NCBI RefSeq assembly: GCF_000745005.1
Contig: NZ_JQNB01000001.1
Span: 2,845,501 to 2,909,500, forward strand
Source: Luteibacter sp. 9135
GTDB lineage: Bacteria; Pseudomonadota; Gammaproteobacteria; Xanthomonadales; Rhodanobacteraceae
Direction: 5' to 3'
DNA length: 64,000 nt
Below, piece by piece: positions 1-64,000 of the stretch. The notes below the pieces were generated by a model. The model made no database searches. It was given only the letters and a program-made list of their open reading frames with translations, and was not told where the DNA came from. Each line of letters begins with the position of its first letter. Positions within the stretch are counted from its first letter, which is position 1. The translations under genes and the position numbers were made by a program.

Positions 1-102
1 CAGCGCGTTGGCACTGGAGCCGGCGCGGTCCAGCGTGAGGACGACGATGCCGTCGTCCTCGGCCTGGGTGGTCCAGTGCTTGAATCGGAGTCCTTCGAAC
101 AT
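1..102 (-). CDS. N-terminus of a fatty-acid oxidation multifunctional protein (enoyl-CoA hydratase part), cut by window edge
   Basis: Only the first 34 codons are in the window; the gene runs off the left edge. The protein begins MFEGLRFKHW and continues with a segment of the type DGIVVLTLDRAGSSANAL. This is the first beta-strand and turn of the crotonase fold as found at the N-terminus of FadJ/FadB-like alpha subunits (3-hydroxyacyl-CoA dehydrogenase plus enoyl-CoA hydratase). The start is the ATG at 102-100; no strong ribosome site is visible before it. The identification rests on a short segment and family memory. The downstream part is needed to decide between a multifunctional protein and a single-domain hydratase. 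Confidence 0.6.
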   Translation of the reverse strand, partial: MFEGLRFKHWTTQAEDDGIVVLTLDRAGSSANAL

Positions 103-214
103 GGTGAAAGTCGTGGGCTGGCGAGTGAGCGCATCACCTTACCTTCCCGCCGCGGCGAATGCGAGATACCCGCTGGCGCGCGCCCCCGCGTTGCCACGAT
201 ACTGCGCGTACCTC

Positions 215-712
215 ATGCAAGTGATGCCCATGGCGCCCGACACCCAGGCAGGTTCCGATGTCTTCGAGCGCATCCTGGCGTCGACGTGCCCGCTGGTCGC
301 GTTGCAGTCGGCCGACCCGGCGATCCTGGTCGAGCAGTTCCGACTGGTGGCACGCCGCACGGGCCAGGCCGTCTACCTCTGGCGGCATGCAGACGGACTG
401 ACCAGCCTGCGCGATGCGCAGATGCGGGTGCCCGGCTGCGTACGATTGGGCGATGCCCTGCGCTACATCCTGCAGAGCCTGCATTTTGGCGTCTACCTCA
501 TGGACATGCCGCCGGGCCCGCCCAGCGCCACCGATGGTGCGCTTTTGCGGCAACTGGCCCGAACGAGCACGGGGCACGTGCGCCGCGTCGTGCTGATGGG
601 CGCCAGCGCCAGCCTGCTGGCGACGTTCGAGGACGACGTGGTCAAGGTGGACGCCCAACCGCCGGGCCCGGCAACCGCGCCACGGCTTCGTGACGGTCGC
701 TGGATCGTCTGA
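215..712 (+). CDS. Hypothetical protein, about 165 aa, just upstream of a GGDEF-EAL gene
   Basis: A small soluble protein of about 160 residues with possible ATG starts at 215, 224 and 230; no Shine-Dalgarno site decides between them. It ends 3 bases before the start of the GGDEF-EAL gene, so the two are almost certainly co-transcribed. A stretch near the start (CPLVALQSADPAIL, then VEQFRLVARRTGQAVYLW and a DGL motif) resembles the RecA-like N-terminal region of Ycf46-type AAA proteins. That region has the pattern 'ties to a residue-rich strand, helix, then W-x(4)-GL'. There is no Walker motif. I therefore read it as a stand-alone non-catalytic domain, possibly a partner of the neighbouring signalling protein. 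Function unknown. Confidence 0.7.
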   Translation: MQVMPMAPDTQAGSDVFERILASTCPLVALQSADPAILVEQFRLVARRTGQAVYLWRHADGLTSLRDAQMRVPGCVRLGDALRYILQSLHFGVYLMDMPPGPPSATDGALLRQLARTSTGHVRRVVLMGASASLLATFEDDVVKVDAQPPGPATAPRLRDGRWIV

Positions 713-715
713 CCC

Positions 716-3259
716 GTGTCGATCCGTCCAGCGCCTCTCGGCATCCTCATCTTCACGCCGCATCGCGACGTTCGGCGCGCCATTTTCGACGCCCTCGACC
801 TGGATGGCGACTTCGTGCTGCTGAGCGCACGCGACGCCACGCAACTCGAGGCGCTGCTCGAGGATGCTCCTCCGCTGCACGTGGTGGTGGTCGGTGCCGA
901 GGGCGATCCCGAGATCGTCCGGGGGCTGCGCATCCTGCGTGCCTGCGATCGCTATGCCTCGCTGCCGGCCGTGCATGTCGTGGACGATCGTCCGGGTGTC
1001 GCACCCGCGGGCGGTGCCGACTGGCTTCGCCAGGGCGCGATCGCCACCGAACTCGCCCAGCGCGTGCGGCAGGCGGTGACGACGTCCCTCGTTCCCGTCG
1101 TGCCGGTCGCTTCGGCACGGGATTACCGGTTCGCGTTCGATGCGGGCGCGGCATGGGTGGTGGCGTCCATCCCCCAGGGCTGCATCCTCGAGACAGGCGA
1201 GGCGATGGATCGCCTGTGCGCGGGGGATGGCCCGGCGCAGGGTCGCTTGCTGGCCGAGGTGTTCCATCCCGCCGGGGGCGCCGCCTGGCCGCTGCCGGAT
1301 GGCGACGCCATCGCGTGCACGCTTCGCCGGCGCGATGGCATGGAGATCGTCGGCGAGATCGACGTACGGCATCGCACCGACGATGGGGAGCATCGCATCG
1401 CGGTCGGTTTCCGCGACCTGCGTGCCACCGACATGGCGTCGCGGGCGCTTTCCTTGCTGGCCGTGCTCGAGGGCTGCCCCAGTGACGACGAGGGCATCGG
1501 TGAGGCGGCGGCCCTTATCGCGGACGCCCTCGACCTGGACGCCTTCGCGGTCTGGTCGGCGCTTCCCGAGAGCGAGATGGGCCCATCGCTGATCACCCAC
1601 CTGTACAACGGCCCGACGCCTGTGGAGTGGCCATCGCCCGACGGCCTGCCCCTGCTCAGGACATGCCTTGGCGGCGCGACCCTGTCCAGGCTGGTCGAAG
1701 GTGACGATACCGCTTCCAGCGATCCGCTGGTCGACCTGCTGGGGCTGGTGTCGTTCGCCTTCATGCCGCTGCTGGACGAGCGCCGTAATGTGATCGGCGC
1801 GATGCTGGCGGGGCGGCGTCGCCAAGGCAGCGACGGCCGCGTGCTGTCCCTGGCGCTGCGCGCAGCCACCGCCCGATTCGCCTCGGCGCTGGAACTGCGC
1901 CGGGCGCGCGAGCAGGGCCGGGTGCGGGGCCTCATCGACACGCTGACCGGGCTGCCCAACCGGCTGCTGTTCAACGATCGCCTGGACACCACCATTCGCG
2001 AAGCAGAGCGCACCGGCGAGCTGTTCGCCATCCTCCTGGTCGACCTGGACCGCTTCAAGGGCATCAACGAATCGCTCGGCCATGCGGTGGGCGATCAGGT
2101 GCTCGACGCCGTGGCGCGGAGGCTGCGCGCCAGCGTGCGTGCGTCCGATACCGTGTCGCGGTTCGCGGGGGACGAGTTCACGTTGATCCTGCGCCACATC
2201 ATCAAGCGCGACGACGTGCTGCGGATCGCCGAAAAAGTGGTCCAGGCGATGGAGGTGCCGCTGGCACTGGATGACGGGTCGGAGTTGCAGGTCACCGTGT
2301 CGGTCGGCATCGCGTTCTTTCCCGACGACGCCAACCGGGGCGAGGTGCTGCTGCGCCATGCCGACGAGGCGATGTACGGCGCAAAGAGCCTCGGCCGCAA
2401 CAATTACCAGCTCTATGCCGCCGATACCGGTGTGGCGCAGCGGCAGAGCGCCGAACTCAAGGCCCGCCTGCGTCACGCCGTGCGCAACGACGAGCTGCGC
2501 GTGTTCTACCAGCCCCAGGTGGCGGCGGCCAGCGAGGATATCGTCGGCATGGAGGCCCTGGTCCGCTGGGAGCATCCCGAGCTGGGCATGATCAGCCCCG
2601 CCTTTTTCATTCCGCTGGCGGAGGCCAGCGGCCTGATCGTGCCGCTGGGCGAATGGGTGCTGCGTACCGCCTGCGCCCAGGCGAAGGCGTGGGACGATCG
2701 GTTTGGCCTGCGGCTGCGGCTGGGCGTCAACCTCTCGGCGGTGCAGCTGATGCAGCCGGACCTGGCCGGGGTGGTGGCGTCCGCGCTGCGCGACAGCGGC
2801 TTGCCGCCCGAGCTGCTCGAGCTCGAGGTCACCGAAAGCATCAGCGTCAAGACGGTGCCCCGGCTCGTCGAGACTCTCGATGCCCTACATGCCCTGGGCT
2901 GCCAGATCGCCATCGACGATTTCGGTACCGGTGCCGCCTCACTGGACTACCTGCGCCGGCTGCCGGCGGACCGGATCAAGATCGACCAGAGTTTCGTGCG
3001 GAACATCGGGGTCGATCCCGACGACGAAGCCATCGTCAAGGCCACGATCGACGTAGCCCACCAGCTGAAACGGGCGGTGGTCGCCGAGGGCGTGGAGATC
3101 GAGCAGCACCTGCAGTTCCTGCGCAGCAACGGCTGCGAGGAACTGCAGGGCTATCTTTTCTGCCGCCCGCTGCCGGTCGCCAGCTTCGACAAGCTACTGG
3201 GCGAGCGTGAGCGCCTGGTCGGCGACGGCACCCAGGATCGGCCCGCTTTTCGGGCGTAG
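716..3259 (+). CDS. Bifunctional diguanylate cyclase/phosphodiesterase (REC-like, GAF-like, GGDEF, EAL)
   Basis: An 847-residue cyclic-di-GMP signalling protein. The first 120 residues have a receiver-like alternation (ILIFTPHRDVRRAIFDAL, then a VVVVGAEGDP strand) but lack a clear phospho-acceptor Asp pattern. A PAS/PilZ-like part (about 120-250) and a GAF-like part (about 255-390) follow. The GGDEF domain (about 405-570) carries DTLTGLPNRLLFNDRL and the signature RFAGDEF. Its first glycine is replaced by alanine. The EAL domain (about 585-835) keeps EALVRWEHP, the DDFGTG motif, KIDQSF and AEGVE, so phosphodiesterase activity is likely. The AGDEF variant may still be active or may only bind GTP. 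The start is a GTG at 716. No TM segment is seen, so the protein is cytoplasmic. Confidence 0.93.
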   Translation: MSIRPAPLGILIFTPHRDVRRAIFDALDLDGDFVLLSARDATQLEALLEDAPPLHVVVVGAEGDPEIVRGLRILRACDRYASLPAVHVVDDRPGVAPAGGADWLRQGAIATELAQRVRQAVTTSLVPVVPVASARDYRFAFDAGAAWVVASIPQGCILETGEAMDRLCAGDGPAQGRLLAEVFHPAGGAAWPLPDGDAIACTLRRRDGMEIVGEIDVRHRTDDGEHRIAVGFRDLRATDMASRALSLLAVLEGCPSDDEGIGEAAALIADALDLDAFAVWSALPESEMGPSLITHLYNGPTPVEWPSPDGLPLLRTCLGGATLSRLVEGDDTASSDPLVDLLGLVSFAFMPLLDERRNVIGAMLAGRRRQGSDGRVLSLALRAATARFASALELRRAREQGRVRGLIDTLTGLPNRLLFNDRLDTTIREAERTGELFAILLVDLDRFKGINESLGHAVGDQVLDAVARRLRASVRASDTVSRFAGDEFTLILRHIIKRDDVLRIAEKVVQAMEVPLALDDGSELQVTVSVGIAFFPDDANRGEVLLRHADEAMYGAKSLGRNNYQLYAADTGVAQRQSAELKARLRHAVRNDELRVFYQPQVAAASEDIVGMEALVRWEHPELGMISPAFFIPLAEASGLIVPLGEWVLRTACAQAKAWDDRFGLRLRLGVNLSAVQLMQPDLAGVVASALRDSGLPPELLELEVTESISVKTVPRLVETLDALHALGCQIAIDDFGTGAASLDYLRRLPADRIKIDQSFVRNIGVDPDDEAIVKATIDVAHQLKRAVVAEGVEIEQHLQFLRSNGCEELQGYLFCRPLPVASFDKLLGERERLVGDGTQDRPAFRA

Positions 3260-3267
3260 TGCACGAA

Positions 3268-3636
3268 TCAATCCCGGGGGTATGTCTCTATGTCGTCGAC
3301 GCGCCCGGCATAGAAGGCGAGATGCCCCTTGATCGCCAGTACGTGGTCGAACGGGTCTTCATACGACCACGCGATGTCTTCCTTGTGGTCCTTCGTGCTG
3401 AAATAACTCGCATCGCCCTTGAAAGGGCAATGGGTTCGGGTCCTGCTGGTCATGAGTTCCTGCATCGCTACCTCGTCGCGCGGAATGTAGAAAACCGGCG
3501 GCAGGCTACCCTCGCGAAGCAGCAGAGCGTTACGACTATCGGCCAGCACCGCGCCGCCCGCCCGGACGATCACTCGCTGCGCGGCTGGTTCCACGGTGAT
3601 GGGATGATGCGGTCCCGGTTGCTTGCCACCTTGCAT
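3268..3636 (-). CDS. DUF427 domain protein
   Basis: A 122-residue protein beginning MQGGKQPGPHHPITVEPA. It contains the conserved DUF427 features: VRAGGAVLADSRNAL, the PPVFYIPRDEV turn, CPFKGDASYFS and the final WSYEDPFD with VLAIKGHLAFYAGRVD. These small beta-rich proteins are widespread and have no established function. I chose the internal ATG at 3636 because a purine-rich AGAGG site lies just upstream and the family begins here; an upstream in-frame start at 3678 would add a non-conserved tail. The gene is convergent with the GGDEF-EAL gene, 8 bases between stops. Confidence 0.88.
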   Translation of the reverse strand: MQGGKQPGPHHPITVEPAAQRVIVRAGGAVLADSRNALLLREGSLPPVFYIPRDEVAMQELMTSRTRTHCPFKGDASYFSTKDHKEDIAWSYEDPFDHVLAIKGHLAFYAGRVDDIETYPRD

Positions 3637-3800
3637 GTGAACCTCTCGGGTGATGACGGATGCCGAAGCCGGCGGCATGGGCCGCCAAAATGTTGGTGCC
3701 GATGATCATGGCGGCCGGCGGTGGTTATCGGGGTCTCTGTCCAACGTGCCGTTCAGCCATTGGTGGGCATATTCCCACCGGCTGGGCCTGGCCCGTAAGT

Positions 3801-3827
3801 GAACTTGCCCGCGCGGCGCTTGTCTCA
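3801..3827 (+). promoter_or_regulatory. Sigma-E-type promoter in front of rpoE
   Basis: GAACTT at 3801-3806 is followed after 16 bases by TCTCA at 3823-3827. The sigma-E consensus is GGAACTT, 15-19 bases, then TCTRA, so this matches except for one base in the -10. It sits 45 bases upstream of the rpoE start codon, where the autoregulated promoter is expected. Confidence 0.65.
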
Positions 3828-3872
3828 GCTGCGCCCGCGACTGGCCCCGAATGAGTTAAGGAGACGGCCCGG

Positions 3873-4469
3873 ATGGGCGAAAACGAACTGGATCAAGCAC
3901 TTGTCGAGCGTGTGCAGCAGGGTGACCGCCGCGCGTTCGACTTGCTTGTCCGCAAGTACCAGCACAAGGTCATCGCGCTCATCTCGCGATACGTCCACGA
4001 CCGTACGGAGTGCGAGGACATCGCGCAGGAGGCCTTCGTGCGCGCCTGGCGTGCTTTGGCCTCGTTCCGCGGCGAAAGCGCTTTCTATACATGGCTTTAC
4101 AAGATCGCCGTCAATACGGCGAAGAACCACCTCGTCGCCATGGGGCGTCGGCCCCCGACGGGCGACATCGATGTGGAAGACGCTGTCTACGTGCCCGGCG
4201 CCACGCGCATGCACGAAAGCGCTACGCCCGAGCGCGAGCTGATGCGGGAACAGGTGGAACAAACGGTCTTTTCCACTGTCCAAGCCTTGCCCGAGGAACT
4301 TCGGGTCGCGATCACCCTTCGCGAGGTGGACGGCAAGAGTTACGATGAAATCGCCGTTCTCATGGACTGCCCCATCGGGACTGTCCGCTCGCGTATTTTC
4401 AGGGCTCGCGAAGCCATTGACGAAAAACTGCGGCCGTTGCTATCCGACCGCGAGGATCACACCCCATGA
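3873..4469 (+). CDS. rpoE: RNA polymerase sigma-E factor
   Basis: A 198-residue ECF sigma factor (E. coli RpoE has 191) that directs the envelope stress response. Region 2 holds RYVHDRTECEDIAQEAF and the WLYKIAVNTAKNHL helix used for -10 recognition. Region 4 holds LPEELRVAITLREVDGKSY, a DEIA helix and a GTVRSRIFRAR recognition helix. The start ATG has a good AAGGAGA site 8 bases upstream. The gene overlaps rseA by 4 bases, which suggests translational coupling of the sigma factor to its anti-sigma factor. The upstream sigma-E-type promoter indicates self-activation. Confidence 0.97.
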   Translation: MGENELDQALVERVQQGDRRAFDLLVRKYQHKVIALISRYVHDRTECEDIAQEAFVRAWRALASFRGESAFYTWLYKIAVNTAKNHLVAMGRRPPTGDIDVEDAVYVPGATRMHESATPERELMREQVEQTVFSTVQALPEELRVAITLREVDGKSYDEIAVLMDCPIGTVRSRIFRAREAIDEKLRPLLSDREDHTP

Positions 4470-5107
4470 GCGAAACCAATCGCGAAATTCTCTCCGCCGG
4501 CATGGACGGGGAGTTGTCACGGGAGGAAATGCGCTTCCTGCTGCGCCGCGTCGATGCCGACGCCAGCCTGGCGGGCGCATGGTCGCGTTATCACACGGTG
4601 CGTGATCGCTTGCGCGGCGAAGCCCACCTGGCGGTGTCGCCGGATTTCGCCAGCCGTGTCATGGCGGCGATCGACGCGGAGTCCGTGGTCGTCTCGGCGG
4701 CACCGCGACGTCGCTGGCTGCATTGGTCCGCGGGTGGCGCCATCGCCGCTAGCGTCGCTGTCGCCGCGCTGATGCTGTCACAGCCGGCGGGTCGCCACTC
4801 CACGGCGACCGACGTGGCCCAACAGGCCCCGGCCATGCAAGGCGCTACCGTGGCGGATGTTCCCGCCGCTACCGCCGCTCCCGTCGCACCGCAGTGGCTG
4901 TCGGGCAACGATGCGTCTCAGTTCACGCAGAAGGCGGCGTTCGATGGTTCGAGCGAAGCCGGCACCGCGTACCTGCCGCGTTCCATGCCTTACCAGATCC
5001 ACCGCGCCCGGGCGTCGGAAAATCCCGAGGGCAACGGCTACCTGCTGCTGACCCGTCCTGACGGTAGCCGCTATGCGCAGCCGGTGTCCGTCCCGCAGGC
5101 TCGCTGA
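4466..5107 (+). CDS. rseA: Sigma-E anti-sigma factor RseA
   Basis: A 213-residue single-pass membrane protein. Residues 1-75 form the cytoplasmic sigma-binding part (EILSAGMDGELSREE, then RYHTVRDRLRGE). A TM segment lies at about 86-105 (WSAGGAIAASVAVAALML), and the rest is a periplasmic Ala/Pro-rich linker plus a short C-terminal region. The ATG overlaps the rpoE stop. In this family DegS and RseP cleave RseA to release sigma-E. No rseB is present: the next gene is a DegP/MucD-type protease, the arrangement seen in Xanthomonadales. Confidence 0.94.
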   Translation: MSETNREILSAGMDGELSREEMRFLLRRVDADASLAGAWSRYHTVRDRLRGEAHLAVSPDFASRVMAAIDAESVVVSAAPRRRWLHWSAGGAIAASVAVAALMLSQPAGRHSTATDVAQQAPAMQGATVADVPAATAAPVAPQWLSGNDASQFTQKAAFDGSSEAGTAYLPRSMPYQIHRARASENPEGNGYLLLTRPDGSRYAQPVSVPQAR

Positions 5108-5122
5108 GCCGCGGTCGTATTC

Positions 5123-5149
5123 GCGCCCGCCGCCGTCCCCGGCGGGCGC
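5123..5149 (+). terminator. GC-rich hairpin between rseA and mucD (possible attenuator)
   Basis: A perfect 10-bp stem (GCGCCCGCCG pairing with CGGCGGGCGC) with a 7-base loop lies 16 bases after the rseA stop. It is followed by a C/T-rich stretch but no long T-run. It could lower read-through from the sigma-E unit into mucD, or simply protect the upstream mRNA end. Confidence 0.45.
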
Positions 5150-5219
5150 ATCCCCTTCTGTTGATCCCCGGCGGTGCCATCGCCGCACGGGCAGTCGTGG
5201 CTGGAAAAAGGAGGAAAAG

Positions 5220-6656
5220 ATGGCTTTCTGGCAGGTACGCGCGCTCCTGGGCGGCGCACTCGTGATGGCCGGCGCGACAGCGCAGGCCCAATCGCTCCCG
5301 GACTTCACCGGCATCGTGGAAAAGAACGCCCCGGCGGTCGTCCATGTGGAAGCGAAGACCAACGGTTCATCCAGGGGCAAAGGGCGGAGCGGGCCCGACA
5401 GCGGCGGTCAGGACGACCAGCAGGAACTCCTGCGGCGCTTCTTCGGCATGCCGGGCATGCCTCCGGGCACGCCGGCGCCATCGCCCGAGCAGACCTCGCT
5501 GGGCTCGGGCTTCATCATCTCCCCCGACGGGTACGTGCTCACCAACGATCACGTGGTCGACGACGCCGACGAGGTGAAGATTCGCCTCCAGGACCGCCGT
5601 ACCTTCACCGCGAAAGTGGTCGGCAAGGATCCTCAGTACGACATCGCCCTGCTCAAGATCGACGGCAGCGCCTTGCCCACCGTGACCATCGGCGACTCCC
5701 GCAGTGTGCGGCGCGGCCAGTGGGCCCTGGCCATCGGCTCGCCGTTCGGGCTGGATGCCACGGTCACCCACGGCATCATCAGCGCGGTCGGCCGCAACCT
5801 GGGTAGCGGCGACCAGCCCTACACCTCGTTCATCCAGACCGACGTGCCGATCAACCGCGGCAATTCGGGTGGTCCGCTGTTCAACCTGCAGGGCCAGGTG
5901 ATCGGCATCAATTCGCAGATCTACTCCACTTCGGGCGGCTATCAGGGCCTGTCTTTCTCGATCCCGATCGACGTCGCAATGAACGTCGTGCAGCAGATCA
6001 AGGACAAGGGCTACGTGTCCCGCGGCATGCTCGGCGTCACCGTGCAGCCGGTGGACCCGTTCGTGAAAAACCTCGACCTGCCCGACGCCAACGGCGCACT
6101 GGTCGCCCAGGTCACCCCGGGGAGCGGCGCGGACAAGGCCGGTATCCGGCAGGGCGATGTCATCCTTTCGTTCAACGGCACCCCCGTCACACAGTCGGCG
6201 GACCTGCCGCCGCTCGTGGGCATCACCCGTCCCGGCTCGACCGCGAAGGTCGAGGTCCTCCGCGATCACAAGAAGCAGGCGCTCGAGGTCAAGGTCGGCG
6301 AACTGCCGCGCGACAAGAACGCGCTGGCCCAGGCCGGCGATGCGGGTGCGGGGGCGGGCGGTTCGGCCGCCGCGCTGGGTCTGGCGGTGCAGGACATCGA
6401 TGCCTCCTCGCGCACCGAGCTCGGCTTGAAGGCCGGCGAGGGCGTGGTGGTCAGCCGCGTCACCGGTCGCGCGGCCGCCGGGGCGGGGCTGCAGGCAGGC
6501 GATATCGTGCTCATGGTCAACCAGAAACGGGTCGGCTCGGCCGCGGCGTTCCGCGAGGCTACCCAGGGCATCAAGCCGGGCGACACGGCCATGCTGCTGA
6601 TTCGCCGCGACGACACCACGCGTTTCATGGGCATCACGGTGCCCCAGGATCGCTGA
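5220..6656 (+). CDS. mucD: Periplasmic serine endoprotease of the DegP/MucD family
   Basis: A 478-residue HtrA protease that degrades misfolded envelope proteins. A signal peptide (residues 1-23, ending AQA) is followed by a Gly/Ser-rich loop and the trypsin-like domain. Its triad is visible as His111 in TNDHVV, Asp141 in YDIALLKID and Ser216 in NRGNSGGPL. Two PDZ domains follow (about 280-370 and 390-478). The ATG at 5220 is preceded by an AAGGAGG site and gives a proper signal peptide. Its location after rpoE-rseA indicates a sigma-E-linked role in stress relief. degP/degQ naming is equally possible. Confidence 0.95.
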   Translation: MAFWQVRALLGGALVMAGATAQAQSLPDFTGIVEKNAPAVVHVEAKTNGSSRGKGRSGPDSGGQDDQQELLRRFFGMPGMPPGTPAPSPEQTSLGSGFIISPDGYVLTNDHVVDDADEVKIRLQDRRTFTAKVVGKDPQYDIALLKIDGSALPTVTIGDSRSVRRGQWALAIGSPFGLDATVTHGIISAVGRNLGSGDQPYTSFIQTDVPINRGNSGGPLFNLQGQVIGINSQIYSTSGGYQGLSFSIPIDVAMNVVQQIKDKGYVSRGMLGVTVQPVDPFVKNLDLPDANGALVAQVTPGSGADKAGIRQGDVILSFNGTPVTQSADLPPLVGITRPGSTAKVEVLRDHKKQALEVKVGELPRDKNALAQAGDAGAGAGGSAAALGLAVQDIDASSRTELGLKAGEGVVVSRVTGRAAAGAGLQAGDIVLMVNQKRVGSAAAFREATQGIKPGDTAMLLIRRDDTTRFMGITVPQDR

Positions 6657-6665
6657 TCCCGCGCA

Positions 6666-6697
6666 GGCCACCCGTCGCCGATCGGCGGCGGGTGGCC
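6666..6697 (+). terminator. Hairpin terminator after mucD
   Basis: A 14-bp stem (GGCCACCCGTCGCC against GGCGGCGGGTGGCC, one G-T pair) with the tetraloop GATC lies 9 bases after the mucD stop. The following TTCC is a weak U-tract. The strength of the stem makes it a likely transcription end. Confidence 0.6.
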
Positions 6698-6789
6698 TTC
6701 CATGCGATAATGCCGGATTCGCACCGGCCCCCAGGGCCGCTGCGCGTCGTTCGCGCCGCGAGCGATGGTGAACGTGACCACGGCGCTCC

Positions 6790-8583
6790 ATGGAACTCAT
6801 CCGCAACTTCTCCATCATTGCCCACATCGACCATGGCAAGTCGACGTTGGCCGATCGCATCATCCAGCTTTGCGGAGGCTTGTCCGAGCGCGAAATGGAA
6901 GCGCAGGTCCTCGACAACAACCCGATCGAGCGGGAGCGTGGCATCACGATCAAGGCCCAGTCCGTGTCGTTGCCGTACACGGCGCGCGACGGAAAAACCT
7001 ACCAGCTGAACTTCATCGACACGCCCGGCCACGTCGACTTCTCCTACGAAGTCAGCCGTTCGCTGTCCGCGTGCGAGGGTGCGCTGCTGGTGGTCGACGC
7101 CGCGCAGGGGGTGGAGGCGCAGTCGGTCGCGAACTGCTATACGGCCATCGAACAGGGGCTGGAAGTCATTCCCGTGCTCAACAAGATCGACCTGCCCACG
7201 GCCGATCCGGAAAAGGCCAAGGCCGAGATCGAGGCGGTGATCGGCATCGACGCCAGCGACGCCATCGCGGTCAGCGCCAAGACCGGGCAGAACGTGATCG
7301 AGGTGCTCGAGGCCATCATCCACCGCATTCCGGCACCGAAGCCGGGCAATACGGACAAGCTCCAGGCGCTGATCATCGATTCCTGGTTCGACAACTACCT
7401 GGGCGTGGTCTCGCTGGTCCGCGTGATGCAGGGCGAGATCAAGCCGGGCGACAAGATCCTGGTCATGTCCACCGGTCGCACCCACCTGGTCGACGACGTG
7501 GGCGTGTTCACGCCCAAGCGCAAGAAACTCGAAAAACTCTGCGCCGGCGAAGTCGGCTGGATCAACGCGTCGATCAAGGATGTCCACGGCGCCCCCGTAG
7601 GCGATACGCTGACGCTGGCGGGCAAGCCGGCCAGCGAACCGCTTCCCGGCTTCCAGACCATGCAGCCGCGCGTGTTCGCGGGCCTGTTCCCCGTGTCCGC
7701 CGACGATTACCCGGCCCTGCGCGAGGCCCTGGACAAGCTGCGCCTGAACGACGCCGCGATGTTCTTCGAGCCGGAAAGCTCCGAGGCGATGGGCTTCGGC
7801 TTTCGCTGCGGCTTCCTCGGCATGCTGCACATGGAGATCGTGCAGGAGCGCCTGGAGCGCGAGTACGACCTCAACCTGATCACCACCGCGCCCACGGTGG
7901 TGTACGAGGTGGCCAAGACCGACGGCACCATCCTGGCGATGGATAACCCGGCCAAGTTGCCGCCGCCGCAGCAGATCGTCGAGATCCGCGAGCCGATCAT
8001 CGTCGCCAATATCCTCACCCCCGGTGAGTACGTCGGCAACGTCATCAAGCTGTGCGAGGAAAAACGCGGCGTGCAGCGCACCATCCAGTACCTGGCCACG
8101 CAGGTGCAGGTGACCTACGAGCTGCCGCTGGCCGAAGTGGTCCTGGATTTCTTCGATCGCCTGAAGTCGGTATCCCGCGGCTATGCCTCTATGGACTACC
8201 AACTGGAGCGTTTCGACGCGGGCCCGTTCGTGCGTGTGGATGTGCTCATCAACGGCGATCGCGTGGACGCGCTCAGCCTCATCGTGCATCGTTCGCACGC
8301 CGACCGCCGCGGGCGGGAACTGGTGGAGCGGATGAAGGACCTGATCCCCCGGCAGCAGTTCGACGTGGCCATCCAGGCCGCGATCGGTGCGGCGGTGATC
8401 GCGCGTTCCACGGTGAAGGCGTTGCGCAAGAACGTGCTGGCCAAGTGCTACGGCGGCGATGTCTCGCGCAAGAAGAAACTGCTCGAGAAACAGAAGGAAG
8501 GCAAGAAGCGCATGAAGCAGGTCGGCAGCGTCGAAATCCCCCAGGAAGCCTTCCTGGCGGTGCTCAGGCAGGACAACAAGTAG
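6790..8583 (+). CDS. lepA: Elongation factor 4 (LepA)
   Basis: A 597-residue translational GTPase, the usual length for LepA. The G domain shows AHIDHGKST (G1), RERGITI (switch I), [11 protein letters not shown] (G3) and NKIDLP (G4). The C-terminal LepA-specific domain ends with the basic tail [17 protein letters not shown]. The protein acts on ribosomes, back-translocating or remodelling stalled complexes. It is followed 94 bases later by lepB, the classical lepA-lepB order. Confidence 0.98.
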
Positions 8584-8677
8584 CCTTACCGGCTGCGACG
8601 GCGTTTCATCACGGATAGCCGGCGCCGGACGCGCCGGAACGGGCCACCGGCCCCTCGACACGACTTACGGAGTTGGC

Positions 8678-9580
8678 ATGGCGTCATTCGATTTTTCGGC
8701 GATTCTTCTCGGCCTCACGGTGCTGTTCGGCGTGATCTGGCTGATCGACTGGCTCTTCCTCGCCAAGGCGCGCCGTGCGCGTACCGAAGCCTCCGGCACC
8801 GAACAACCCGAGCCGTGGCCGGTCGACTGGGCGCGGTCGCTGTTCCCGGTGATCCTCGTCGTGCTGCTGCTACGCTCGTTCGTGGCGGAGCCGTTCCGGA
8901 TTCCCTCCGGCTCGATGATGCCCACGCTGGATGTCGGCGACTTCATCCTGGTGAACAAGTTCGCCTATGGCCTGCGCATGCCCGCGTTCAACAACAAGCT
9001 GCTGGAAAACGGTGAGCCGCGTCGTGGCGATGTCGTGGTCTTCCGCTTCCCCGGTTACCTCTGCCGGGACGAAAGCGGCCGCACTATCCGCAGTGGCGAT
9101 GTCTCCTGCGCCGATCCCCACGCGCCGGTGCCCGGCGAAAACTGGATCAAGCGCGTGATCGGCCTGCCGGGCGATCGCATCGAGACCCGCGGCAGCGAGC
9201 TCTATATCAATGGCGAGCGGGTCGGCGCCGACGATCTCGGTGCGTTCAAGGGCAACATGAACCGCCCGGAAGACCGCATGCTGATGACCTACGGCTCGCA
9301 CCTGTACACGGAGCACCTGGGCAGCATCAACCACACGATCGCCCTGACCCCCGCCTACAACGTGCCGATGGACATCCCCAACGCCATGGTGCCTTCCGAG
9401 GTGCCCAAGGGCTGCTACATCGTCATGGGCGACAACCGCATGAACAGCACCGACAGCCGCTGGTGGGGCTGCATGCCGGAGGAAAACCTGGTGGGCAAGG
9501 CGTTCTTCGTCTGGATGGCCTGGCGTGGGCTGGGCAACGGTATCCTCGACTTCTCGAAGATGGGCAAGGTCATCCATTGA
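8678..9580 (+). CDS. lepB: Signal peptidase I
   Basis: A 300-residue inner-membrane protease that removes signal peptides from exported proteins. Two N-terminal TM segments (about 6-29 and 53-70) precede the catalytic region. Ser79 is in the motif PSGSMMPTL and the general-base Lys158 is in ENWIKRVIGLPGDR. The conserved MGDNRMNSTDSRWWG box lies near the C-terminus. The start is ATG at 8678 with a GGAG site upstream. It lies directly downstream of lepA. Confidence 0.97.
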   Translation: MASFDFSAILLGLTVLFGVIWLIDWLFLAKARRARTEASGTEQPEPWPVDWARSLFPVILVVLLLRSFVAEPFRIPSGSMMPTLDVGDFILVNKFAYGLRMPAFNNKLLENGEPRRGDVVVFRFPGYLCRDESGRTIRSGDVSCADPHAPVPGENWIKRVIGLPGDRIETRGSELYINGERVGADDLGAFKGNMNRPEDRMLMTYGSHLYTEHLGSINHTIALTPAYNVPMDIPNAMVPSEVPKGCYIVMGDNRMNSTDSRWWGCMPEENLVGKAFFVWMAWRGLGNGILDFSKMGKVIH

Positions 9581-9718
9581 CGGCGGCATGGCCCTATTGC
9601 GCGGCATAACGTTGCGGATGGCCGTGGACAAGGTAATCTCCGCTCCGGGGCGCCCGCGCGCCCCGTTGCCATTCACGGTCTTGAACAGGGGAGCCGCCGT
9701 CCTCGGCGGAACACACGC

Positions 9719-10096
9719 ATGAAATCCAGGCAATCGGGTATCACCCTCATCGGTTTCGTCATCCTCCTGGCGGTGCTGGGTTTCTTCGCGTTCATGGCGA
9801 TGAAGCTGGTGCCGTCGTACATCGAGTACATGGGCGTGGTGAAGGCCATGAACCAGATGTCGACCGAGGGTGGCAACGAGGACGTCGGCCAGGCACGTCG
9901 CCAACTGGCCTTCAAGATGAGCTTCCAGTACGTCGACGATTCGACGATCAAGCCACAGGACGTGACGGTGGAGCGTGCCAACAACGGCGCGGTGCTGCAC
10001 GTGGACTACGACAAGCAGATTCCGTTCCTCTACAACATTTCCTTCCTGTTGCATTTCGACCATTCGGTCCCGCTCAAGAGTGCCGTCGGGCAATGA
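9719..10096 (+). CDS. DUF4845 protein, pilin-like N-terminus
   Basis: A 125-residue protein with one N-terminal membrane helix (GITLIGFVILLAVLGFFAFMAM) followed by LVPSYIEY and a small extracytoplasmic domain. DUF4845 genes regularly sit between lepB and rnc in gammaproteobacteria; their role is unknown. The N-terminus, short and basic and then G-I-T-L-I with a hydrophobic stretch, resembles a type IV prepilin cleavage region. However, the glutamate at +5 is missing. The stop is 9 bases before the rnc start. Confidence 0.9.
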   Translation: MKSRQSGITLIGFVILLAVLGFFAFMAMKLVPSYIEYMGVVKAMNQMSTEGGNEDVGQARRQLAFKMSFQYVDDSTIKPQDVTVERANNGAVLHVDYDKQIPFLYNISFLLHFDHSVPLKSAVGQ

Positions 10097-10105
10097 TGAG
10101 GTCTC

Positions 10106-10765
10106 GTGCAGTTCCCGCATTCCTTCCGTAATCCGACCCTCGCGGCGCTGGCGCTCACCCACCGGAGCGTCGGCAAGCCGAACAACGAGCGGATGGAATT
10201 CCTCGGTGACGCGCTGCTGGGCGCCATCGTCGCCGAGCTGCTCTTCGAGGTGCACCCCAATGCCAGCGAGGGCGAACTTTCCCGCCTGCGCGCGCAACTG
10301 GTCAACGGCGAGGCCCTGGCGGTGATCGCGCGCGAGCTGGCACTGGGCGACGTGCTCAAGCTGGGTCCGGGCGAACTGAAGAGCGGCGGCTTCCGCCGCG
10401 ATTCCATCCTCTCCGACGCCTTCGAGGCGCTGATTGCCGCCGTCTACATGGATGACGGCTTCGACGCCTGTCGCCAGGTCGTGCGCCGGCTGTTCATGCC
10501 GCGCGTGGCCGAACTCAAACGCTCCAGCAAGGACGCCAAGACGCGCCTGCAGGAGTGGCTGCAGGGCAGGGGCTTGCCGCTGCCCGTCTACGAACTCACC
10601 GACAGCTACGGCGAAGACCACGCCAAGACCTTCGACGTCAGCTGCTGCATCGACGAACCGGAACCGATCCGCGTGGAAGGACGCGGCGGCAGCCGGCGTG
10701 CCGCCGAACAGGACGCCGCGGAAGCGGTGCTACGCCGATTGCTGGAAAAAAAGAATGAACGATAA
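10106..10765 (+). CDS. rnc: Ribonuclease III
   Basis: A 219-residue double-strand-specific endoribonuclease that processes rRNA precursors. The RNase III signature [13 protein letters not shown] lies at residues 27-39, and downstream acidic residues ([11 protein letters not shown]) complete the metal site. The C-terminal part from about residue 148 is the dsRNA-binding domain, ending [18 protein letters not shown]. The start is a GTG at 10106; two in-frame TGA stops immediately upstream exclude a longer form. The gene overlaps era by 11 bases, the usual rnc-era coupling. Confidence 0.96.
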
Positions 10766-11687
10766 CAATACTCCCGAGAACGACACCCCCGTCGACGGCG
10801 ACTTCCGCTGCGGTTACGTGGCGCTGTCCGGTCGACCCAACGTCGGCAAGTCCACGCTGCTCAACGCCATGATCGGCGTGCGCCTGAGCATCGTGAGCCA
10901 TCGTCCGCAGACCACCCGCCATCGCATCCTGGGCATCTCGACCAAGCCCGCGGGCCAGATCCTCTACGTCGACACGCCTGGCCTGCACCGCGGCGCCAAG
11001 CGTGCGATGAACCGCAGCATCAACCGTGCCGCGCGCGCCGCGATCACCGAGGTCGATCTCGCTGTGCAGGTGATCGAGGCCGGTCGCTGGACCGACGAGG
11101 ACGCCGCGATGTATGCGGCACTCGCCGAACAGGAGGGCATGACGCGCCTGCTGGCCATCAACAAGGTGGACCTGCAGAAGGACAAGACGGCGATGCTGCC
11201 GTTCGTGGCCGACCTGATGACCAAGCACCCATTCGACGATGTCTATTACGTCAGCGCCCTGAAGTCGAAGGGCCTGGAAGGCCTGGAAAAAGGCATCCTC
11301 AAGCGCCTGCCCGTGCAGCCGGCCGTCTATGGCGAAGACGAGATCACCGACCGCAGCGAGCGTTTCCTCGCCGCGGAAATGGTCCGCGAGCAGCTCATGC
11401 TGCGCCTGGACCAGGAACTGCCTTACGCCACCACGGTGGAAATCGAACAGTTCGAGGACCGCCCGGATGGCGTGGCCGAGGTGCATGCGGTGATCTGGGT
11501 CGAGCGCGACGGCCAGAAAGCCATCGTCATCGGCAACGGCGGCGCCCAGCTCAAGGCGATCGGCACCTCGGCGCGCAAGGGCATGGAGCACCTGTTCGAG
11601 CGCAAGGTGTTCCTCAAGCTGTGGGTGAAGGTACGCGAAGGCTGGGCGGACGACGAGAACCTGCTCAAGCGCTTCGGTTACGAATAA
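10755..11687 (+). CDS. era: GTPase Era
   Basis: A 310-residue GTPase for 16S rRNA maturation and 30S assembly. G1 is [10 protein letters not shown]3 is DTPGLH, G4 is NKVD and a KH domain occupies the C-terminal third ([21 protein letters not shown], then a [11 protein letters not shown] loop). The ATG at 10755 lies inside the end of rnc, preceded by a GGAAAAAAAG run. No upstream ATG in this frame gives a conserved N-terminus. Confidence 0.97.
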
Positions 11688-11708
11688 GCCGGCGCGCCGT
11701 ACCGCGTC

Positions 11709-12401
11709 ATGCGCGTCGAACAGCAGCCCGCCTTCGTCCTGCACGCCCGGCCCTACCGGGAGACATCCCTGTTGGTGGAGTGCCTGACCCGCGACCACGG
11801 CCGCCTGGGCGTGGTCGCCCGCGGGGTGCGCAAGGAAGGCGCGCGATTGCAGCGTGCGCAGCTGGAGCCGTTCCAGCGGGTGGAGCTCGACCTCATCCTC
11901 AAGGGAGAACTGGCCACGCTGCGCACGGCCGAGCACGTGGGCGCGCCGCAACGCCTGACGGGCGACGCGGGCATGGCCGGCCTCTACCTCAACGAACTGG
12001 TGGTGCGGCTGACCGGCCGCCAGGACCCCAACCCCACGCTGTTCGCGCACTACGAGCGCACGTTGCGCCGCATGGCGACGGGCGATGCCCTGGCCTGGAC
12101 GCTGCGCCGCTTCGAGCGCGACATGCTGGACGCGCTGGGTTATGCGCTGCCGCTGGATATCGACGCCATCGATGGTGAGCCGCTGGACCCGGCGCTCACC
12201 TACTTCTACGACCCGGAGTCGGGGGTACGCCCCGGACGCGCGGGCGATGCCCGCGGCATTCGCGGCGCCGATCTGCTGGCGCTGGCCGCCGACCGCTCCC
12301 CCGACGTGGCGGGGCTGGCCTCGCTGCGCCGCATGATGCGCCAGATCATTTCCTTCCACCTGGGCGGCGGCGAGCTGAAGGCCTGGCGCGTGCTGCGTTA
12401 A
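11709..12401 (+). CDS. recO: DNA repair protein RecO
   Basis: A 230-residue recombination mediator that loads RecA with RecR. The OB-fold N-terminus begins MRVEQQPAFVLHARPYRETS, with GVVARGVRKEGARLQ following, and the C-terminal half is helical. The family position after era supports the call. The stop overlaps the stop of the convergent regulator gene by 3 bases. pdxJ, the usual next gene, is absent here. Confidence 0.94.
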   Translation: MRVEQQPAFVLHARPYRETSLLVECLTRDHGRLGVVARGVRKEGARLQRAQLEPFQRVELDLILKGELATLRTAEHVGAPQRLTGDAGMAGLYLNELVVRLTGRQDPNPTLFAHYERTLRRMATGDALAWTLRRFERDMLDALGYALPLDIDAIDGEPLDPALTYFYDPESGVRPGRAGDARGIRGADLLALAADRSPDVAGLASLRRMMRQIISFHLGGGELKAWRVLR

Positions 12402-13168
12402 ACGGCGGGCGTGTCGCGGGGCAGGGCGGCCAACGCCTCGTTCAGTTCGTAGCGGAAGCGCTCTATGGCAGCGAGCGGAACGACGGTGCGGGTTTCCAGC
12501 ACGTGGTTTTGCAAGGCCCTGGCCTGGGCACCCAGGCGCGCGGTACCGCAGAACCCGCAAGCGGAACGCAGGCGATGCAGGCGGTCGATCAGGTCGGTCG
12601 GACGACGCGCCAGGTCGTCCAGCGCGGCCTCCAGTTCGACCAGTTCGACACGCAGCAACTGGCGCAGTGCCAGCAGGGTGATGGCATCGCCACTGGCCGC
12701 GCGCCCCGCGTCGTCGTCCAGCACCTGCAGATGTCCCTCGATGCCGAGCGTGGCGGCTAGTGCGTGGCTGAGCGCCGCGAGCTGGCAGGGTTTTTCGATC
12801 ACGCCGGCGAAGCCCGCCGCCAGCAAGGCCTCGCGCAAACGGGCGGGAATCTCCGCGCTGGTGGCCAGGGCCACGGCGTCGCGCGACCGGGCGGAAGGAT
12901 CGGCGCGCAGCGCCGGCAGCAAGGCCTCGGCACCGGCGCCCGGCATGCGGCAATCCAGCAGGAGCGCGTCGAACGGCTGTCGCCTGGCGAGGTCCAGGGC
13001 GCGGTCGCCATCGGCCGCGACGTCTACCCGATAGCCGAGCGATCGCAGCGCCTGCGCCAGGAACACACGGGTAGCCTCGTCGTCGTCAGCCACCAGGACA
13101 TGCCGTGGCGTCGGCGCGGAAGGGGCGGACAGATACTGCTCGATCATGCAACGTTCCGTGTTGTTCAT
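12398..13168 (-). CDS. Response regulator with C-terminal Hpt-like domain
   Basis: A 256-residue two-domain signalling protein. The receiver domain (about 22-138) begins HVLVADDDEATR, has the acceptor Asp in ALLLDCRMPG and the switch Lys in VIEKP. The second half (about 150-250) is helical and contains HRLRSACGFCGTARLG, which fits the H-x(2)-[KR]-x-[GA] pattern of histidine phosphotransfer domains. Starts at 13168 and 13147 are both possible; neither has a strong ribosome site. No histidine kinase is adjacent, so the partner is unlinked. Confidence 0.87.
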   Translation of the reverse strand: MNNTERCMIEQYLSAPSAPTPRHVLVADDDEATRVFLAQALRSLGYRVDVAADGDRALDLARRQPFDALLLDCRMPGAGAEALLPALRADPSARSRDAVALATSAEIPARLREALLAAGFAGVIEKPCQLAALSHALAATLGIEGHLQVLDDDAGRAASGDAITLLALRQLLRVELVELEAALDDLARRPTDLIDRLHRLRSACGFCGTARLGAQARALQNHVLETRTVVPLAAIERFRYELNEALAALPRDTPAV

Positions 13169-13192
13169 CTTGATTTGGCAGAATGGCGGAGC

Positions 13193-15214
13193 ATGTTCCC
13201 GGTATCAACCCGCACGTTCAGCTTCCTGTTCATCGTTCTGGTCGCCCTGGTCGGCGCGGATGGGGCGCGGGCGACCGTGTCCGTGGACGCGGAGGGCATG
13301 TCGTTACCCGGCGTGGTGCTGGACGGACTGCATGCCGACCTGACCGCCGCGGGCGATGGCGTGGGCGTCGCCCTGACCGTGCAGCGAGCCGACCTGGCCG
13401 CCATGGGCTGGCACAAGGCCACGCTGGACCTGGACGGCACGCTTGCCCGCGACGAGCCCGGTCGCTGGACGTTCGCGGGCAACCTGCGTATGCGCGGTGC
13501 GTCGGGCGACCCCTGGCCGCGGGCCACCGTACGCATGGTGGCCGACACCGCCGCGAACACGCTGGAGCTGACCGTGCGCCAGGATGCCTCGCTGGCCCGC
13601 GTGGCGATGCCGATGGACCAGACCACCCATGCGCAGATCACCCTGAAAGACCTGCCTGCCGGTTGGTTGCAAGGGCTGCTCTCGACGGTGTGGTCCGGTC
13701 GCCTGACGACCGGCCGGGTGGATGCCGACCTGGCGCTCGACCTGCTTCCCGGCGGCGTGCAGGCCGGCGGCCAGTTCGCGCTGGCTGGCGTGGGCTTCGA
13801 CAGCCCGGGCGGCACGCTGGCCGGTGAAACGGTGTCGGGCAGCGGTCGGCTCGGTGTGGACAGCCAGGCGGAGGCCACCGTCATCGAACTCGACGCCGCG
13901 CTGCGCGGTGGCTCGTTGCTGCTGGGCCCCCTGTATGTCGATCTTCCCGCCCACCCGGTGCAGTTGTCGTTTTCCACCCGGGCGCAGAAGGGTGCCATGG
14001 CGATCCGGCGCCTGAGGCTGACCGATCCCGACGCCCTGCAACTGGAAGGTGAGGTAGGCCTCGCGGCGGACGGTAGTCTCGCCTCGCTCCGGCTGGACCG
14101 TTTCGATGCACGCTTTCCCGCCGCCTATGCACGCTACGGTAAAGGCCTGGCTCGCAGCTTCGGCGTCGATGCGCTCGATGCCAGGGGCGATGTCACGGGG
14201 CACCTCACGATGGGCGCGAAAGGCCCCCAGGCCTTCGCGTTCCAGACCACGGGGCTGGATATCTCCAACGGCGAAGGACGCTTCGGGGTGCAGGGCCTGC
14301 ATGGCGCGGTCGACTGGAGTGCCACGGAGGATCGCCCCGCCACGAAGCTCGGCTGGCGTGCCTTGCAGATGCAGCGGATTCCGAATGGCGCCGCCGAGGC
14401 GGCACTGCGCAGCACCGGCGGCACGCTGGGCCTGCTGGCACCGCTGGTCATTCCCGTCCTGGATGGCCAGCTGCGAGTACAGCGCCTGGCGTGGAAGCCC
14501 GCGGCCACCGCGGGCGACCGCCTGCAGACCTCGCTGGTGCTGACGCAAATCGACATGGCCGCATTCTGTCGCGCACTGGGCTGGCCGGAATTCAAGGGTA
14601 CGCTGGGCGGCGCGGTGCCGTCGCTTCGCTATGTAGACGATCGCGTGGAAATGGCCGGCGGCTTGTCGCTGAACATATTCGACGGTTTCGTCGACATCAC
14701 CGGCATGAGCCTCGCGCAGCCGTTCGGCGTGGCGCCGATCCTCACCGGCACGCTCTCGCTGCGCCAGTTGGACCTGGGCCTCATGACCTCCGTCTTCGAC
14801 TTCGGCAGCATCACCGGCCGACTGGATGGCGGCATCGACAACCTGCGCCTGGTCGCCTGGCAGCCCGCCGCGTTCGACGCCCACCTGCTGGCGGGCGGTG
14901 GCGGCCGGATCAGCCAGAAGGCGGTGAACAACCTCACCTCCGTCGGCGGGGGCGGTATCGCCGCGGGCCTGCAGGGCACGGTGCTGAAGATCTTCAAGAC
15001 GTTCGGCTACAAGCGCATCGGGCTGTCGTGCCGCCTGCGCGGCGATGTATGCGCCATGGGAGGACTGGGCGCCGCGAAGGATGGCTACACTATCGTCGAA
15101 GGAAGCGGGTTGCCCCGCCTGACCGTGGTCGGTCACCAGCGTGAGGTCGACTGGCCCACCCTGGTGCGCCGCCTGCAAGCCGCCACCCAGGGCGATGGCC
15201 CGGTGGTCCGTTGA
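13193..15214 (+). CDS. ydbH: YdbH-like AsmA-family intermembrane protein
   Basis: A 673-residue protein with an N-terminal hydrophobic signal/anchor (residues 8-26). It continues with repeated beta-rich segments that all end in short G-x-L or V-x-L strands, as in AsmA-like bridge proteins. The C-terminal region (LRQLDLGLMTSVFDFGSITGRL, then GGRISQKAVNNLTSVGGGG and a final RLRGDVCAMGGLG) matches the YdbH C-terminal domain. E. coli YdbH spans the periplasm and works with the lipoprotein YnbE in phospholipid transport. The start at 13193 gives a clean signal sequence. The next gene is a YdbL homologue; no ynbE lies between. Confidence 0.85.
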   Translation: MFPVSTRTFSFLFIVLVALVGADGARATVSVDAEGMSLPGVVLDGLHADLTAAGDGVGVALTVQRADLAAMGWHKATLDLDGTLARDEPGRWTFAGNLRMRGASGDPWPRATVRMVADTAANTLELTVRQDASLARVAMPMDQTTHAQITLKDLPAGWLQGLLSTVWSGRLTTGRVDADLALDLLPGGVQAGGQFALAGVGFDSPGGTLAGETVSGSGRLGVDSQAEATVIELDAALRGGSLLLGPLYVDLPAHPVQLSFSTRAQKGAMAIRRLRLTDPDALQLEGEVGLAADGSLASLRLDRFDARFPAAYARYGKGLARSFGVDALDARGDVTGHLTMGAKGPQAFAFQTTGLDISNGEGRFGVQGLHGAVDWSATEDRPATKLGWRALQMQRIPNGAAEAALRSTGGTLGLLAPLVIPVLDGQLRVQRLAWKPAATAGDRLQTSLVLTQIDMAAFCRALGWPEFKGTLGGAVPSLRYVDDRVEMAGGLSLNIFDGFVDITGMSLAQPFGVAPILTGTLSLRQLDLGLMTSVFDFGSITGRLDGGIDNLRLVAWQPAAFDAHLLAGGGGRISQKAVNNLTSVGGGGIAAGLQGTVLKIFKTFGYKRIGLSCRLRGDVCAMGGLGAAKDGYTIVEGSGLPRLTVVGHQREVDWPTLVRRLQAATQGDGPVVR

Positions 15215-15244
15215 GCGGGCAAGCCGCCCCCACAAGGAAAAACC

Positions 15245-15850
15245 ATGCGTAAATCGTTCATCGCTCTCATGGCTGCCACCGCCGTCGCCCTGGTCGGCTG
15301 CGTCACCATCAACGTCTATTTTCCCGAAGCCGCGGCGCAGAAGGCGGCCGACCAGTTCATCGGCACCGTGCTCGACGACAGCGGCGTTGCCAAACCGTCC
15401 GCCACGCCGGAAAAAGCCCGTCCGGCCGCAACGGGCAAGCAGCCCTCGGCGTCCCTGCTGGACCTGGTGATCCCCTCGGCGCAGGCGGCGGAATCGCCGG
15501 ATATACAGGTGCGCACTCCGGAAACGGACGCCATCCGGCTGCGCATGACTAGCCGCTTCGGCGGCCAACTGAAGGCATTGTTCGACAGTGGCGCGGTGGG
15601 CTTTACGGCCAACGGCCTGGTCGCCGTGCGCGATGCCAGCGCGTTACCGCTGGACCAGCGCTCGCAGGCCAACGGCCTGGTCGACCAGGAAAACAGCGAC
15701 CGCGATGCCCTGTATGCCGCCGTCGCCAAGGCCAACGGTCACCCGGAATGGGAGCCGCAGATCCGCAAGGCATTCGCGGACGGCTGGGTCCAGCGCGCGC
15801 CGCCGGGCTGGTATTATCGCGATGCCTCCGGTGCCTGGAAGCGCAAGTAA
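15245..15850 (+). CDS. ydbL: YdbL-like DUF1318 lipoprotein
   Basis: A 201-residue lipoprotein with lipobox LVGC (Cys at residue 19). Right after it comes VTINVYFPEAAAQKAAD, the conserved start of DUF1318 proteins of this order. A Pro/Ala-rich linker leads to the DUF1318 domain (about 85-195), which ends WVQRAPPGWYYRDASGAWK. It follows ydbH by 30 bases with an AAGGAAA site. In Enterobacteria YdbL is a small periplasmic partner of YdbH-YnbE. Here the protein is itself lipidated and longer. Confidence 0.88.
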   Translation: MRKSFIALMAATAVALVGCVTINVYFPEAAAQKAADQFIGTVLDDSGVAKPSATPEKARPAATGKQPSASLLDLVIPSAQAAESPDIQVRTPETDAIRLRMTSRFGGQLKALFDSGAVGFTANGLVAVRDASALPLDQRSQANGLVDQENSDRDALYAAVAKANGHPEWEPQIRKAFADGWVQRAPPGWYYRDASGAWKRK

Positions 15851-15896
15851 GGCACCCGCCAGGACCGCCCGCCATCGCGCGGGCGTCCTCCCAGCC

Positions 15897-15921
15897 AGCC
15901 CGGGCCTTCGTCGTCCGGGCT
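15897..15921 (+). terminator. Possible terminator after ydbL
   Basis: A 7-bp stem (AGCCCGG with CCGGGCT) with an 11-base loop is followed by TTACGTTT, 46 bases after the ydbL stop and ending 16 bases before rlmD. Confidence 0.5.
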
Positions 15922-15937
15922 TTACGTTTCAGAGCGC

Positions 15938-17236
15938 ATGATCGAATTCGAAGCCACCATCATCGGCCTCACCCACGACGGCCGGGGCGTTGCCCGCATC
16001 GACAACAAGGCCACGTTCGTGCCCGGCACGTTGCCGGGCGAGCGCGTACGGCTGGTATATCACAAGCGCCACCGCAAGTACGACGAGGCCGATCTCGTCG
16101 GCATCGTCGAGGCCTCCCCCGCGCGTGTCGAGCCGAAATGCCGCCATTACGGCCAGTGCAGCGGCTGCGCGTTGCAGCACATGGCGCCCGCCGCGCAGAT
16201 CGCCGCGAAACAGCGTGTGCTTGCCGAGAACTTCGAACGCATCGGCAAGGTTACGCCGGATGCGTGGTTGCCACCGCTGGCCGGCGAGCCGTGGGCATAC
16301 CGCCGCAAGGGCCGTTTTTCGGTGCGCTACGTGGCGAAGAAGGAACGCGTGCTGGTCGGTTTCCGCGAGGAATCCAACCCGCGTTTCGTCGCCGACATCG
16401 AACATTGCGAAGTGATCCATCCCGCGCTGGGCCCCAAGGTGGGCTTGATCGCGGCACTGGTGGGCGGCTTGTCCGCCGCGCACGACATTCCGCAGATCGA
16501 GTTCGCCGCCGGCGACGACACCGTCGCGCTGGTCTTCCGCCACCTCGCGCCGCTGACCGAGGCCGATCGCCAGGCGCTGGTGGATTTCGGCAAGGCGCAT
16601 GGCCTGGCCATCTACCTGCAGCCGGGCAACCACAGCACGGTGCATCCGTTGTGGCCGGAGGCGCCGCGTCTTGCCTTTGCCATTCCCGCCCAGGATGTGG
16701 AGCTGGAGTTCCTCCCGCTGGATTTCGTGCAGGTCAATGCGGGCATGAACCAGCGCATGCTGGCGCGCACCCTGGAGCTGCTGGACCTGCAACCGGCCGA
16801 TCGCGTGCTCGATCTGTTCTGCGGCCTGGGCAACTTCACGCTGCCGATCGCACGTTACGCCGCCGAGGTGGTGGGCGTGGAAGGCGAGCACGGGCTGGTG
16901 GAACGGGCGTCGGCCAATGCCGCGCGCAACGGCCTGGGCCATGCCTCGTTCCAGGTAGCCAACCTGTTCGAGGACCAGCGCAACGAGTCCTGGGCGAAGC
17001 AGGCCTGGGACAAGATCCTGCTGGACCCGCCCCGCGCCGGCGCCAACGAGCTGCTGGAGTACCTGCCGCGCAAGGGCACCGACCGCGTCGTCTACGTCTC
17101 CTGCCATCCGGGATCGCTGGCGCGCGACGCGGGCATCCTCGTGCAGAAGGGATTTCGTCTCGCCGCCGCGGGGGTGATGGACATGTTTCCGCACACCGCC
17201 CACGTCGAATCCATCGCGCTGTTCGAGCGCCGCTGA
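15938..17236 (+). CDS. rlmD: 23S rRNA (uracil-1939-C5)-methyltransferase
   Basis: A 432-residue SAM-dependent RNA methyltransferase. An N-terminal TRAM domain (GLTHDGRGVARIDNKATFV) is followed by the iron-sulfur cysteines in CRHYGQCSGCALQHM. The Rossmann domain has DLFCGLGNFTLPIAR, the motif LDPPRAGA and the catalytic Cys in VYVSCHPGSLARD. These together are diagnostic of RlmD. The downstream CYTH gene starts 13 bases later. Confidence 0.96.
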   Translation: MIEFEATIIGLTHDGRGVARIDNKATFVPGTLPGERVRLVYHKRHRKYDEADLVGIVEASPARVEPKCRHYGQCSGCALQHMAPAAQIAAKQRVLAENFERIGKVTPDAWLPPLAGEPWAYRRKGRFSVRYVAKKERVLVGFREESNPRFVADIEHCEVIHPALGPKVGLIAALVGGLSAAHDIPQIEFAAGDDTVALVFRHLAPLTEADRQALVDFGKAHGLAIYLQPGNHSTVHPLWPEAPRLAFAIPAQDVELEFLPLDFVQVNAGMNQRMLARTLELLDLQPADRVLDLFCGLGNFTLPIARYAAEVVGVEGEHGLVERASANAARNGLGHASFQVANLFEDQRNESWAKQAWDKILLDPPRAGANELLEYLPRKGTDRVVYVSCHPGSLARDAGILVQKGFRLAAAGVMDMFPHTAHVESIALFERR

Positions 17237-17249
17237 CCCCGGAGACCCC

Positions 17250-17774
17250 ATGGGCATCGAGATCGAGCGCAAGTTCCTCCTGGCCAGCGACGCCTGGCGC
17301 AAGCAGATCGTGCGCAGCGAGCGCATGGCACAGGGTTACCTCATCAGTGGCGCGGCCGTGGCATCCGGACAGGCGAAGTCGTCGGTACGGCTGCGCGTGT
17401 CCGGCGAGCAGGCCTGGCTCAACATCAAGTCGGCCACGCTGGGTATCGAGCGGCAGGAATACGAATACCCCGTGCCGGTGGCTGATGCCGCGCGCATGCT
17501 GGATGACCTGGCCGACGGTCGCGTGGAGAAGATTCGTCATCATGTCATGGTCGAAGGCACACACTTCGAGATCGACGAGTTCGTCGGCGCCAACGCCGGC
17601 CTGATCGTCGCCGAGGTGGAACTGCCGTCCACGGACGCGGCCTACCCGACACCGGCATGGCTCGGCCGCGAGGTCAGCGGCACGCTGCGCTATTACAACG
17701 TCAACCTGATCGACCGACCGTACAGCGACTGGTCGGATGCGGAACGGGACGGCACGGAGGACATGGCATGCTGA
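17250..17774 (+). CDS. CYTH-domain protein (inorganic triphosphatase-like)
   Basis: A 174-residue protein with the family-defining start MGIEIERKFLL (ExExK). The tunnel-lining basic and acidic pairs follow: SSVRLRVSGEQAWLNIK, EYEYPVP, EKIRHHV, FEIDEFVGANAGLIVAEVELP. CYTH enzymes bind triphosphates with metal ions; bacterial members are often tripolyphosphatases. The last 7 bases overlap the nagZ start, so it is in one operon with cell-wall recycling and purine salvage genes. The exact substrate cannot be told. Confidence 0.92.
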   Translation: MGIEIERKFLLASDAWRKQIVRSERMAQGYLISGAAVASGQAKSSVRLRVSGEQAWLNIKSATLGIERQEYEYPVPVADAARMLDDLADGRVEKIRHHVMVEGTHFEIDEFVGANAGLIVAEVELPSTDAAYPTPAWLGREVSGTLRYYNVNLIDRPYSDWSDAERDGTEDMAC

Positions 17775-18769
17775 TCATCGGTCTATCGGGGACGCAACTG
17801 GAGCCGCACGAGCACGTCTTGCTGACGGCCCACGGCGTGTCCGGGGTGATCCTCTTCTCGCGCAACTTCGCCTCGCGCGAGCAGGTCACGGCCCTGATCG
17901 ACCACGTGCGTCAGGTGGCCGGCGATGAGATCCTCATCTGCGTGGACCAGGAAGGCGGCCGCGTGCAGCGCTTCCGCGAAGGATTCACGCGGCTACCGCC
18001 GTTGTCCGCGCTGGGCAGGCTGCACGACAGCGACCCCGGCGCCGCGATCGACCGGGCCGAGGAACACGCGTGGATCATGGCCAGCGAGATGCGCGCCATC
18101 GGCGTCGATTTCAGTTTCGCACCCGTGGCCGACCTCGAACGCGGCAACGCCGCCATCGGCAACCGGGCGCTGCATGCGGACCCGGCGGTTGCCGCCGAGC
18201 TGGTCCAGGCCTACGTGCGCGGCATGCACCTGGGCGGCATGGCCGCCGTGCTCAAGCACTTCCCCGGGCATGGCTCGGTGCGCGAGGACACGCATCTCGC
18301 ATCCGCCGTCGATCCGCGCAGCAAGCACGATATCTTCGCGACCGACCTGCAGCCCTTCATCGCCGGCATCGAGGCACGTGCCGAGGCCGTCATGGCGGCG
18401 CATGTCGTCTATACCGCGGTGGACGACCAGCCAGCCGGTTACTCGCACGTGTGGATCGAGGAGATCCTGCGCGGTGAGCTCGGGTTCGGCGGTTGCGTCG
18501 TCGGCGACGACATCAGCATGGCCGCCGCCGGCAGTGTCGGCGGCGTGGCCGCCCGCGTGGCCGCCAACCTCGATGCGGGTTGCGACCTCGTACTCGCCTG
18601 TTTTCCCGATGTCGTTCCCGAGGCGATCGTGGCGGTGCAGCACCGTCGCCCTTCACCGGTCGAACGTATCGCCCCGCTGCGCGGTGCGATCGGTTCCACC
18701 TGGGAAGGCCTCGTCCACAATCCCCAGCGCGATCGATTCATCGCGCGCGTGACCGCCTTGGAGCCCTGA
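17768..18769 (+). CDS. nagZ: Beta-N-acetylhexosaminidase NagZ
   Basis: A 333-residue glycoside hydrolase family 3 enzyme acting in the cytoplasm on muropeptides, removing GlcNAc from anhydro-MurNAc peptides. Seen are GVILFSRNF, the CVDQEGGRVQR strand, and the diagnostic KHFPGHGSVREDTH loop carrying the catalytic His/Asp dyad. The nucleophile is the Asp in VVGDDISM. The ATG at 17768 fits the family N-terminus (MLIIGLSGTQL). Confidence 0.96.
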   Translation: MLIIGLSGTQLEPHEHVLLTAHGVSGVILFSRNFASREQVTALIDHVRQVAGDEILICVDQEGGRVQRFREGFTRLPPLSALGRLHDSDPGAAIDRAEEHAWIMASEMRAIGVDFSFAPVADLERGNAAIGNRALHADPAVAAELVQAYVRGMHLGGMAAVLKHFPGHGSVREDTHLASAVDPRSKHDIFATDLQPFIAGIEARAEAVMAAHVVYTAVDDQPAGYSHVWIEEILRGELGFGGCVVGDDISMAAAGSVGGVAARVAANLDAGCDLVLACFPDVVPEAIVAVQHRRPSPVERIAPLRGAIGSTWEGLVHNPQRDRFIARVTALEP

Positions 18770-18776
18770 TCCGATC

Positions 18777-19328
18777 ATGACCACCACCACCGCCTCGCTC
18801 GACCATGCGCTTGCGCACTCCGACATCCTCTTCAATCGCGAACAGCTCGACACCGAGATCGCCCGCATGGGCCGCGAGATCGACCACGCGCTCGACGGCG
18901 AAGTGCCGGTGTTCCTCACCGTGATGCACGGCGCGCTGGTGTTCGCCGGCCAGCTGGCGCTGTCGATACGCACGGACCTCGAGTTCGACTACGTGCACGC
19001 CACGCGTTACCGCGGGGAAACCAGCGGCAGCGACCTGCACTGGCTGCGTCGTCCGGAAGTGCCGCTGCACGAGCGCACGGTGCTGCTGGTGGACGACATC
19101 CTCGATGAAGGCCATACGCTGAAGGCGGTGCGCGATGCGTGCGTCGAGATGGGCGCGAAGCGGGTGTTGCTGGCCGTGCTTTGCACCAAGCGCCACGATC
19201 GCCGCGCGCATGGCATCGAGGCCGATTTCAACGGCGTGGACCTGCCCGATCGCTACGTGTTCGGGTACGGCATGGATTACCACGAGCAGGCGCGTAACCT
19301 GCCCGCCATCCACGCGTTGAAGGACTGA
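18777..19328 (+). CDS. hpt: Hypoxanthine-guanine phosphoribosyltransferase
   Basis: A 183-residue purine salvage enzyme. The PRPP-binding loop VLLVDDILDEGHTLKAV and the PPi loop region FLTVMHGALVFAG are both clear, and FGYGMDY near the end is typical of the family. It starts 7 bases after nagZ and ends 5 bases before the methylthioinosine phosphorylase. That enzyme releases hypoxanthine, the substrate of Hpt, which makes the neighbourhood functionally coherent. Confidence 0.94.
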   Translation: MTTTTASLDHALAHSDILFNREQLDTEIARMGREIDHALDGEVPVFLTVMHGALVFAGQLALSIRTDLEFDYVHATRYRGETSGSDLHWLRRPEVPLHERTVLLVDDILDEGHTLKAVRDACVEMGAKRVLLAVLCTKRHDRRAHGIEADFNGVDLPDRYVFGYGMDYHEQARNLPAIHALKD

Positions 19329-19333
19329 TTCCG

Positions 19334-20080
19334 ATGAGCATCGACCTGGCCGTGATCGGTGGCAGTGGCCTCTATCAGTTCGAAGGCCTGGAAAACACCG
19401 AGCGGCACGCCGTGCAGACGCCGTTCGGCCCGGCCTCGGGTGACGTCGTGACGGGCGACTTCCGCGGCAGGCGGCTCGCCTTCCTCGCCCGTCACGGCGA
19501 AAGCCACACCGTGCCGCCGCATCGGGTGAACTACCGCGCCAACCTGTGGGCCCTGCATGCGATGGGCGCGCGGCGCGTGGTGGCCGTCAACGCCGTGGGC
19601 GGCATCCGCGACGACATGGGCCCCCGCACGCTGGTGGTGCCCGACCAGATCATCGATTACACGCATGGCCGCTACACCAGCTTCAACGATGTCGAGGGTG
19701 CCGAGGTGCGGCACATCGATTTCAGCGAGCCCTACAGCGCCGCACTGCGCCAGGCCCTGCTGGCCGCGGCGCGCGCCGAGGGCCTGGCGATCATCGATGG
19801 CGGTTGCCACGGCGTGACCCAGGGGCCGCGCCTGGAGACGCGCGCGGAGATCGCGCGGATGAAGCGCGACGGCTGCGACCTGGTCGGCATGACCGGCATG
19901 CCCGAGGCCGTGCTTGCCCGCGAGCTGGACCTGGAATTCGCCTGCCTGGCACTGGTGGCCAACTTCGCCGCCGGCGCCGGCGACGAGGCGGAGATCAGCA
20001 TCGAGGAAATCTTCGCCCACCTGGCCGCTGCGACGGCCAACGTTCCGGCTATTCTTGGGCGTTTGCTGGCAGTCTTGTAG
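19334..20080 (+). CDS. mtnP: S-methyl-5'-thioinosine phosphorylase (MTAP family)
   Basis: A 248-residue nucleoside phosphorylase of the PNP/MTAP family. Phosphate-site residues are visible in IGGSGLY and in ARHGESHTVPPHRVNYRANL. The base-site region is AVGGI and the ribose-site segment is GCHGVTQGPRLETRAEI, with MTGMPEAVLARELDL after it. In Pseudomonas-type gammaproteobacteria this family member acts on methylthioinosine rather than methylthioadenosine. The adjacent hpt supports that reading, but MTA activity is not excluded. The stop TAG lies at the edge of a REP-type repeat. Confidence 0.9.
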   Translation: MSIDLAVIGGSGLYQFEGLENTERHAVQTPFGPASGDVVTGDFRGRRLAFLARHGESHTVPPHRVNYRANLWALHAMGARRVVAVNAVGGIRDDMGPRTLVVPDQIIDYTHGRYTSFNDVEGAEVRHIDFSEPYSAALRQALLAAARAEGLAIIDGGCHGVTQGPRLETRAEIARMKRDGCDLVGMTGMPEAVLARELDLEFACLALVANFAAGAGDEAEISIEEIFAHLAAATANVPAILGRLLAVL

Positions 20081-20083
20081 GCA

Positions 20084-20237
20084 TTTCGCGGACATCGTCC
20101 GCTCCTACAACCGCGGATTGCGGGCATCGTATGTTTCCGCACTTCAGATCGCGGACATCGTCTGCTGCTACAACCGTGGATCGCGGACATCGTCCGCTCC
20201 TACGTGGCGCTGTGTAGGAGCGGACGATGTCCGCGAT
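20084..20237. repeat. REP-type palindromic repeat cluster, four copies
   Basis: Three direct copies of a unit reading ATCGCGGACATCGTCCGCTCCTAC lie at about 20084-20108, 20148-20173 (two mismatches) and 20180-20203. One exact inverted copy is at 20214-20237. The last two form a perfect 24-bp inverted repeat with a 10-base spacer, able to fold into a strong hairpin. This looks like a BIME-like array of the REP family common in Xanthomonadales. The rest of the gap up to 20422 shows no further structure I can support. Confidence 0.9.
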
Positions 20238-20422
20238 ACGCGAACCCTACGCCCGTTGCCATCCTGCGGTGCGATGACGTACGCCGAAACCAGGCATGAC
20301 GCGGCGGCCGATGCCGTGCGTCGCCCTGCGGCAACGTTGCGCGCGGGCTGCGGTGCATAGCCGACGCGATACCCCACCCTGGACCCGCAGCGGGCAGGGC
20401 GCGACTGGCCCACGCTAGCTCC

Positions 20423-20842
20423 ATGAAACCTCACTGCCACGGTGCCTCACTGATTGAATCACTGACTGCCCTGTCGGTGTTTGCCGTCGGCAGCGCGGCC
20501 AGCGGGGCGTGGTTCCACGCGTCGATGGCCATGGATGCGGCGGCATCGCGGACGATGGCCACCGTGACCGCCATCGCCGATCTGCGCGAGCGCATGCGCG
20601 CCAATCCGCTCGGTGTGTCAGGCGGTTCCTACAACGCCACCACGCCATCGGACGCCGGTTGCGCGGGCGGCTGCACGCCTGACCAGCTTGCCGCCGACGA
20701 CCTCGCGCGGTTCCGCGCCAGCCTTCGTCGGCACGTCGGATCGTCCACGGCGTCCGTCGTCCGCTGCGAGGACATCTCGGGCTGCCTCGTGCGTGTCACG
20801 CTCGGCCGCCATGTCGTCGCCGCCACATCGTTCCGGCCGTGA
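20423..20842 (+). CDS. Minor pilin, PilV-like
   Basis: A 139-residue protein with a type III prepilin leader: short basic MKPHCHGAS, then LIESLTALSVFAVGSAA with the conserved Glu at position +5 of the hydrophobic helix. A short C-terminal domain with four cysteines follows. PilV, PilW and PilX prime type IV pilus assembly from the tip. It is the first of three overlapping small pilin genes. The leader peptidase residue is Ala or Gly in HGAS, so the exact cleavage position is uncertain. Confidence 0.75.
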   Translation: MKPHCHGASLIESLTALSVFAVGSAASGAWFHASMAMDAAASRTMATVTAIADLRERMRANPLGVSGGSYNATTPSDAGCAGGCTPDQLAADDLARFRASLRRHVGSSTASVVRCEDISGCLVRVTLGRHVVAATSFRP

Positions 20843-21345
20843 GCCAGCACGGGTCTAGCCTCGTGGAACTGCTGGTCTCGCTCGCCGTGGCGGGCATGGT
20901 GGCAGCGGTCGTCGCGACGGGGGCAGGGGCGGCCGGTATGGCGTCGCGTCGTCATCTCGATCGGGTCCAGCGCGAGGATGCCGCGCGTATGGCGCTGGCC
21001 GTGCTCGCGGAGGATCTTGCCAACTCGTCCCGGTGGCTTGCCTGCACGGAGGCAAGGGACTGCGATGTCACCGTCAGGCATCGCCCGTATCGGTCGTATC
21101 TGCTGCACACGGACGTCGCGGACTGGTTGGTCGGTGACGGGCTGCGACGGTGCGTAAAGCAGTGCGAGTCACTGATCGAGGGGATCGTTCGCCTCGATGT
21201 CGTCGCCGACCTGCCCGATGCTGCCGGGCAGGTGAGACGCCTTCCGTTCCAGGAACGTCACAGGGACACGGCACGCCTGCTGGAGGTAGGCGTGATCCTC
21301 GCCGATGGCACGCGTTTTTCTCGCGTCGTGGCGAAACGCCAATGA
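20839..21345 (+). CDS. Minor pilin, PilW-like
   Basis: A 168-residue protein beginning MSQHGSSLVELLVSLAVAGMVAAVVATGA. This is a canonical prepilin leader (Gly, then SSLVE with Glu5) and helix. The GTG start overlaps the upstream TGA (GTGA), indicating coupling. The globular part is short compared with typical PilW (about 300 residues) and contains two Cys pairs. It is likely a pilus-tip component. Confidence 0.75.
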   Translation: MSQHGSSLVELLVSLAVAGMVAAVVATGAGAAGMASRRHLDRVQREDAARMALAVLAEDLANSSRWLACTEARDCDVTVRHRPYRSYLLHTDVADWLVGDGLRRCVKQCESLIEGIVRLDVVADLPDAAGQVRRLPFQERHRDTARLLEVGVILADGTRFSRVVAKRQ

Positions 21346-21539
21346 AGCGTCCGCGTGGTTGCGTACTGGTCTTCGTCTTGGTCATGCTGGCCGCTCTCAG
21401 CCTGATCGGTGCAGGCTTGTCACGCGGTGCGGCCTCGCGGCGCCTGGCCGCCGCCGAATACCGGGACCGCGTCTGCGTCGCCGTCGGGCATGACCGGGCT
21501 CGCTGGCAGGAGGATGTCGCCGCATGCGACCATCGGTAA
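21342..21539 (+). CDS. Tiny PilX/GspK-like minor pilin remnant
   Basis: A 65-residue protein (MKRPRGCVLVFVLVMLAALSLIGAGLSRG, then a basic 35-residue tail). The arrangement R-G-x-V-L-x(5)-L-x-L resembles the membrane helix at the start of PilX-type minor pilins, but nearly all of the globular domain is missing. The start is coupled to the previous gene through ATGA. It could be a minimal functional pilin or a truncated one. Confidence 0.6.
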   Translation: MKRPRGCVLVFVLVMLAALSLIGAGLSRGAASRRLAAAEYRDRVCVAVGHDRARWQEDVAACDHR

Positions 21540-21575
21540 AGGCGCAACCGGCGCGTCGTCGCACATGAGGGTTCC

Positions 21576-22607
21576 ATGGATCGCAGGCGGTTTCTTCAGG
21601 GGGCGACGGTCGCTTCGGGCATGGCGTTGACTGCCAAGGGTCTGGCGGCGGATGTGGCGGGCGCGGCGAAGCAGCCCCCGGCCGGCGGCATGCTGCCGCG
21701 CGTGTGTTCCACGTGGGACTTCGGCGTAGCCGCCAACCAGGCCGCGTGGAAGGTGCTCGCCGGCGGCGGTCGGTCGCTGGATGCGGTCGAAGCCGGCGCA
21801 CGCGTGCCCGAGGCCGACCTGCGCAACCACAGCGTGGGACGCGCCGGCTATCCCGACCGGGACGGCAAGGTCACGCTCGATGCCAGCATCATGGACGAGA
21901 ACGGCAACTGCGGCGCCGTCGCGGCGATCGAGCACATCGCGCATCCCATCTCCGTCGCGCGCCGCGTCATGGAGCGTACGCCGCACGTGCTGCTGGTCGG
22001 CGACGGCGCGCTGCAATTCGCGCTCGAGCAGGGCTTTCCCCGCGAGGAACTGCTTACGCCCGAGTCGGACAAGGCCTGGCACGAGTGGCTCAAGTCGGCG
22101 AAGTACAAGCCGGTGGCCAACAGCGAAGTGAAGAGTTACAACGCCGGTCCAGGCGGCACGCCGGGCGATGCCAGCAACCACGACACCATCGGCATGCTCG
22201 CCATCGATGCCAGGGGCAATCTCTCCGGTGCCTGCACCACCAGCGGCATGGCGTGGAAGCTGCACGGCCGTGTCGGCGACAGCCCGATCATCGGCGCAGG
22301 CCTGTATGTCGACAACGAGGTGGGCGCGGCAACCTCCACCGGCGTGGGCGAGGAAGTGATCCGTAACGTCGGCAGCTTCCTGGTCGTGGAATTGATGCGC
22401 CAGGGCCGATCACCCGAAGACGCCTGCCGCGAGGCGGTGGAACGCATCCTCCGGCGCAAGCCGCAGGCGAAGGATCTCCAGGTCGGCTTCCTCGCCCTCG
22501 ACAAGAAGGGCAACGTGGGCGCGTGGTCGATCCAGAAGGGCTTCTCGTACGCGGTGTGCGATGCGTCGAAGCAGGATGCCCTGCATCCCGGCAAGAGCAC
22601 CTACTGA
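21576..22607 (+). CDS. Tat-exported N4-glycosylasparaginase / isoaspartyl peptidase family Ntn hydrolase
   Basis: A 343-residue enzyme with a twin-arginine signal (MDRRRFLQGATVASG). The core shows CSTWDFGVAANQAAWKVL, then the autoprocessing site GDASNHDT-IGMLAID. Here Thr204 becomes the N-terminal nucleophile of the beta-chain. GACTTSGMAWKLHGRVGDSPIIGAGLY is the substrate-binding loop of aspartylglucosaminidases. The enzyme is expected in the periplasm, cleaving the GlcNAc-Asn bond or isoaspartyl peptides. The CutC gene starts 1 base after its stop. Confidence 0.9.
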   Translation: MDRRRFLQGATVASGMALTAKGLAADVAGAAKQPPAGGMLPRVCSTWDFGVAANQAAWKVLAGGGRSLDAVEAGARVPEADLRNHSVGRAGYPDRDGKVTLDASIMDENGNCGAVAAIEHIAHPISVARRVMERTPHVLLVGDGALQFALEQGFPREELLTPESDKAWHEWLKSAKYKPVANSEVKSYNAGPGGTPGDASNHDTIGMLAIDARGNLSGACTTSGMAWKLHGRVGDSPIIGAGLYVDNEVGAATSTGVGEEVIRNVGSFLVVELMRQGRSPEDACREAVERILRRKPQAKDLQVGFLALDKKGNVGAWSIQKGFSYAVCDASKQDALHPGKSTY

Positions 22608-22608
22608 G

Positions 22609-23325
22609 ATGGCGTTGCTCGAAGTGGCAGCCAATTCCGTCGCCTCGGCGTTCGCGGCGCAGGAAGGCGGCGCCGGGCGCATCGAACTGTGCGCCAGCCT
22701 GGAAGAGGGGGGTGTAACCCCCTCGCATGGCACGATCATGCTCGCGCGCGAGGGGCTGACCATCCCGCTCTATGTCCTTATCCGCCCGCGCGGGGGCGAC
22801 TTCCTCTACGAGAACATCGAGATCGAGTGCATGCTCGACGACATCGAACACTGCCGCGACCTGGGCTGCGACGGCGTCGTCGTCGGCGCGCTTACGGCGG
22901 AGGGCGACGTGGATACCGAGGCGTGCGCCTTGTTCGTGCGTGCGGCGGGCAGGATGGGCGTCACCTTCCATCGTGCCTTCGACCTGGTGCCCGATCGCCG
23001 TGAAGCCCTGGAAACCGTCATCGATCTCGGCTTCGAGCGGGTTCTCACATCGGGCGGCATGCAGAGTGCCGTGGCGGGCGCGGCCTCGATCGCGCAGCTG
23101 GTCGCGCAGGCCGGCGATCGTATCGTGGTGATGCCCGGCGCCGGCATCGAGCCGGGTAACGCCGACAACCTGCGGGCCGCGACGCGTGCGCGCGAGTTCC
23201 ATGCGTCGGCGAAGCGGCGGCTACCCTCGGGCATGCGGTCGCCGGCCGATGCACTGGGCATGGGCGCAGGCGAGACGCGTACCGACGTGGACACGGTAAG
23301 GGCCATCGTCGCCGCGCTGGCGTAG
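22609..23325 (+). CDS. cutC: CutC family protein
   Basis: A 238-residue TIM-barrel protein of the CutC family. Seen are LEVAANSVASAFAAQEGGAGRIELCASLEEGG, the strand YVLIRPRGGDF and the conserved VTFHRAFDLV with LTSGGMQSA. It was first linked to copper tolerance in E. coli, but the biochemical role remains unclear. I chose the ATG at 22609 because it fits the family start and lies next to the upstream stop. The stop codon TAG lies within the following repeat. Confidence 0.9.
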   Translation: MALLEVAANSVASAFAAQEGGAGRIELCASLEEGGVTPSHGTIMLAREGLTIPLYVLIRPRGGDFLYENIEIECMLDDIEHCRDLGCDGVVVGALTAEGDVDTEACALFVRAAGRMGVTFHRAFDLVPDRREALETVIDLGFERVLTSGGMQSAVAGAASIAQLVAQAGDRIVVMPGAGIEPGNADNLRAATRAREFHASAKRRLPSGMRSPADALGMGAGETRTDVDTVRAIVAALA

Positions 23326-23369
23326 GAGACCACGATGTGGGCTGGCGTAGGAGCCCACGATGTGGGCGA
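23322..23369. repeat. Short GTAGGAG...GTGGGC repeats after cutC
   Basis: Two tandem units (GTAGGAGACCACGATGTGGGC at 23322-23342 and GTAGGAGCCCACGATGTGGGC at 23347-23367) with internal CCCAC/GTGGG symmetry. The second can fold into a small hairpin. The first supplies the cutC stop codon. This is a second REP-like family distinct in sequence from the 20.1 kb cluster. Confidence 0.7.
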
Positions 23370-23423
23370 ACCCTCAGCCCACCTACAGCGAACGAGGCCA
23401 TGCACAACATCCAGGCGAGCGCT

Positions 23424-24071
23424 CTAAACCTTGACCGGCAACAGCCCCCCCGGTGTCACCGCGACAATGCGGCGGCCGGGCGCGGGCGGCGTCTCGTGCA
23501 GGCCGGTGAGGGTGCCGAAGGCCGGCAGCATGCCGACGTGGCGGTCGAACACGAAGGCGGGCAGGCGATGCTTGCGCCAGCCGTCGCGCACCACGACCCC
23601 CGGGTGCACGTGGCCCGATAGCGTGTAGCCATCGGCATGCGGCTCGGGATGATGGGCCAGCACGAACGGTGGCGCATGCATGCGATCCGGCCGCACCTCC
23701 ACGCCCAGCGTGCCCACGTCGAAGTGCCGGTCGTGGTTGCCGGCGACAAGTATCATCGCCACCCCGGCATGTGCCTCGCGCCAGGCGCGCACACGCGAAA
23801 CCCACGCGCTGCGTTCCGTCGCGGCGCCGTGCACCATATCGCCCAACACGACCAGCGTTTCCGGCTGGAACGTGGCGATCAGCGCGTCCAGGCGTGCCAG
23901 GTCGTCGTCCGTATCGCCGCTGGGCACCGCGATGCCGGCACGGCGGAACACGGCGCCCTTGCCGAAGTGCACGTCGGTGACCATGAGCGTGCGTCGGGCC
24001 GACCAGTGGATCGCACGTTCGCCATGCAACGTGAGCCGTTCGCCGGCCACCTCGATGTCCAGTGTGTTCAT
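23424..24071 (-). CDS. pdeM: Ligase-associated phosphoesterase PdeM
   Basis: A 215-residue metallophosphoesterase. Metal-binding motifs run in order: VTDVHFGKG (D-x-H), VLGDMVHGA (GD), AGNHDRH (GNHD), LAHHPEPH and SGHVHPG. It is the last gene of the four-gene repair operon. Its ATG overlaps the helicase stop (ATGA). In Pseudomonas the homologous operon encodes helicase, ligase, MBL nuclease and this phosphoesterase as a DNA repair unit. Confidence 0.92.
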   Translation of the reverse strand: MNTLDIEVAGERLTLHGERAIHWSARRTLMVTDVHFGKGAVFRRAGIAVPSGDTDDDLARLDALIATFQPETLVVLGDMVHGAATERSAWVSRVRAWREAHAGVAMILVAGNHDRHFDVGTLGVEVRPDRMHAPPFVLAHHPEPHADGYTLSGHVHPGVVVRDGWRKHRLPAFVFDRHVGMLPAFGTLTGLHETPPAPGRRIVAVTPGGLLPVKV

Positions 24072-26506
24072 GATCCGGCGCCTGCTTCCAGCTTGGCCAG
24101 CATGCGTTCGACACGGCTCTTCCAGTCGTCGGCGGCGATGCCGCCACGTAGTCGCTCCACCCATAGTGGAAACGCCAGCGGGCTGAGCCGCTTGGGCTCG
24201 TTCCACAGCAGCTGCGCACGCGCGATGCGCACCAGGCAATGGCGCAGGCGCGTGTAGTCGAGCTGTTGGTCGAGCACTTCGCGTTCGGCCTGCCACAGCA
24301 GGGGATGCTCGGGATCGTGACGACGCAGCACGTCGTACAGCAAGCCACTGGATGCCTGCAGCTGCCGCATCGTCTTGTTGTGCGCCGGGTAGCCGTTGAA
24401 GACCAGCCCGGCGACACGCGCGATCTCACGGAACTGGCGCTTGGCCAGCTCCGACAGGTTGACGCTTGCACGGATGTCGCTGCGCAGGCCTTGCGGATGC
24501 AGCAGGACGCGCATCGCTTCCGCGTCCAGTGCGGGCATGCGCGCGGCCGTGATCGTGAGCCCGTAGTCGTTGACGGCGTAGCCGTAGTCGCCCGGCTGGA
24601 TGCGCGCGAGGCGCAGCGCGAGTACGGCGGCCAGGCCCTCGTGTGCCAGCCGGCCCGCGAACGGGTAGACGAACAGGTAATCGCCCTCGCGGGTGCGTGT
24701 TCGCTCGCACAGCGTGGCATCCATGGACGGCACGCTGGATTGCCGGCGCTGGATATCCAGCAAGGGGGCGAGGGCGCGCATCTCGGCTTCGCGGCCTTCG
24801 CCGGCCAGCGTGCGACGCAGTTCGTCGGACAGTTCGCCCGACAGAGGCAGCCGACCGCCCATCCAGCGCGGCACGCCACCGCGGCGGTTGGGTGCGGGGC
24901 GCACGTAGGCGGTCATGTCGCGCACGCGCACCAGTTCGAGGTGGCGGCCGGCGAAGAGGAAGCGATCGCCGGGACGCAGGCGCGACAGGAAACTCTCTTC
25001 CACCGTGCCCAGCCGCGCGCCCTTCATGTAACGCACGGCCAGGCTACCGTCCGACGTGATCGTGCCGATGGACAGACGGTGCATACGGGCGACGCGACCG
25101 CTCTCGACATGGAAGCGGCCTTCCGTATCGGCCAGCTTGCGATACTCCGGGTAACTGGCGAGCGCGGAGCCACCGGTGCGCAGATAGGACAGCACGGCGT
25201 CGAAACGCTCGCGCGGTAGCGAGGCGTACGCCAGCGACGAGGTGATCTCCGTGTAGGCCTCATCGGCCGTGAAGCCGCCGCCCAGTGCCATCGTCAGCAG
25301 GTGCTGGGCCAGCACGTCCAGGCAGCCGCGCATCGGGTGACGCGGCTCCAGGTGACCTTCGGCCAGTGCGCGTCGCGCGGCGGCGATCTCGGCCAGCTCG
25401 AGCAGGTGGGTGGGTACGCACAGGATCTTCGAAGGCAGCCCCGGCCGGTGGCCGCTGCGCCCGGCGCGCTGGAGCAGGCGGGCGACGCTTTTCGGGCTGC
25501 CGATCTGGATCACCCGCTCCACGCTGGCAAAATCCACGCCCAGGTCGAGGCTGGACGTGGCGACCACGCAACGCAGTGCGCCCTGGCGCAGTTTTTCCTC
25601 GGTAGCCAGGCGCAACTTCGGATCGATCGAGCCGTGATGAAGCGCCAGCGATTCGGGTGCCTCCGGCCATACCGAGGCCAGCGCTTCGTGCCACAGCTCC
25701 GCCTGCGAGCGCGTGTTGGCGAAGACGAGGCTGCTGCGGGCGTCCAGCACGGCTTTCAACACACGCGGCAGTTGCGACAGGCCAAGGTGCCCGGCCCACG
25801 GGAAGCGCTCGCCACCTTCCGGCAGGGCAGTCTCGATCACGGTCTTCTTGCGGCCACCGCCACCGATCAGCACGCCGTCGCCGGATAGCGCGTGCAGGGC
25901 TTCGTCCAGGTTGCCCAGCGTGGCCGAGAGGCCCCAGGTGCGCAGTTGCGGCAGCCAGTGGCGCAGGCGCGTGAGTCCCAGTTGCAGCAGGATGCCGCGC
26001 TTGTTGCCGAGCAGTTCGTGCCATTCGTCCACCACGATGCCGCGCAGCGAGGCGAACCGCTCGCGCGCATCGGGGTAGCTGAGCAGCAGCGCGAGGCTTT
26101 CCGGCGTGGTTACCAGCAGTTCGCAGGCACCCCGGCGCAGGCGGGCGCGCTCGGCGCTGCCGCTGTCGCCCGTGCGGCGAAGCACCCGCCACGGTAGCTC
26201 CATCGCCTCGACGGCGGCGGTGAGGTGTTGCGCGGTGTCGGTGGCCAGCGAACGCAGCGGCGTGATCCAGAGCAACTGCAACCCGCTCTGCGGACGCAGC
26301 ACGGCGTCGATCAGCGGGCCGCCGGCCGCTGCCAGGGTCTTGCCGGTGCCGGTGGGTGCATGGATAAGACCGTTACGGCCTTCGGCCCATGCGCGCCATG
26401 CCGCGCGCTGGAACGCGGCGGGTTTTCGTTCCTGCGTGGCGAACCACGCGACGAGGCGTGCCTCAGCCCGCCGCCAGGCGGCGGAGGTCGTCGAGTTTGT
26501 CGGCAT
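24068..26506 (-). CDS. Ligase-associated Lhr-type DEXH helicase
   Basis: An 812-residue Lhr-core helicase. Visible motifs are the Q-motif region AFQRAAWRAW, Walker A APTGTGKTLAA, DEWH (motif II), LSATLGN (motif III), VATSSLDLGVDFASVERV and the QRAGRSGHRPG motif VI. The winged-helix and Lhr-specific C-terminal domains follow. The first good start is the ATG at 26506, inside the end of the ligase gene (44-base overlap); a short-protein start after the ligase stop is not available. It unwinds duplexes 3'-5' in repair. Confidence 0.92.
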   Translation of the reverse strand: MPTNSTTSAAWRRAEARLVAWFATQERKPAAFQRAAWRAWAEGRNGLIHAPTGTGKTLAAAGGPLIDAVLRPQSGLQLLWITPLRSLATDTAQHLTAAVEAMELPWRVLRRTGDSGSAERARLRRGACELLVTTPESLALLLSYPDARERFASLRGIVVDEWHELLGNKRGILLQLGLTRLRHWLPQLRTWGLSATLGNLDEALHALSGDGVLIGGGGRKKTVIETALPEGGERFPWAGHLGLSQLPRVLKAVLDARSSLVFANTRSQAELWHEALASVWPEAPESLALHHGSIDPKLRLATEEKLRQGALRCVVATSSLDLGVDFASVERVIQIGSPKSVARLLQRAGRSGHRPGLPSKILCVPTHLLELAEIAAARRALAEGHLEPRHPMRGCLDVLAQHLLTMALGGGFTADEAYTEITSSLAYASLPRERFDAVLSYLRTGGSALASYPEYRKLADTEGRFHVESGRVARMHRLSIGTITSDGSLAVRYMKGARLGTVEESFLSRLRPGDRFLFAGRHLELVRVRDMTAYVRPAPNRRGGVPRWMGGRLPLSGELSDELRRTLAGEGREAEMRALAPLLDIQRRQSSVPSMDATLCERTRTREGDYLFVYPFAGRLAHEGLAAVLALRLARIQPGDYGYAVNDYGLTITAARMPALDAEAMRVLLHPQGLRSDIRASVNLSELAKRQFREIARVAGLVFNGYPAHNKTMRQLQASSGLLYDVLRRHDPEHPLLWQAEREVLDQQLDYTRLRHCLVRIARAQLLWNEPKRLSPLAFPLWVERLRGGIAADDWKSRVERMLAKLEAGAGS

Positions 26507-28061
26507 CGCGGATCGCCAGGTCGGTGCGCCAGCGGAGGATGCGCGGGAAGCGCACGGCCACGCCGGCCTTGTGACGGCCGGAGGCCTGGATCGCCTCGAA
26601 GGCGAGTTCGAAGACATGCGTGGGTTCGACCGAGCGGACCGGGCCGAAACGGTCGATGGTGTGTGCGCGTATCCAGCGATCGAGCCGGCCGATCTCGGCG
26701 TCGTCCAGGCCGGAATACGCCTTGGCGACAGGGACCAGCGTCTCCCCGTCCCAGACGCCGAAGGTGTAGTCGGTGAACAGGCCGGAGCGCCGGCCATGGC
26801 CGGGCTGCGCATAGAGCAGCACGGCGTCCACCGTGTAAGGCTCCACCTTCCACTTCCACCAGTCGCCTCGTTTGCGGCCGACGCGATAGGGCGAGTCGCG
26901 CCGCTTCAGCATCAACCCCTCCGTGCGCCGCTCGCGCGATTCGGTGCGCCACTGAGCCAGGCTTGCCCAGTCGCTTGCGCGCGCTTCGGGCGACAGCGTC
27001 AGCGTGGGACCATGCGATGCGATGAGGCGTTCGAGCAGCAAACGTCGCTCCGCCAGCGGACGCTCGCGCAGGTCGTGCCCGTCGAGTTCCAGCAGGTCGT
27101 ACGCCATCAGGCGCACCGGCGTGTCGGCCAGCAGTTTCGGACCGGGCTTGAGCTTGCCGATACGTTTCTGCAGGGCGGCGAACAACAGCGGATGGTCCTC
27201 GCCCGGCGACCAGGCCAGGATCTCGCCATCGATGACGCAGCCGTCGGGCAGGGCGGCCGCGGCCAGCTCCAGTTCCGGAAAGCGGCCGTCCATGCGCTCC
27301 TCGCCGCGAGACCAGATCAGCGCACCTTCGGCACGGCGCATGAGCTGCGCGCGGATGCCGTCCCACTTCCATTCGGCCAGCCAGTCGTCGATCGCACCGA
27401 GCGCATCGACGTCCTGTTCGAGCGGCGAGGCCAGGAAAAAGGGGTAGGGGCGTTCACCCGCGTGTTCGTCGTCGCGCTCGGGTCCGGCAAGTGCTTGAAA
27501 CGCCTCCGCACTGGGTTTCCACGTGCCGCTCATGCGATGGGCGATGAGGTCGGTGGCAAGCGCCGACCACTGGGCCAGTGCCTGTACCACCAGCCGTTGC
27601 GACACGCCGACGCGCAGCGACCCGGTGAGCAGCTTGTTGACGAGGAAGATCTGTTCCTTCGGGGTGGACCGCCACCACTCGCGCAGCATGGCGATCCGCT
27701 CGCCGGCCTCCAGCTTGCCCAGCGAGGGCAGGCGCGCCTCCATCCATACGTGCAGGGCGGTGTCCTCGTTCTCGTCGTCGTCGGTACCGGGCAACATCAG
27801 CGCGATGGTCTCGGCCAGGTCGCCGACGTGCTGGTAGCTGTCGTCGATCAGCCAGTCGGCATACCCGGTTTCGATGGCCAGCGCGGTGCGCATCTCGGTC
27901 GAGCTGGCGGTGCGCTTCAGCTTGCCGCCGCCCAGCACGTATACCGCCCACGCCGCGTCTTCCGCCGGTGCATCGGCGAAGTACGTCGCCATCGCCTCGC
28001 GCTTGGCGGTGGTGGACGCCGTCCGGTCCAGCGCCTCGAACAACCGGGCGAAGCGGCGCAT
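26463..28061 (-). CDS. ATP-dependent DNA ligase of the Lhr-associated type
   Basis: A 532-residue ATP-dependent ligase. The adenylated lysine is Lys232 in the motif EWKWDGIRAQL. Downstream motifs include EERMDGRFPEL, IDGEILAW, EGLMLKRRDSPY and WWKWK in the OB domain. The N-terminal helical DNA-binding domain occupies residues 1-200. It is distinct from the NAD-dependent replicative ligase. The start ATG shares one base with the stop of the upstream exonuclease gene. Confidence 0.94.
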   Translation of the reverse strand: MRRFARLFEALDRTASTTAKREAMATYFADAPAEDAAWAVYVLGGGKLKRTASSTEMRTALAIETGYADWLIDDSYQHVGDLAETIALMLPGTDDDENEDTALHVWMEARLPSLGKLEAGERIAMLREWWRSTPKEQIFLVNKLLTGSLRVGVSQRLVVQALAQWSALATDLIAHRMSGTWKPSAEAFQALAGPERDDEHAGERPYPFFLASPLEQDVDALGAIDDWLAEWKWDGIRAQLMRRAEGALIWSRGEERMDGRFPELELAAAALPDGCVIDGEILAWSPGEDHPLLFAALQKRIGKLKPGPKLLADTPVRLMAYDLLELDGHDLRERPLAERRLLLERLIASHGPTLTLSPEARASDWASLAQWRTESRERRTEGLMLKRRDSPYRVGRKRGDWWKWKVEPYTVDAVLLYAQPGHGRRSGLFTDYTFGVWDGETLVPVAKAYSGLDDAEIGRLDRWIRAHTIDRFGPVRSVEPTHVFELAFEAIQASGRHKAGVAVRFPRILRWRTDLAIRDADKLDDLRRLAAG

Positions 28062-29083
28062 CAGTCGCCTTCCTCGCTACTGCGCTCGTCGGGCATGCTG
28101 CCGCCCAGCGAACGCAGCGCACGGGCGTCGTGGCCCTTGTCGCGCAGGTAATGGATCAACGCCTCGCCGTCGCCGTGGGTCACGTAGATACGCTTCGCGC
28201 CGCAGTCCTCGACACTGCGGATCAGGCCGGGCCAGTCGGCGTGATCGGACACGATGAAGCCGCGATCGTAGCCGCGACGGCGACGCGCCCCGCGCACCTG
28301 CATCCACCCCGAGGCGAACCCGGTCGATGCCTTGCCGAAGCGTTTCATCCAGGGTGCGCCGGCCGCGGAGGGAGGCGCCATGACCAGTTCACCCGCGAAG
28401 TCGCGACCCTTGGCCGAGTCGCTCACGGGTTGGGTAGGCACCATGCGGATACCCGCATCGCGATACGCCTCGACCAGTCGCACCATGGCGCCGTGCAGGT
28501 GCACGGTGCGATCCGTACGCAGGGCCAGTTCGGCCAGGATGCGCTGGGCCTTGCCCAGGGCGTAGCAGAACAGCACCGCGGGCACGCCGCGTGCCGCGCA
28601 CTCGTCCAGCCAGGCCAGCATGTCGTCGATGACGCGGGACATCGGTGGCCAGCGGTAGATCGGCAGGCCGAAGGTGGATTCGGTGACGAATATGTCGCAC
28701 GGCACCGGCTCGAACGGCACGCAGGTCGGGTCGGGATCGCGCTTGTAGTCGCCGGAGACTACCGCGACCAAGTCGGGCGTCTCGATGCGGATCTGCGCGG
28801 CGCCCAGCACGTGGCCCGACGGATGCAGCGAAATCACCGTGTTGCCGAGCGTGAAACGCTCACCGTAGGCATATTCCTGGATGACCGAGGCGGCACCGAG
28901 CCGCTCACGCATCAATCCGCCGCCGGCTCGCGCCACGTGATAGAGGCCGCTTCCGGAGCGCGCATGGTCGCCGTGGGCGTGCGTCACCACCGCCCGCGGC
29001 ACCGGCTGCATCGGATCGATGTAGAAGTCGCCGGCGGGGCAATAGAGGCCCTGGGGGCGGGGTAGCAGCACGTCGCTGTCCAT
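28061..29083 (-). CDS. Ligase-associated metallo-beta-lactamase-fold DNA exonuclease
   Basis: A 340-residue MBL/beta-CASP nuclease. The zinc-binding motif VVTHAHGDHARSG lies at residues 32-44, with LHPSGHVLGAAQI, VVSGDYKRD and ESTFGLP next. The final IVSDHADWPGL and YVTHGDGEAL carry the C-terminal metal and substrate histidines. It is the first gene of the repair operon, and its product would process 3' ends before ligation. Confidence 0.93.
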   Translation of the reverse strand: MDSDVLLPRPQGLYCPAGDFYIDPMQPVPRAVVTHAHGDHARSGSGLYHVARAGGGLMRERLGAASVIQEYAYGERFTLGNTVISLHPSGHVLGAAQIRIETPDLVAVVSGDYKRDPDPTCVPFEPVPCDIFVTESTFGLPIYRWPPMSRVIDDMLAWLDECAARGVPAVLFCYALGKAQRILAELALRTDRTVHLHGAMVRLVEAYRDAGIRMVPTQPVSDSAKGRDFAGELVMAPPSAAGAPWMKRFGKASTGFASGWMQVRGARRRRGYDRGFIVSDHADWPGLIRSVEDCGAKRIYVTHGDGEALIHYLRDKGHDARALRSLGGSMPDERSSEEGD

Positions 29084-29141
29084 CCGCCGACGTTAGGCAG
29101 CCGCACGTCAACGCGACGTGCGCAGAGCGAAACGCGGCGGG

Positions 29142-30905
29142 TCAGGCGACGAACTGCAACCGCGCCAGTTCCGCGTAGAGGCCACCCTCGCGCAGCAGCG
29201 ATTCATGCGTGCCTTGCGCGATGATGCGGCCGCCGTCCATCACCACGATGCGATCGGCGCGCTGCACGGTGGCCAGGCGATGCGCGATCACCAGCGTGGT
29301 GCGGCCCTTTTCGAGGCGTTCCAGCGCCTGCTGGATAGCCGCTTCCGACTGTGCGTCCAGGGCAGATGTGGCCTCGTCCAGCAGCAGCAACGGCGCATCG
29401 CGCAGGATCGCCCGCGCGATGGCGATGCGCTGCTTCTGTCCACCGGACAGCCGCACCCCGCGCTCACCCAGCGCCGCGTCGTAGCCGTCGGGCAGGGCGG
29501 AGAGGAAGCCGTCGGCTTCGGCAAGGCGTGCGGCCTCGCGCACTTCGTCGGCGGTCGCGTCTTCGCGGCCGAAGCGGATGTTGTCGGCGGCGCTGCCGCC
29601 GAAGATCACGGTCTCCTGCGGCACCAGGGCGATGGCGCCGCGCAGTTCCGGCAAGGCCAGCGCGCGCAGGTCGACGCCATCCAGGCGGATGGACCCGGAC
29701 ACCGGATCGTGGAAGCGCAACAGCAGGCTCAGCACGGTGCTCTTGCCCGCACCCGACGGCCCCACCAGCGCCACGGTTTCGCCCGGCGCGATGCTAAGGT
29801 CGAAATCCGACAGCGCGGCCACGTCGGGACGTGACGGATAGCGGAACTGCACGTGGTCGAAACGCAAGGCGCCGGTGACGGGCGTGGGCAGCGGTTCCGG
29901 CGCGGCGGGCGTGGCGATGGTGGCGGTTTCGGCGAACAGCTCACCGATGCGCTCCATTGCGCCGGCGGCGCGCAGCACGTCGCCCCAGACTTCGGAAAGC
30001 CCGGCCACGGACCCGGCGGCGAAGATCGCATAGAGCACGAACTGGCTGAGCACGCCTGGGGCGAGCTCGCCTGCGATGACATCACGCGCGCCGGCCCAGA
30101 GCACCAGCGTGATCGCGCCGAAGATCAGCACGATCACCGCCGCCGTGAGTAGCGAGCGCATGCCGATACGGCGACGCGCCGTGGCGAGGGCCAGGGCGAT
30201 CGCCTCCGAGTAGCGCCGGCTTTCAGTGGGTTCGCGCGCATAGGCCTTGACCGCCTGGGCCGCGTTGAGGGTTTCGTTGGCGACGGCCGCCGCATCCGCG
30301 ATGCGATCCTGGCTGGAGCGTGACAGCTTCTGCACGCGACGACCGAACACCAGGATGGGCAGCATCACGGCAGGAATGACCAGGGCGGTGAGCCCGGCCA
30401 GACGTGGGCTGGTCCAGGCCATGGCCACGGCGGCGCCGATCAGCATGACCGCGCTGCGCAGCGCCACGGAAATGCCGGAGCCGATCAGGGTCTGCACCAC
30501 CTCGGTGTCCGTACCCAGGCGCGAGGTGAGCTCGCCCACGCGCGTGCTTTCGAAGAAACCCACATCCAGGCCGATGACGTGGCGGTACAGGGAGCTGCGC
30601 AGTTCGGCCAGCGAACGCTCGCCCAGCAACGCGATGCAGTAGTAGCGGGCCGCCGTGGCGATGGCCAGCACGATGGCGACGCCGAACAGGCCCAGGAAGG
30701 TGCCGTTGATGGAGGCCAGGTTGGAGGCGAGGAAGCCGTGGTCGATGATGTGTCGCACGGCGACCGGCAAGGTGAGCGACGCACCGGAGGAGATGCCCAG
30801 GAACACCAGCCAGCCGATGGCCAGTGACTTGTGCGGCCGGAGGAACGGCCAGAGGTTGCGGAGCACGCCGACCTTCTTCGACTTTTCCCTGCGCTCGACG
30901 GTCAT
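29142..30905 (-). CDS. MsbA/ABCB-type ABC exporter (permease plus ATPase)
   Basis: A 587-residue half-transporter. About six TM helices occupy residues 25-310. The nucleotide-binding domain shows Walker A GPSGAGKSTV, Q-loop LVPQET, signature LSGGQKQR, Walker B LLLLDEATSALD and the switch VIAHRL. The start ATG at 30905 gives a normal N-terminus (MTVERREKSKK). It probably acts as a homodimer that exports lipids or drugs; no substrate clue is nearby. The exonuclease operon begins 58 bases downstream. Confidence 0.92.
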   Translation of the reverse strand: MTVERREKSKKVGVLRNLWPFLRPHKSLAIGWLVFLGISSGASLTLPVAVRHIIDHGFLASNLASINGTFLGLFGVAIVLAIATAARYYCIALLGERSLAELRSSLYRHVIGLDVGFFESTRVGELTSRLGTDTEVVQTLIGSGISVALRSAVMLIGAAVAMAWTSPRLAGLTALVIPAVMLPILVFGRRVQKLSRSSQDRIADAAAVANETLNAAQAVKAYAREPTESRRYSEAIALALATARRRIGMRSLLTAAVIVLIFGAITLVLWAGARDVIAGELAPGVLSQFVLYAIFAAGSVAGLSEVWGDVLRAAGAMERIGELFAETATIATPAAPEPLPTPVTGALRFDHVQFRYPSRPDVAALSDFDLSIAPGETVALVGPSGAGKSTVLSLLLRFHDPVSGSIRLDGVDLRALALPELRGAIALVPQETVIFGGSAADNIRFGREDATADEVREAARLAEADGFLSALPDGYDAALGERGVRLSGGQKQRIAIARAILRDAPLLLLDEATSALDAQSEAAIQQALERLEKGRTTLVIAHRLATVQRADRIVVMDGGRIIAQGTHESLLREGGLYAELARLQFVA

Positions 30906-30978
30906 GCGTGGTCCATTCTTTGGGTCATCCGCCACCGGATGGGGCCGGGGGAGGGCGTATTCAACATGCGCGGGCGGC

Positions 30979-31575
30979 TCAGTCGACGCGCCTGGGCGCG
31001 ATCCGGCCGCGCGAGAGGTCCACGATACGCGCCGCAAGCGCTTCCAGGCGGTCCACCGGCGCACTCACGACCAGGTCGGCACCGTCGGCGACGAAGGTTT
31101 CGTCCTCCACCGTTCCATCCATGTCGCGTATCCGTGCCGTCACCAGGGCCAGCTCGGCAAAGTCGCAGTGCAGGCCCAGCCGGCCGACCTGGACGATGGT
31201 CGTGCGCGGCGCCAGTCGCAGGCACTCGGCGGCGCTGCCGCCGTAGGCACGGGCGAGGCCACCCGCGCCCAGCTTGATGCCGCCGTACCAGCGCGTCACC
31301 AGCACGGCCACGCGGTCGCAGCCCTGGCCGTCGATCGCCTGCAGGATGGGGCGTCCGGCCGTGCCGCCGGGTTCGCCGTCGTCATGGAAGCGGTAGGCAT
31401 CGCCCACCCGGTAGGCCCAGCAGTTGTGCGTGGCGTTCGGGTCACCGACCGTCCCGAACCAGGCGAGGGCATCCTCCGCCGACGCCACCGGCGCTGCCTG
31501 GGCGAGGAAACGGCTTTTCCTGATGTCTTCCTCGTGCCGCCACGGTGCGGCGAGGGTATCCAACGGCACACTCAT
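30979..31575 (-). CDS. yigZ: YigZ/IMPACT family protein
   Basis: A 198-residue protein. The IMPACT N-domain is clear (EDIRKSRFLAQAAPV, HNCWAYRVG, DDGEPGGTAGRPIL, VTRWYGGIKLGAGGLARAYG). A ferredoxin-like C-terminal domain follows. The family is conserved but its bacterial role is not settled. Its stop overlaps nothing; its start overlaps the next upstream gene's stop by 4 bases. Confidence 0.92.
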   Translation of the reverse strand: MSVPLDTLAAPWRHEEDIRKSRFLAQAAPVASAEDALAWFGTVGDPNATHNCWAYRVGDAYRFHDDGEPGGTAGRPILQAIDGQGCDRVAVLVTRWYGGIKLGAGGLARAYGGSAAECLRLAPRTTIVQVGRLGLHCDFAELALVTARIRDMDGTVEDETFVADGADLVVSAPVDRLEALAARIVDLSRGRIAPRRVD

Positions 31576-32048
31576 GGGTGGAGATCGAGCAGGTCCTGTG
31601 GCAGGTCGTAACGGGGATGCCGGCGGCGAAGGTCGCGCAGCTGGCGCAACGCCTCGGCGCGTTCGCCGCGCCCGAGCAACCGGCGGATCTCGCCGACGGC
31701 ATCGTCCGGTGGCAGCACGGGTGTCGCAGGATACCGCGCTTCATCCCGCCACGTGCCATCGACCGCCGGGGCCTTCCGGAGGTTAGAGCGGGTCGACGAC
31801 GCCACAGGACCGGGCGATGCAGGCGTCGCGGCGGCGGATCCTGCGCTGGCGGGGGTGCGCGGCTCGATGGCACCGGGCGACCGTGACGGAAGGCGACCGG
31901 CGGGCGAGACGGCCAGGGGTGCTGACGTGCGGCCCTCGGGACGTAGCGCCAGCGGCCGGGTATCGCGCGCCTGCCACGCGATGGCCCATACCAGTGTCAG
32001 CACGAGCACGATGCCCGCTCCGACGATCCAGGGCCAGCGTCGCGACAC
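31572..32048 (-). CDS. Small membrane-anchored hypothetical protein
   Basis: 158 residues: one N-terminal TM helix (about 6-26, PWIVGAGIVLVLTLVWAIAW), then a Pro/Ala/Ser-rich linker and a basic helical C-terminus (AVGEIRRLLGRGERAEALRQL). The tail looks like a single tetratricopeptide-like helix pair. It lies 3 bases after the membrane GGDEF gene and overlaps yigZ by 4 bases, so it is co-transcribed. I do not recognise the family. Confidence 0.75.
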   Translation of the reverse strand: MSRRWPWIVGAGIVLVLTLVWAIAWQARDTRPLALRPEGRTSAPLAVSPAGRLPSRSPGAIEPRTPASAGSAAATPASPGPVASSTRSNLRKAPAVDGTWRDEARYPATPVLPPDDAVGEIRRLLGRGERAEALRQLRDLRRRHPRYDLPQDLLDLHP

Positions 32049-32051
32049 GCG

Positions 32052-33542
32052 TCAGGCCCGCGAGGTTTCGGGACGCGGCTCGACGGCAGCGCCCACACGG
32101 TTGCGTCCGGCATCCTTGGCCCGGTAGAGGGCGCGATCCGCGGCATTGAGCAGGTCGAGCGGACCGCTGTTGGCGGTGGGATGCATGGCCGCCGCGCCGA
32201 TCGTGATGGTCAGCACCCCGAACGGGCTGGTCGGGTGCAGGATCGCGTGGGCCTCCACCTGGGAGCGAAGATCCTCGGCGAGCGCCAGCGCGTCGTCCAG
32301 CCGCGTGCCGGGGGCCACCACCGCGAACTCCTCGCCGCCAAAGCGGGCGATGAAGTCGCTGGGACGCAGGCCGCGCGCCGTCAGCGCTTCCGCCAGGGCA
32401 CGCAGGCAGTCGTCACCGGCGAGATGGCCGTATCGGTCGTTGTATTCCTTGAAGTAGTCGACGTCGATCATCAGCAGGGCGATGGGTTCGCGCTGGCCCG
32501 GACGGTGCCATTCGCGCAGCAGCCGTTCGTCCAGGGCGCGCCGGTTGGCCAGGCCGGTAAGGCTGTCGACGAACACCAGCCCCTGCAATTCCTCGCGGCT
32601 GCGCGAGAGCCGGAACTCTTCTTCCACCAGGTCCACCTGCGCCAGGGTGCCACGCAGGCCGATGCCGATGACCGCGGCGATCGCCCCGGCGATACCCAGC
32701 GAAGGATAGCCGGGAATGACCATGAGGCCGAAGCCCAGCACGCTCATGGCCAGGAACGTGGGGCTGGCGCTCTGCACGAAGCGCACAAGGTAGACCGGCG
32801 CGTGCCAGTGCCTTTGCGGCAGGCGCGCCGCCATCGTGACCATGAGGGCCAGGAAGGGGACGTCGAGCAGGACATCCCACAAGGATGTGCCGAAATCCGG
32901 GTTGCCGCCGAGCGCGACGAAATGGTTGTAGAAGAAGCCCGCCAGCGCGTAGGTGACGAAGAAGGCGGTGACCGAACGGAAGAAGGCGTGGTCGTCGGCG
33001 CGGTCGGTGGCCAGGAAGCGCAGCGATGCCGCCACCGCCAGGCACGCGTTCTCGAAGTCGAGCATGTAGGCCACGTCCACGGCCTGTTGCGGCCCCATGG
33101 CGCCCTGGAGCGACACGATCGAGAAGGTACGCACGTAGAACAGCACGCCCAGCAGGGCCGCCAGCACCAGGTCGATGCCCAGCGCCCAGTGCTTGCGCGC
33201 CGCCACCGGCGCGGACGAGACCGCCACCAGCACGGGCAGCACGTAAAGGATGTAGAAGAACATGCTGTCGCCGGGCGCCAGGTTGGCATTGTCCAGCGAG
33301 TAGTTCTGCCGCGCCGACAGCCCCATGCCGATGGCCCATAGCACCAGGCTGGCGGTCAGCAGCCACCAGCGGCGGTCGCCGGGCGTGCCCGAGCGTCGGA
33401 ACGCGCGCACCGTGCCGGCCATGGCCAGCAGCGCCACGGCGAAAAAGAACACGTAGGACACGGCCATGCCGCGCGACGGCATCAGCGCAAGGCCGGCAAC
33501 GTGTGCCGCGACGATGAGGCCCGCAGCGATGAGCGCTTTCAT
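32052..33542 (-). CDS. Membrane diguanylate cyclase
   Basis: A 496-residue protein. About nine hydrophobic segments fill residues 1-310, forming a MASE-like sensor. A linker helix (DLVEEEFRLSRSREELQ) leads to a GGDEF domain with DSLTGLANRRALDERL, DVDYFKEYND and an intact FGGEEF signature. An RxxD-type inhibition site is not obvious (RSQVEA precedes). It should make cyclic-di-GMP in response to an unknown membrane signal. The start is ATG at 33542. Confidence 0.92.
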   Translation of the reverse strand: MKALIAAGLIVAAHVAGLALMPSRGMAVSYVFFFAVALLAMAGTVRAFRRSGTPGDRRWWLLTASLVLWAIGMGLSARQNYSLDNANLAPGDSMFFYILYVLPVLVAVSSAPVAARKHWALGIDLVLAALLGVLFYVRTFSIVSLQGAMGPQQAVDVAYMLDFENACLAVAASLRFLATDRADDHAFFRSVTAFFVTYALAGFFYNHFVALGGNPDFGTSLWDVLLDVPFLALMVTMAARLPQRHWHAPVYLVRFVQSASPTFLAMSVLGFGLMVIPGYPSLGIAGAIAAVIGIGLRGTLAQVDLVEEEFRLSRSREELQGLVFVDSLTGLANRRALDERLLREWHRPGQREPIALLMIDVDYFKEYNDRYGHLAGDDCLRALAEALTARGLRPSDFIARFGGEEFAVVAPGTRLDDALALAEDLRSQVEAHAILHPTSPFGVLTITIGAAAMHPTANSGPLDLLNAADRALYRAKDAGRNRVGAAVEPRPETSRA

Positions 33543-33617
33543 TGGCGTGCTTCTCCCGGCCTGCGACGCAGTAGTCGTATCGGCAGGCTCAAGGGAAGAT
33601 TGAGCGCCAGCGGGCGG

Positions 33618-34355
33618 CTACGCCGCGCGAATGGCGCCCTTGGCGATGACCGGGCCCGTGGGCTGGCCCGTCGGCGAGCCGCCGGACGGTTCCAGCGACA
33701 CGGCCAGGGCGGCCGTGGGGCCGAGTCGGTCGAGCAAGGATTTGTCCAGGTGGATGCGCTTGGGGTCGGAAGGCACGAAGACGCCTACCGATATGGGTTT
33801 GCCACCTTCGGGGATCAGCCAGAGCTCGGTGCTGCGATCGGCGGCGATGGCCTCGGGTGACGCGGGCACGAGCAGCAGTTCGCTACGCTCGATGTCCATG
33901 GTGGCTGTCCACCCGGCCACGCCACGGTCGGTGGAGATGGTGGCGACCATCAGCGTGGCCGGCGCCGGTGCCGTCGTCGCCACCGGCGCCGTGGTCGGCA
34001 CGCCGGGACGGGTGAGGGTCAGCACCAGCAGACAGGCGGCCACGGCTGTGGCGCCCATGCCGAGCCAGCGCCACAGCGCCACGCTGTCCCAGGCGCGATC
34101 GGGCTTGCGCGCTGGCGCGGCGTCCAGGCCCAGGCGCCGGCGGATCGCGGCCCACACGTGGGCCGGCGGTGCCTCGTCGGCGATCTCCAGCGCAAGCGGC
34201 GTGAGATGTCGCTGCCAGAGGCCCACGGCGACGGCGGCCTCCGGGCTGGTTTCCATCTCCCTGGCGACCGCGGCGCGCGCGTCCGCATCCAGCAGGCCGA
34301 GTACGTACTCGGCATACCGCAGGTTGTCCTTGTCCGATTCGAAAGTACTGTTCAT
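33618..34355 (-). CDS. RskA-type anti-sigma factor
   Basis: A 245-residue membrane anti-sigma factor. The cytoplasmic N-terminus (NLRYAEYVLGLLDADARAAVAREME, then VGLWQRHLTPLALEI) matches the anti-sigma domain of RskA proteins. One TM helix lies at about 100-118 (GMGATAVAACLLVLTL). The extracytoplasmic RskA domain ends with ELWLIPEGGKPISVGVF and AVSLEPSGGSPTGQPTGPV, a strongly conserved feature. The ATG overlaps the sigma factor stop (ATGA). Confidence 0.93.
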   Translation of the reverse strand: MNSTFESDKDNLRYAEYVLGLLDADARAAVAREMETSPEAAVAVGLWQRHLTPLALEIADEAPPAHVWAAIRRRLGLDAAPARKPDRAWDSVALWRWLGMGATAVAACLLVLTLTRPGVPTTAPVATTAPAPATLMVATISTDRGVAGWTATMDIERSELLLVPASPEAIAADRSTELWLIPEGGKPISVGVFVPSDPKRIHLDKSLLDRLGPTAALAVSLEPSGGSPTGQPTGPVIAKGAIRAA

Positions 34356-34912
34356 GGATTGAGGCAAGCCCTGAGCTGCAGGAGACCACGGCGGACCCAG
34401 CTTTTCATGGTGCCAAGGGGCACCTTTGCGCGTTCCGCCAGCTCGTTATACGTAGCGCCACCGAAAAAGGCTTCACGGATCGAGCGACGCTGTTGTTGTT
34501 CGAGCTCGGACAGGCAGGCGCGCAGGCGGCGGTACTCCTGGTCGCTTTCCGCGTCATGGGCGGGGCCGGGGCGATCGTCGACCAGGGCGTCGAAGTCGAC
34601 GTCGTGCGCCTGGCGCAGGTCCGGGCGTTGGCGCAGGCGGTCGATCGCCTTGTTGCGGGCCACGGTCAGCAGCCAGGTGACCGCGCTGGCCAGGGCCGGA
34701 TCGAAGCTCGCGGATCGCTTCCATACGGTGACGAAGGCTTCCTGGAGAACTTCCTCCGCTTCGTCGCGATCGTTCATCACGCGCAGGCAGACACCGAACA
34801 GGCGCGGGGAGGTACGGCGGTAGAGCTCGGCGAAGGCGCGTTCGTCCCCTTCGGCGGTACGTTGCAGCAATCGGTTCAGCTCGTCGCGCTCGGCGGGGCT
34901 GGTGGCAGGCAT
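34352..34912 (-). CDS. ECF RNA polymerase sigma factor
   Basis: A 186-residue ECF sigma factor that pairs with the RskA-like protein. Region 2 shows RLFGVCLRVMNDRDEAEEVLQEAFVTVW with WLLTVARNKAIDRLR. Region 4 shows REAFFGGATYNELAERAKVPLGTMKSWVRRGL. The start at 34912 has an AAGGAAA site. It is divergent from the lipid-modification operon, which suggests control of those genes, an inference from layout. Confidence 0.93.
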   Translation of the reverse strand: MPATSPAERDELNRLLQRTAEGDERAFAELYRRTSPRLFGVCLRVMNDRDEAEEVLQEAFVTVWKRSASFDPALASAVTWLLTVARNKAIDRLRQRPDLRQAHDVDFDALVDDRPGPAHDAESDQEYRRLRACLSELEQQQRRSIREAFFGGATYNELAERAKVPLGTMKSWVRRGLLQLRACLNP

Positions 34913-35004
34913 GCGTCGGGTTTCCTTGGTCGGACGGGGCCGGTCAACGGTGCACCACGATCTATAGCATGAACAGGGTGTCGGGGGCAGGGTAGCCGGG
35001 CATG

Positions 35005-35033
35005 TGCATCCATTCGCCTCATCATCCCGTATA
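35005..35033 (+). promoter_or_regulatory. Candidate ECF promoter for the lipid-modification operon
   Basis: TGCATCC at 35005-35011, 16 bases, then CGTATA at 35028-35033, ending 30 bases before the desaturase start. The CATCC-type -35 with a CG-starting -10 is the general pattern for SigK/RskA-class ECF factors. This is a guess from two short motifs. Confidence 0.3.
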
Positions 35034-35063
35034 TATCGAAGACCCCACGGAGCCTCTATCGTC

Positions 35064-36014
35064 ATGTCCATCGATGCCAACCGCAACGTCCCCCTGCCGC
35101 GTCGCAAGGCAGCGTGGCGCCGCTGGTTCGACACCTCGGTCGCCGATGCCGGCGACGATGCCCGTGCCGATCGCATCGACTGGCTGCGCGCCTCGCCGTT
35201 CGTCGTCATGCACCTGGCGTGCCTGGGGGCGATCTGGACCGGGGTGTCGACCGTGGCGGTGCTCGTCGCGGTGGCACTCTATGCCGTGCGGATGTTCGCG
35301 CTGACCGGTTTCTACCACCGCTATTTTTCACATCGCACGTTCCGCACCTCTCGGGCCGTGCAGTTCGTCTTCGCCCTGATCGGTGCCAGTTGTGTGCAGC
35401 GTGGCCCCTTGTGGTGGGCCGCGCATCACCGCAACCATCACCGGCATACGGATACGACACTGGACCCGCACTCGCCATCCGTGCATGGCTTCCTCTGGAG
35501 CCACGCCGGGTGGTTCCTGACGCCGCGCGGCTTCCGCACCGAGATCGAGCGCGTGCCCGATCTGGCCGTGTACCCGGAGCTGCGCTGGCTGGATCGCTTC
35601 GATACCGCCATTCCCGTCGTGCTGGCCATCGCCCTGTTCGGGCTGGGCAAGCTGCTCCAGCATGTGGCGCCGGGGCTGGGTACGGACGGCTGGCAGATGC
35701 TGGTGTGGGGGTTCTTCATCTCCACCACCGTGCTGTTCCACGCCACGGTGACCATCAATTCGCTGGCCCACCGGTACGGCAAGCGGCGTTTCGATACACG
35801 CGACGACAGCCGCAACAACGTGTGGCTGGCGCTCATCACGTTCGGCGAGGGCTGGCACAACAACCATCATTTCTTTCCGGGCACCGTCCGCCAGGGCTTT
35901 CGCTGGTGGGAGATCGACATGACCTACTACGGCCTGGTGCTGATGTCGTGGTTCGGGCTGGTGCACGACCTGAAGCCGATCCCCGCCTGGGTGTCCGTCA
36001 AGGCGAGGGGCTGA
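35064..36014 (+). CDS. Acyl-CoA/acyl-lipid delta-9-type desaturase
   Basis: A 316-residue membrane diiron desaturase. Three histidine boxes are present: YHRYFSHRTF, AHHRNHHRHTD and WHNNHHFF. Hydrophobic pairs lie between them. It introduces a double bond into long-chain acyl groups, giving the unsaturated substrate on which the downstream Cfa-type enzymes work. The ATG at 35064 is preceded by ACGGAG. It is the first gene of a six-gene run with overlaps or gaps of a few bases. Confidence 0.93.
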   Translation: MSIDANRNVPLPRRKAAWRRWFDTSVADAGDDARADRIDWLRASPFVVMHLACLGAIWTGVSTVAVLVAVALYAVRMFALTGFYHRYFSHRTFRTSRAVQFVFALIGASCVQRGPLWWAAHHRNHHRHTDTTLDPHSPSVHGFLWSHAGWFLTPRGFRTEIERVPDLAVYPELRWLDRFDTAIPVVLAIALFGLGKLLQHVAPGLGTDGWQMLVWGFFISTTVLFHATVTINSLAHRYGKRRFDTRDDSRNNVWLALITFGEGWHNNHHFFPGTVRQGFRWWEIDMTYYGLVLMSWFGLVHDLKPIPAWVSVKARG

Positions 36015-36016
36015 GC

Positions 36017-37282
36017 ATGCGCATCGCCGTCGTCGGCTCGGGCATCGCCGGTCTCGCCTCCGCGTGGCGGCTGTCGAGGCACCACGACGTCACCCTTTTC
36101 GAAGCCAACGATTACCCCGGCGGGCACACGCACACCCACCGCGCGATCCAGGGCGGGCGGGAGTATGCCGTGGACACCGGTTTCATCGTGCACAACCGGG
36201 CGCACTATCCGCTGCTGTCCGCGTTTTTCGATGAACTGGGCGTGGCGACGAAGCCGACCACCATGAGCTTCTCGGTGCGCAGCGAGGCCAGCGGTCTGGA
36301 GTACAACGCCGCCACGCTGGATACGCTGTTCTGCCAGCGACGCAATCTGGTCTCGCCGCGCTTCCTGGGCATGCTGCGCGACCTGTTCCGTTTCTATCGC
36401 GAGGCACCGGCGCTGCTGGACATCGACGGGCAGGGGCCGTCACTGGGCGATTACCTCCAGGCCCATGGCTACGGCGCAGCCTTTCGCGACGAACACCTGG
36501 TGCCGATGGCCTGCGCGTTGTGGTCGTCGCCGTCGTCGTCGATCCTCGGCTTTCCGGCGAAGTACCTGGTTCGCTTCATGGCCAACCACCACATGTTGCG
36601 TGTCGCGGGCCGTCCCGAATGGCGCGTGGTGGAGGGTGGATCGCGCACCTACGTGGATGCGCTGCGCGCCCGCTGGAACGTCACCGAGCGGCTGAACACG
36701 CCGGTGGTGGGCGTGCGGCGTCACGCGGACTCCGTCGAGGTGGTGACGCACGGCGGCACCCACGCGTTCGACGAGCTGGTGCTGGCATGCCATAGCGACC
36801 AGGCGCTTGCCCTGCTGGGGGACGCCGATGGCGCCGAGCGATCGGTGCTGGGCGCCATGACCTACCAGCCCAACGAGACCGTGCTGCATACCGATGCCTC
36901 GCTGCTGCCACGCTCGCGCAAGGCGTGGGCCGCATGGAATGCCTTCATTCCGGCCCGCCCGGGCGCGGCCTGCACGGTCAGCTATTGCATGAACCTGCTG
37001 CAGGGCATCCAGGCGCCCGAACCGTTCGTCGTGACGCTTAACCGTACCGAGGCCATCGATCCGGCGCGCGTCCTGCGCCGCATGACCTACCACCATCCGG
37101 TGTACACGCATGCTTCGGTGGCGGCGCAGGCTCGCCGGAACGAGATCCAGGGCCGGCGGCGCACGTGGTTCGCCGGCGCCTACTGGGGCTGGGGATTCCA
37201 CGAGGACGGCATGCGCAGCGCCGTCGAACTGGCGCACGACTTCGATGCCGTGGTCGCCCGTCGTGCCGAGGTCGTGGCGTGA
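36017..37282 (+). CDS. FAD-dependent amine oxidase-like oxidoreductase
   Basis: A 421-residue flavoprotein. The dinucleotide-binding motif VVGSGIAGLASAWRLS lies at the N-terminus, with FEANDYPGGHTHTH after it and the C-terminal FAD segment WFAGAYWGWGFHEDG. This NAD(P)-binding amine oxidase-like family is a fixed neighbour of DUF1365 and Cfa genes. In Rhodobacter a homologous set has been linked to methylated and furan fatty acids. It starts 2 bases after the desaturase gene. The precise reaction is inferred. Confidence 0.9.
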   Translation: MRIAVVGSGIAGLASAWRLSRHHDVTLFEANDYPGGHTHTHRAIQGGREYAVDTGFIVHNRAHYPLLSAFFDELGVATKPTTMSFSVRSEASGLEYNAATLDTLFCQRRNLVSPRFLGMLRDLFRFYREAPALLDIDGQGPSLGDYLQAHGYGAAFRDEHLVPMACALWSSPSSSILGFPAKYLVRFMANHHMLRVAGRPEWRVVEGGSRTYVDALRARWNVTERLNTPVVGVRRHADSVEVVTHGGTHAFDELVLACHSDQALALLGDADGAERSVLGAMTYQPNETVLHTDASLLPRSRKAWAAWNAFIPARPGAACTVSYCMNLLQGIQAPEPFVVTLNRTEAIDPARVLRRMTYHHPVYTHASVAAQARRNEIQGRRRTWFAGAYWGWGFHEDGMRSAVELAHDFDAVVARRAEVVA

Positions 37283-38049
37283 CCACGTCCCTTGCCAGTG
37301 CGGTATACGAGGGCGTGGTGACGCACCATCGCCATGCGCCGCATGAGCATGCGTTCCGTTATCGCATGGCCCAGCTGTTCCTGGACCTGGACGAAGTGGA
37401 TCGGGTGTTCGCCGGTCGCTGGCTGTGGTCGACGAACCGGCGCAACGTGGCCGAGTTTCGTCGGTCGGACTACTACGGCGACCCGGCCACGTCGCTCGCC
37501 GACGCGGTACGCGACCGCGCCGGCGAGGTGACCGGCCGCCGGCCCGCCGGTCCCGTGCGCGTGCTGACCCACCTGCGTTATGCCGGCATCGTCTTCAATC
37601 CAGTCACCTTCTACTACTGCTATGCGGTTGACGGCACCACGCTGGAGTGCGTGGTCGCCGAGATCACCAATACGCCGTGGCGCGAGCGTCATACGTATGT
37701 GCTGCCGGTCACGGCATCCGATGGCCATGCCATCGATGCCGACTTCGACAAGGTCTTCCACGTCTCGCCGTTCATGCCGATGGACCGCACCTACCGCTGG
37801 CGCTTTACCGCGCCGGATGTGCGGTTGAGCGTCCACATGGATGTACTGCGGAATGGCGAGCGCGAATTCGACGCACACCTCTCCCTGCATCGCCGGACGC
37901 TTTGTGCCACCTCGCTGGCTCGCGTGCTCTGGCGCTACCCGCTGATGACCGCGCAGGTGGTCGGTGCCATCCACTACCAGGCCCTGCGCCTGTGGCTCAA
38001 GCGCAACCCCGTTCACGACCACCCGATGAAGCAAGGCTCACGATCATGA
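37279..38049 (+). CDS. DUF1365 protein
   Basis: A 256-residue protein with the DUF1365 hallmarks: YEGVVTHHRHAPHEHAFRYRM, LDLDEVDRVF, LRYAGIVFNPVTFYYCY, NTPWRERHTYVL and KVFHVSPFMPMD. The GTG start overlaps the upstream stop (GTGA). The family always travels with Cfa and the FAD oxidoreductase; its activity is unknown. The C-terminus ends KRNPVHDHPMK. Confidence 0.92.
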   Translation: MTTSLASAVYEGVVTHHRHAPHEHAFRYRMAQLFLDLDEVDRVFAGRWLWSTNRRNVAEFRRSDYYGDPATSLADAVRDRAGEVTGRRPAGPVRVLTHLRYAGIVFNPVTFYYCYAVDGTTLECVVAEITNTPWRERHTYVLPVTASDGHAIDADFDKVFHVSPFMPMDRTYRWRFTAPDVRLSVHMDVLRNGEREFDAHLSLHRRTLCATSLARVLWRYPLMTAQVVGAIHYQALRLWLKRNPVHDHPMKQGSRS

Positions 38050-39281
38050 ACCGCATCGCCCGCACGGAAGAATTCATCGCCGACTCGCGCAGCCACCGCT
38101 TCCTGCGGCGCATGCTGCTTTCTCGCATGGCCGGGCTGCGCCACGGTCGCCTCACCATCCTCGATGCGATGGGTGGCACCACACTGGGCGAGCTCGTCGA
38201 CGGTGCGCCCGACGTCCGCCTGGACGTGAAGGACATGGCCTTCTACCGTGCCGTGGCCGCCAACGGCAGTGTCGGCGCCGGCGAAGCGTTCATGGATGGC
38301 CAGTGGACCTGCGACGACCTGGTCGGCCTGATCCGGTTGCTCGTGCGCAACCGCGACCGCCTCGACGGCATGGAAACCGGCCTGGCGCGCATGGGCGGCC
38401 TGGCGATGAAGGCCTGGCACGCGCTGCGCGCGAATACGCGCCTCGGCAGCCGGCGCAACATCGCCGCCCACTACGACCTGGGCAACGATTTCTTCCGCCT
38501 GTTCCTGTCCGCCGACCTGATGTATTCCTCGGCGCTGTGGCAGGGTGAAGACGACGACCTGGAAACGGCGTCGACCCGCAAGCTGGACCGCATCTGCCAG
38601 TGGCTGGACCTGAAGCCCGGCGACCGGGTGCTGGAGATCGGCACGGGCTGGGGCGGCTTCGCCATCCATGCTGCCCGTCACTACGGCTGCCATGTGACCA
38701 CCACGACCATCTCGCGCGAGCAGTTCGCACTCGCCGGCGAGCGCGTGGCGGCGGCCGGACTGGGCGATCGCGTGACCCTGTTGCTGGAGGATTATCGCGA
38801 CCTGACCGGCAGCTACGACAAGGTGGTGTCGATCGAGATGATCGAGGCTATCGGCGCGGCCTACCAGGAGACCTATTTCGCCAAGATCGCCAGCCTGCTG
38901 CGTCCCGGCGGGCGTGTGTTGCTCCAGGCCATTACCATCGAGGATCACCGTTACGCGCAGGCCCTGCGCTCGGTGGACTTCATCAAGCGATTCATCTTCC
39001 CGGGCAGTTTCATTCCCTCGGTGCAGGGCATGCTCGAGGCGAAGACACGCGCATGCGACCTCGCGCTGGTGCGGCTGGAGGACTTCGGCGGCTCCTACGC
39101 GCGCACGTTGCACGCCTGGCGCGTGCGGTTCATGGCGCGCCTGGCCGACGTGCGCGAACAAGGCTTCGACACGCGGTTCATGCGCATGTGGGAGTTCTAC
39201 CTCGCGTACTGCGAAGGTGGTTTCATCGAGCGATCCATCGGCGTGTCGCACCTGCTCCTCGAAAAGCCGAGGCTCGCATGA
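38046..39281 (+). CDS. cfa: Cyclopropane-fatty-acyl-phospholipid synthase family methyltransferase
   Basis: A 411-residue SAM-dependent enzyme. An N-terminal lipid-binding domain (FMDGQWTCDDLVGLIRLLVRN) is followed by NIAAHYDLGNDFFRLFLS, YSSALW and the SAM motif VLEIGTGWGGFAIHAA. SIEMIEAIG, FIKRFIFPGSFIPS and YARTLHAWR are Cfa signatures. It methylenates or methylates double bonds of membrane phospholipids. The ATG is coupled to DUF1365 by ATGA. Confidence 0.94.
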   Translation: MNRIARTEEFIADSRSHRFLRRMLLSRMAGLRHGRLTILDAMGGTTLGELVDGAPDVRLDVKDMAFYRAVAANGSVGAGEAFMDGQWTCDDLVGLIRLLVRNRDRLDGMETGLARMGGLAMKAWHALRANTRLGSRRNIAAHYDLGNDFFRLFLSADLMYSSALWQGEDDDLETASTRKLDRICQWLDLKPGDRVLEIGTGWGGFAIHAARHYGCHVTTTTISREQFALAGERVAAAGLGDRVTLLLEDYRDLTGSYDKVVSIEMIEAIGAAYQETYFAKIASLLRPGGRVLLQAITIEDHRYAQALRSVDFIKRFIFPGSFIPSVQGMLEAKTRACDLALVRLEDFGGSYARTLHAWRVRFMARLADVREQGFDTRFMRMWEFYLAYCEGGFIERSIGVSHLLLEKPRLA

Positions 39282-40066
39282 GCGTCTGGCATACCTTCCT
39301 GGTGATCTGGCTGGTTGCCGCCTGGGTGATGACCGCGGGCTGGGCATGGCAGTGGCGGAAGGAGAACGCCGGCATCGTCGACGTGCTGTGGTCGGTCGGC
39401 GTGGGCGGTTCTGCCGTATGGGCGGCCCTGGCCGGCCCGGGCGCACCGCTTACCCGTGCGGTGCTGGCCGTGCTTGGCGGCGCCTGGGGTGCCCGCCTGG
39501 CATGGCACCTGTGGAAACGTGTCCGTGGTGAGCCGGAGGATGGCCGTTACCGCGCCCTGCGCGAACACTGGCACGGACACCAGGGCAAGTTCTTCGGGTT
39601 CTTCCAGTTCCAGGCGTTCCTCGTGGCGATGTTCGCCGTGCCCTTCACGGCCGTGGCCGCCAACCCGGAGGCCAGCCTGCCGATGATCGCCGCAGCGATC
39701 GCGATATGGGTGATCGGTGTAGCGGGCGAGTCGCTCGCCGATCGTCAACTGGCCCGCTTCCGTGCTGACCCGGCGCATCGGGGCAAGACCTGCCGCGATG
39801 GCCTTTGGCGCTATTCGCGGCATCCGAATTATTTCTTCGAGTGGTTGCACTGGTTCGCCTACGTGGCGCTGGCGGTCGGCTCGCCCGTGTGGTGGCTTGC
39901 CCTCAGTGGTCCGGTGGTGATGTTCCTGTTCCTGCGTTTCGTCAGCGGCGTGCCGTATACGGAAACCCAGGCGCTGCGTTCGCGCGGCGAGGAGTACCGC
40001 CGCTACCAGCGCGACACGCCGATGTTCTTCCCCTGGTTTCCTTCCCGAAAGAGCGACGACGCATGA
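39278..40066 (+). CDS. DUF1295 membrane protein (steroid 5-alpha-reductase-like)
   Basis: A 262-residue integral membrane protein with about six TM segments. The C-terminal signature [16 protein letters not shown], with [14 protein letters not shown], is that of the DUF1295/steroid 5-alpha-reductase family, NADPH-dependent reductases of activated double bonds. In this operon it could reduce a methylene or enone intermediate made by the Cfa-like enzyme, an inference. ATGA coupling to cfa. Confidence 0.92.
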
Positions 40067-41142
40067 ACACGACAGCCGAAGCCAACGGTTATTCCCGCGA
40101 GGATCGCGCTGCCGGTGGCCTGCTCGGTCTTGCCGAGCGGGGCGTGCTGCCTGACGCCCTGATTCGCCGGGGTATCCGTAGCCTTTGCGCGGCGCGCCTG
40201 CGCGAGGAAGGCGAGGGCGGGCTGTCCGCCGTCGCCGCGCGCTACCAGAAGCGTATCGACGCGTTGCGGCAGAGCCCTGTCGCCGTGCATACCGATGCGG
40301 CCAACGGCCAGCACTACGAGCTTCCCGCACGTTTCTTCGAGCTGTGCCTGGGGCCGCGCCTGAAGTATTCCGGCTGCCTGTATCCGTCCGGTGCGGAAAG
40401 CCTGGCGCAGGCAGAGGAGGCGATGCTGGAGGTGTACGGACGCCGCGCGGAACTGGCCGACGGCCAGTCGATCCTGGAGCTGGGCTGCGGCTGGGGTTCG
40501 CTCACGCTGTGGATGGCGCGGCGCTATCCGAACGCGAAGATCACTGCAGTATCCAACTCCAGCGGCCAGCGCCGGCATATCGAGGCGCGCTGTGCCGAGT
40601 TGGGCCTGGACAACGTCAAGGTCATCACCCATGACGTGAACACGCTGGAGCTGGACGCGGGCAGCTACGACCGCTGCGTGTCGGTGGAAATGTTCGAGCA
40701 CATGCGCAACTACGAGACGCTTTTGTCGCGCGTGGCCATCTGGCTACGTCCGGGCGGCAAGCTGTTCGTACACATCTTCGCCCACCGCCAGTTCATGTAC
40801 CCGTTCGAGACGGACGGCGACAACGACTGGATGGGGCGGCACTTCTTTACCGGCGGCCTGATGCCTGCGTCGGACACGTTGTTGTGGTTCCAGCGCGACC
40901 TGCGTATCGAGGACCGCTGGCACGTGGACGGCACCCATTACGAGCGCACGGCCAACCACTGGCTGGCCAACCAGGACGCCGCGCGCGACGAGGTGATGAC
41001 CGTGTTGCGCGAGGCGTATGGCGACGCGGCCGGGCTATGGTTCCAGCGCTGGCGGATCTTCTGGATGTCGTGCGCCGAACTGTTCGGTTACGACAAGGGG
41101 CAGGAGTGGCTGGTGGCGCACTATCGGTTCGTGAGGGGCTAG
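40063..41142 (+). CDS. Second Cfa-like SAM methyltransferase
   Basis: A 359-residue methyltransferase of the Cfa superfamily but with a short N-terminal region. [24 protein letters not shown] replaces the usual Cfa sequence. The SAM motif is [20 protein letters not shown], followed by [12 protein letters not shown] and [19 protein letters not shown] text near the end. It differs clearly from the first Cfa (LGPRLKYS and [12 protein letters not shown] are typical of the second type). Its start overlaps DUF1295 by 4 bases. It ends in a CTAG shared with the convergent phosphatase stop. Confidence 0.91.
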
Positions 41143-41624
41143 TCGACCGTTGCGCCTGCAGCGCGAAGCTGGCGAATAACGCCGTCTACGCCGCGTTCGA
41201 TCATGTCGAACGCGTGCGTGAAATCCTTCGCCGAGCCGTACCACGGGTCGGGCACATCGTTGCCGTCCGCGTTGCCGGCAAAATCCATCAGCAGGCCGAT
41301 CCTGTCCTCGGCGGCGCCCGGGGCCAGGCGACGCAGGGCCTGCACGTGGCCCGCAGTCATGCCCAGAATCAGGTCGTAGTCGGTGAAATCCCTGGGCGTG
41401 ACACGTCGGGCGCGGTGCGCCGGCATGGCGACGCCGCGGCGCTTCAGTTCGGTCAGGGCGCGTGGGTCCGGCGGATTGCCGATTTCCTCGCCGGTGACAG
41501 CGGCGCTGTCCACGCGGACATCCCAGTGCAATGCGGCAGCCTTGTGCAGCAGCAGCGCGTGGGCCGTGGGCGAGCGGCAGATGTTGCCCGTGCAGACGAA
41601 GAGGACGGAGGGCATGGTTTTCAT
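41139..41624 (-). CDS. Low-molecular-weight protein tyrosine phosphatase
   Basis: A 161-residue phosphatase. The P-loop CTGNICRSP near the N-terminus supplies the nucleophile Cys and the Arg. The general acid Asp lies in [12 protein letters not shown], the family's DPWYG box. Such enzymes often act on exopolysaccharide tyrosine kinases, but no kinase is adjacent. The gene lies 10 bases downstream of the ClC gene on the same strand. Confidence 0.94.
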
Positions 41625-41633
41625 CCGGCGACC

Positions 41634-43046
41634 TTAATGCAAAGGGCGGTCCGGTACGAGGTCGGTCGGGACGTGCACGCCACGCCGTGCGATCTTCTCG
41701 GTCATGATCGTGTGCTGCATCAGTAGCCCCGAGACGAGATAGGCCGCCACGCTTGCCGCGAGCAGCGGCAGCAGCGCGTGGGGCTGCATGGTGGTTTCGA
41801 ACACGAATACCGCCGCGGTCAGCATGGCGCGTGCCGCCCCCGCGAACAGCGCCGCCATGCCAACGAGCGCCGCCATGCGCGGATCGACCTGGGCGATGGG
41901 CCAGTGGGCGAGGGCGATGCCGAGCAATCCGCCGAGTGCGCCACCGATGGTGAACAAGGGTGCGAGCGTGCCGCCCGACGTACCGCTGCCCAGCGCGATC
42001 GACCACGACACCAGCTTGGCGAAGGCGAGCAGGGCCAGCGCGCCGAGACCAAGGTGGCCGCCGATCACGGCGACGATGTTCTCGTAGCCCACGCCCAGCG
42101 TGGAGGGCACCAGGTAACCCACGACACCCACGGCGATACCGCCGATGGCGGGCCACCACATCCAGTGGATCGGCAGGCGCTCGAAGAGGTCTTCCAGGCC
42201 GTACACCAGCCGGGTCACGCCGACGCCGATCACACCGAAAAGCAGGCCCAGCAGGGTGTAGACCACCAGCGCCGTGACCGAGGCGGGCAGCAGCGCCGCC
42301 ATCGGGAACACGGGGCCCGGGCCTTCGAGTGCGAAGCGGACGGCGGTGCCGGTCGCCGCAGCCATGGCGACCGGAACCAGCGAGCGCGCGCGACGCTCGA
42401 ACAGCAGCATCTCGATGCTGAGCAGCACGGCGGCGAGGGGCGCGGCGAAGATGGCAGCCATACCCGCCGCGGCACCGGCCGCAAGCAGCGTCTTGCGTTC
42501 ATCCGCGGTCACCGGCAGCAACTGCCCGATGAAGGAACCGAGGGCACCACCGGTGGCGATAATCGGGCCCTCCGCACCGAACGGGCCGCCGGTACCGATG
42601 GCGATGGCCGAGGACACGGGCTTCAGCCAGATCATGCGGGCGGGAATCCGGCTTTCGTTGGTCAGCACCTGCTCCATGGCTTCGGGGATACCGTGCCCGC
42701 GGATGGCTCGCGAGCCCCAGCGCGCCATGGCGCCGACGAGCAAGCCACCGATGACGGGAATCAGGACGACCCAGACGCCGCGGTGGTTGTCCGCCGGGCT
42801 CACCCAGGTCGTGCTCCAGTCGCCGAAGAACGCCACATGCGTGACCAGTGCGATCAGCCGCGTCAGCGCATGGGCGATGAGCGCGACGAAGGCAGCCAGG
42901 GCCATGGCGATCAGCGTGGTGGCGACCAGGCGCCGACGGACGCGCGGCAGACGGCTGCGCATGTGTTCCTGCGCGAGCGTGGGGTCGAGCGAGGGCGCAA
43001 GTGGGATGGCCGCCCGGTCATGGGGCGGATGCAGGGGATCGGTCAT
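41634..43046 (-). CDS. ClC-type chloride channel/transporter
   Basis: A 470-residue protein with about ten TM helices. ClC signature loops are visible: GHGIPEAMEQV (GSGIP-type), GTGGPFGAEGPIIATGGALGS (the gating Glu region), and SGTSGGTLAPLFTIGGALG. It exchanges or conducts chloride across the inner membrane. I take the ATG at 43046; a TTG at 43073 would add nine residues. No ribosome site decides. Confidence 0.92.
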   Translation of the reverse strand: MTDPLHPPHDRAAIPLAPSLDPTLAQEHMRSRLPRVRRRLVATTLIAMALAAFVALIAHALTRLIALVTHVAFFGDWSTTWVSPADNHRGVWVVLIPVIGGLLVGAMARWGSRAIRGHGIPEAMEQVLTNESRIPARMIWLKPVSSAIAIGTGGPFGAEGPIIATGGALGSFIGQLLPVTADERKTLLAAGAAAGMAAIFAAPLAAVLLSIEMLLFERRARSLVPVAMAAATGTAVRFALEGPGPVFPMAALLPASVTALVVYTLLGLLFGVIGVGVTRLVYGLEDLFERLPIHWMWWPAIGGIAVGVVGYLVPSTLGVGYENIVAVIGGHLGLGALALLAFAKLVSWSIALGSGTSGGTLAPLFTIGGALGGLLGIALAHWPIAQVDPRMAALVGMAALFAGAARAMLTAAVFVFETTMQPHALLPLLAASVAAYLVSGLLMQHTIMTEKIARRGVHVPTDLVPDRPLH

Positions 43047-43129
43047 GTGGGTAGCCGAACGGGGTTGCGACAAGGCTACGCGTTACCGCGCTTTGTAGCT
43101 GGCTGGCAGATGAATGACCTTCGCAAAAT

Positions 43130-43164
43130 GAAAAAAGCACGCGGTGCAGGACACCGCGTGCTTT
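43130..43164 (-). terminator. Rho-independent terminator downstream of tRNA-Ala
   Basis: A 13-bp perfect stem (AAAGCACGCGGTG at 43134-43146 with its complement at 43152-43164) and loop CAGGA. On the minus strand it ends in a run of T (the A-run at 43130-43136). It lies 15 bases past the 3' end of the tRNA. Confidence 0.93.
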
Positions 43165-43178
43165 CGTCTGGAATGACA

Positions 43179-43254
<76 letters not shown>

Positions 43255-43265
43255 ACTTGGAACGA

Positions 43266-43294
43266 ATGATATCAGCCATCTGCTTGACTGCCAA
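43266..43294 (-). promoter_or_regulatory. Sigma-70 promoter of tRNA-Ala
   Basis: On the minus strand TTGGCA (43294-43289), a 17-base spacer, then TATCAT (43271-43266). Each hexamer has 5 of 6 consensus bases, and it ends 11 bases upstream of the mature 5' end. Its intact state places any island junction to the right of 43294. Confidence 0.8.
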
Positions 43295-43471
43295 CCGGCG
43301 GCTGGAAAGACCTTGGACGCCGCAAAAGCCCGTCATATCAGGGTTGTGCTTACGACGGTGGGGACTGGCCCAGGATGGTGATTTCCTTCCGTCGACTGAC
43401 TGCACTGGCTTGAACCAATTGATTGTTTAGGGCCGGCGGGGGCAATCTGGGGACGACTAGCGGAGACGGGC

Positions 43472-44749
43472 ATGGCAGCGACCAAACGTGGCATGGGACT
43501 CGGCAAAGGACTTGAGGACCGCAAGGATCGTCAGTCGATCCGAGCGCGCACCCGACGCGCCGACGCAAGAGGCGAACTGCGTGACATCAGCCAGACGTTC
43601 CCCTATGACCCGGCGCTACCAGCCGGTCACCGGATGAGTCGTTCCAGTGCGATTGAAGCAGCCCGGGCCTGGATCACCGAGCAGCAGCGGGCGCTTCGAC
43701 ATGACAAGGCGCCGGTAGGCGAACGCGTCGTCGACCTGACCTTGGGCGATCTGCTCGACCGGTATGCCCAAGAGATCCAGGCGGGCGCCCCGGCGGGCGC
43801 CCATCATGTCCGCAAGAAGGGTGCAAAAAAGGAACTCTCGGTGCTTCGCGGATGGACTTCGACGTTTCCCGAGTTGATGGCGAAACCGTGCGATGCCGTC
43901 ATCGAGGCCGATATCCGGCGAGCCATGCGGGTGCTCCAGTTCGAACTCGTCGCCGAAGACGGTACCCCGAACACGCTGATGCCGAGCACGATCAACCGCT
44001 GGGTCGCCGTGCTGTCGGCCGTGTTCAGCGCGGCCATCACGGAGTGGGACTTGCAACTGCGTAACCCGGTGCGTGGCCTCCGTGCCGCCCGGCCGGACAA
44101 CGCGAAGCAGATGGACCGCGTCGGTCGCCTGATCACAGCAGATGAACTCGAAAAAGTGCTGGCCCATGTGCCGACCGCCTCGCCCGAAACGAAGGCTTGT
44201 TTGCGGTTCCTCCGGTGGTCGGGGTGCCGGCGGTCCGAAGCCGTCCGGCTGGAGTGGTCCGACCTCGATTGGTCCAAGGCCATTCCCGAAGTCACGTTCC
44301 GGGAGACGAAGGACCCCAGGGGCCGAATCCGGCATCGCACCATCCCCCTGGACGAGAGGGCCGTCGAGGCGTTGCTGACGCTAGTGGAGGAGGGTAGGGG
44401 CCCGCCGACCGTGGGGCGAATCTTTCCGATGGCGGTGGACACGCCCACCCAAGCGTTTGAGCGGGGTTGCGCCAGGGCGGGTATCAAGGATGCGCGGCTC
44501 CATGATCTTCGCCATACCCGGGTGACGGAGATCGCCAGCGCGTTGCCGATCCATGATGCAATGAAGATCAGTGGTCATCTGGATACCCGCACCCTGGATC
44601 GTTACTACCACCCTGACCCCCAGGATCTGGGGCGTCGGTTGAACCAGGCTCGGGGTGACGGGCAGGGTGAGCAGGCCAAGCTGATGGATGAACTGCGGAG
44701 GTTGGTGGCCGGGGCGACGACGGGAGGGGTGCCTCCGGCGACCGAATAA
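43472..44749 (+). CDS. Tyrosine recombinase (island integrase)
   Basis: A 425-residue phage-type integrase. An N-terminal SAM-like core-binding domain (about 85-215) is followed by the catalytic domain. Arg I is in RFLRWSGCRRSEAVRLEW, the H-x-x-R box is HDLRHTRVTE, the third conserved site is SGHLDTRT, and the tyrosine is in LDRYYHPD. The first 50 residues are basic. The gene points away from the tRNA. The 216 bases between tRNA and integrase contain only the tRNA promoter that I can support. The ribosome site is weak (GGAGACGGGC before ATG). Confidence 0.94.
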   Translation: MAATKRGMGLGKGLEDRKDRQSIRARTRRADARGELRDISQTFPYDPALPAGHRMSRSSAIEAARAWITEQQRALRHDKAPVGERVVDLTLGDLLDRYAQEIQAGAPAGAHHVRKKGAKKELSVLRGWTSTFPELMAKPCDAVIEADIRRAMRVLQFELVAEDGTPNTLMPSTINRWVAVLSAVFSAAITEWDLQLRNPVRGLRAARPDNAKQMDRVGRLITADELEKVLAHVPTASPETKACLRFLRWSGCRRSEAVRLEWSDLDWSKAIPEVTFRETKDPRGRIRHRTIPLDERAVEALLTLVEEGRGPPTVGRIFPMAVDTPTQAFERGCARAGIKDARLHDLRHTRVTEIASALPIHDAMKISGHLDTRTLDRYYHPDPQDLGRRLNQARGDGQGEQAKLMDELRRLVAGATTGGVPPATE

Positions 44750-44788
44750 CCTGGACTGCCGCGCTATTGGAAAACTGACAAGCGCGAT

Positions 44789-45496
44789 TCATGGGAGGAA
44801 GCGGTAGCCCTTCTTGTAGCGCCCAATCTCAGTCTGTGCGACGGCTACGTGCGCCAATAGTCCAAGCGTTCGTCCGACCCGTGGTGGGACGATTGTCGCC
44901 TCATTAGCTGTGGTTTGAAAATGGAGAGGGTAGTGCGAGAGTTCCGCGGGTTCGACGACCCCACAAGTCATAACCTCCTTGTTTTGGAGCGGCAGGCCGA
45001 ATCTGAGCCGTATGGTGACCATGAAGCGTTGCAAAAGCTTTTGGAGCATCTGATTACTGTCGTAGAAATGCTTCCTAAGCCCGTCAGGGACCTCTTTCCG
45101 TTGGGCAACTGCCTTATCGGGGATATCCACTGGAATAAATCGCCAGCTTGGTGCCATGAACACTGGCGATCCATTACTGCGGACATCAGGATGGGACTGG
45201 ACCGTGTCGAGGCCGAGCGTGACCGGCTTCTTTCCGACCCGGTTGGCCTCGCCGACCGCAGGCAAAGCGTGGGCGAGCAAATACTTCAAGCATGTCGCGA
45301 ACTGCGCACGCGGGGGCACGACGTTGAAATTGCCCGGCGCATTCAGAGACTTGGCGCCGGCACGGAGATGGGTGGGGATGCTCGCGAGCTGGAGCGCCTA
45401 TTCTCTCGGAAACGAGTGGCGGACTTGGGAGTCCATGAAAATGAGATCCATCGCCGTATCGCTCATATCGAGCACATTGCACACCGATACCACCAT
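44789..45496 (-). pseudogene. Unknown gene interrupted by an in-frame TAG
   Basis: On the minus strand an ATG at 45496 opens a frame (MVVSVCNVLDMSDTAMDLIF) that runs 32 codons to a TAG at 45400-45398. The same frame then continues without stops to a TGA at 44791-44789 (ending EIGRYKKGYRFLP). The amino-acid composition on both sides of the TAG looks natural. The opposite strand carries a codon-aligned open frame with an excess of His and Arg, typical of an antisense shadow. From the TAG down, the only start is a GTG at 45319 (176 codons). I read it as a gene of unknown function disabled by a nonsense change. The plus-strand alternative is listed separately. Confidence 0.45.
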
Positions 45497-45502
45497 CGCT
45501 AA
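44921..45502 (+). CDS. Alternative plus-strand ORF of 193 codons, doubtful
   Basis: An uninterrupted frame from ATG 44921 to TAA 45502. The product would be very charged (QAESEPYGDHEALQKLLEHL, then RRIAHIEHIAHRYHHR), with about 6 percent His. It has no ribosome site and is codon-aligned with the minus-strand frame. G+C at codon positions 1 and 3 is about equal in its first 100 codons, so codon use does not settle the strand. I favour the minus strand. Confidence 0.3.
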   Translation: MERVVREFRGFDDPTSHNLLVLERQAESEPYGDHEALQKLLEHLITVVEMLPKPVRDLFPLGNCLIGDIHWNKSPAWCHEHWRSITADIRMGLDRVEAERDRLLSDPVGLADRRQSVGEQILQACRELRTRGHDVEIARRIQRLGAGTEMGGDARELERLFSRKRVADLGVHENEIHRRIAHIEHIAHRYHHR

Positions 45503-45619
45503 GGACGGCAGACACCTCTATATCCTGACGCGATGTTAGATGGAGGGGGATGCCTCAACGGCCCCCTAAATTTCGATGCGTTTCTTTTGTCTCCAGCGTC
45601 TCACGCCAGAATGTAGGTC

Positions 45620-46492
45620 ATGATGATCCATCACTACACGAGCGTTAAGAACCTTTCGCTTATTTTGAAAAATCGCACGTTAAGGTTTGGTCGGGCAGAT
45701 CAGCTGGATGATCCGTCCGAAGTGCCCTTCCGGACAGATCGTCTCGGGCCTCATCGGTTCTTCGTCAGCTCCTGGTGCCAAGGACTTCGTGGAGAAGCAG
45801 GATTGTGGCATCGGTATGCTGACCGCGATCACGGTGTGCGGCTTTCACTTCCTCGGATGCCCTTTGACTGGACACGCTATGCCGTAGAGTTTTCGCGCAT
45901 GTGCAACATTCACGGGCACATGAAGAAAATTGGCGTCAAAATTTTGGACGTGGTAATGCCGTTTGGCGAAGAGACGCTTTTTGGTAACGGTTACATGGTT
46001 ACGCCCACTTGGACGGATCTCCCAAACGCATTTGGTGCACCAGTAATCTACGTCGATGACCCGATCACTGAAGCCGCAAAAACAGTGGTCGTAGATGGCG
46101 AAAGGTTGACGATTCACGGTGATAGTAATCGCCTGGCACGCGTAAAGGGACTAGCTTGGTCAGATCAGGACGAATATCGTTTCGTGCTCTCAGCGATCGG
46201 CGGCCCGAAGCTGGATTACGCAGAAGATCCCGCGCGATATCGAGAGGCGATGATGGACATCATGGAGTCCGGGGCTAAGATTGGGTTTGATAAATTTCAT
46301 CCGGATGTCCCGGCCATCTTTGTGCCTTTTGGCGCGAACGCGTTCGTCGGGATGACCGTCACGTTGGGACCGCAGATATCCACGGAGGATCGGATCATGG
46401 TCACCCAGCTAGTTCACGACTTAGCGCCGTCAGCGAGCGTGGTGGAAAGCAAACTCAGAACGCGCATTCGACCTTCCGGCGTAACTTCTTAA
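45620..46492 (+). CDS. DUF2971-like protein
   Basis: A 290-residue soluble protein. The N-terminus IHHYTSVKNLSLILKNRTLRFGRADQLDDPSE followed by FFVSSWCQ and GLWHRYADRDHGVRLSL matches the general pattern of DUF2971 proteins. In these, a short helix is followed by 'dP.E' and 'cfS....ims.lWahYa'. The family is common in mobile islands and near defence genes, and its function is unknown. The coding DNA is A+T-richer than the chromosome. The start is one of two adjacent ATGs. Confidence 0.75.
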   Translation: MMIHHYTSVKNLSLILKNRTLRFGRADQLDDPSEVPFRTDRLGPHRFFVSSWCQGLRGEAGLWHRYADRDHGVRLSLPRMPFDWTRYAVEFSRMCNIHGHMKKIGVKILDVVMPFGEETLFGNGYMVTPTWTDLPNAFGAPVIYVDDPITEAAKTVVVDGERLTIHGDSNRLARVKGLAWSDQDEYRFVLSAIGGPKLDYAEDPARYREAMMDIMESGAKIGFDKFHPDVPAIFVPFGANAFVGMTVTLGPQISTEDRIMVTQLVHDLAPSASVVESKLRTRIRPSGVTS

Positions 46493-46584
46493 CCGTGAGG
46501 ATGGTGAGCAGGGCCGCTGCGTGTCCGTATCACCACATGAGACTCACAAGTCAGTGACGCGTGATTACGCTAGCCAGTGCACAG

Positions 46585-47703
46585 TTATGGGGCGGTGGCG
46601 CGCCCGCCCGCTTTGCGGCTCTGTTTACTGCGCGGCTGGCGCTGCTCCGTCTCATCCTCCCAGATGCGTAATACCTCCTGCATCACAGAAACCAACGGTT
46701 CCATGGCCGATTTGCCATCGCGCCAGTGCCGTCCATCCTCCCAGATGGTTCGCAGGGCGATCCTCAAAGGCTCGAAGCATCCAGCCAGGACGCTGGTGCG
46801 GGCAGGCGTCGAAAAATGCGTCACGCCTTCGGCGATGCCCATGCCGTCCAGGTGGCCGGTCAGATAAGCGGCCGTGAGCAACGGCTTGGTGGCCACACTT
46901 ACTCTGCGGATGAAGTCCGGCGCTGCCGCTGGCACGTCCCACCGGATTCGTCGGGTGCGTCGAGAAGGCGCGGGAAAGTCAGCGATGTCCCGTGCGATAC
47001 AGTTCTGAAAGTTGAAAAGGGCGCCTGCATAGTCGCCGGCCCAGGCGCTCAACCGGCACGCGGCATACTCATCCCAGATTGGATAGGCGAGATTCAACCA
47101 AGCGCGGTGCTGCCAAGCAAGCCGCGGGGTGTCGAACAGGTCGCGCCACTCGCGATTCGATCGATAGCGGGCGAATACGACATGGGCCAGTTCGTGGACC
47201 ACGATGTTGTGAGCGAGATCCGGCCCTGACGGGCGCAGCAAGGTCATGAGAAAGGTCGCGTCGAGGACCACGTAGCGATCGGGACGGTCGCCCCCGATGG
47301 TCAGCACGCATCCGGCTGCCGTCCTCAGCCAGCGCTTGAAGCGCTCTGAAGCCGCAGGCGAGCGGTGGTTCGGGACACGATCAATCTGCGTCACGATCGC
47401 TTCCAGATCGAACGTGACCGTCACACCCTTCATCACGGTTAGATCCCACTGCGCAGCGCGACTTTCCACGATGACGCGGACGGCCCGCAGGAGTGCGCGA
47501 ATCTTGCGTGGGTCGTGGCCTCGGCCTGAGTAGGTCAGGAGGCAACGGCGCCTAGAGTATGGGCGAAGGGAAAGACAAATTGCTCGAATTCTGGGCCTGA
47601 ATGGTCTTATTCCCACTTCACTGTGAACCTCCGCTTCGAGTCGCGGCTTGGAGCAAACGTCGGCCGGGGCATAAACAGGTGGAGCAAGAGGCTGAGCGAT
47701 CAA
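46585..47703 (-). CDS. Putative HEXXH-motif (zincin-like) protein
   Basis: Up to 372 residues. The central feature is LAHNIVVHELAHVVFARYRSN, a helix with HELAH, the zinc-site pattern of gluzincin or ImmA-like proteases. A candidate third ligand is a Glu in PIWDEYAACRLSAW about 40 residues later. The C-terminus is basic and Gln-rich. The longest frame starts at a TTG (47703). The true start may be internal, for example the ATG at 47433 (MKGVTVTFDLEAIV), since the first 90 residues are Arg-rich and unconserved in style. I do not recognise the family; protease activity is inferred from the motif only. Confidence 0.65.
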   Translation of the reverse strand: MIAQPLAPPVYAPADVCSKPRLEAEVHSEVGIRPFRPRIRAICLSLRPYSRRRCLLTYSGRGHDPRKIRALLRAVRVIVESRAAQWDLTVMKGVTVTFDLEAIVTQIDRVPNHRSPAASERFKRWLRTAAGCVLTIGGDRPDRYVVLDATFLMTLLRPSGPDLAHNIVVHELAHVVFARYRSNREWRDLFDTPRLAWQHRAWLNLAYPIWDEYAACRLSAWAGDYAGALFNFQNCIARDIADFPAPSRRTRRIRWDVPAAAPDFIRRVSVATKPLLTAAYLTGHLDGMGIAEGVTHFSTPARTSVLAGCFEPLRIALRTIWEDGRHWRDGKSAMEPLVSVMQEVLRIWEDETEQRQPRSKQSRKAGGRATAP

Positions 47704-47807
47704 AGCATCATGATGCGGTAGGGATAGGGTGAATAAGTCTAGTCGGGGCTCATCGGGAGCTTTGAACCATCCACCTCAAGAGATAGAAATCGAATGTCGA
47801 TTCCTCT

Positions 47808-48086
47808 TCATAACCTCGGGTCGCAGGGCCCCTCGTGTCCAGCGTCTTGCTTACACCGGGAGCCACATACCCGTCGAGCGACCTCCAAATCTCGCCTCAA
47901 GTGTGAGCCGAGTGCTGCGGATTCGGCACGGTTCGCTCTATCCCACGCCGCCTGCGCCGAACTTCTAAGTAGATTGGAAGACGACCAACCCATCTCATCT
48001 GCAAAATCGGCAAGACTTTCATCTTCGTTCGCGAGCGCTCTCATTGATGCCGCCAGTCGATCTAGATAACCGTGGTTCGTAGTCAT
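47808..48086 (-). CDS. Small hypothetical protein
   Basis: A 92-residue protein (MTTNHGYLDRLAASMRALANEDESLADFADEMGWSSSNL at its start) with a strong GGAGGA site 7 bases before the ATG, so translation is well supported. The N-terminal half is predicted helical and acidic. The C-terminal third has three Cys and a His in a CGSRCKQDAGHEGPC pattern, compatible with a small metal site. Unknown family. It is divergent from the gene at 48199. Confidence 0.75.
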   Translation of the reverse strand: MTTNHGYLDRLAASMRALANEDESLADFADEMGWSSSNLLRSSAQAAWDRANRAESAALGSHLRRDLEVARRVCGSRCKQDAGHEGPCDPRL

Positions 48087-48198
48087 CAGTATTCCTCCGT
48101 CTTTTAGTTTGATGAGGTAACGCCAATCGCCAGAGCCGTCACTCCCTCGCGGCTAGAAGAGCTGTTAAGGTTCGATCTTCGCCGACAAGGAGCATGGA

Positions 48199-48690
48199 AT
48201 GGGACAGGTTGCAGGTGATCTCAATTTTCTCCTGCAGAGATCCAAGGCTTACAGCGCATACTTGCTAGAGGGTGACCCTTTACAGCAAGAGATGGAGCCT
48301 ATCTTAAGTTGGCATATCGAAGCATTGGCACTTTTGCAGCATTCCGACCGTCTTTCTGAGATCGAGACGGCGTTGCATCAGCTACGAGATCGGCCCGGCA
48401 TGGCGGTTGCCGTAAACGCGATCGAGGCTGAGATCAGCTCAATTAGAGGCGTTTTTGAAAGAATCTGGAAAAGAATGCCCTTTCACAAGGCGAGGGATTC
48501 TGATTCGCCTGAGACTGATGACAAGCTCACCGCCGAAGAAGGGGAGCGTGCTGCATCCTGGCAGATCGGGCTTCTTCAGACGCTGCTGAAGTCACTGGTC
48601 GAGATCCTCAGTGAAAGTGCGTCGCCTCTACTAAAATCGGTTTTTGGCCTCGTTAATGAGGGCATAGAGCACATCCGCTCGCGGCGGTAG
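48199..48690 (+). CDS. Hypothetical helical protein
   Basis: A 163-residue, largely helical protein (MGQVAGDLNFLLQRSKAYSA...) ending with SVFGLVNEGIEHIRSRR. An AAGGAG site lies 6 bases upstream of the ATG. No motif is recognised. Its last 60 bases overlap the end of a minus-strand frame that starts at 48914. It stands alone on the plus strand between minus-strand genes. Confidence 0.75.
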   Translation: MGQVAGDLNFLLQRSKAYSAYLLEGDPLQQEMEPILSWHIEALALLQHSDRLSEIETALHQLRDRPGMAVAVNAIEAEISSIRGVFERIWKRMPFHKARDSDSPETDDKLTAEEGERAASWQIGLLQTLLKSLVEILSESASPLLKSVFGLVNEGIEHIRSRR

Positions 48691-48914
48691 TTCGGTCCCC
48701 ACACTGACATGCGTGGCCAGGGCGATCTCTACCAGTTTGGCTTCCACGATGGGAGTTTTGATCCGCCTTATCGCTTCCCACGATAGCGACTTAGACACCA
48801 CCTCCAATTGGCCAAGCCAGCCTCTAGGTCGTCGGCAGGTTCTGTCGCAATGATCTGTCCACCGATGCAATGACCGAGCGAGGCGTTGCTTTGTAGAGCA
48901 TCTAATAGGCTCAT
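48631..48914 (-). pseudogene. Small gene with an apparent one-base frameshift
   Basis: From the ATG at 48914 the frame reads MSLLDALQSNASLGHCIGGQ, then IIATEPADDLEA, and stops early. A second frame takes over at 48817-48824 (GAGGCTGG region) with WLGQLEVVSKSLSWEAIRR and ends ADVLYALINEAKNRF. Inserting one base joins them into a sensible protein of about 94 residues. It begins 24 bases after the stop of the 462-residue gene upstream, so the two form one unit. It could be a decayed gene, a sequencing error or programmed frameshifting. Confidence 0.5.
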
Positions 48915-48938
48915 CGAATCAGACTATCGCTTTGGCAT

Positions 48939-50327
48939 TTAGATGAGCGATGCGTCGCTGCTGCCATGTGTCGCGAAAGCGGCGAGGGCTTTTGAGACGG
49001 TGGTATCTGGGTCGGTGGAATTTCCCGCGAAATGGATGTATTCCTCAAGCTGGTCACGCGTAACCAGCGCGATCTTTCGGTCTCGAAATTCGTCAGTTGT
49101 CATTGCGACTTGTTGCCGGTGCTGGCGGGTTACGAGCACCGCAAGAATCGGCCGGGCTGATCTTGAGGTCGATAGTGCGGCCTCAAGCGCGTGGCGCCGG
49201 TCCACCAGTTTTCCCACTTTGTTGTGAACATCCTTGGACTGGAGCGTGCATTCGATCAGGACCATCTGGCCGCCGGGTGTGGTCAGCACGATGTCCGGGG
49301 AATCTGTTTCGAGTTGAACGGAGGGTGCGAACCCACGGAGGAAAGCCAGCGCAGCCACTGCAAGTTCGAACTTCTCAGGTTGCGTGCCTTCGAGGAGGTT
49401 GAAGCGCACCTGTTTGAGATCGCGGTCAAAAGTCCGCATGGCCAGTAGTCGTTCGTTTTGAGACTTGGCGGGATGTGGAAACCATTGGCGCTGAACGCAA
49501 GCGTTGCCCACGCTTAGCACCACTAGGGCGCGCTCTGCTAGCGGTAGTTTGACTGTTGCCTTCCCGCGCCGAAGGCGCCCTTCCTGGATAAGGTCCCATT
49601 CGATATTTGAACCTACTTGGTGGCGCGAAGCCTGTGTCGGCCCCGGGTGTCCGACTACGGCGACGCCGACCATGTCTGTCCGCGTTCCGGGGTGCGCATC
49701 AATGGTTATGGTAAAGACTTCATCTTTGAAGCCCGATTCAGCGAAGGCGATATTACAAGGGGCGTTTAGAACGACCCGAAGGCTACCTTTCGATCGGTGT
49801 TCTCGGGGGTCCAAGACGGCCAACCAACGAACCAACTCATCGAGCCCATCGAATGGAATGTCTCCCATTCGAAGGGCCTGGTCGATCGCTGACAAGGCGG
49901 TGGCTTCGGGTAACGAAGTTGGTTGATTCCCCGAAATCATTACTGTAGGTCGGATCGCCCATTCCTGATTCGTCCGATCACGCTTAGCCGAAAGTAACGC
50001 GTGCTTGCGCAGGGATAAAGTCAGATTCCCGACGGCAATATCCCCTCTAACGGCTGAGTCCACAATGTTGATGATCGCTTCAGGAGTCAGATCATTCTGA
50101 ATATATTGACCGGCAATGAGACCTTCTGCTTCGACCTGGAAGGAGGAGATACCGTCTACCGGGAGTGGATAGAGGACCAGCTCACCCGTTAGTAGCTCCA
50201 TGTCGCCGGAGGTATTTAGATGGCCGATGTATCGGAAGTCGGCAGCGTAAGGGTCGCTTGCCCACACCTTCAGGCTGGCCAAAAGTTCATGCGTGGCTTC
50301 GTTGAACTTATCTAACACACTTGTCAT
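48939..50327 (-). CDS. Large hypothetical protein with possible PD-(D/E)XK restriction-like C-terminal domain
   Basis: A 462-residue soluble protein. The first 330 residues show no familiar motif. Near residue 350 it reads VQLETDSPDIVLTTPGGQMVLIECTLQSKD, the beta-hairpin layout of restriction-endonuclease-like folds: Asp, 10-15 residues, then hydrophobic-E-x-[KT]. Here the last residue is Thr rather than Lys. A following strand (ILAVLVTRQH) and the KIALVTRDQLEEYI helix fit the same fold. It could be a nuclease or a defence effector; the Thr may mean altered or lost catalysis. The start at 50327 has a weak CGGAAG site. Confidence 0.7.
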   Translation of the reverse strand: MTSVLDKFNEATHELLASLKVWASDPYAADFRYIGHLNTSGDMELLTGELVLYPLPVDGISSFQVEAEGLIAGQYIQNDLTPEAIINIVDSAVRGDIAVGNLTLSLRKHALLSAKRDRTNQEWAIRPTVMISGNQPTSLPEATALSAIDQALRMGDIPFDGLDELVRWLAVLDPREHRSKGSLRVVLNAPCNIAFAESGFKDEVFTITIDAHPGTRTDMVGVAVVGHPGPTQASRHQVGSNIEWDLIQEGRLRRGKATVKLPLAERALVVLSVGNACVQRQWFPHPAKSQNERLLAMRTFDRDLKQVRFNLLEGTQPEKFELAVAALAFLRGFAPSVQLETDSPDIVLTTPGGQMVLIECTLQSKDVHNKVGKLVDRRHALEAALSTSRSARPILAVLVTRQHRQQVAMTTDEFRDRKIALVTRDQLEEYIHFAGNSTDPDTTVSKALAAFATHGSSDASLI

Positions 50328-50605
50328 GGCTTCAGGCTTCCGGATCTAGAGATCGACATGGCAGTCATTGGCATGGCGTTCGAGGTAGGCAGGCGATGGC
50401 CGCCGATCAAAGTGGTCGAGCGCCCTGGGATGATCGAGAGGGAATGGAAACATTGGCGCACGCTGACTGCAACATCAAGAGCGAAAACGAGTGCGCGTCT
50501 TATGTGTTGTCCCAACACGCCACGTCGATCCAGAGCAACCGAGAGACGAATGTCGTGGCTTCCGTCATGGCGTCAAAGCGAAGCCAGGGCCAATTCCGGC
50601 TCGTC
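50328..50605. other. Non-coding stretch between island modules
   Basis: About 280 bases between the restriction-like gene and the ferritin-like gene. Several short frames cross it, but none has a ribosome site or a recognisable product. I see no repeat, hairpin with T-run, or IS remnant. It may hold a promoter for the gene at 50327-48939. Confidence 0.4.
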
Positions 50606-51784
50606 TCAGATCAAATTACGCGCCGAGGTAATTTCCCGCAGGAAGGTTTCAGGGAACCCGCCGCGCCTACGAGCATCAATCGCAACGGGAGCGTGGCCCG
50701 GCACGGTCAATCCAATGCGCTCAGCGGCGTCACGCACGCGCGCTCCATAGGGCCGATCGGGCGACGCTTTAGCCGCCATAGTGACCCATTTATTCCCGAT
50801 AGCCGTGTGAAGCTCTTCGTCCCTGCCGAACATTGATAGCAGATGTGCCGAGCGAAAGTCACCCACCGCGCAAAACGATCGCGACAGCGCTTGAACAGAG
50901 TCAAGGGCATTGCCTTCTTGGACCAACTGCTCGATGCAGAGGCACTCGATGGCATCGCGCCCTGCCATCCATCTGTCCCACACCTTTAAGGAGTAGCGTA
51001 GGCCGACAGCGGGACGCCCGATTTCATCGCATCGTAAGAGGCATGCTTGGGCGTGGCGTGCTTCGTCCCAGCATTGGCGTGCCATGTCAACCTTGAAAGC
51101 GATGGGCAGGTCGCGGAAACGAACGATGCTCGCCGCACATACCTCCATGGCCGAAAGCTCGATATCGGCGAAAACATCGTGAAGGATTTGGGCCCGTCCC
51201 TCTGGACTTTCAATCAGCGATGCCCACGTTGGTTCGTTGCCCTGCCTTGGTTCGAGGTCCGGGGCACGTCGCGGAGACGCCAGGGTTGCCGGGACAGGTA
51301 GCGATAGTGCATAGATGACGATTGGCCCAGACATAGAAATCGGGCAAGGGCAACTAGGCTTCGGGAAGTGCGCGGCGAGCGTCGCCTCAAGGACCTCGCT
51401 CGGCCCGTTCAATACCGTCTCCAAGTGATCCGCAAGCCTCCGCTCCCGTGATGCCGCGAGAAAGGCGCCAAGGAGCTCGGTCATCTGATCGGAGGCGGCG
51501 TGGATAGCGTGGTCCCCCTCCACCATCGTAAGTCGCTCGAATTCCTCTTCAAGTCCGGTTGGTGCCAGCAACCGCGTGTCCGCAGTCAGCTCGGTAAAGC
51601 GCAAGTGCGCGAGCGATAAGGCCCAACCCAGCTTGCCGATGCGCTGGCCAAGCGTAAGTTTGAGCTCAGTTGAAGCAGCACGCGGGAGCCAGCAAGCGTG
51701 GAACTCAAGTGCGCGAACGAACACATAACACAGCGCGCCGCTCCCCGATATTGCTCGGATTAACGGGTTGGTGTGCTCAGGCAT
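50606..51784 (-). CDS. Ferritin-like diiron protein in a peptide-modification cluster
   Basis: 392 residues. The pattern of a four-helix diiron carboxylate bundle is visible. VFADIELSAMEVC gives the first Glu, CWDEARHAQ the first ExxH, CIEQLVQEGNA the second Glu and GRDEELHTAIGNKW the second ExxH. This resembles DUF455/ferritin-like oxygenases. The N-terminal 200 residues are a helical domain without known motifs. The ATG at 51784 lies inside the end of the upstream gene (8-base overlap). In the cluster it could oxidise, hydroxylate or cleave the peptide product, an inference. It is the last gene of the unit. Confidence 0.8.
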   Translation of the reverse strand: MPEHTNPLIRAISGSGALCYVFVRALEFHACWLPRAASTELKLTLGQRIGKLGWALSLAHLRFTELTADTRLLAPTGLEEEFERLTMVEGDHAIHAASDQMTELLGAFLAASRERRLADHLETVLNGPSEVLEATLAAHFPKPSCPCPISMSGPIVIYALSLPVPATLASPRRAPDLEPRQGNEPTWASLIESPEGRAQILHDVFADIELSAMEVCAASIVRFRDLPIAFKVDMARQCWDEARHAQACLLRCDEIGRPAVGLRYSLKVWDRWMAGRDAIECLCIEQLVQEGNALDSVQALSRSFCAVGDFRSAHLLSMFGRDEELHTAIGNKWVTMAAKASPDRPYGARVRDAAERIGLTVPGHAPVAIDARRRGGFPETFLREITSARNLI

Positions 51785-52724
51785 GTCCAAGCCTTTGAGC
51801 ACCATGGCGCCAATAAAGCCGACCCAGGACAGCGTTGAACTGGAAGACTTCTGGCATGACCGCAACCACAGCCGCGCTTAGCCACTTCTCCCATTTTTGA
51901 TCCGGTGGAGGTGTGGACTGGGCGAGTTCTTCTTCTAAGAGGGATCGCGCCTTGGCGTTATCGCCCAAACTATGGAAGGCCAAGGCTCGCATCAGGCGCA
52001 ACGGCGCAGCCACGCGGGTCCCGACAAACTCAATCATCCGATCAAGGCAGGGCAGGGCGTCCCGCCGGTCCCAACCGAATGTAGCCTCTCGCAGGACATT
52101 TGCGGGAATGGGCCGCTCTAGACGAAATACAGCTGATTCGCCAACCTTGTCATGCTCAAGACTCACATAGTCGAGCAGCCCGGCCATGCTGTGTGCGATC
52201 CAGGGTTGGGTGGGGGAATAGAAGTCCTGGTGGATAATCAGCGAGTGGCCGGGGACCATTTGAGGAAGCCATCGTTGAAGGACGAATCCATTCAGCGCTG
52301 GCGTTTTAGCAAGATCGATGACGGCCAGCTCGATCGCTCGATCAACGCGGCCAACCTGGACCAACTCTCCGGCGCGGACTTCCACACGCGGTGTATCTCG
52401 CCCAAGGTTCCGTAGGAATATAGGAAGGAACGACTCACCAAACCGAATGTCGGCTCCTATTCCTGCTAAAAACTCCACTACATAGTGATCGGAGGCTGTA
52501 AACCGATCGATGGCGATGATGGGTGGCTCGGGTGGTTCATGTTGTTGATTGCGGGCTTCTAAGCCTCGGATCAACGCCTTGGTGCTAGCGCCGATAAAGC
52601 ACCCCGCATCAACGATACACCCTTCGCCACGAAAGTGTCTGCGCACGATCTGTTCGTAATAATCGGCTTCTGAGTCCTCGATGAACCCGCCGAGGTCGTC
52701 CCCAACAACGACGCGCATCGTCAC
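51777..52724 (-). CDS. Class I methyltransferase-fold protein
   Basis: 315 residues. The segment GEGCIVDAGCFIGASTKALIRGLE resembles SAM-binding motif I (hydrophobic-D-x-G-x-x-x-G-x-S/T) as in TylF/CmcI-type enzymes. IIAIDRFTASDHY and LAVIDLAKTPAL provide the later acidic motifs. A C-terminal helical part (RLMRALAFHSLGDNAKARSLLEEEL) looks like a TPR pair. The GTG start overlaps the oxygenase stop (GTGA). An ATG 6 bases later is also possible. Methyl transfer on the peptide product is a guess; the fold is fairly clear. Confidence 0.75.
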   Translation of the reverse strand: MTMRVVVGDDLGGFIEDSEADYYEQIVRRHFRGEGCIVDAGCFIGASTKALIRGLEARNQQHEPPEPPIIAIDRFTASDHYVVEFLAGIGADIRFGESFLPIFLRNLGRDTPRVEVRAGELVQVGRVDRAIELAVIDLAKTPALNGFVLQRWLPQMVPGHSLIIHQDFYSPTQPWIAHSMAGLLDYVSLEHDKVGESAVFRLERPIPANVLREATFGWDRRDALPCLDRMIEFVGTRVAAPLRLMRALAFHSLGDNAKARSLLEEELAQSTPPPDQKWEKWLSAAVVAVMPEVFQFNAVLGRLYWRHGAQRLGHA

Positions 52725-53839
52725 ACCTCGACCGCTTCGGAGGGAAAAGAATCCATTAGGGCCGCTCGCGCACCAGCGTTCACGGAAAGTCGCTCGGAAG
52801 GGCCGCCCGTCAAGAATGAAGCAAGAAGGCCCTGCGCGCCGCCCTGCTCCAAAAGGTTTGCGATCTCGATTTCCAAGAGTTCACCAATTGTCGCGTCGTC
52901 GAGCGTGAGGACCACGTCATCCATGCCTGTCAGACGCGCCTTGCCGGTGGTCATGGCCGGTATCCACGCCGCTGGACGCTCAAGCACGCCGAATACAAAT
53001 GCCAACTCCTCTGCGCGAGCGCCGATGACGGAGCGGACCGCAGCTCGCTCGTGTCGACTGATGCTTCGCCGACTGTAGATGGATGTGCCGTAGATGCTAT
53101 GGAAGAGGCCAGCCAGGCAGACATGCTCAGCGCAATCCCACTTCTTGAGGAGTCGCCAAGTGCCCACCAGGTGTTCCATCAGGCTTCGCCCGGAATGGCC
53201 GCTCGCCTCAGCACCATGCCGACGTAGGAACTCAAGAAGGTTCGCGCGAGGCATGGGTGAGCCATCCGATGCGATGCTGGAAGGCGTGCGTTGCATCTTG
53301 AAAACCAGCGTCATCCGAAGTGCGGGACACTCGCGGCTGACGGAGCGAGCAACGTGCTTGACGGTGCCATCGAAAACGATGAGGCGCCCCGGCCTGGGCG
53401 TCACCGCTTCACATTCACCGGATTCTCCAATGAACATGGTCTCACCAGCCCATTCCGCACTCCATGCCGGGTTTACATATACCAACGCCGTTAGAGCATC
53501 CTCGCCCGGCTTCGCGTCCCTGTGAACGTGGCCATCAAGGCCATACGTGTGCCCGTTCGCATAGCAGCGGACTAGCTGATAGTCGGGAGTGAACTGGTCC
53601 CGTATCTTTGCCCACACGGATGCGATCGCGGCGAGCTTGGGATCGCTGGCAAGTAGCTCATCCTGTCGGAAATATTCGTCGGGACGGCGGCTTCCACAGA
53701 AATGAATGTGCCAGAACGGTGTCTCCGCAGCCCCGGTGTTGGAGCGCCATCCGTAGGACCAGACCTCGCCTTTGAAATGGTGGGCGAGTAGGGCAGGGTC
53801 GACAAAGTCGTCAACGACCTTAAGCTTGGTGTGTAGCAT
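52721..53839 (-). CDS. 2-oxoglutarate/Fe(II) oxygenase fused to a DUF6817-like domain
   Basis: 372 residues in two domains. Residues 1-185 are a prolyl-4-hydroxylase-type jelly roll. The iron ligands are His106 and Asp108 (GHVHRD) with distal His162 (DGTVKHVARSV), and Arg175 in ALRMTLVFK may bind 2-oxoglutarate. Residues 195-365 hold a helical His-rich region (EHLVGTWRLLKKWDCAEHVCLAGLFHSIYGT). This is the DUF6817/HD-like layout found beside oxygenases and aminotransferases. It sits in the middle of the secreted-peptide cluster and could hydroxylate the substrate protein. The start is ATG at 53839. Confidence 0.82.
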   Translation of the reverse strand: MLHTKLKVVDDFVDPALLAHHFKGEVWSYGWRSNTGAAETPFWHIHFCGSRRPDEYFRQDELLASDPKLAAIASVWAKIRDQFTPDYQLVRCYANGHTYGLDGHVHRDAKPGEDALTALVYVNPAWSAEWAGETMFIGESGECEAVTPRPGRLIVFDGTVKHVARSVSRECPALRMTLVFKMQRTPSSIASDGSPMPRANLLEFLRRHGAEASGHSGRSLMEHLVGTWRLLKKWDCAEHVCLAGLFHSIYGTSIYSRRSISRHERAAVRSVIGARAEELAFVFGVLERPAAWIPAMTTGKARLTGMDDVVLTLDDATIGELLEIEIANLLEQGGAQGLLASFLTGGPSERLSVNAGARAALMDSFPSEAVEV

Positions 53840-53868
53840 GACGGTTCCGTGCTCGTTGATGTTGGAGG

Positions 53869-54567
53869 TCAGGCAGCAAGTCCAGTCCAGTCCAATGCTT
53901 CACTCGACGAAAGCGGCCCTCCGATTGCCGTCAGGCATTCAAGCGCTTCGTGGGCGAGTAGAGACGACTTTCCGGATGCAGCTGCTACCAGTGCCGCGTC
54001 GAGGCGAGCAATCACGTTCGGCGCTGACTGGGCACACCACTTGCGCATGAGTGGGCTCGATGCCAACCAGCCGGTGTAGCTCAGTGATCGGACGGCGAGA
54101 ATGGTTTGGTAGGTATCGACGGCAAGGAGTTGGCTATCAACGGTGTCGTGCTCACGGCCGATGTCACCGAGTTTGGCCATCAAGGCAAGTCTGTATACCG
54201 TCCAGTTCGGGCGGATTTTCCTGCTCGGCCATGATGACTGGCTCTCCGCCGCAAGGGACGCGAGGACACCATCCTTGTCACTGAGAATGCGGCCCGTGGC
54301 GAGCGCATGGGTATAGAACGATATAAAGCGCGACCGTTGCTCTTGCCAAGCGGATCTGAGTGACGCATCGCTGTGAAGGTGAATATCGAGAAGTCCGTGT
54401 GGCGTCGGAATCTTCTTACGACGCAGTGAAGTAACGCCGTCGGCGAGGACGATAACGTCAATATCAGAATGCTCATCGACAGGACCAACGACGTGAGATC
54501 CAAAAAGAAGCACGCCGTGGTTCGCGCCTAGCGTCTGCCGGACAAGCGAGAGGATGATCTGCGACAT
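53869..54567 (-). CDS. Minimal nucleotidyltransferase-fold protein
   Basis: 232 residues. The N-terminus carries the polymerase-beta-like motif GVLLFGSHVVGPVDEHSDIDVIVL (GS, then SDIDV with two Asp metal ligands), and a third acidic strand (LLDIHLHSD) follows. The rest is helical (LALMAKLGDIGREHD). Such proteins transfer nucleotides to proteins, RNAs or small molecules; some act as toxins or antitoxins. Its place between the precursor and the oxygenase suggests a role in modification or self-protection, an inference. Confidence 0.8.
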   Translation of the reverse strand: MSQIILSLVRQTLGANHGVLLFGSHVVGPVDEHSDIDVIVLADGVTSLRRKKIPTPHGLLDIHLHSDASLRSAWQEQRSRFISFYTHALATGRILSDKDGVLASLAAESQSSWPSRKIRPNWTVYRLALMAKLGDIGREHDTVDSQLLAVDTYQTILAVRSLSYTGWLASSPLMRKWCAQSAPNVIARLDAALVAAASGKSSLLAHEALECLTAIGGPLSSSEALDWTGLAA

Positions 54568-54645
54568 GGTGCGGTCCGATGAAGGGCAAATCGCGGCTGC
54601 AAGGGCGCACTCCCTACAGCCGCGGGCTCAGCGCGTTTTCTCAGA

Positions 54646-55185
54646 TCAGCTCTGGATCGGGCCGACCGTCACAGTGCCGTCGCCGCCACCGCTGTCGCCG
54701 CCGCCGTCACCGTAGCTGCCACCGCCGTCTGCGTAGTAGCCGCCGTCACCGCCGTCACCGCCGCCACCACCGCCGCCCGTGCCTGCTTGGTTGCCATTGG
54801 GATCGATCGCGAGGTGGTGGTTGGTCACAACATCGTGGAACATCGCATTGATCGCGTCGGAAGCTGAGGCTTGGCCACCGTTGCTGTAGGCGTTCCAGTC
54901 GATATTTTCGGGATGGACGATCTCGAAATACTGCCCCGGTGGCGCATGTTCGCCAGCCTGGATGAACGTGTTGTAGTCGTTTTCCAGATACTGGAACTGC
55001 AGGTTGTTGACGTTTGCCGACAACTTGGCGTAGTCGAGCGACGTAAACAGCTTGCCGGCAACGCCGCTATCCAACCCACCTTCGGCAGCCAGATCGATGG
55101 CGGCCTTGGCAAGCACTTCAAACTGTTCTTCGCCAGCATCGCCACCATAGACCTGCGACAGCTCGGAGATATTCAACTCGCGCAT
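54646..55185 (-). CDS. Double-glycine leader precursor protein with Gly-rich tail
   Basis: 179 residues. The first 15 (MRELNISELSQVYGG) form a textbook double-glycine leader: Gly at -1 and -2, Val at -4, Leu at -7 and -12, the pattern cut by C39 peptidase exporters. The next 115 residues are a helical acidic region (EQFEVLAKAAIDLAAEGGLDS...). From residue 131 the chain is a low-complexity Gly/Asp/Tyr/Ser tail, then TVTVGPIQS. A GGAG site lies 8 bases upstream. It lies directly downstream of the C39 exporter and is presumably its substrate. It is long for a bacteriocin and could be a toxin, a signal or a structural product. Candidate modification sites are the Asp, Tyr and Ser residues in the tail. 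Confidence 0.85.
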   Translation of the reverse strand: MRELNISELSQVYGGDAGEEQFEVLAKAAIDLAAEGGLDSGVAGKLFTSLDYAKLSANVNNLQFQYLENDYNTFIQAGEHAPPGQYFEIVHPENIDWNAYSNGGQASASDAINAMFHDVVTNHHLAIDPNGNQAGTGGGGGGGDGGDGGYYADGGGSYGDGGGDSGGGDGTVTVGPIQS

Positions 55186-55211
55186 TGGTCAAACTCCATT
55201 TCGGTTAAGGG

Positions 55212-55868
55212 TTACTTCTCTTCGGTTGCCTGGCACGCCAGCTTCGAGCGGAGCGAAGTTGGCATTACCGTGCTCGGGCCTAAGCGTTTGAGGAGCGCGC
55301 TCACGCGCTTACCCTCACCAGCTCGGCAAACTTCATATCCATGATCAACCAACCATTCCGCGGCTTCTGCTTGGTCGCCGGCGATGGCAGCCTCTAGGGC
55401 GCCACGCGGGACGTTGTCGGTCTTGTCGGGCGTTGATCCCGATGCCAGGCTCGCCCCGGCCTTGAAGAGCGCTGTCATGGCGTCGACGTGACCACACTGC
55501 GCCGCCATGACGATCGGAGCAGATACTGTCATGTCCGTGGTGCCATTAGGATTCGCACCCTGAGCGAGCAGCGTTTCCACCGCGCTCTGGTTTCCCGTCC
55601 AAGCGGCGCCCACCAAGGCTTGGTCAAGAGCGGCACTGTGTGTTGTTGCCGCGGCGGAACCGAGCGAAGCTATGGCATTCTTGAGCGACGCGTCGTTCCC
55701 GCTGAAGACAGCAAGCTGCAGCTGAGTCGCTGGGTCCGCCGAGGAACCTTTCGCCCGCATGGCTTGAAGCGCGGCCGCCTGATTGGACTGGCAGGTTGTG
55801 GGGCTCGCGTGAGCGACTGTGCCCGCGCCAATGAGCAGGAAGGCGAAACAGCCAACGTGAAGTTTCAT
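55212..55868 (-). CDS. Secreted ankyrin-repeat protein
   Basis: 218 residues with a signal peptide (MKLHVGCFAFLLIGAGTVAHAS). Three to four ankyrin-like repeats follow: LDQALVGAAWTGNQSAVETLLAQGANPN, APIVMAAQCGHVDAMTALFKAGA, ALEAAIAGDQAEAAEWLVDHG. Two of its Cys residues flank the repeats. An AAGGA site precedes the ATG at 55868. It lies between exporter and precursor genes. A periplasmic ankyrin protein here may be an immunity or chaperone factor, an inference. Confidence 0.85.
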   Translation of the reverse strand: MKLHVGCFAFLLIGAGTVAHASPTTCQSNQAAALQAMRAKGSSADPATQLQLAVFSGNDASLKNAIASLGSAAATTHSAALDQALVGAAWTGNQSAVETLLAQGANPNGTTDMTVSAPIVMAAQCGHVDAMTALFKAGASLASGSTPDKTDNVPRGALEAAIAGDQAEAAEWLVDHGYEVCRAGEGKRVSALLKRLGPSTVMPTSLRSKLACQATEEK

Positions 55869-55877
55869 GGTCAATCC

Positions 55878-58031
55878 TTAGCGTTTGGGCTTGGTGAGGT
55901 GGATAACTCGATCCGCAGTCTCGATGACCTCGGGCCGGTGTGAAATAAAGATTCGGGTGGTTCCCGACTGGCGTAGCGTCTCCGCGATCCGATGCTCAAG
56001 GTCGGGATCAAGGTGGCTAGTCGCCTCATCCATGATGAGAATCCGCGGACGGCGATAAAACGCACGAGCCAGGAACATGCGCTGTTGTTGGCCTCCGGAT
56101 AGACTCGAACCCATATCGCCAACGAGGGTATGAAACCCCATCGGCATCTTCACGATGTCATCGTAAATCTCGGCTTGACGAGCTGCGTCTTCGACGCGCT
56201 GAGGGTCGGCCTCTTCATCAAAGAAGCTGATGTTGTCGGCGACTGTTCCCGAAAAGAGGCGGTCATCCTGCATGACCGTAGAGGTCATCTGCCGGAGCCG
56301 CGCCTTGCCCAGATGCTTCAGATCAATGCCGCCGATCTCGATTCGCCCCTGATTCGGATCCAATAAGCCAACCAGGATGCGAACGAGGGTGCTTTTCCCA
56401 CAACCGGATGGACCGACAACGACCACTGACTCTCCGGCGGCGACCTCAAAGGACACGTCCTTAATTATCCACGGCTCGCCGGCCGCATACCGGAAGGCCA
56501 GACGTTCCGCCACGATGGTCGGCTCAGGGTCAGGGCCGGCATACGCGCCGTGGCCGGAAGGCTCCGCAGGCGTCAGGACGATGTCGGCGAGGCGCTCCCC
56601 TTGCATACGAAGGAGACGAAGTTCAATGATGTAATCGACCAAGCTTGATGCCCGAGTGGCGAACTGATCGCCATAGGCGGCAAATGCCATGAGCATGCCG
56701 GCGCTGAAATCTCCCTTGATGGCCATCCAGGCGCCGAGCCAAAGCACCCCGATCTTCTGGATACCACTTGTGATGGTGCTGAAGGACGAGAAGATCATGC
56801 TCAAGCGCTGAACGACAATGCTAGCGTTTAGCGACTCCGCCGTGACGTTCATATAGTTGGACGAGCGGACGGACTCTTTGTTGAATAGCCGGATGGTCTG
56901 AACACCGCGTGCCGACTCCATGAACTGCGATTGTTGCTTTGCGTTGATCACGATCTGCCCGAGGTTTGCCTCGCGATACACCCGGTAGTAGAGCAGTCGG
57001 CTGAGCGTGTATAGCCCGATAGCACCGACGATGATGGCGGTGAGCAACGGGCTGTAGACGAGCAATAGAATGCCAGTGGCAATCGCCATGACCCCGTCCA
57101 TAACCACTTCGACAAACCGGGTGGTAAGAGTCTTTTGGATGTTCGCGATGACGCCGAATCGCGAGACGATGTCACCGAGATGTCGACGGAGGAACCAACC
57201 CTGTGGGAGTCGAAGCAAGTGCTGAAAAACGTTACCCGTCCATTTCAGCGAGAACTGACTGGTCATCCAAGTGATAGTCCAGGTTCTGGCTGCACCGACA
57301 ATCACCTGCAGAAGTAAGAGAAAGGAAAAACTGATGCCTAGGAAGGTCAGTAGGTCAAGATCGCTGTCGGCGAGGACTTGGTCGACTACGATTTCCAGGA
57401 ACTGTGGCGCAAGAAGCGAGAAGAGCTCTAGCACCGCCGCCAATGCGAACACCACCGCCAGGGATCGACCGAGACCCTGGACCGAGCCCACGATGTCACG
57501 CATGGCAATCGGTGGCTCGGCCCGTTTTCGCCGAAAGTCCGGGCCGCGCGTTACCTCGACGGCAATGCCGGTGAAGTGCTTGGAAGCTTCTTTAATGGAA
57601 AGGCTGCGTTCACCGACAGCGGGATCATGGATGATGAGGCGTCGCTCATTGACACTTCGAAGCACGACGAAGTGGTTCATATCCCAATGTAGAATAGCTG
57701 GTGAATCGAGCTGTCCCAGTTCCGAAAGTTCTAGTTTGACCGGGCGGCTGTTAAGTCCCATCTCACGAGCGATCTGCAGCATGCGTTCCAACTTCATGCC
57801 CTTGAGCGAGCTGGTAAAACGATGCCGCATTTCGGATAACGTCACATGATGCTGAAAGTATCCGGCTACCATTGCGAGGCAAGCGAGGCCGCATTCGGCA
57901 GCTTCGCTCTGGCGGATCAAAGGCAATCGTCGACGTGTGCCGAAGTGGAGAAGTCCGTCGGTGGCGGCGTGGTCGGTGACGAATCCGCCCGCGACGGATT
58001 CGCGTTGCTTCGTCGGGACGTTATCCATCAT
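55878..58031 (-). CDS. C39-peptidase ABC exporter (PCAT) for a double-glycine substrate
   Basis: A 717-residue bifunctional exporter. Residues 35-145 are the cysteine peptidase: Cys47 in QSEAAECGLACLA, His120 in HWDMNHFVVL, Asp136 in HDPAVG. Five or six TM helices lie at about 190-450. The ATPase shows Walker A GPSGCGKSTL, signature LSGGQQQR, Walker B ILIMDEATSHLD and a switch His. It cuts the leader after Gly-Gly while exporting the product. The ATG overlaps the HlyD stop (ATGA), with AGAGG just upstream. Downstream lie the ankyrin and precursor genes. Confidence 0.94.
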   Translation of the reverse strand: MMDNVPTKQRESVAGGFVTDHAATDGLLHFGTRRRLPLIRQSEAAECGLACLAMVAGYFQHHVTLSEMRHRFTSSLKGMKLERMLQIAREMGLNSRPVKLELSELGQLDSPAILHWDMNHFVVLRSVNERRLIIHDPAVGERSLSIKEASKHFTGIAVEVTRGPDFRRKRAEPPIAMRDIVGSVQGLGRSLAVVFALAAVLELFSLLAPQFLEIVVDQVLADSDLDLLTFLGISFSFLLLLQVIVGAARTWTITWMTSQFSLKWTGNVFQHLLRLPQGWFLRRHLGDIVSRFGVIANIQKTLTTRFVEVVMDGVMAIATGILLLVYSPLLTAIIVGAIGLYTLSRLLYYRVYREANLGQIVINAKQQSQFMESARGVQTIRLFNKESVRSSNYMNVTAESLNASIVVQRLSMIFSSFSTITSGIQKIGVLWLGAWMAIKGDFSAGMLMAFAAYGDQFATRASSLVDYIIELRLLRMQGERLADIVLTPAEPSGHGAYAGPDPEPTIVAERLAFRYAAGEPWIIKDVSFEVAAGESVVVVGPSGCGKSTLVRILVGLLDPNQGRIEIGGIDLKHLGKARLRQMTSTVMQDDRLFSGTVADNISFFDEEADPQRVEDAARQAEIYDDIVKMPMGFHTLVGDMGSSLSGGQQQRMFLARAFYRRPRILIMDEATSHLDPDLEHRIAETLRQSGTTRIFISHRPEVIETADRVIHLTKPKR

Positions 58032-59296
58032 TGTTCAACCTCTGCGCGGCGACGCATGCCGTAGATTGGCTCCAGTGCCCATTCGATGATCCGTCGTCGA
58101 TCCAGCAGCATGTCCGCGTCCAAGGCCATTCCTGGCTTCAGCGCCGCCGGCTTGCCGTAGGCAACGACTTCTTGGGCATCCAACGCAACCACCACGCGAT
58201 ACATGGGTTCTTTGGGAGGGTCACCGCCCAACAGTTCGGTGAGTTCGTGCTGGGTTAACGCGCCTTTGGACACCTCAACCACGCGGCCGCGTTGAACACC
58301 GAACTTTTGATAAGGAAAAGCTTGGTAGTGGAGCGCCACGGTCGTTCCCGCCGACACGAACCCGGCGGCGCTACTGGGGACCATCAAATCGGCTTGGAGC
58401 GGGGATCCATCGGGCACGATCGACATGAGACGGTCACCCGATTCGATGGCCTGCCCAAGCGCAACAATCAGGCCGGTGACCGTGCCAGAGGCGGGTGCCC
58501 TGAGCACAGAACTGCGGTCGAGCTCGTTTTGTGCGAGGGATTGATCGTTCTGCGAAAGTTGGTGATTCAGGTCACTTACCTTAGCGGCTGTGGTCAACGG
58601 GAGTTGTTCGAGCTGATCACGGACCGAATCGAGTTGCTGTTTCGACTCAAAGTGTCGGCGCTGAAGGTCTTTGACTTGTGTTTCGGCGGTAAGCTTCTGC
58701 ATACGCTGTTGCTGAACGTCCAGAGCCGATACGTAACCTTTGGATGTCAGCGGCTCAATGCGAGCGAGTAGATCTCCGACGGAAGACGCTTGTTGCTGCG
58801 CCAGGCCCTCTTGGGCGTCGATACGATCAATCTGCTCCGTTAGCATGCGTTCCTGCATATGGAGATCGGACTCTTGCTTGGCCGCGAGCGCTGTGGCGTC
58901 GTGGATATCGTTCCGAATACGGGTTTGCTCGGCGGTGAGCTGCCGCGAAATGGCGGCAGAGGTGTCGCCTAAGGTAGTGCTGCTGCGTTCGCCAGAGAGT
59001 TCGACGATTGGGTCGCCCTTTCTGACATGTTCTCCATCAGATACCAAAAACCGGGCTACCGTGCCAGCGGCGCGGGCGTTCACTGAGACCATGCCGGCGG
59101 TCGGGGTGAGCACACCATCGACGTGCTCCCGACGGGTATACGTGCCGATGAATAGCCACGCAATGATTGCAACGCCGGTCAATCCCGCACCCCATGCCCA
59201 GGCCAAATGCGTAAGAGGGGACGCAATTTGAACGACCCCATGGAAGGAGACGCGGCGCCGCTCTGCGATTTCTTCGCGGAATAGTCCGTCAGCCAT
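58028..59296 (-). CDS. HlyD/CvaA-type periplasmic adaptor
   Basis: 422 residues. One TM helix at about 33-52 (WGAGLTGVAIIAWLFIGTY) is followed by a beta-barrel/lipoyl region (DGVLTPTAGMVSVNARAAGTVARFLVSDGEHVRKGDPIVEL). A long coiled coil (about 105-255) and the returning lipoyl half (LRAPASGTVTGLIVALGQAI) come next. This is the membrane-fusion partner of a type I secretion system and would join the exporter to an unlinked TolC-like channel. It is the first gene of the cluster. Its promoter must lie in the A+T-rich gap upstream. Confidence 0.93.
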   Translation of the reverse strand: MADGLFREEIAERRRVSFHGVVQIASPLTHLAWAWGAGLTGVAIIAWLFIGTYTRREHVDGVLTPTAGMVSVNARAAGTVARFLVSDGEHVRKGDPIVELSGERSSTTLGDTSAAISRQLTAEQTRIRNDIHDATALAAKQESDLHMQERMLTEQIDRIDAQEGLAQQQASSVGDLLARIEPLTSKGYVSALDVQQQRMQKLTAETQVKDLQRRHFESKQQLDSVRDQLEQLPLTTAAKVSDLNHQLSQNDQSLAQNELDRSSVLRAPASGTVTGLIVALGQAIESGDRLMSIVPDGSPLQADLMVPSSAAGFVSAGTTVALHYQAFPYQKFGVQRGRVVEVSKGALTQHELTELLGGDPPKEPMYRVVVALDAQEVVAYGKPAALKPGMALDADMLLDRRRIIEWALEPIYGMRRRAEVEQ

Positions 59297-59613
59297 TCAG
59301 CACTCGATCGCATGTGAAAACGTGGCGAAGCTAACAGATAAAAATCTCAATCAAATCGTAAATTATTGATGTCATAAAGCAAATTTAAATGGTCAATGAC
59401 GGATTTTCGATTTAAGTCAACGCTGATTCATAGGAGCAAAATCTTACTGTAGGGGTTCGCCTACAAGCGCTGGGGCAATTGGCCTACACGCCAAGAGCGG
59501 CGTGGATGTGGAAATGACAAGACAGTTATTGCCCTTCCGCTGCCGTATCGATAGAGGCGCTTTCGTTTTGTCATTCGCTACTCGTATAGTCGTTGTCCCA
59601 ATCGGAGGTAGAC
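59297..59613. other. A+T-rich divergent intergenic region
   Basis: 317 bases between the HlyD gene (minus) and the aspartyl protease gene (plus). The half next to HlyD is the most A+T-rich stretch of the window, with several near-consensus but not convincing -10 and -35 hexamers on both strands. A short GTAGG/CCTAC inverted repeat lies at 59449-59464. It likely holds both promoters and could be bound by an H-NS-like silencer; I cannot place the start sites. Confidence 0.5.
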
Positions 59614-60888
59614 ATGGAAGGAAATGCGACGCAGGTCATAAAAGCGCTTCTTAAGCTCGTGACCATTGCGGCACTCATTGGACTCACCGCGAATGGCGCA
59701 GCTTGCGCCGAGGATACCTCCCCACCGCTGACTGAGACTGCGCTGCGAGACGCTGTCCGCGCCGCAGATGCGCCTGGCTTACTCTTGGCCTTCCAACATC
59801 CAGCGAATGATGCATCACGAGTGCTGGCGGCCATAGGGTTGGATAGGGTGACCTGGCAACTCGACCATTCATCGGCGACGGCACGGACATGCGCTAAAGC
59901 CCTTGCTTCTACGCAGGCTCCTACGGCGTTCTTTTGTGCCAAGTTTGAAGCGGGCAACCTTCGACTCAAAGGTCGTTATTCGGATGCCTCCCGGTTGGAC
60001 GCAGCGGCGGCCGACGCATTTCCTGACGTAGCGAAAGCAGATATTCCTTTCCAGGCGTTCATGCGCGACAACGCCCTCTATGTAGCCATGCCTTCCGTTG
60101 TCGCCGAACACCCAAGTGATGTGACCATTCCTGTTCACTTCGACGCGGCACACGCGTTTTCGCTGGATGCCACCGTGAATGGTCAACTCCTGGCAGTCGG
60201 TCTCGACACAGGTTCAGCGACGACACTGAGCCGGTCGACTGCGAAACGCTTAGGCGTGCAGGTGGTGATTGCGGACCATGGTAAGGCCATCGGTCTGCTG
60301 GGAAAGTCCTCCCCACAGAGCCTTGGCGTTATTGACGAGCTTAAGATTGGATCGGCGATAGTGCGACATTTGCCCGTGGAGATCGTTGACGAGGGTAGAG
60401 ATGTCGTCGGAAACGACGCCTTGATGCAACTGGGTCGTTTTCGCTTGACTAAGGATACGCTTACCCTTCCATCGAGTGCCGACGCTCTCTCATCGTGTCG
60501 AGAGCCAATGTTGGTGAGCACAGCCGCTTTTGGAGGCGGCACGCTTCTGGTCAAGCCTTTGCAAGTCAACGGAGCAACCCGGCTTGTGCTGATCGACACA
60601 GGCGATTCGTTCGTGTTGACCGGGACTGCTTCGGCGGCTGTAGACGCACGGGGTGGTCGCCATCGGCGTGTCATGACCCGTGACCTCACCAGAGCAGATC
60701 AGTCAGTGGATACTGTGGAAGGGCACGCGGCTATTACGCTCGGTGGTCGCGACCACTCACTGAACTTCCCGATCTATTCCACGTCAAATCTTCCGTATCC
60801 TTACATTTTGGGCGGGGGAGCGCTGTCGGAAGTTACATTGGAGGTGGATTTTGAGAAGGCGCACGTATGCTTGACCCACCGAAGCTAG
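59614..60888 (+). CDS. Periplasmic retropepsin-like aspartyl protease with two DTG motifs
   Basis: 424 residues. A signal peptide (residues 9-32, LVTIAALIGLTANGAACA) is followed by about 130 helical residues. Then comes a first protease lobe with Asp198 in LLAVGLDTGSATTLS and a flap region IGLLGKSS. A second lobe has Asp328 in RLVLIDTGDSFVLTG and a final YILGGGALSEV strand. Two DTG lobes in one chain is the pepsin-like arrangement; in bacteria such proteins are rare and little studied. A GGAGG site precedes the ATG. The gene is divergent from the exporter cluster and may process or degrade its product. Confidence 0.85.
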   Translation: MEGNATQVIKALLKLVTIAALIGLTANGAACAEDTSPPLTETALRDAVRAADAPGLLLAFQHPANDASRVLAAIGLDRVTWQLDHSSATARTCAKALASTQAPTAFFCAKFEAGNLRLKGRYSDASRLDAAAADAFPDVAKADIPFQAFMRDNALYVAMPSVVAEHPSDVTIPVHFDAAHAFSLDATVNGQLLAVGLDTGSATTLSRSTAKRLGVQVVIADHGKAIGLLGKSSPQSLGVIDELKIGSAIVRHLPVEIVDEGRDVVGNDALMQLGRFRLTKDTLTLPSSADALSSCREPMLVSTAAFGGGTLLVKPLQVNGATRLVLIDTGDSFVLTGTASAAVDARGGRHRRVMTRDLTRADQSVDTVEGHAAITLGGRDHSLNFPIYSTSNLPYPYILGGGALSEVTLEVDFEKAHVCLTHRS

Positions 60889-60930
60889 GCAGCTAGGCCA
60901 GCGCGTCCCGGAAAGAAAAGCCTGGAAGAC

Positions 60931-61191
60931 TTGCCCTCGGCGTTGGTCCTCTCTCTTCTGCTCGCAGGGGCGGCTTGGGCCGGCTGGTCCGGATTTATTC
61001 TCCACGCCGTGGGCCCGGATGCTCAGAGGGTCAGTAACCAGGTTCCGTTGGACGCGTGGGGTCTGAAGGGATTCTTCGTAATGGGATTTTTGGCGGTCAT
61101 GGCGCTGGCCATGTTGGCCAGCAAGGCGCTTGCCATGCGATGCCAATCGATCCTCGTCGGTCGGCATCTGAAGTCAGATCTACCTAAGTAG
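60931..61191 (+). CDS. Small two-helix membrane protein
   Basis: About 86 residues with two TM helices (LVLSLLLAGAAWAGWSGFIL and GFFVMGFLAVMALAMLASKAL). No ATG is available; the frame can start at the TTG codons 60931 or 60943. The frame is the same as that of the upstream protease and is open back to its TAG stop, so read-through of that stop would make a fusion. The start is therefore uncertain. No family recognised. Confidence 0.55.
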   Translation: MPSALVLSLLLAGAAWAGWSGFILHAVGPDAQRVSNQVPLDAWGLKGFFVMGFLAVMALAMLASKALAMRCQSILVGRHLKSDLPK

Positions 61192-61241
61192 TCGCAATAT
61201 GTTGCGGTGTGCCACGTTGAGAAATAATCTTGTTATGTCAC

Positions 61242-61271
61242 TTGACATCCATTCTATTTCCGTTTGATTAG
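61242..61271 (+). promoter_or_regulatory. Possible sigma-70 promoter upstream of the relaxase
   Basis: A perfect TTGACA at 61242-61247, an 18-base spacer, then GATTAG (3 of 6) at 61266-61271, 115 bases before the relaxase start. Confidence 0.35.
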
Positions 61272-61340
61272 GCAACGTGGGGGCGAGGGATCGGCAGGAC
61301 GTCGGTCTTACATGACAACCCGCTGTGACCCACGGTTAAC

Positions 61341-61370
61341 CGATCGACATCTCGCTCAAGTTGTCGATCG
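61341..61370 (+). repeat. 9-bp inverted repeat before relaxase (candidate oriT element)
   Basis: CGATCGACA at 61341-61349 and its exact complement TGTCGATCG at 61362-61370 flank a 12-base spacer, directly upstream of the MobA-type gene. Relaxase genes commonly have oriT in their leader, with an inverted repeat near the nick site. No known nic consensus was found, so the assignment is tentative; it may also be an autoregulatory site. Confidence 0.4.
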
Positions 61371-61385
61371 CTTCAAGGAAGAAGC

Positions 61386-62981
61386 ATGCCGATTCACGCT
61401 CGCCCCCACCTCTCTACGCACACGCGCGGTCATGGCCAATCGGCCGTGGCTGGCGCGGCTTACCGCCTTGGCATCCGCCTCGTCGATGAGCGCACCCAGA
61501 TCATCCATGACTACTCCCGGCGCGAAGCCGGCGACGAAATCGTGCGCACCGCCACGGTGGCGCCTCCAGGCGCTCCGGGATGGGCCACAAATCCCCATCA
61601 ACTTTGGAACTCCGTCGAAGCCATTGAAAAACGCAAAGATGCCCAAGTGGCCCGAGATTTCCGCGTGCCGATTCCCCATGGCCTGACGGATCAGCAGGCG
61701 GGCGATCTCGCGATAGATGTCGCGCAGTTCGTTGCCAACTTTTTGGGCACGGCGGTCTCGATGGGACTTCACCGCGACAACGAGCGCGATGCCGTCGGGG
61801 AGCTCAAACCCGATGAAAAGAGGGGGTTCCACGCCCATGTGTATTTCCCCACGCGAAAGCTGCAGTGCTGGACCGGGGAAGGTGAACCGGTCACGGAACT
61901 GGGGTGGGGACCAAAGTTGTCCGACTTGGCGAACAAGCGGGCCTCCGGACCGATCGTCGAACTGCTCAACCAGCGCTGGGCGGAGATCGCCAACGACCAC
62001 CTGCGGGAGGCGGGGTTGCCCGCCGACCGGGATCACCGGTCCTACGCCCGCCTGGGTATCCAGAAGCGGCGCGAGCCCAAAATGGGCCAGGCCGCCACGG
62101 CGCTGGAGCGGCAAGGGGTCTTCACCGACAAGGGTGACGACATTCGACAGATCCGCCTACCGAGCGCTGTGGCCGAGGCCCTCCACGCGCCCATGTTGGA
62201 GGCGCAGCGCCGAAAGGCGGCGAGTGACCGACGGCGAGAGACCTTACCGTCGGCGCCATCCCAAGACGAGGTCGCCGAGGCGCAAGCAAGGGGGCGGCAG
62301 CTGGGCCAGAATGCGCCGCTGGTCGACCGCTTCGCAGCGGCGTTGCCTGCCCCTGCACCGACCACCCGGGCAGCCTTCGTGAAACTGCTTCTGGTGGTCC
62401 GCCGGCTTCAGCGCGTGCTGGCGGTGCTTGCCGGTTTGGTGCCCCGCCTAGAGGTGGCGCGGGAAGCCCGGCGCCGGACAACCTTGGCGCACTGGCAGGC
62501 CCAGCGGGATGTGGACGATCTGACTCCGCGGCATGCCGAGGCCCAGGACGCGGTCGAGACATGGATTCAGAGCCATGCTTGGCGAGTCCGCTTTCGGGCG
62601 TTGATGAAGGCTCCACGCCCGCGGTCGCTGGTGCTGCTCGAACGCCAAGCCACGCAAGAGCGCCGGTGGCTCAAGGAGGCCCAGCGGGCACGCCGCCGGG
62701 GCGAGGCTCAGGAGGAAGCGAGCTTGCGCCGCCTGCGTCATCTGGAGCGACTGCGGGAGAAATCCGGAGTCCGGTTGGAGCAGGGCTTGCTCGGCCTCAA
62801 CGGGTTGGACCCCGGAGCCGTCGGCGTGCTCCGCCAGGTCGCCACGGAGGCCCAGTTGGCCTGGATTGATCAGGCGCTCCCGACCGCGCCGGAGGAGCCT
62901 TCTCCATCCCCTCCGACTCCGACCATCCACCCGTCGGTCGAGCGGACGCCCGAGCCGGCGCGGCGACGGCCCCGCCTGTGA
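61386..62981 (+). CDS. MobA/MobL family relaxase
   Basis: 531 residues. The N-terminal relaxase domain shows the start MPIHARPHLSTHTRGHGQSAVAGAAYRLG and, near residue 145, RGFHAHVYFPTRKL. That is the H-x-H metal site of HUH relaxases of the MobQ type. The catalytic Tyr is probably in YRLG or in the following segment. The remaining 250 residues are helical and Arg/Glu-rich, a mobilization C-terminal domain with coiled-coil character. An AAGGA site lies 9 bases upstream. It would nick the island for transfer by a helper conjugation system. Confidence 0.9.
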   Translation: MPIHARPHLSTHTRGHGQSAVAGAAYRLGIRLVDERTQIIHDYSRREAGDEIVRTATVAPPGAPGWATNPHQLWNSVEAIEKRKDAQVARDFRVPIPHGLTDQQAGDLAIDVAQFVANFLGTAVSMGLHRDNERDAVGELKPDEKRGFHAHVYFPTRKLQCWTGEGEPVTELGWGPKLSDLANKRASGPIVELLNQRWAEIANDHLREAGLPADRDHRSYARLGIQKRREPKMGQAATALERQGVFTDKGDDIRQIRLPSAVAEALHAPMLEAQRRKAASDRRRETLPSAPSQDEVAEAQARGRQLGQNAPLVDRFAAALPAPAPTTRAAFVKLLLVVRRLQRVLAVLAGLVPRLEVAREARRRTTLAHWQAQRDVDDLTPRHAEAQDAVETWIQSHAWRVRFRALMKAPRPRSLVLLERQATQERRWLKEAQRARRRGEAQEEASLRRLRHLERLREKSGVRLEQGLLGLNGLDPGAVGVLRQVATEAQLAWIDQALPTAPEEPSPSPPTPTIHPSVERTPEPARRRPRL

Positions 62982-63325
62982 CGCTGTGTCCCAACCCCGA
63001 GCTGGCCGAGTGCCTGCTCCGGCGGTGGTGCCCCGTCGGCCGGGCTATTCGGGTAGAAGGCAGCAGCCGTGCCGGCCGTGCAATCCACCTGCGCGTGGAT
63101 CTGGAAGGGGTTCCGGTAGCCATGCCGATCGGGATTCAGGTCGCAGACTTGCTGGGGCGGGAGCTCGACCGTCACGGGGCGGTGCGCCTGCGGCCGCGGG
63201 AGACGGTCAGGCAACTGGTGGCGGCACTGGCGCTTCGACTCCATGGGGAGGGCAGTGCCCTTGGCGTGGCGCCGCCGGCCATCGCCATTCGACCGCGACT
63301 TAGGGGGCTGAGGCGCGGTCTGTAA
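62978..63325 (+). CDS. Small hypothetical protein coupled to the relaxase
   Basis: 115 residues. The GTG start overlaps the relaxase stop (GTGA), so it is translated with it. The protein is basic and Arg-rich at the C-terminus (RLRGLRRGL), with a VDLEGVPVAMPIGIQVADLLG segment. It may be a mobilization accessory protein. A minus-strand frame over the same DNA is much less plausible. Unknown family. Confidence 0.65.
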   Translation: MTLCPNPELAECLLRRWCPVGRAIRVEGSSRAGRAIHLRVDLEGVPVAMPIGIQVADLLGRELDRHGAVRLRPRETVRQLVAALALRLHGEGSALGVAPPAIAIRPRLRGLRRGL

Positions 63326-63403
63326 GGGCGCCAACGGACTCGGAGGATTGCTGTCGGGCGCTTGACAGCCAGCCTGATTGTCCTACGTTCGCCACCGGTG
63401 AAT

Positions 63404-63526
63404 ATGATGAGAATCCTGATGAGTAAGGGTGAGCGAGCGGCCGTCGGAATCGCGGGCGTAATCGGGCTTATTTCCGGCGTGGTCGGATTACTGCCGCACA
63501 TGGCTCGTGCTCTAGGCTTTCAGTGA
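63404..63526 (+). CDS. Tiny membrane protein, 40 aa
   Basis: Reads MMRILMSKGERAAVGIAGVI, then GLISGVVGLLPHMARALGFQ: a basic start and one hydrophobic helix. Starts at 63404, 63407 or 63419; no strong ribosome site. Such small proteins occur near mobilization genes but the call is weak. It is convergent with the partial gene that follows. Confidence 0.35.
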   Translation: MMRILMSKGERAAVGIAGVIGLISGVVGLLPHMARALGFQ

Positions 63527-64000
63527 TCAGCACGTCAGCATGTTTCCGAGGAAATCGAAAAAGTCCATGCGTTGCACGATGGCCAGAACGAAAACGAATG
63601 CCGGCACTACGTAGGCCGCTACTCTGAGGCCGCTACCCACAGCCATTCGATCGGTCGCCTCAGGGGCAACCGCACGCGTCAAAACTACCCCATAAAAAGT
63701 AATCATCACGCCAGTGAAGATGAGCGCTCCCACGAACAAGCCAGCCCGCTGACAGCTGCGATGCGCAAGAATATATGCGACGATGCCAGCGACTAGGCAA
63801 ACGATCGACACCCAATAGAAAAAACGCTCGTCGAAAGCGATGAACCCTTTCTCGGGCTCCTTGCTGTGATCGCTGCCAGCCGCTTGTGCTCGACCTATAT
63901 ACAATCCCGCCCCACCCATGACTGCTGCAAGGCATGGAAACATGAAGGCGTAAAAGTCTGCCGTTCCGTTGTCCGCGCGCGAGTGCTGGTAGACAAAGCC
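63527..64000 (-). CDS. Membrane protein, cut by the right window edge
   Basis: The frame ends at 63527 and is still open at the window edge. The first Met in view is at 63943, but 19 more codons upstream (reading GFVYQHSRADNGTADFYAF) are in frame, so the start is outside. Four hydrophobic segments are visible: PCLAAVMGGAGLYIG, FYWVSIVCLVAGIVAYIL, GLFVGALIFTGVMITFYGVV and VAAYVVPAFVFVLAIVQ. Unknown family. Confidence 0.7.
   Translation of the reverse strand, partial: GFVYQHSRADNGTADFYAFMFPCLAAVMGGAGLYIGRAQAAGSDHSKEPEKGFIAFDERFFYWVSIVCLVAGIVAYILAHRSCQRAGLFVGALIFTGVMITFYGVVLTRAVAPEATDRMAVGSGLRVAAYVVPAFVFVLAIVQRMDFFDFLGNMLTC

Follow-up and report, generated by a model that had tools for sequence, protein, structure and literature searches.

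The gene cluster at 50606-59296 of the window (the whole 64,000-nucleotide stretch of Luteibacter sp. 9135 DNA analysed here) centres on an enzyme type that recurs beside Gly/Asp-rich protein segments. On sequence evidence, the common denominator of the loci compared is a 2OG(-DUF6817) enzyme together with a Gly/Asp(-Tyr/Trp) tract, also in phages. For the cluster itself we propose, at roughly even confidence, that it makes a microcin-like, modified and exported protein, the Gly/Asp tail of which is hydroxylated and forms a receptor-binding or uptake module.

The eight ORFs that the earlier note had described in close order between 50606 and 59296 were all found on the minus strand, with the Pfam matches listed below. 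Its overlaps of 4-8 bases were also recovered: 4 nt for HlyD/C39, 4 nt for 2OG/methyltransferase, and 8 nt for methyltransferase/DUF455 if DUF455 starts at MPEHTNPL, the same start as in the related locus L101. The list of eight turned out to be too short, as the conserved unit is wider and has the divergent aspartyl protease as its ninth member. The features are as follows.

50606 to about 51784, minus strand: DUF455 ferritin-like protein (PF04305, 90.3 bits, cut-off 34.3)
51777-52724, minus strand: methyltransferase-like protein with a weak TPR-like C-terminus (Methyltransf_24, PF13578, 14.6 bits, below the cut-off of 26.3)
52721-53839, minus strand: 2OG-DUF6817 fusion gene (2OG-FeII_Oxy_3, 30.8 bits, cut-off 27; DUF6817, PF20680, 86.3 bits, cut-off 25.2)
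52724-53257, minus strand: DUF6817 domain, predicted divergent HD-like fold, HD changed to HS
53282-53839, minus strand: 2OG/Fe(II) oxygenase domain, residues 1-186, ligands H106, D108, H162, R175
53869-54567, minus strand: nucleotidyltransferase-fold protein (NTP_transf_2, PF01909, 22.4 bits, cut-off 21)
54646-55185, minus strand: precursor of 179 residues with a double-glycine leader, a middle part and a Gly/Asp/Tyr-rich tail
54649-54777, minus strand: Gly/Asp-rich tail, residues 137-179 (alignment of 6 sequences)
55141-55185, minus strand: double-glycine leader of 15 residues, cleavage expected after GG
55212-55874, minus strand: ankyrin-repeat protein (Ank_2, PF12796, 37.6 bits, cut-off 27.3)
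55878-58031, minus strand: C39 peptidase-containing ABC exporter (PF03412, PF00664, PF00005; C39 peptidase match 123.5 bits)
58028-59296, minus strand: HlyD-type membrane fusion protein (HlyD_3, PF13437, 63.9 bits)
59297-59592, no strand: divergent intergenic region (alignment with L101; promoter scan)
59593-60888, plus strand: secreted retropepsin-like aspartyl protease, divergent (PF13650, 45.7 bits, cut-off 24.3)

The block 50627-60889 recurs with 82% DNA identity in a second genome from the genus (G007, locus L101), with dN/dS of 0.027-0.163 over nine genes, indicating purifying selection on all nine (for the protease, the value covers the 350 aa that are called in L101). Since the whole block is conserved with such dN/dS values, the eight-gene arrangement is more than a chance observation. 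The HlyD protein reaches 96% identity (dN/dS 0.027), and the ankyrin protein is the least conserved of the nine (74%, dN/dS 0.163). The aspartyl protease lies inside the shared block, is 81% identical in L101 and, judged by this conservation, is part of the same unit as the minus-strand genes; a search for it elsewhere matched only L101. The region 59297-59592 likely carries promoters for both directions. A promoter scan of it gave one weak site, fewer than in shuffled sequences, and the Fur pattern had 0 matches within the whole window. In line with the mobile-island setting suggested earlier, a GC content of 58.2% vs. 67.9% for window positions 1-43000, an integrase beside tRNA-Ala, and MobA/MobL close by support horizontal acquisition of this DNA.

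Both parts of a peptidase-containing export system are present, and the exporter retains the C39 Cys motif, the His, the Asp and the Walker A motif. The precursor has a double-glycine leader (MRELNISELSQVYGG); TIGR01847 gives its leader 14.7 bits, just below the cut-off of 15.7, and at other loci leaders of the RELxxxEL...GG type are seen. With these motifs, the HlyD gene and a leader ending in GG, the claim of an exported GG-leader protein is supported, and it is well supported that the exporter would cut the precursor after GG and export the protein. The tail is Gly-rich and Asp/Tyr-rich; its last 13 residues, GGDGTVTVGPIQS, are identical in six of six sequences, all of which have a terminal Ser. 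A motif related to this end, [VI]x[VI]GP[ILV][EDQN], occurs in 9/26 candidate substrates vs. 3/1323 other proteins.

Of 80 oxygenase loci from named genomes, 13 also encode a C39 exporter (one of the 13 is cut by a contig end), and each of these has a GG precursor. Other genera, too, have the oxygenase(-DUF6817) together with a C39 exporter and a GG precursor, the kind of recurrence that the earlier note had proposed to search for. The full enzyme set does not serve as the common denominator: tblastn over L001-L100 with the methyltransferase-like, DUF455, nucleotidyltransferase and ankyrin proteins gave no matches outside the window itself and G007. Across loci, the shared theme was the Gly/Asp(-Tyr/Trp) tract beside the 2OG(-DUF6817) enzyme, phages included. 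With the oxygenase family delimited at 140 bits, 25 of the 75 non-redundant loci have a Gly/Asp-tract protein at most six genes away (7/25 genome loci, among them L101 of G007 with the cluster type of the window, and 18/50 viral loci) vs. 0/23 for a distant 2OG family. Where a viral contig has such a tract gene, this mostly lies directly next to the oxygenase gene (distance 1 in 16/96 genes, distance of at least 4 in 0/173; Fisher 3e-8). Reciprocally, a strong family member accompanies (GGGGD)3 in 8/99 viral loci, (GGGGE)3 in 0/18 and (GGGGN)3 in 0/64. Enzyme and tract also occur apart, and neither requires the other: 50 of the 75 family loci lack a tract protein in the six-gene range, and of 36 long viral records carrying a (GGGGD)3 tract, 30 are without a strong family member. 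Since G+D content is what the tract tests select on, Gly and Asp are also partly chosen by the criterion.

In the predicted model, the oxygenase domain has a double-stranded beta-helix fold with the HxD...H iron triad and the Arg for 2OG intact (ligand residues conserved in 75/75), and the fold is predicted to be of the PHD2/EGLN1-like protein-hydroxylase type. An assignment to FlmC (NF052475) was rejected at 83.3 bits vs. a curated 240. DUF6817, of which no mention was found in the literature searched, is predicted to be an HD-like domain with the catalytic Asp replaced by Ser. This residue, S54, is invariant in 26/26 rows, and the HD protein Lmo0812 has Asp there; a canonical HD phosphohydrolase was discarded, the catalytic dyad being absent.

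From the recurrent association of oxygenase and tract we infer hydroxylation of the tail. Pro is missing from 23 of 33 tracts and any aromatic residue from 15, so that Asp or Gly would be the target, provided that the same residue type is used throughout. Proline is the residue usually hydroxylated by PHD/P4H-type enzymes, and it is possible, if on the unlikely side, that the oxygenase targets a specific residue near the tract, such as the Pro of VxVGP[ILV], the tract being a flexible spacer or metal-binding linker. The PHD2/P4H-like fold agrees with this, as does the VxVGP motif, which is common to three unrelated substrate families and strictly conserved while tract length varies. However, most tracts lack Pro, the phage poly(GGGGD) ends shown carry no VxVGP motif, and the 82 loci of (GGGGE)3 and (GGGGN)3 tracts have no family member.

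In the mechanism that we prefer, the 179-residue precursor would be made with its double-glycine leader, and the cytoplasmic 2OG oxygenase, aided by the non-canonical HD-like DUF6817, would hydroxylate its Gly/Asp-rich tail at the C-terminus, with aspartates as the most likely targets. This mark may be added to or matured by the nucleotidyltransferase-like, methyltransferase-like and DUF455 proteins, the C39/HlyD exporter would then cleave after GG and export the protein, and outside the cell the modified tail would act as the receptor-binding/uptake module of a bacteriocin, with the ankyrin protein likely conferring immunity. This last step (uptake module, bacteriocin, immunity) is the weakest, and toxicity and metal binding of the product are guesses. 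The ankyrin protein has a signal-peptide-like N-terminus (by eye), its gene adjoins that of the precursor, and it may provide immunity rather than be the product. A TonB-box-like motif occurs in the core of 8/19 GG precursors (shuffled cores: mean 0.16, maximum 2, 500 rounds), the matches stemming from three loci and a single leader family.

It is unlikely that the exported protein, with its modified tail, instead serves in adhesion, in a matrix or in signalling. The window precursor has no Pfam match, and tracts are also found among phage proteins that have tail matches and among further large proteins, e.g., in L034, as such a role would allow. Yet some other GG precursors of this type have ends that look effector-like, though each match is weak (SLT 19.0 bits, cut-off 21.3; Peptidase_M91 16.6, cut-off 25), or ends that are hydrophobic and, by eye, Gly-zipper-like (L023 and L027), and a candidate immunity gene adjoins the precursor. 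For the bacteriocin and phage tails, we regard as quite doubtful a more specific idea, in which 2OG-DUF6817 would turn Gly/Asp tracts into Fe(III)-binding beta-hydroxyaspartate arrays, an encoded siderophore mimic by which bacteriocins and phage tails dock to TonB-dependent iron receptors.

The earlier note held that four other enzymes could modify the precursor; enzymes of the tailoring type are present, and the modification itself is a proposal. The nucleotidyltransferase-like protein has a GS...DxD motif (by eye), and its reading as the antitoxin nucleotidyltransferase MntA was rejected (NCBIfam 19.2 bits vs. cut-off 60). The methyltransferase-like protein has a weak fold; a profile search found no solved methyltransferase, and among its 30 homologues the relatives elsewhere have unrelated surroundings in the two loci examined. 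The DUF455 protein has candidate diiron ligands, with two ExxH pairs conserved in L101. Microcin C is a Trojan-horse nucleotide peptide, and a product of that manner, in which the nucleotidyltransferase would pass AMP or a different NMP to the oxygenase-made hydroxyl, appears distinctly improbable. It would make use of the nucleotidyltransferase fold in the window, of the DUF6817 fold resembling nucleotide phosphohydrolases, and of DUF6932 proteins in Sphingomonas/Caulobacter clusters (L024, with weak Polbeta/NTP_transf_2 matches, L032, L044 and, just below cut-off, L028), L032 also having a Fic protein. But no nucleotidyltransferase was noticed on reading the Stenotrophomonas, Dyella and Xanthomonas clusters, the similarity in the window is weak, and the protein could be antitoxin-like or regulatory.

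If the preferred reading is true, one enzyme family tailors the Gly/Asp tails of unrelated proteins, namely exported microcin-like ones from several genera of proteobacteria, a Pseudomonas family whose function is unknown, and proteins of phages. This would be a new protein modification with shared chemistry, would give DUF6817 a function and would link bacteriocin uptake to phage adsorption. The beta-hydroxyaspartate version, if true, would put the Trojan-horse (Ferrojan) idea of phage tails on a concrete chemical footing.

Class IIb microcins, as described in PMC10233263, have a double-glycine leader, a C39 peptidase-ABC exporter with an HlyD-type protein, a Gly-rich C-terminal region ending in Ser, and tailoring genes. 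The cluster resembles them in the leader, the exporter genes and the extra tailoring genes, its tail is likewise Gly-rich with a terminal Ser, if also rich in Asp and Tyr, and for the adjacent immunity gene of the class the ankyrin gene is a candidate. But a known-type siderophore microcin is very improbable, since the window protein is larger, its tail has this Asp/Tyr content, and an oxygenase-DUF6817 set foreign to the class takes the place of siderophore-attachment genes, none of which was recognised among the nine genes (Pfam, NCBIfam). Compared with PHD2/EGLN1 and P4H-type hydroxylases, the window oxygenase has 16% identity, is fused or paired with DUF6817, and goes with Gly/Asp tracts, many of them without proline. 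DUF6817 differs from the small alarmone hydrolases and the HD superfamily (MESH1, Rel) in the Ser for the HD Asp and an extra invariant His; the Foldseek E is no better than 0.028, and nothing points to alarmone hydrolysis. PhnY/PhnZ, in which an HD-fold oxygenase comes after a 2OG oxygenase, act on a small phosphonate; the match to them is weaker than to hydrolases, and DUF6817 does not keep the HD ligand. The C39 exporter is similar to that of NHLP/proteusin export (TIGR03796, 485.3 bits), although below the curated cut-off of 853.3, and the NHLP leader model (NCBIfam) had no match on the cluster. Set beside these systems, an oxygenase recurring next to the tails of bacteriocin-like and phage proteins points to an undescribed kind of tail tailoring that may aid in binding or entering bacteria.

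The window sequence contains the eight ORFs of the earlier note as described there, with intact catalytic motifs. Pfam supports the identities of the HlyD, C39-ABC, ankyrin, DUF6817, DUF455 and 2OG oxygenase regions; the nucleotidyltransferase match lies only slightly over the cut-off and the methyltransferase falls below it. NCBIfam adds no further family at cut-off for the cluster proteins. The proposed eight-gene extent proved too short: positions 50627-60889 form one continuous alignment with G007, another genome of the genus, at 81.8% identity, and because this block ends with a divergent aspartyl protease gene, the unit comprises nine genes. Their dN/dS ranges from 0.027 in exporter parts to 0.163 in the ankyrin protein.

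The window precursor carries a double-glycine leader. It can be aligned end to end with its counterpart in G007 and with four homologues from the database. All six proteins share the same final 13 residues, GGDGTVTVGPIQS, and the Gly/Asp/Tyr tract ahead of them differs in length.

The full 2OG-DUF6817 fusion was found in one of 22 same-genus genomes sampled (G007, 88% identity); G017, of the same genus, encodes the two domains in separate genes. The protein database holds five close homologues (62-92% identity). In P0042, P0046 and P0049, DUF6817 is joined to a cupin-type (PF08007) or an aspartyl/asparaginyl hydroxylase-type (PF05118) domain; these are oxygenase folds other than that of the window fusion. 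The mobile-island setting suggested earlier is borne out in this 4.49 Mb genome: the GC content of the cluster is 58.2% vs. 67.9% for window positions 1-43000, an integrase adjoins tRNA-Ala, and a MobA/MobL gene is present. The cluster DNA is therefore horizontally acquired. Between integrase and cluster (45620-50327), four island proteins have no Pfam or PADLOC match.

The oxygenase does occur elsewhere with a C39 exporter and a double-glycine (GG) protein, a combination that the earlier note proposed to look for. Among 80 loci matching the enzyme profile in named genomes, 13 carry a peptidase-containing C39 exporter (one truncated by a contig end), each with a GG precursor. The hosts are Stenotrophomonas (2), Dyella, Rhodoferax, Sphingomonas (2), Roseateles, Mitsuaria, Herbaspirillum, Xanthomonas, Caulobacter (2) and Luteibacter anthropi. 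Subtypes are as follows.

Radical SAM subtype: L021, L022, L033, L042; short precursors (PF04055 checked for L021 only)
ATP-grasp subtype: L031
Alphaproteobacterial subtype: L024, L028, L032, L044; DUF6932 proteins (at L028 slightly under cut-off), precursors of 170-250 aa, most with Gly/Asp/aromatic tracts

Asp lies within five residues past GG in 17 of 19 precursors compared, and a TonB-box-like core motif occurs in eight, all from three loci. The Caulobacter cluster L032 encodes a Fic-domain protein (8352-9215) between an outer membrane efflux-like gene, judged by eye, and DUF6932/oxygenase genes. At L031 one protein (13139-14128) joins a weak C39-peptidase-like region to a second 2OG oxygenase domain.

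At Pseudomonas loci (L037, L039, L052, L054, L055, L057, L060, L062, L065, L066, L067, L072, L090), the oxygenase adjoins a family of 265-319 aa proteins with similar C-terminal ends, split into fragments at L072 and L090; the member tested (L060) has no Pfam match. These neighbours are hydrophobic, with a conserved YGCC..DGY-like C-terminus. Several Pseudomonas loci also encode a small membrane protein, which could confer immunity. The motif [VI]x[VI]GP[ILV][EDQN], present in 9/26 candidate substrates vs. 3/1323 other called proteins, ties the window tail to the short precursors of the radical SAM subtype and to some members of the Pseudomonas family.

Relatives of the enzyme are encoded in at least 495 viral stretches, from which 80 loci (L111-L190) were kept; a good part of these show tract proteins, e.g., poly(GGGGD), beside it. 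With tracts defined as G+D ≥0.55 in 24 residues and loci made non-redundant at 80% identity, the enzyme has a tract protein no more than six genes away at 7/25 genome loci (including L101, the G007 cluster) and 18/50 viral loci vs. 0/23 loci of a distant 2OG family (Fisher 6e-4). Viral tract genes concentrate next to the enzyme: 16/96 at distance one, 3/88 at two, 1/74 at three and 0/173 at four or more. Of ten tract proteins compared with PHROGs (nine viral, one from genome locus L030), four match the tail category, one clearly (L132, 1.4e-19); for L115 a head family scores better than the tail family. In an Acetobacteraceae MAG, the second gene from the oxygenase (L034:1224-3002) encodes a protein of 592 aa in which DGGT/DGGY repeats extend over very long stretches.

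Starting from the tracts, (GGGGD)3 occurs at 99 in-ORF loci in viral contigs, ten with an oxygenase match, eight of these strong and within 440 bases. No strong match lies near (GGGGE)3 (0/18) or (GGGGN)3 (0/64), giving 8/99 vs. 0/82 (Fisher 0.008). In whole viral records of at least 15 kb, strong matches occur in 6/36 D-tract vs. 0/30 E/N-tract records. The enzyme was thus seen alongside Asp tracts and not alongside Glu/Asn ones, yet for the majority of D tracts no enzyme is visible.

We propose that the precursor leader is cleaved, the protein exported and the tract hydroxylated. Asp would be the favoured target, since many tracts lack Pro and aromatics and the enzyme was not seen at E/N tract loci. 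More speculatively, the exported protein might be toxic, taken up TonB-dependently and metal-binding. The Trojan-horse idea, in which siderophore receptors recognise the iron of phage tails, is stated in PMC11705849.

Neither the tailoring set nor the tie of the oxygenase to Gly/Asp tracts in bacteriocin-like and phage proteins was found in the literature searched, which had few subscription papers and no bioRxiv preprints. Screened microcin candidates are reported from Pantoea, Erwinia and Xanthomonas in PMC13174018, the main text of which does not contain "oxygenase". The export architecture of the window cluster is already known, and the class IIb microcin features used for comparison are those given in PMC10233263.
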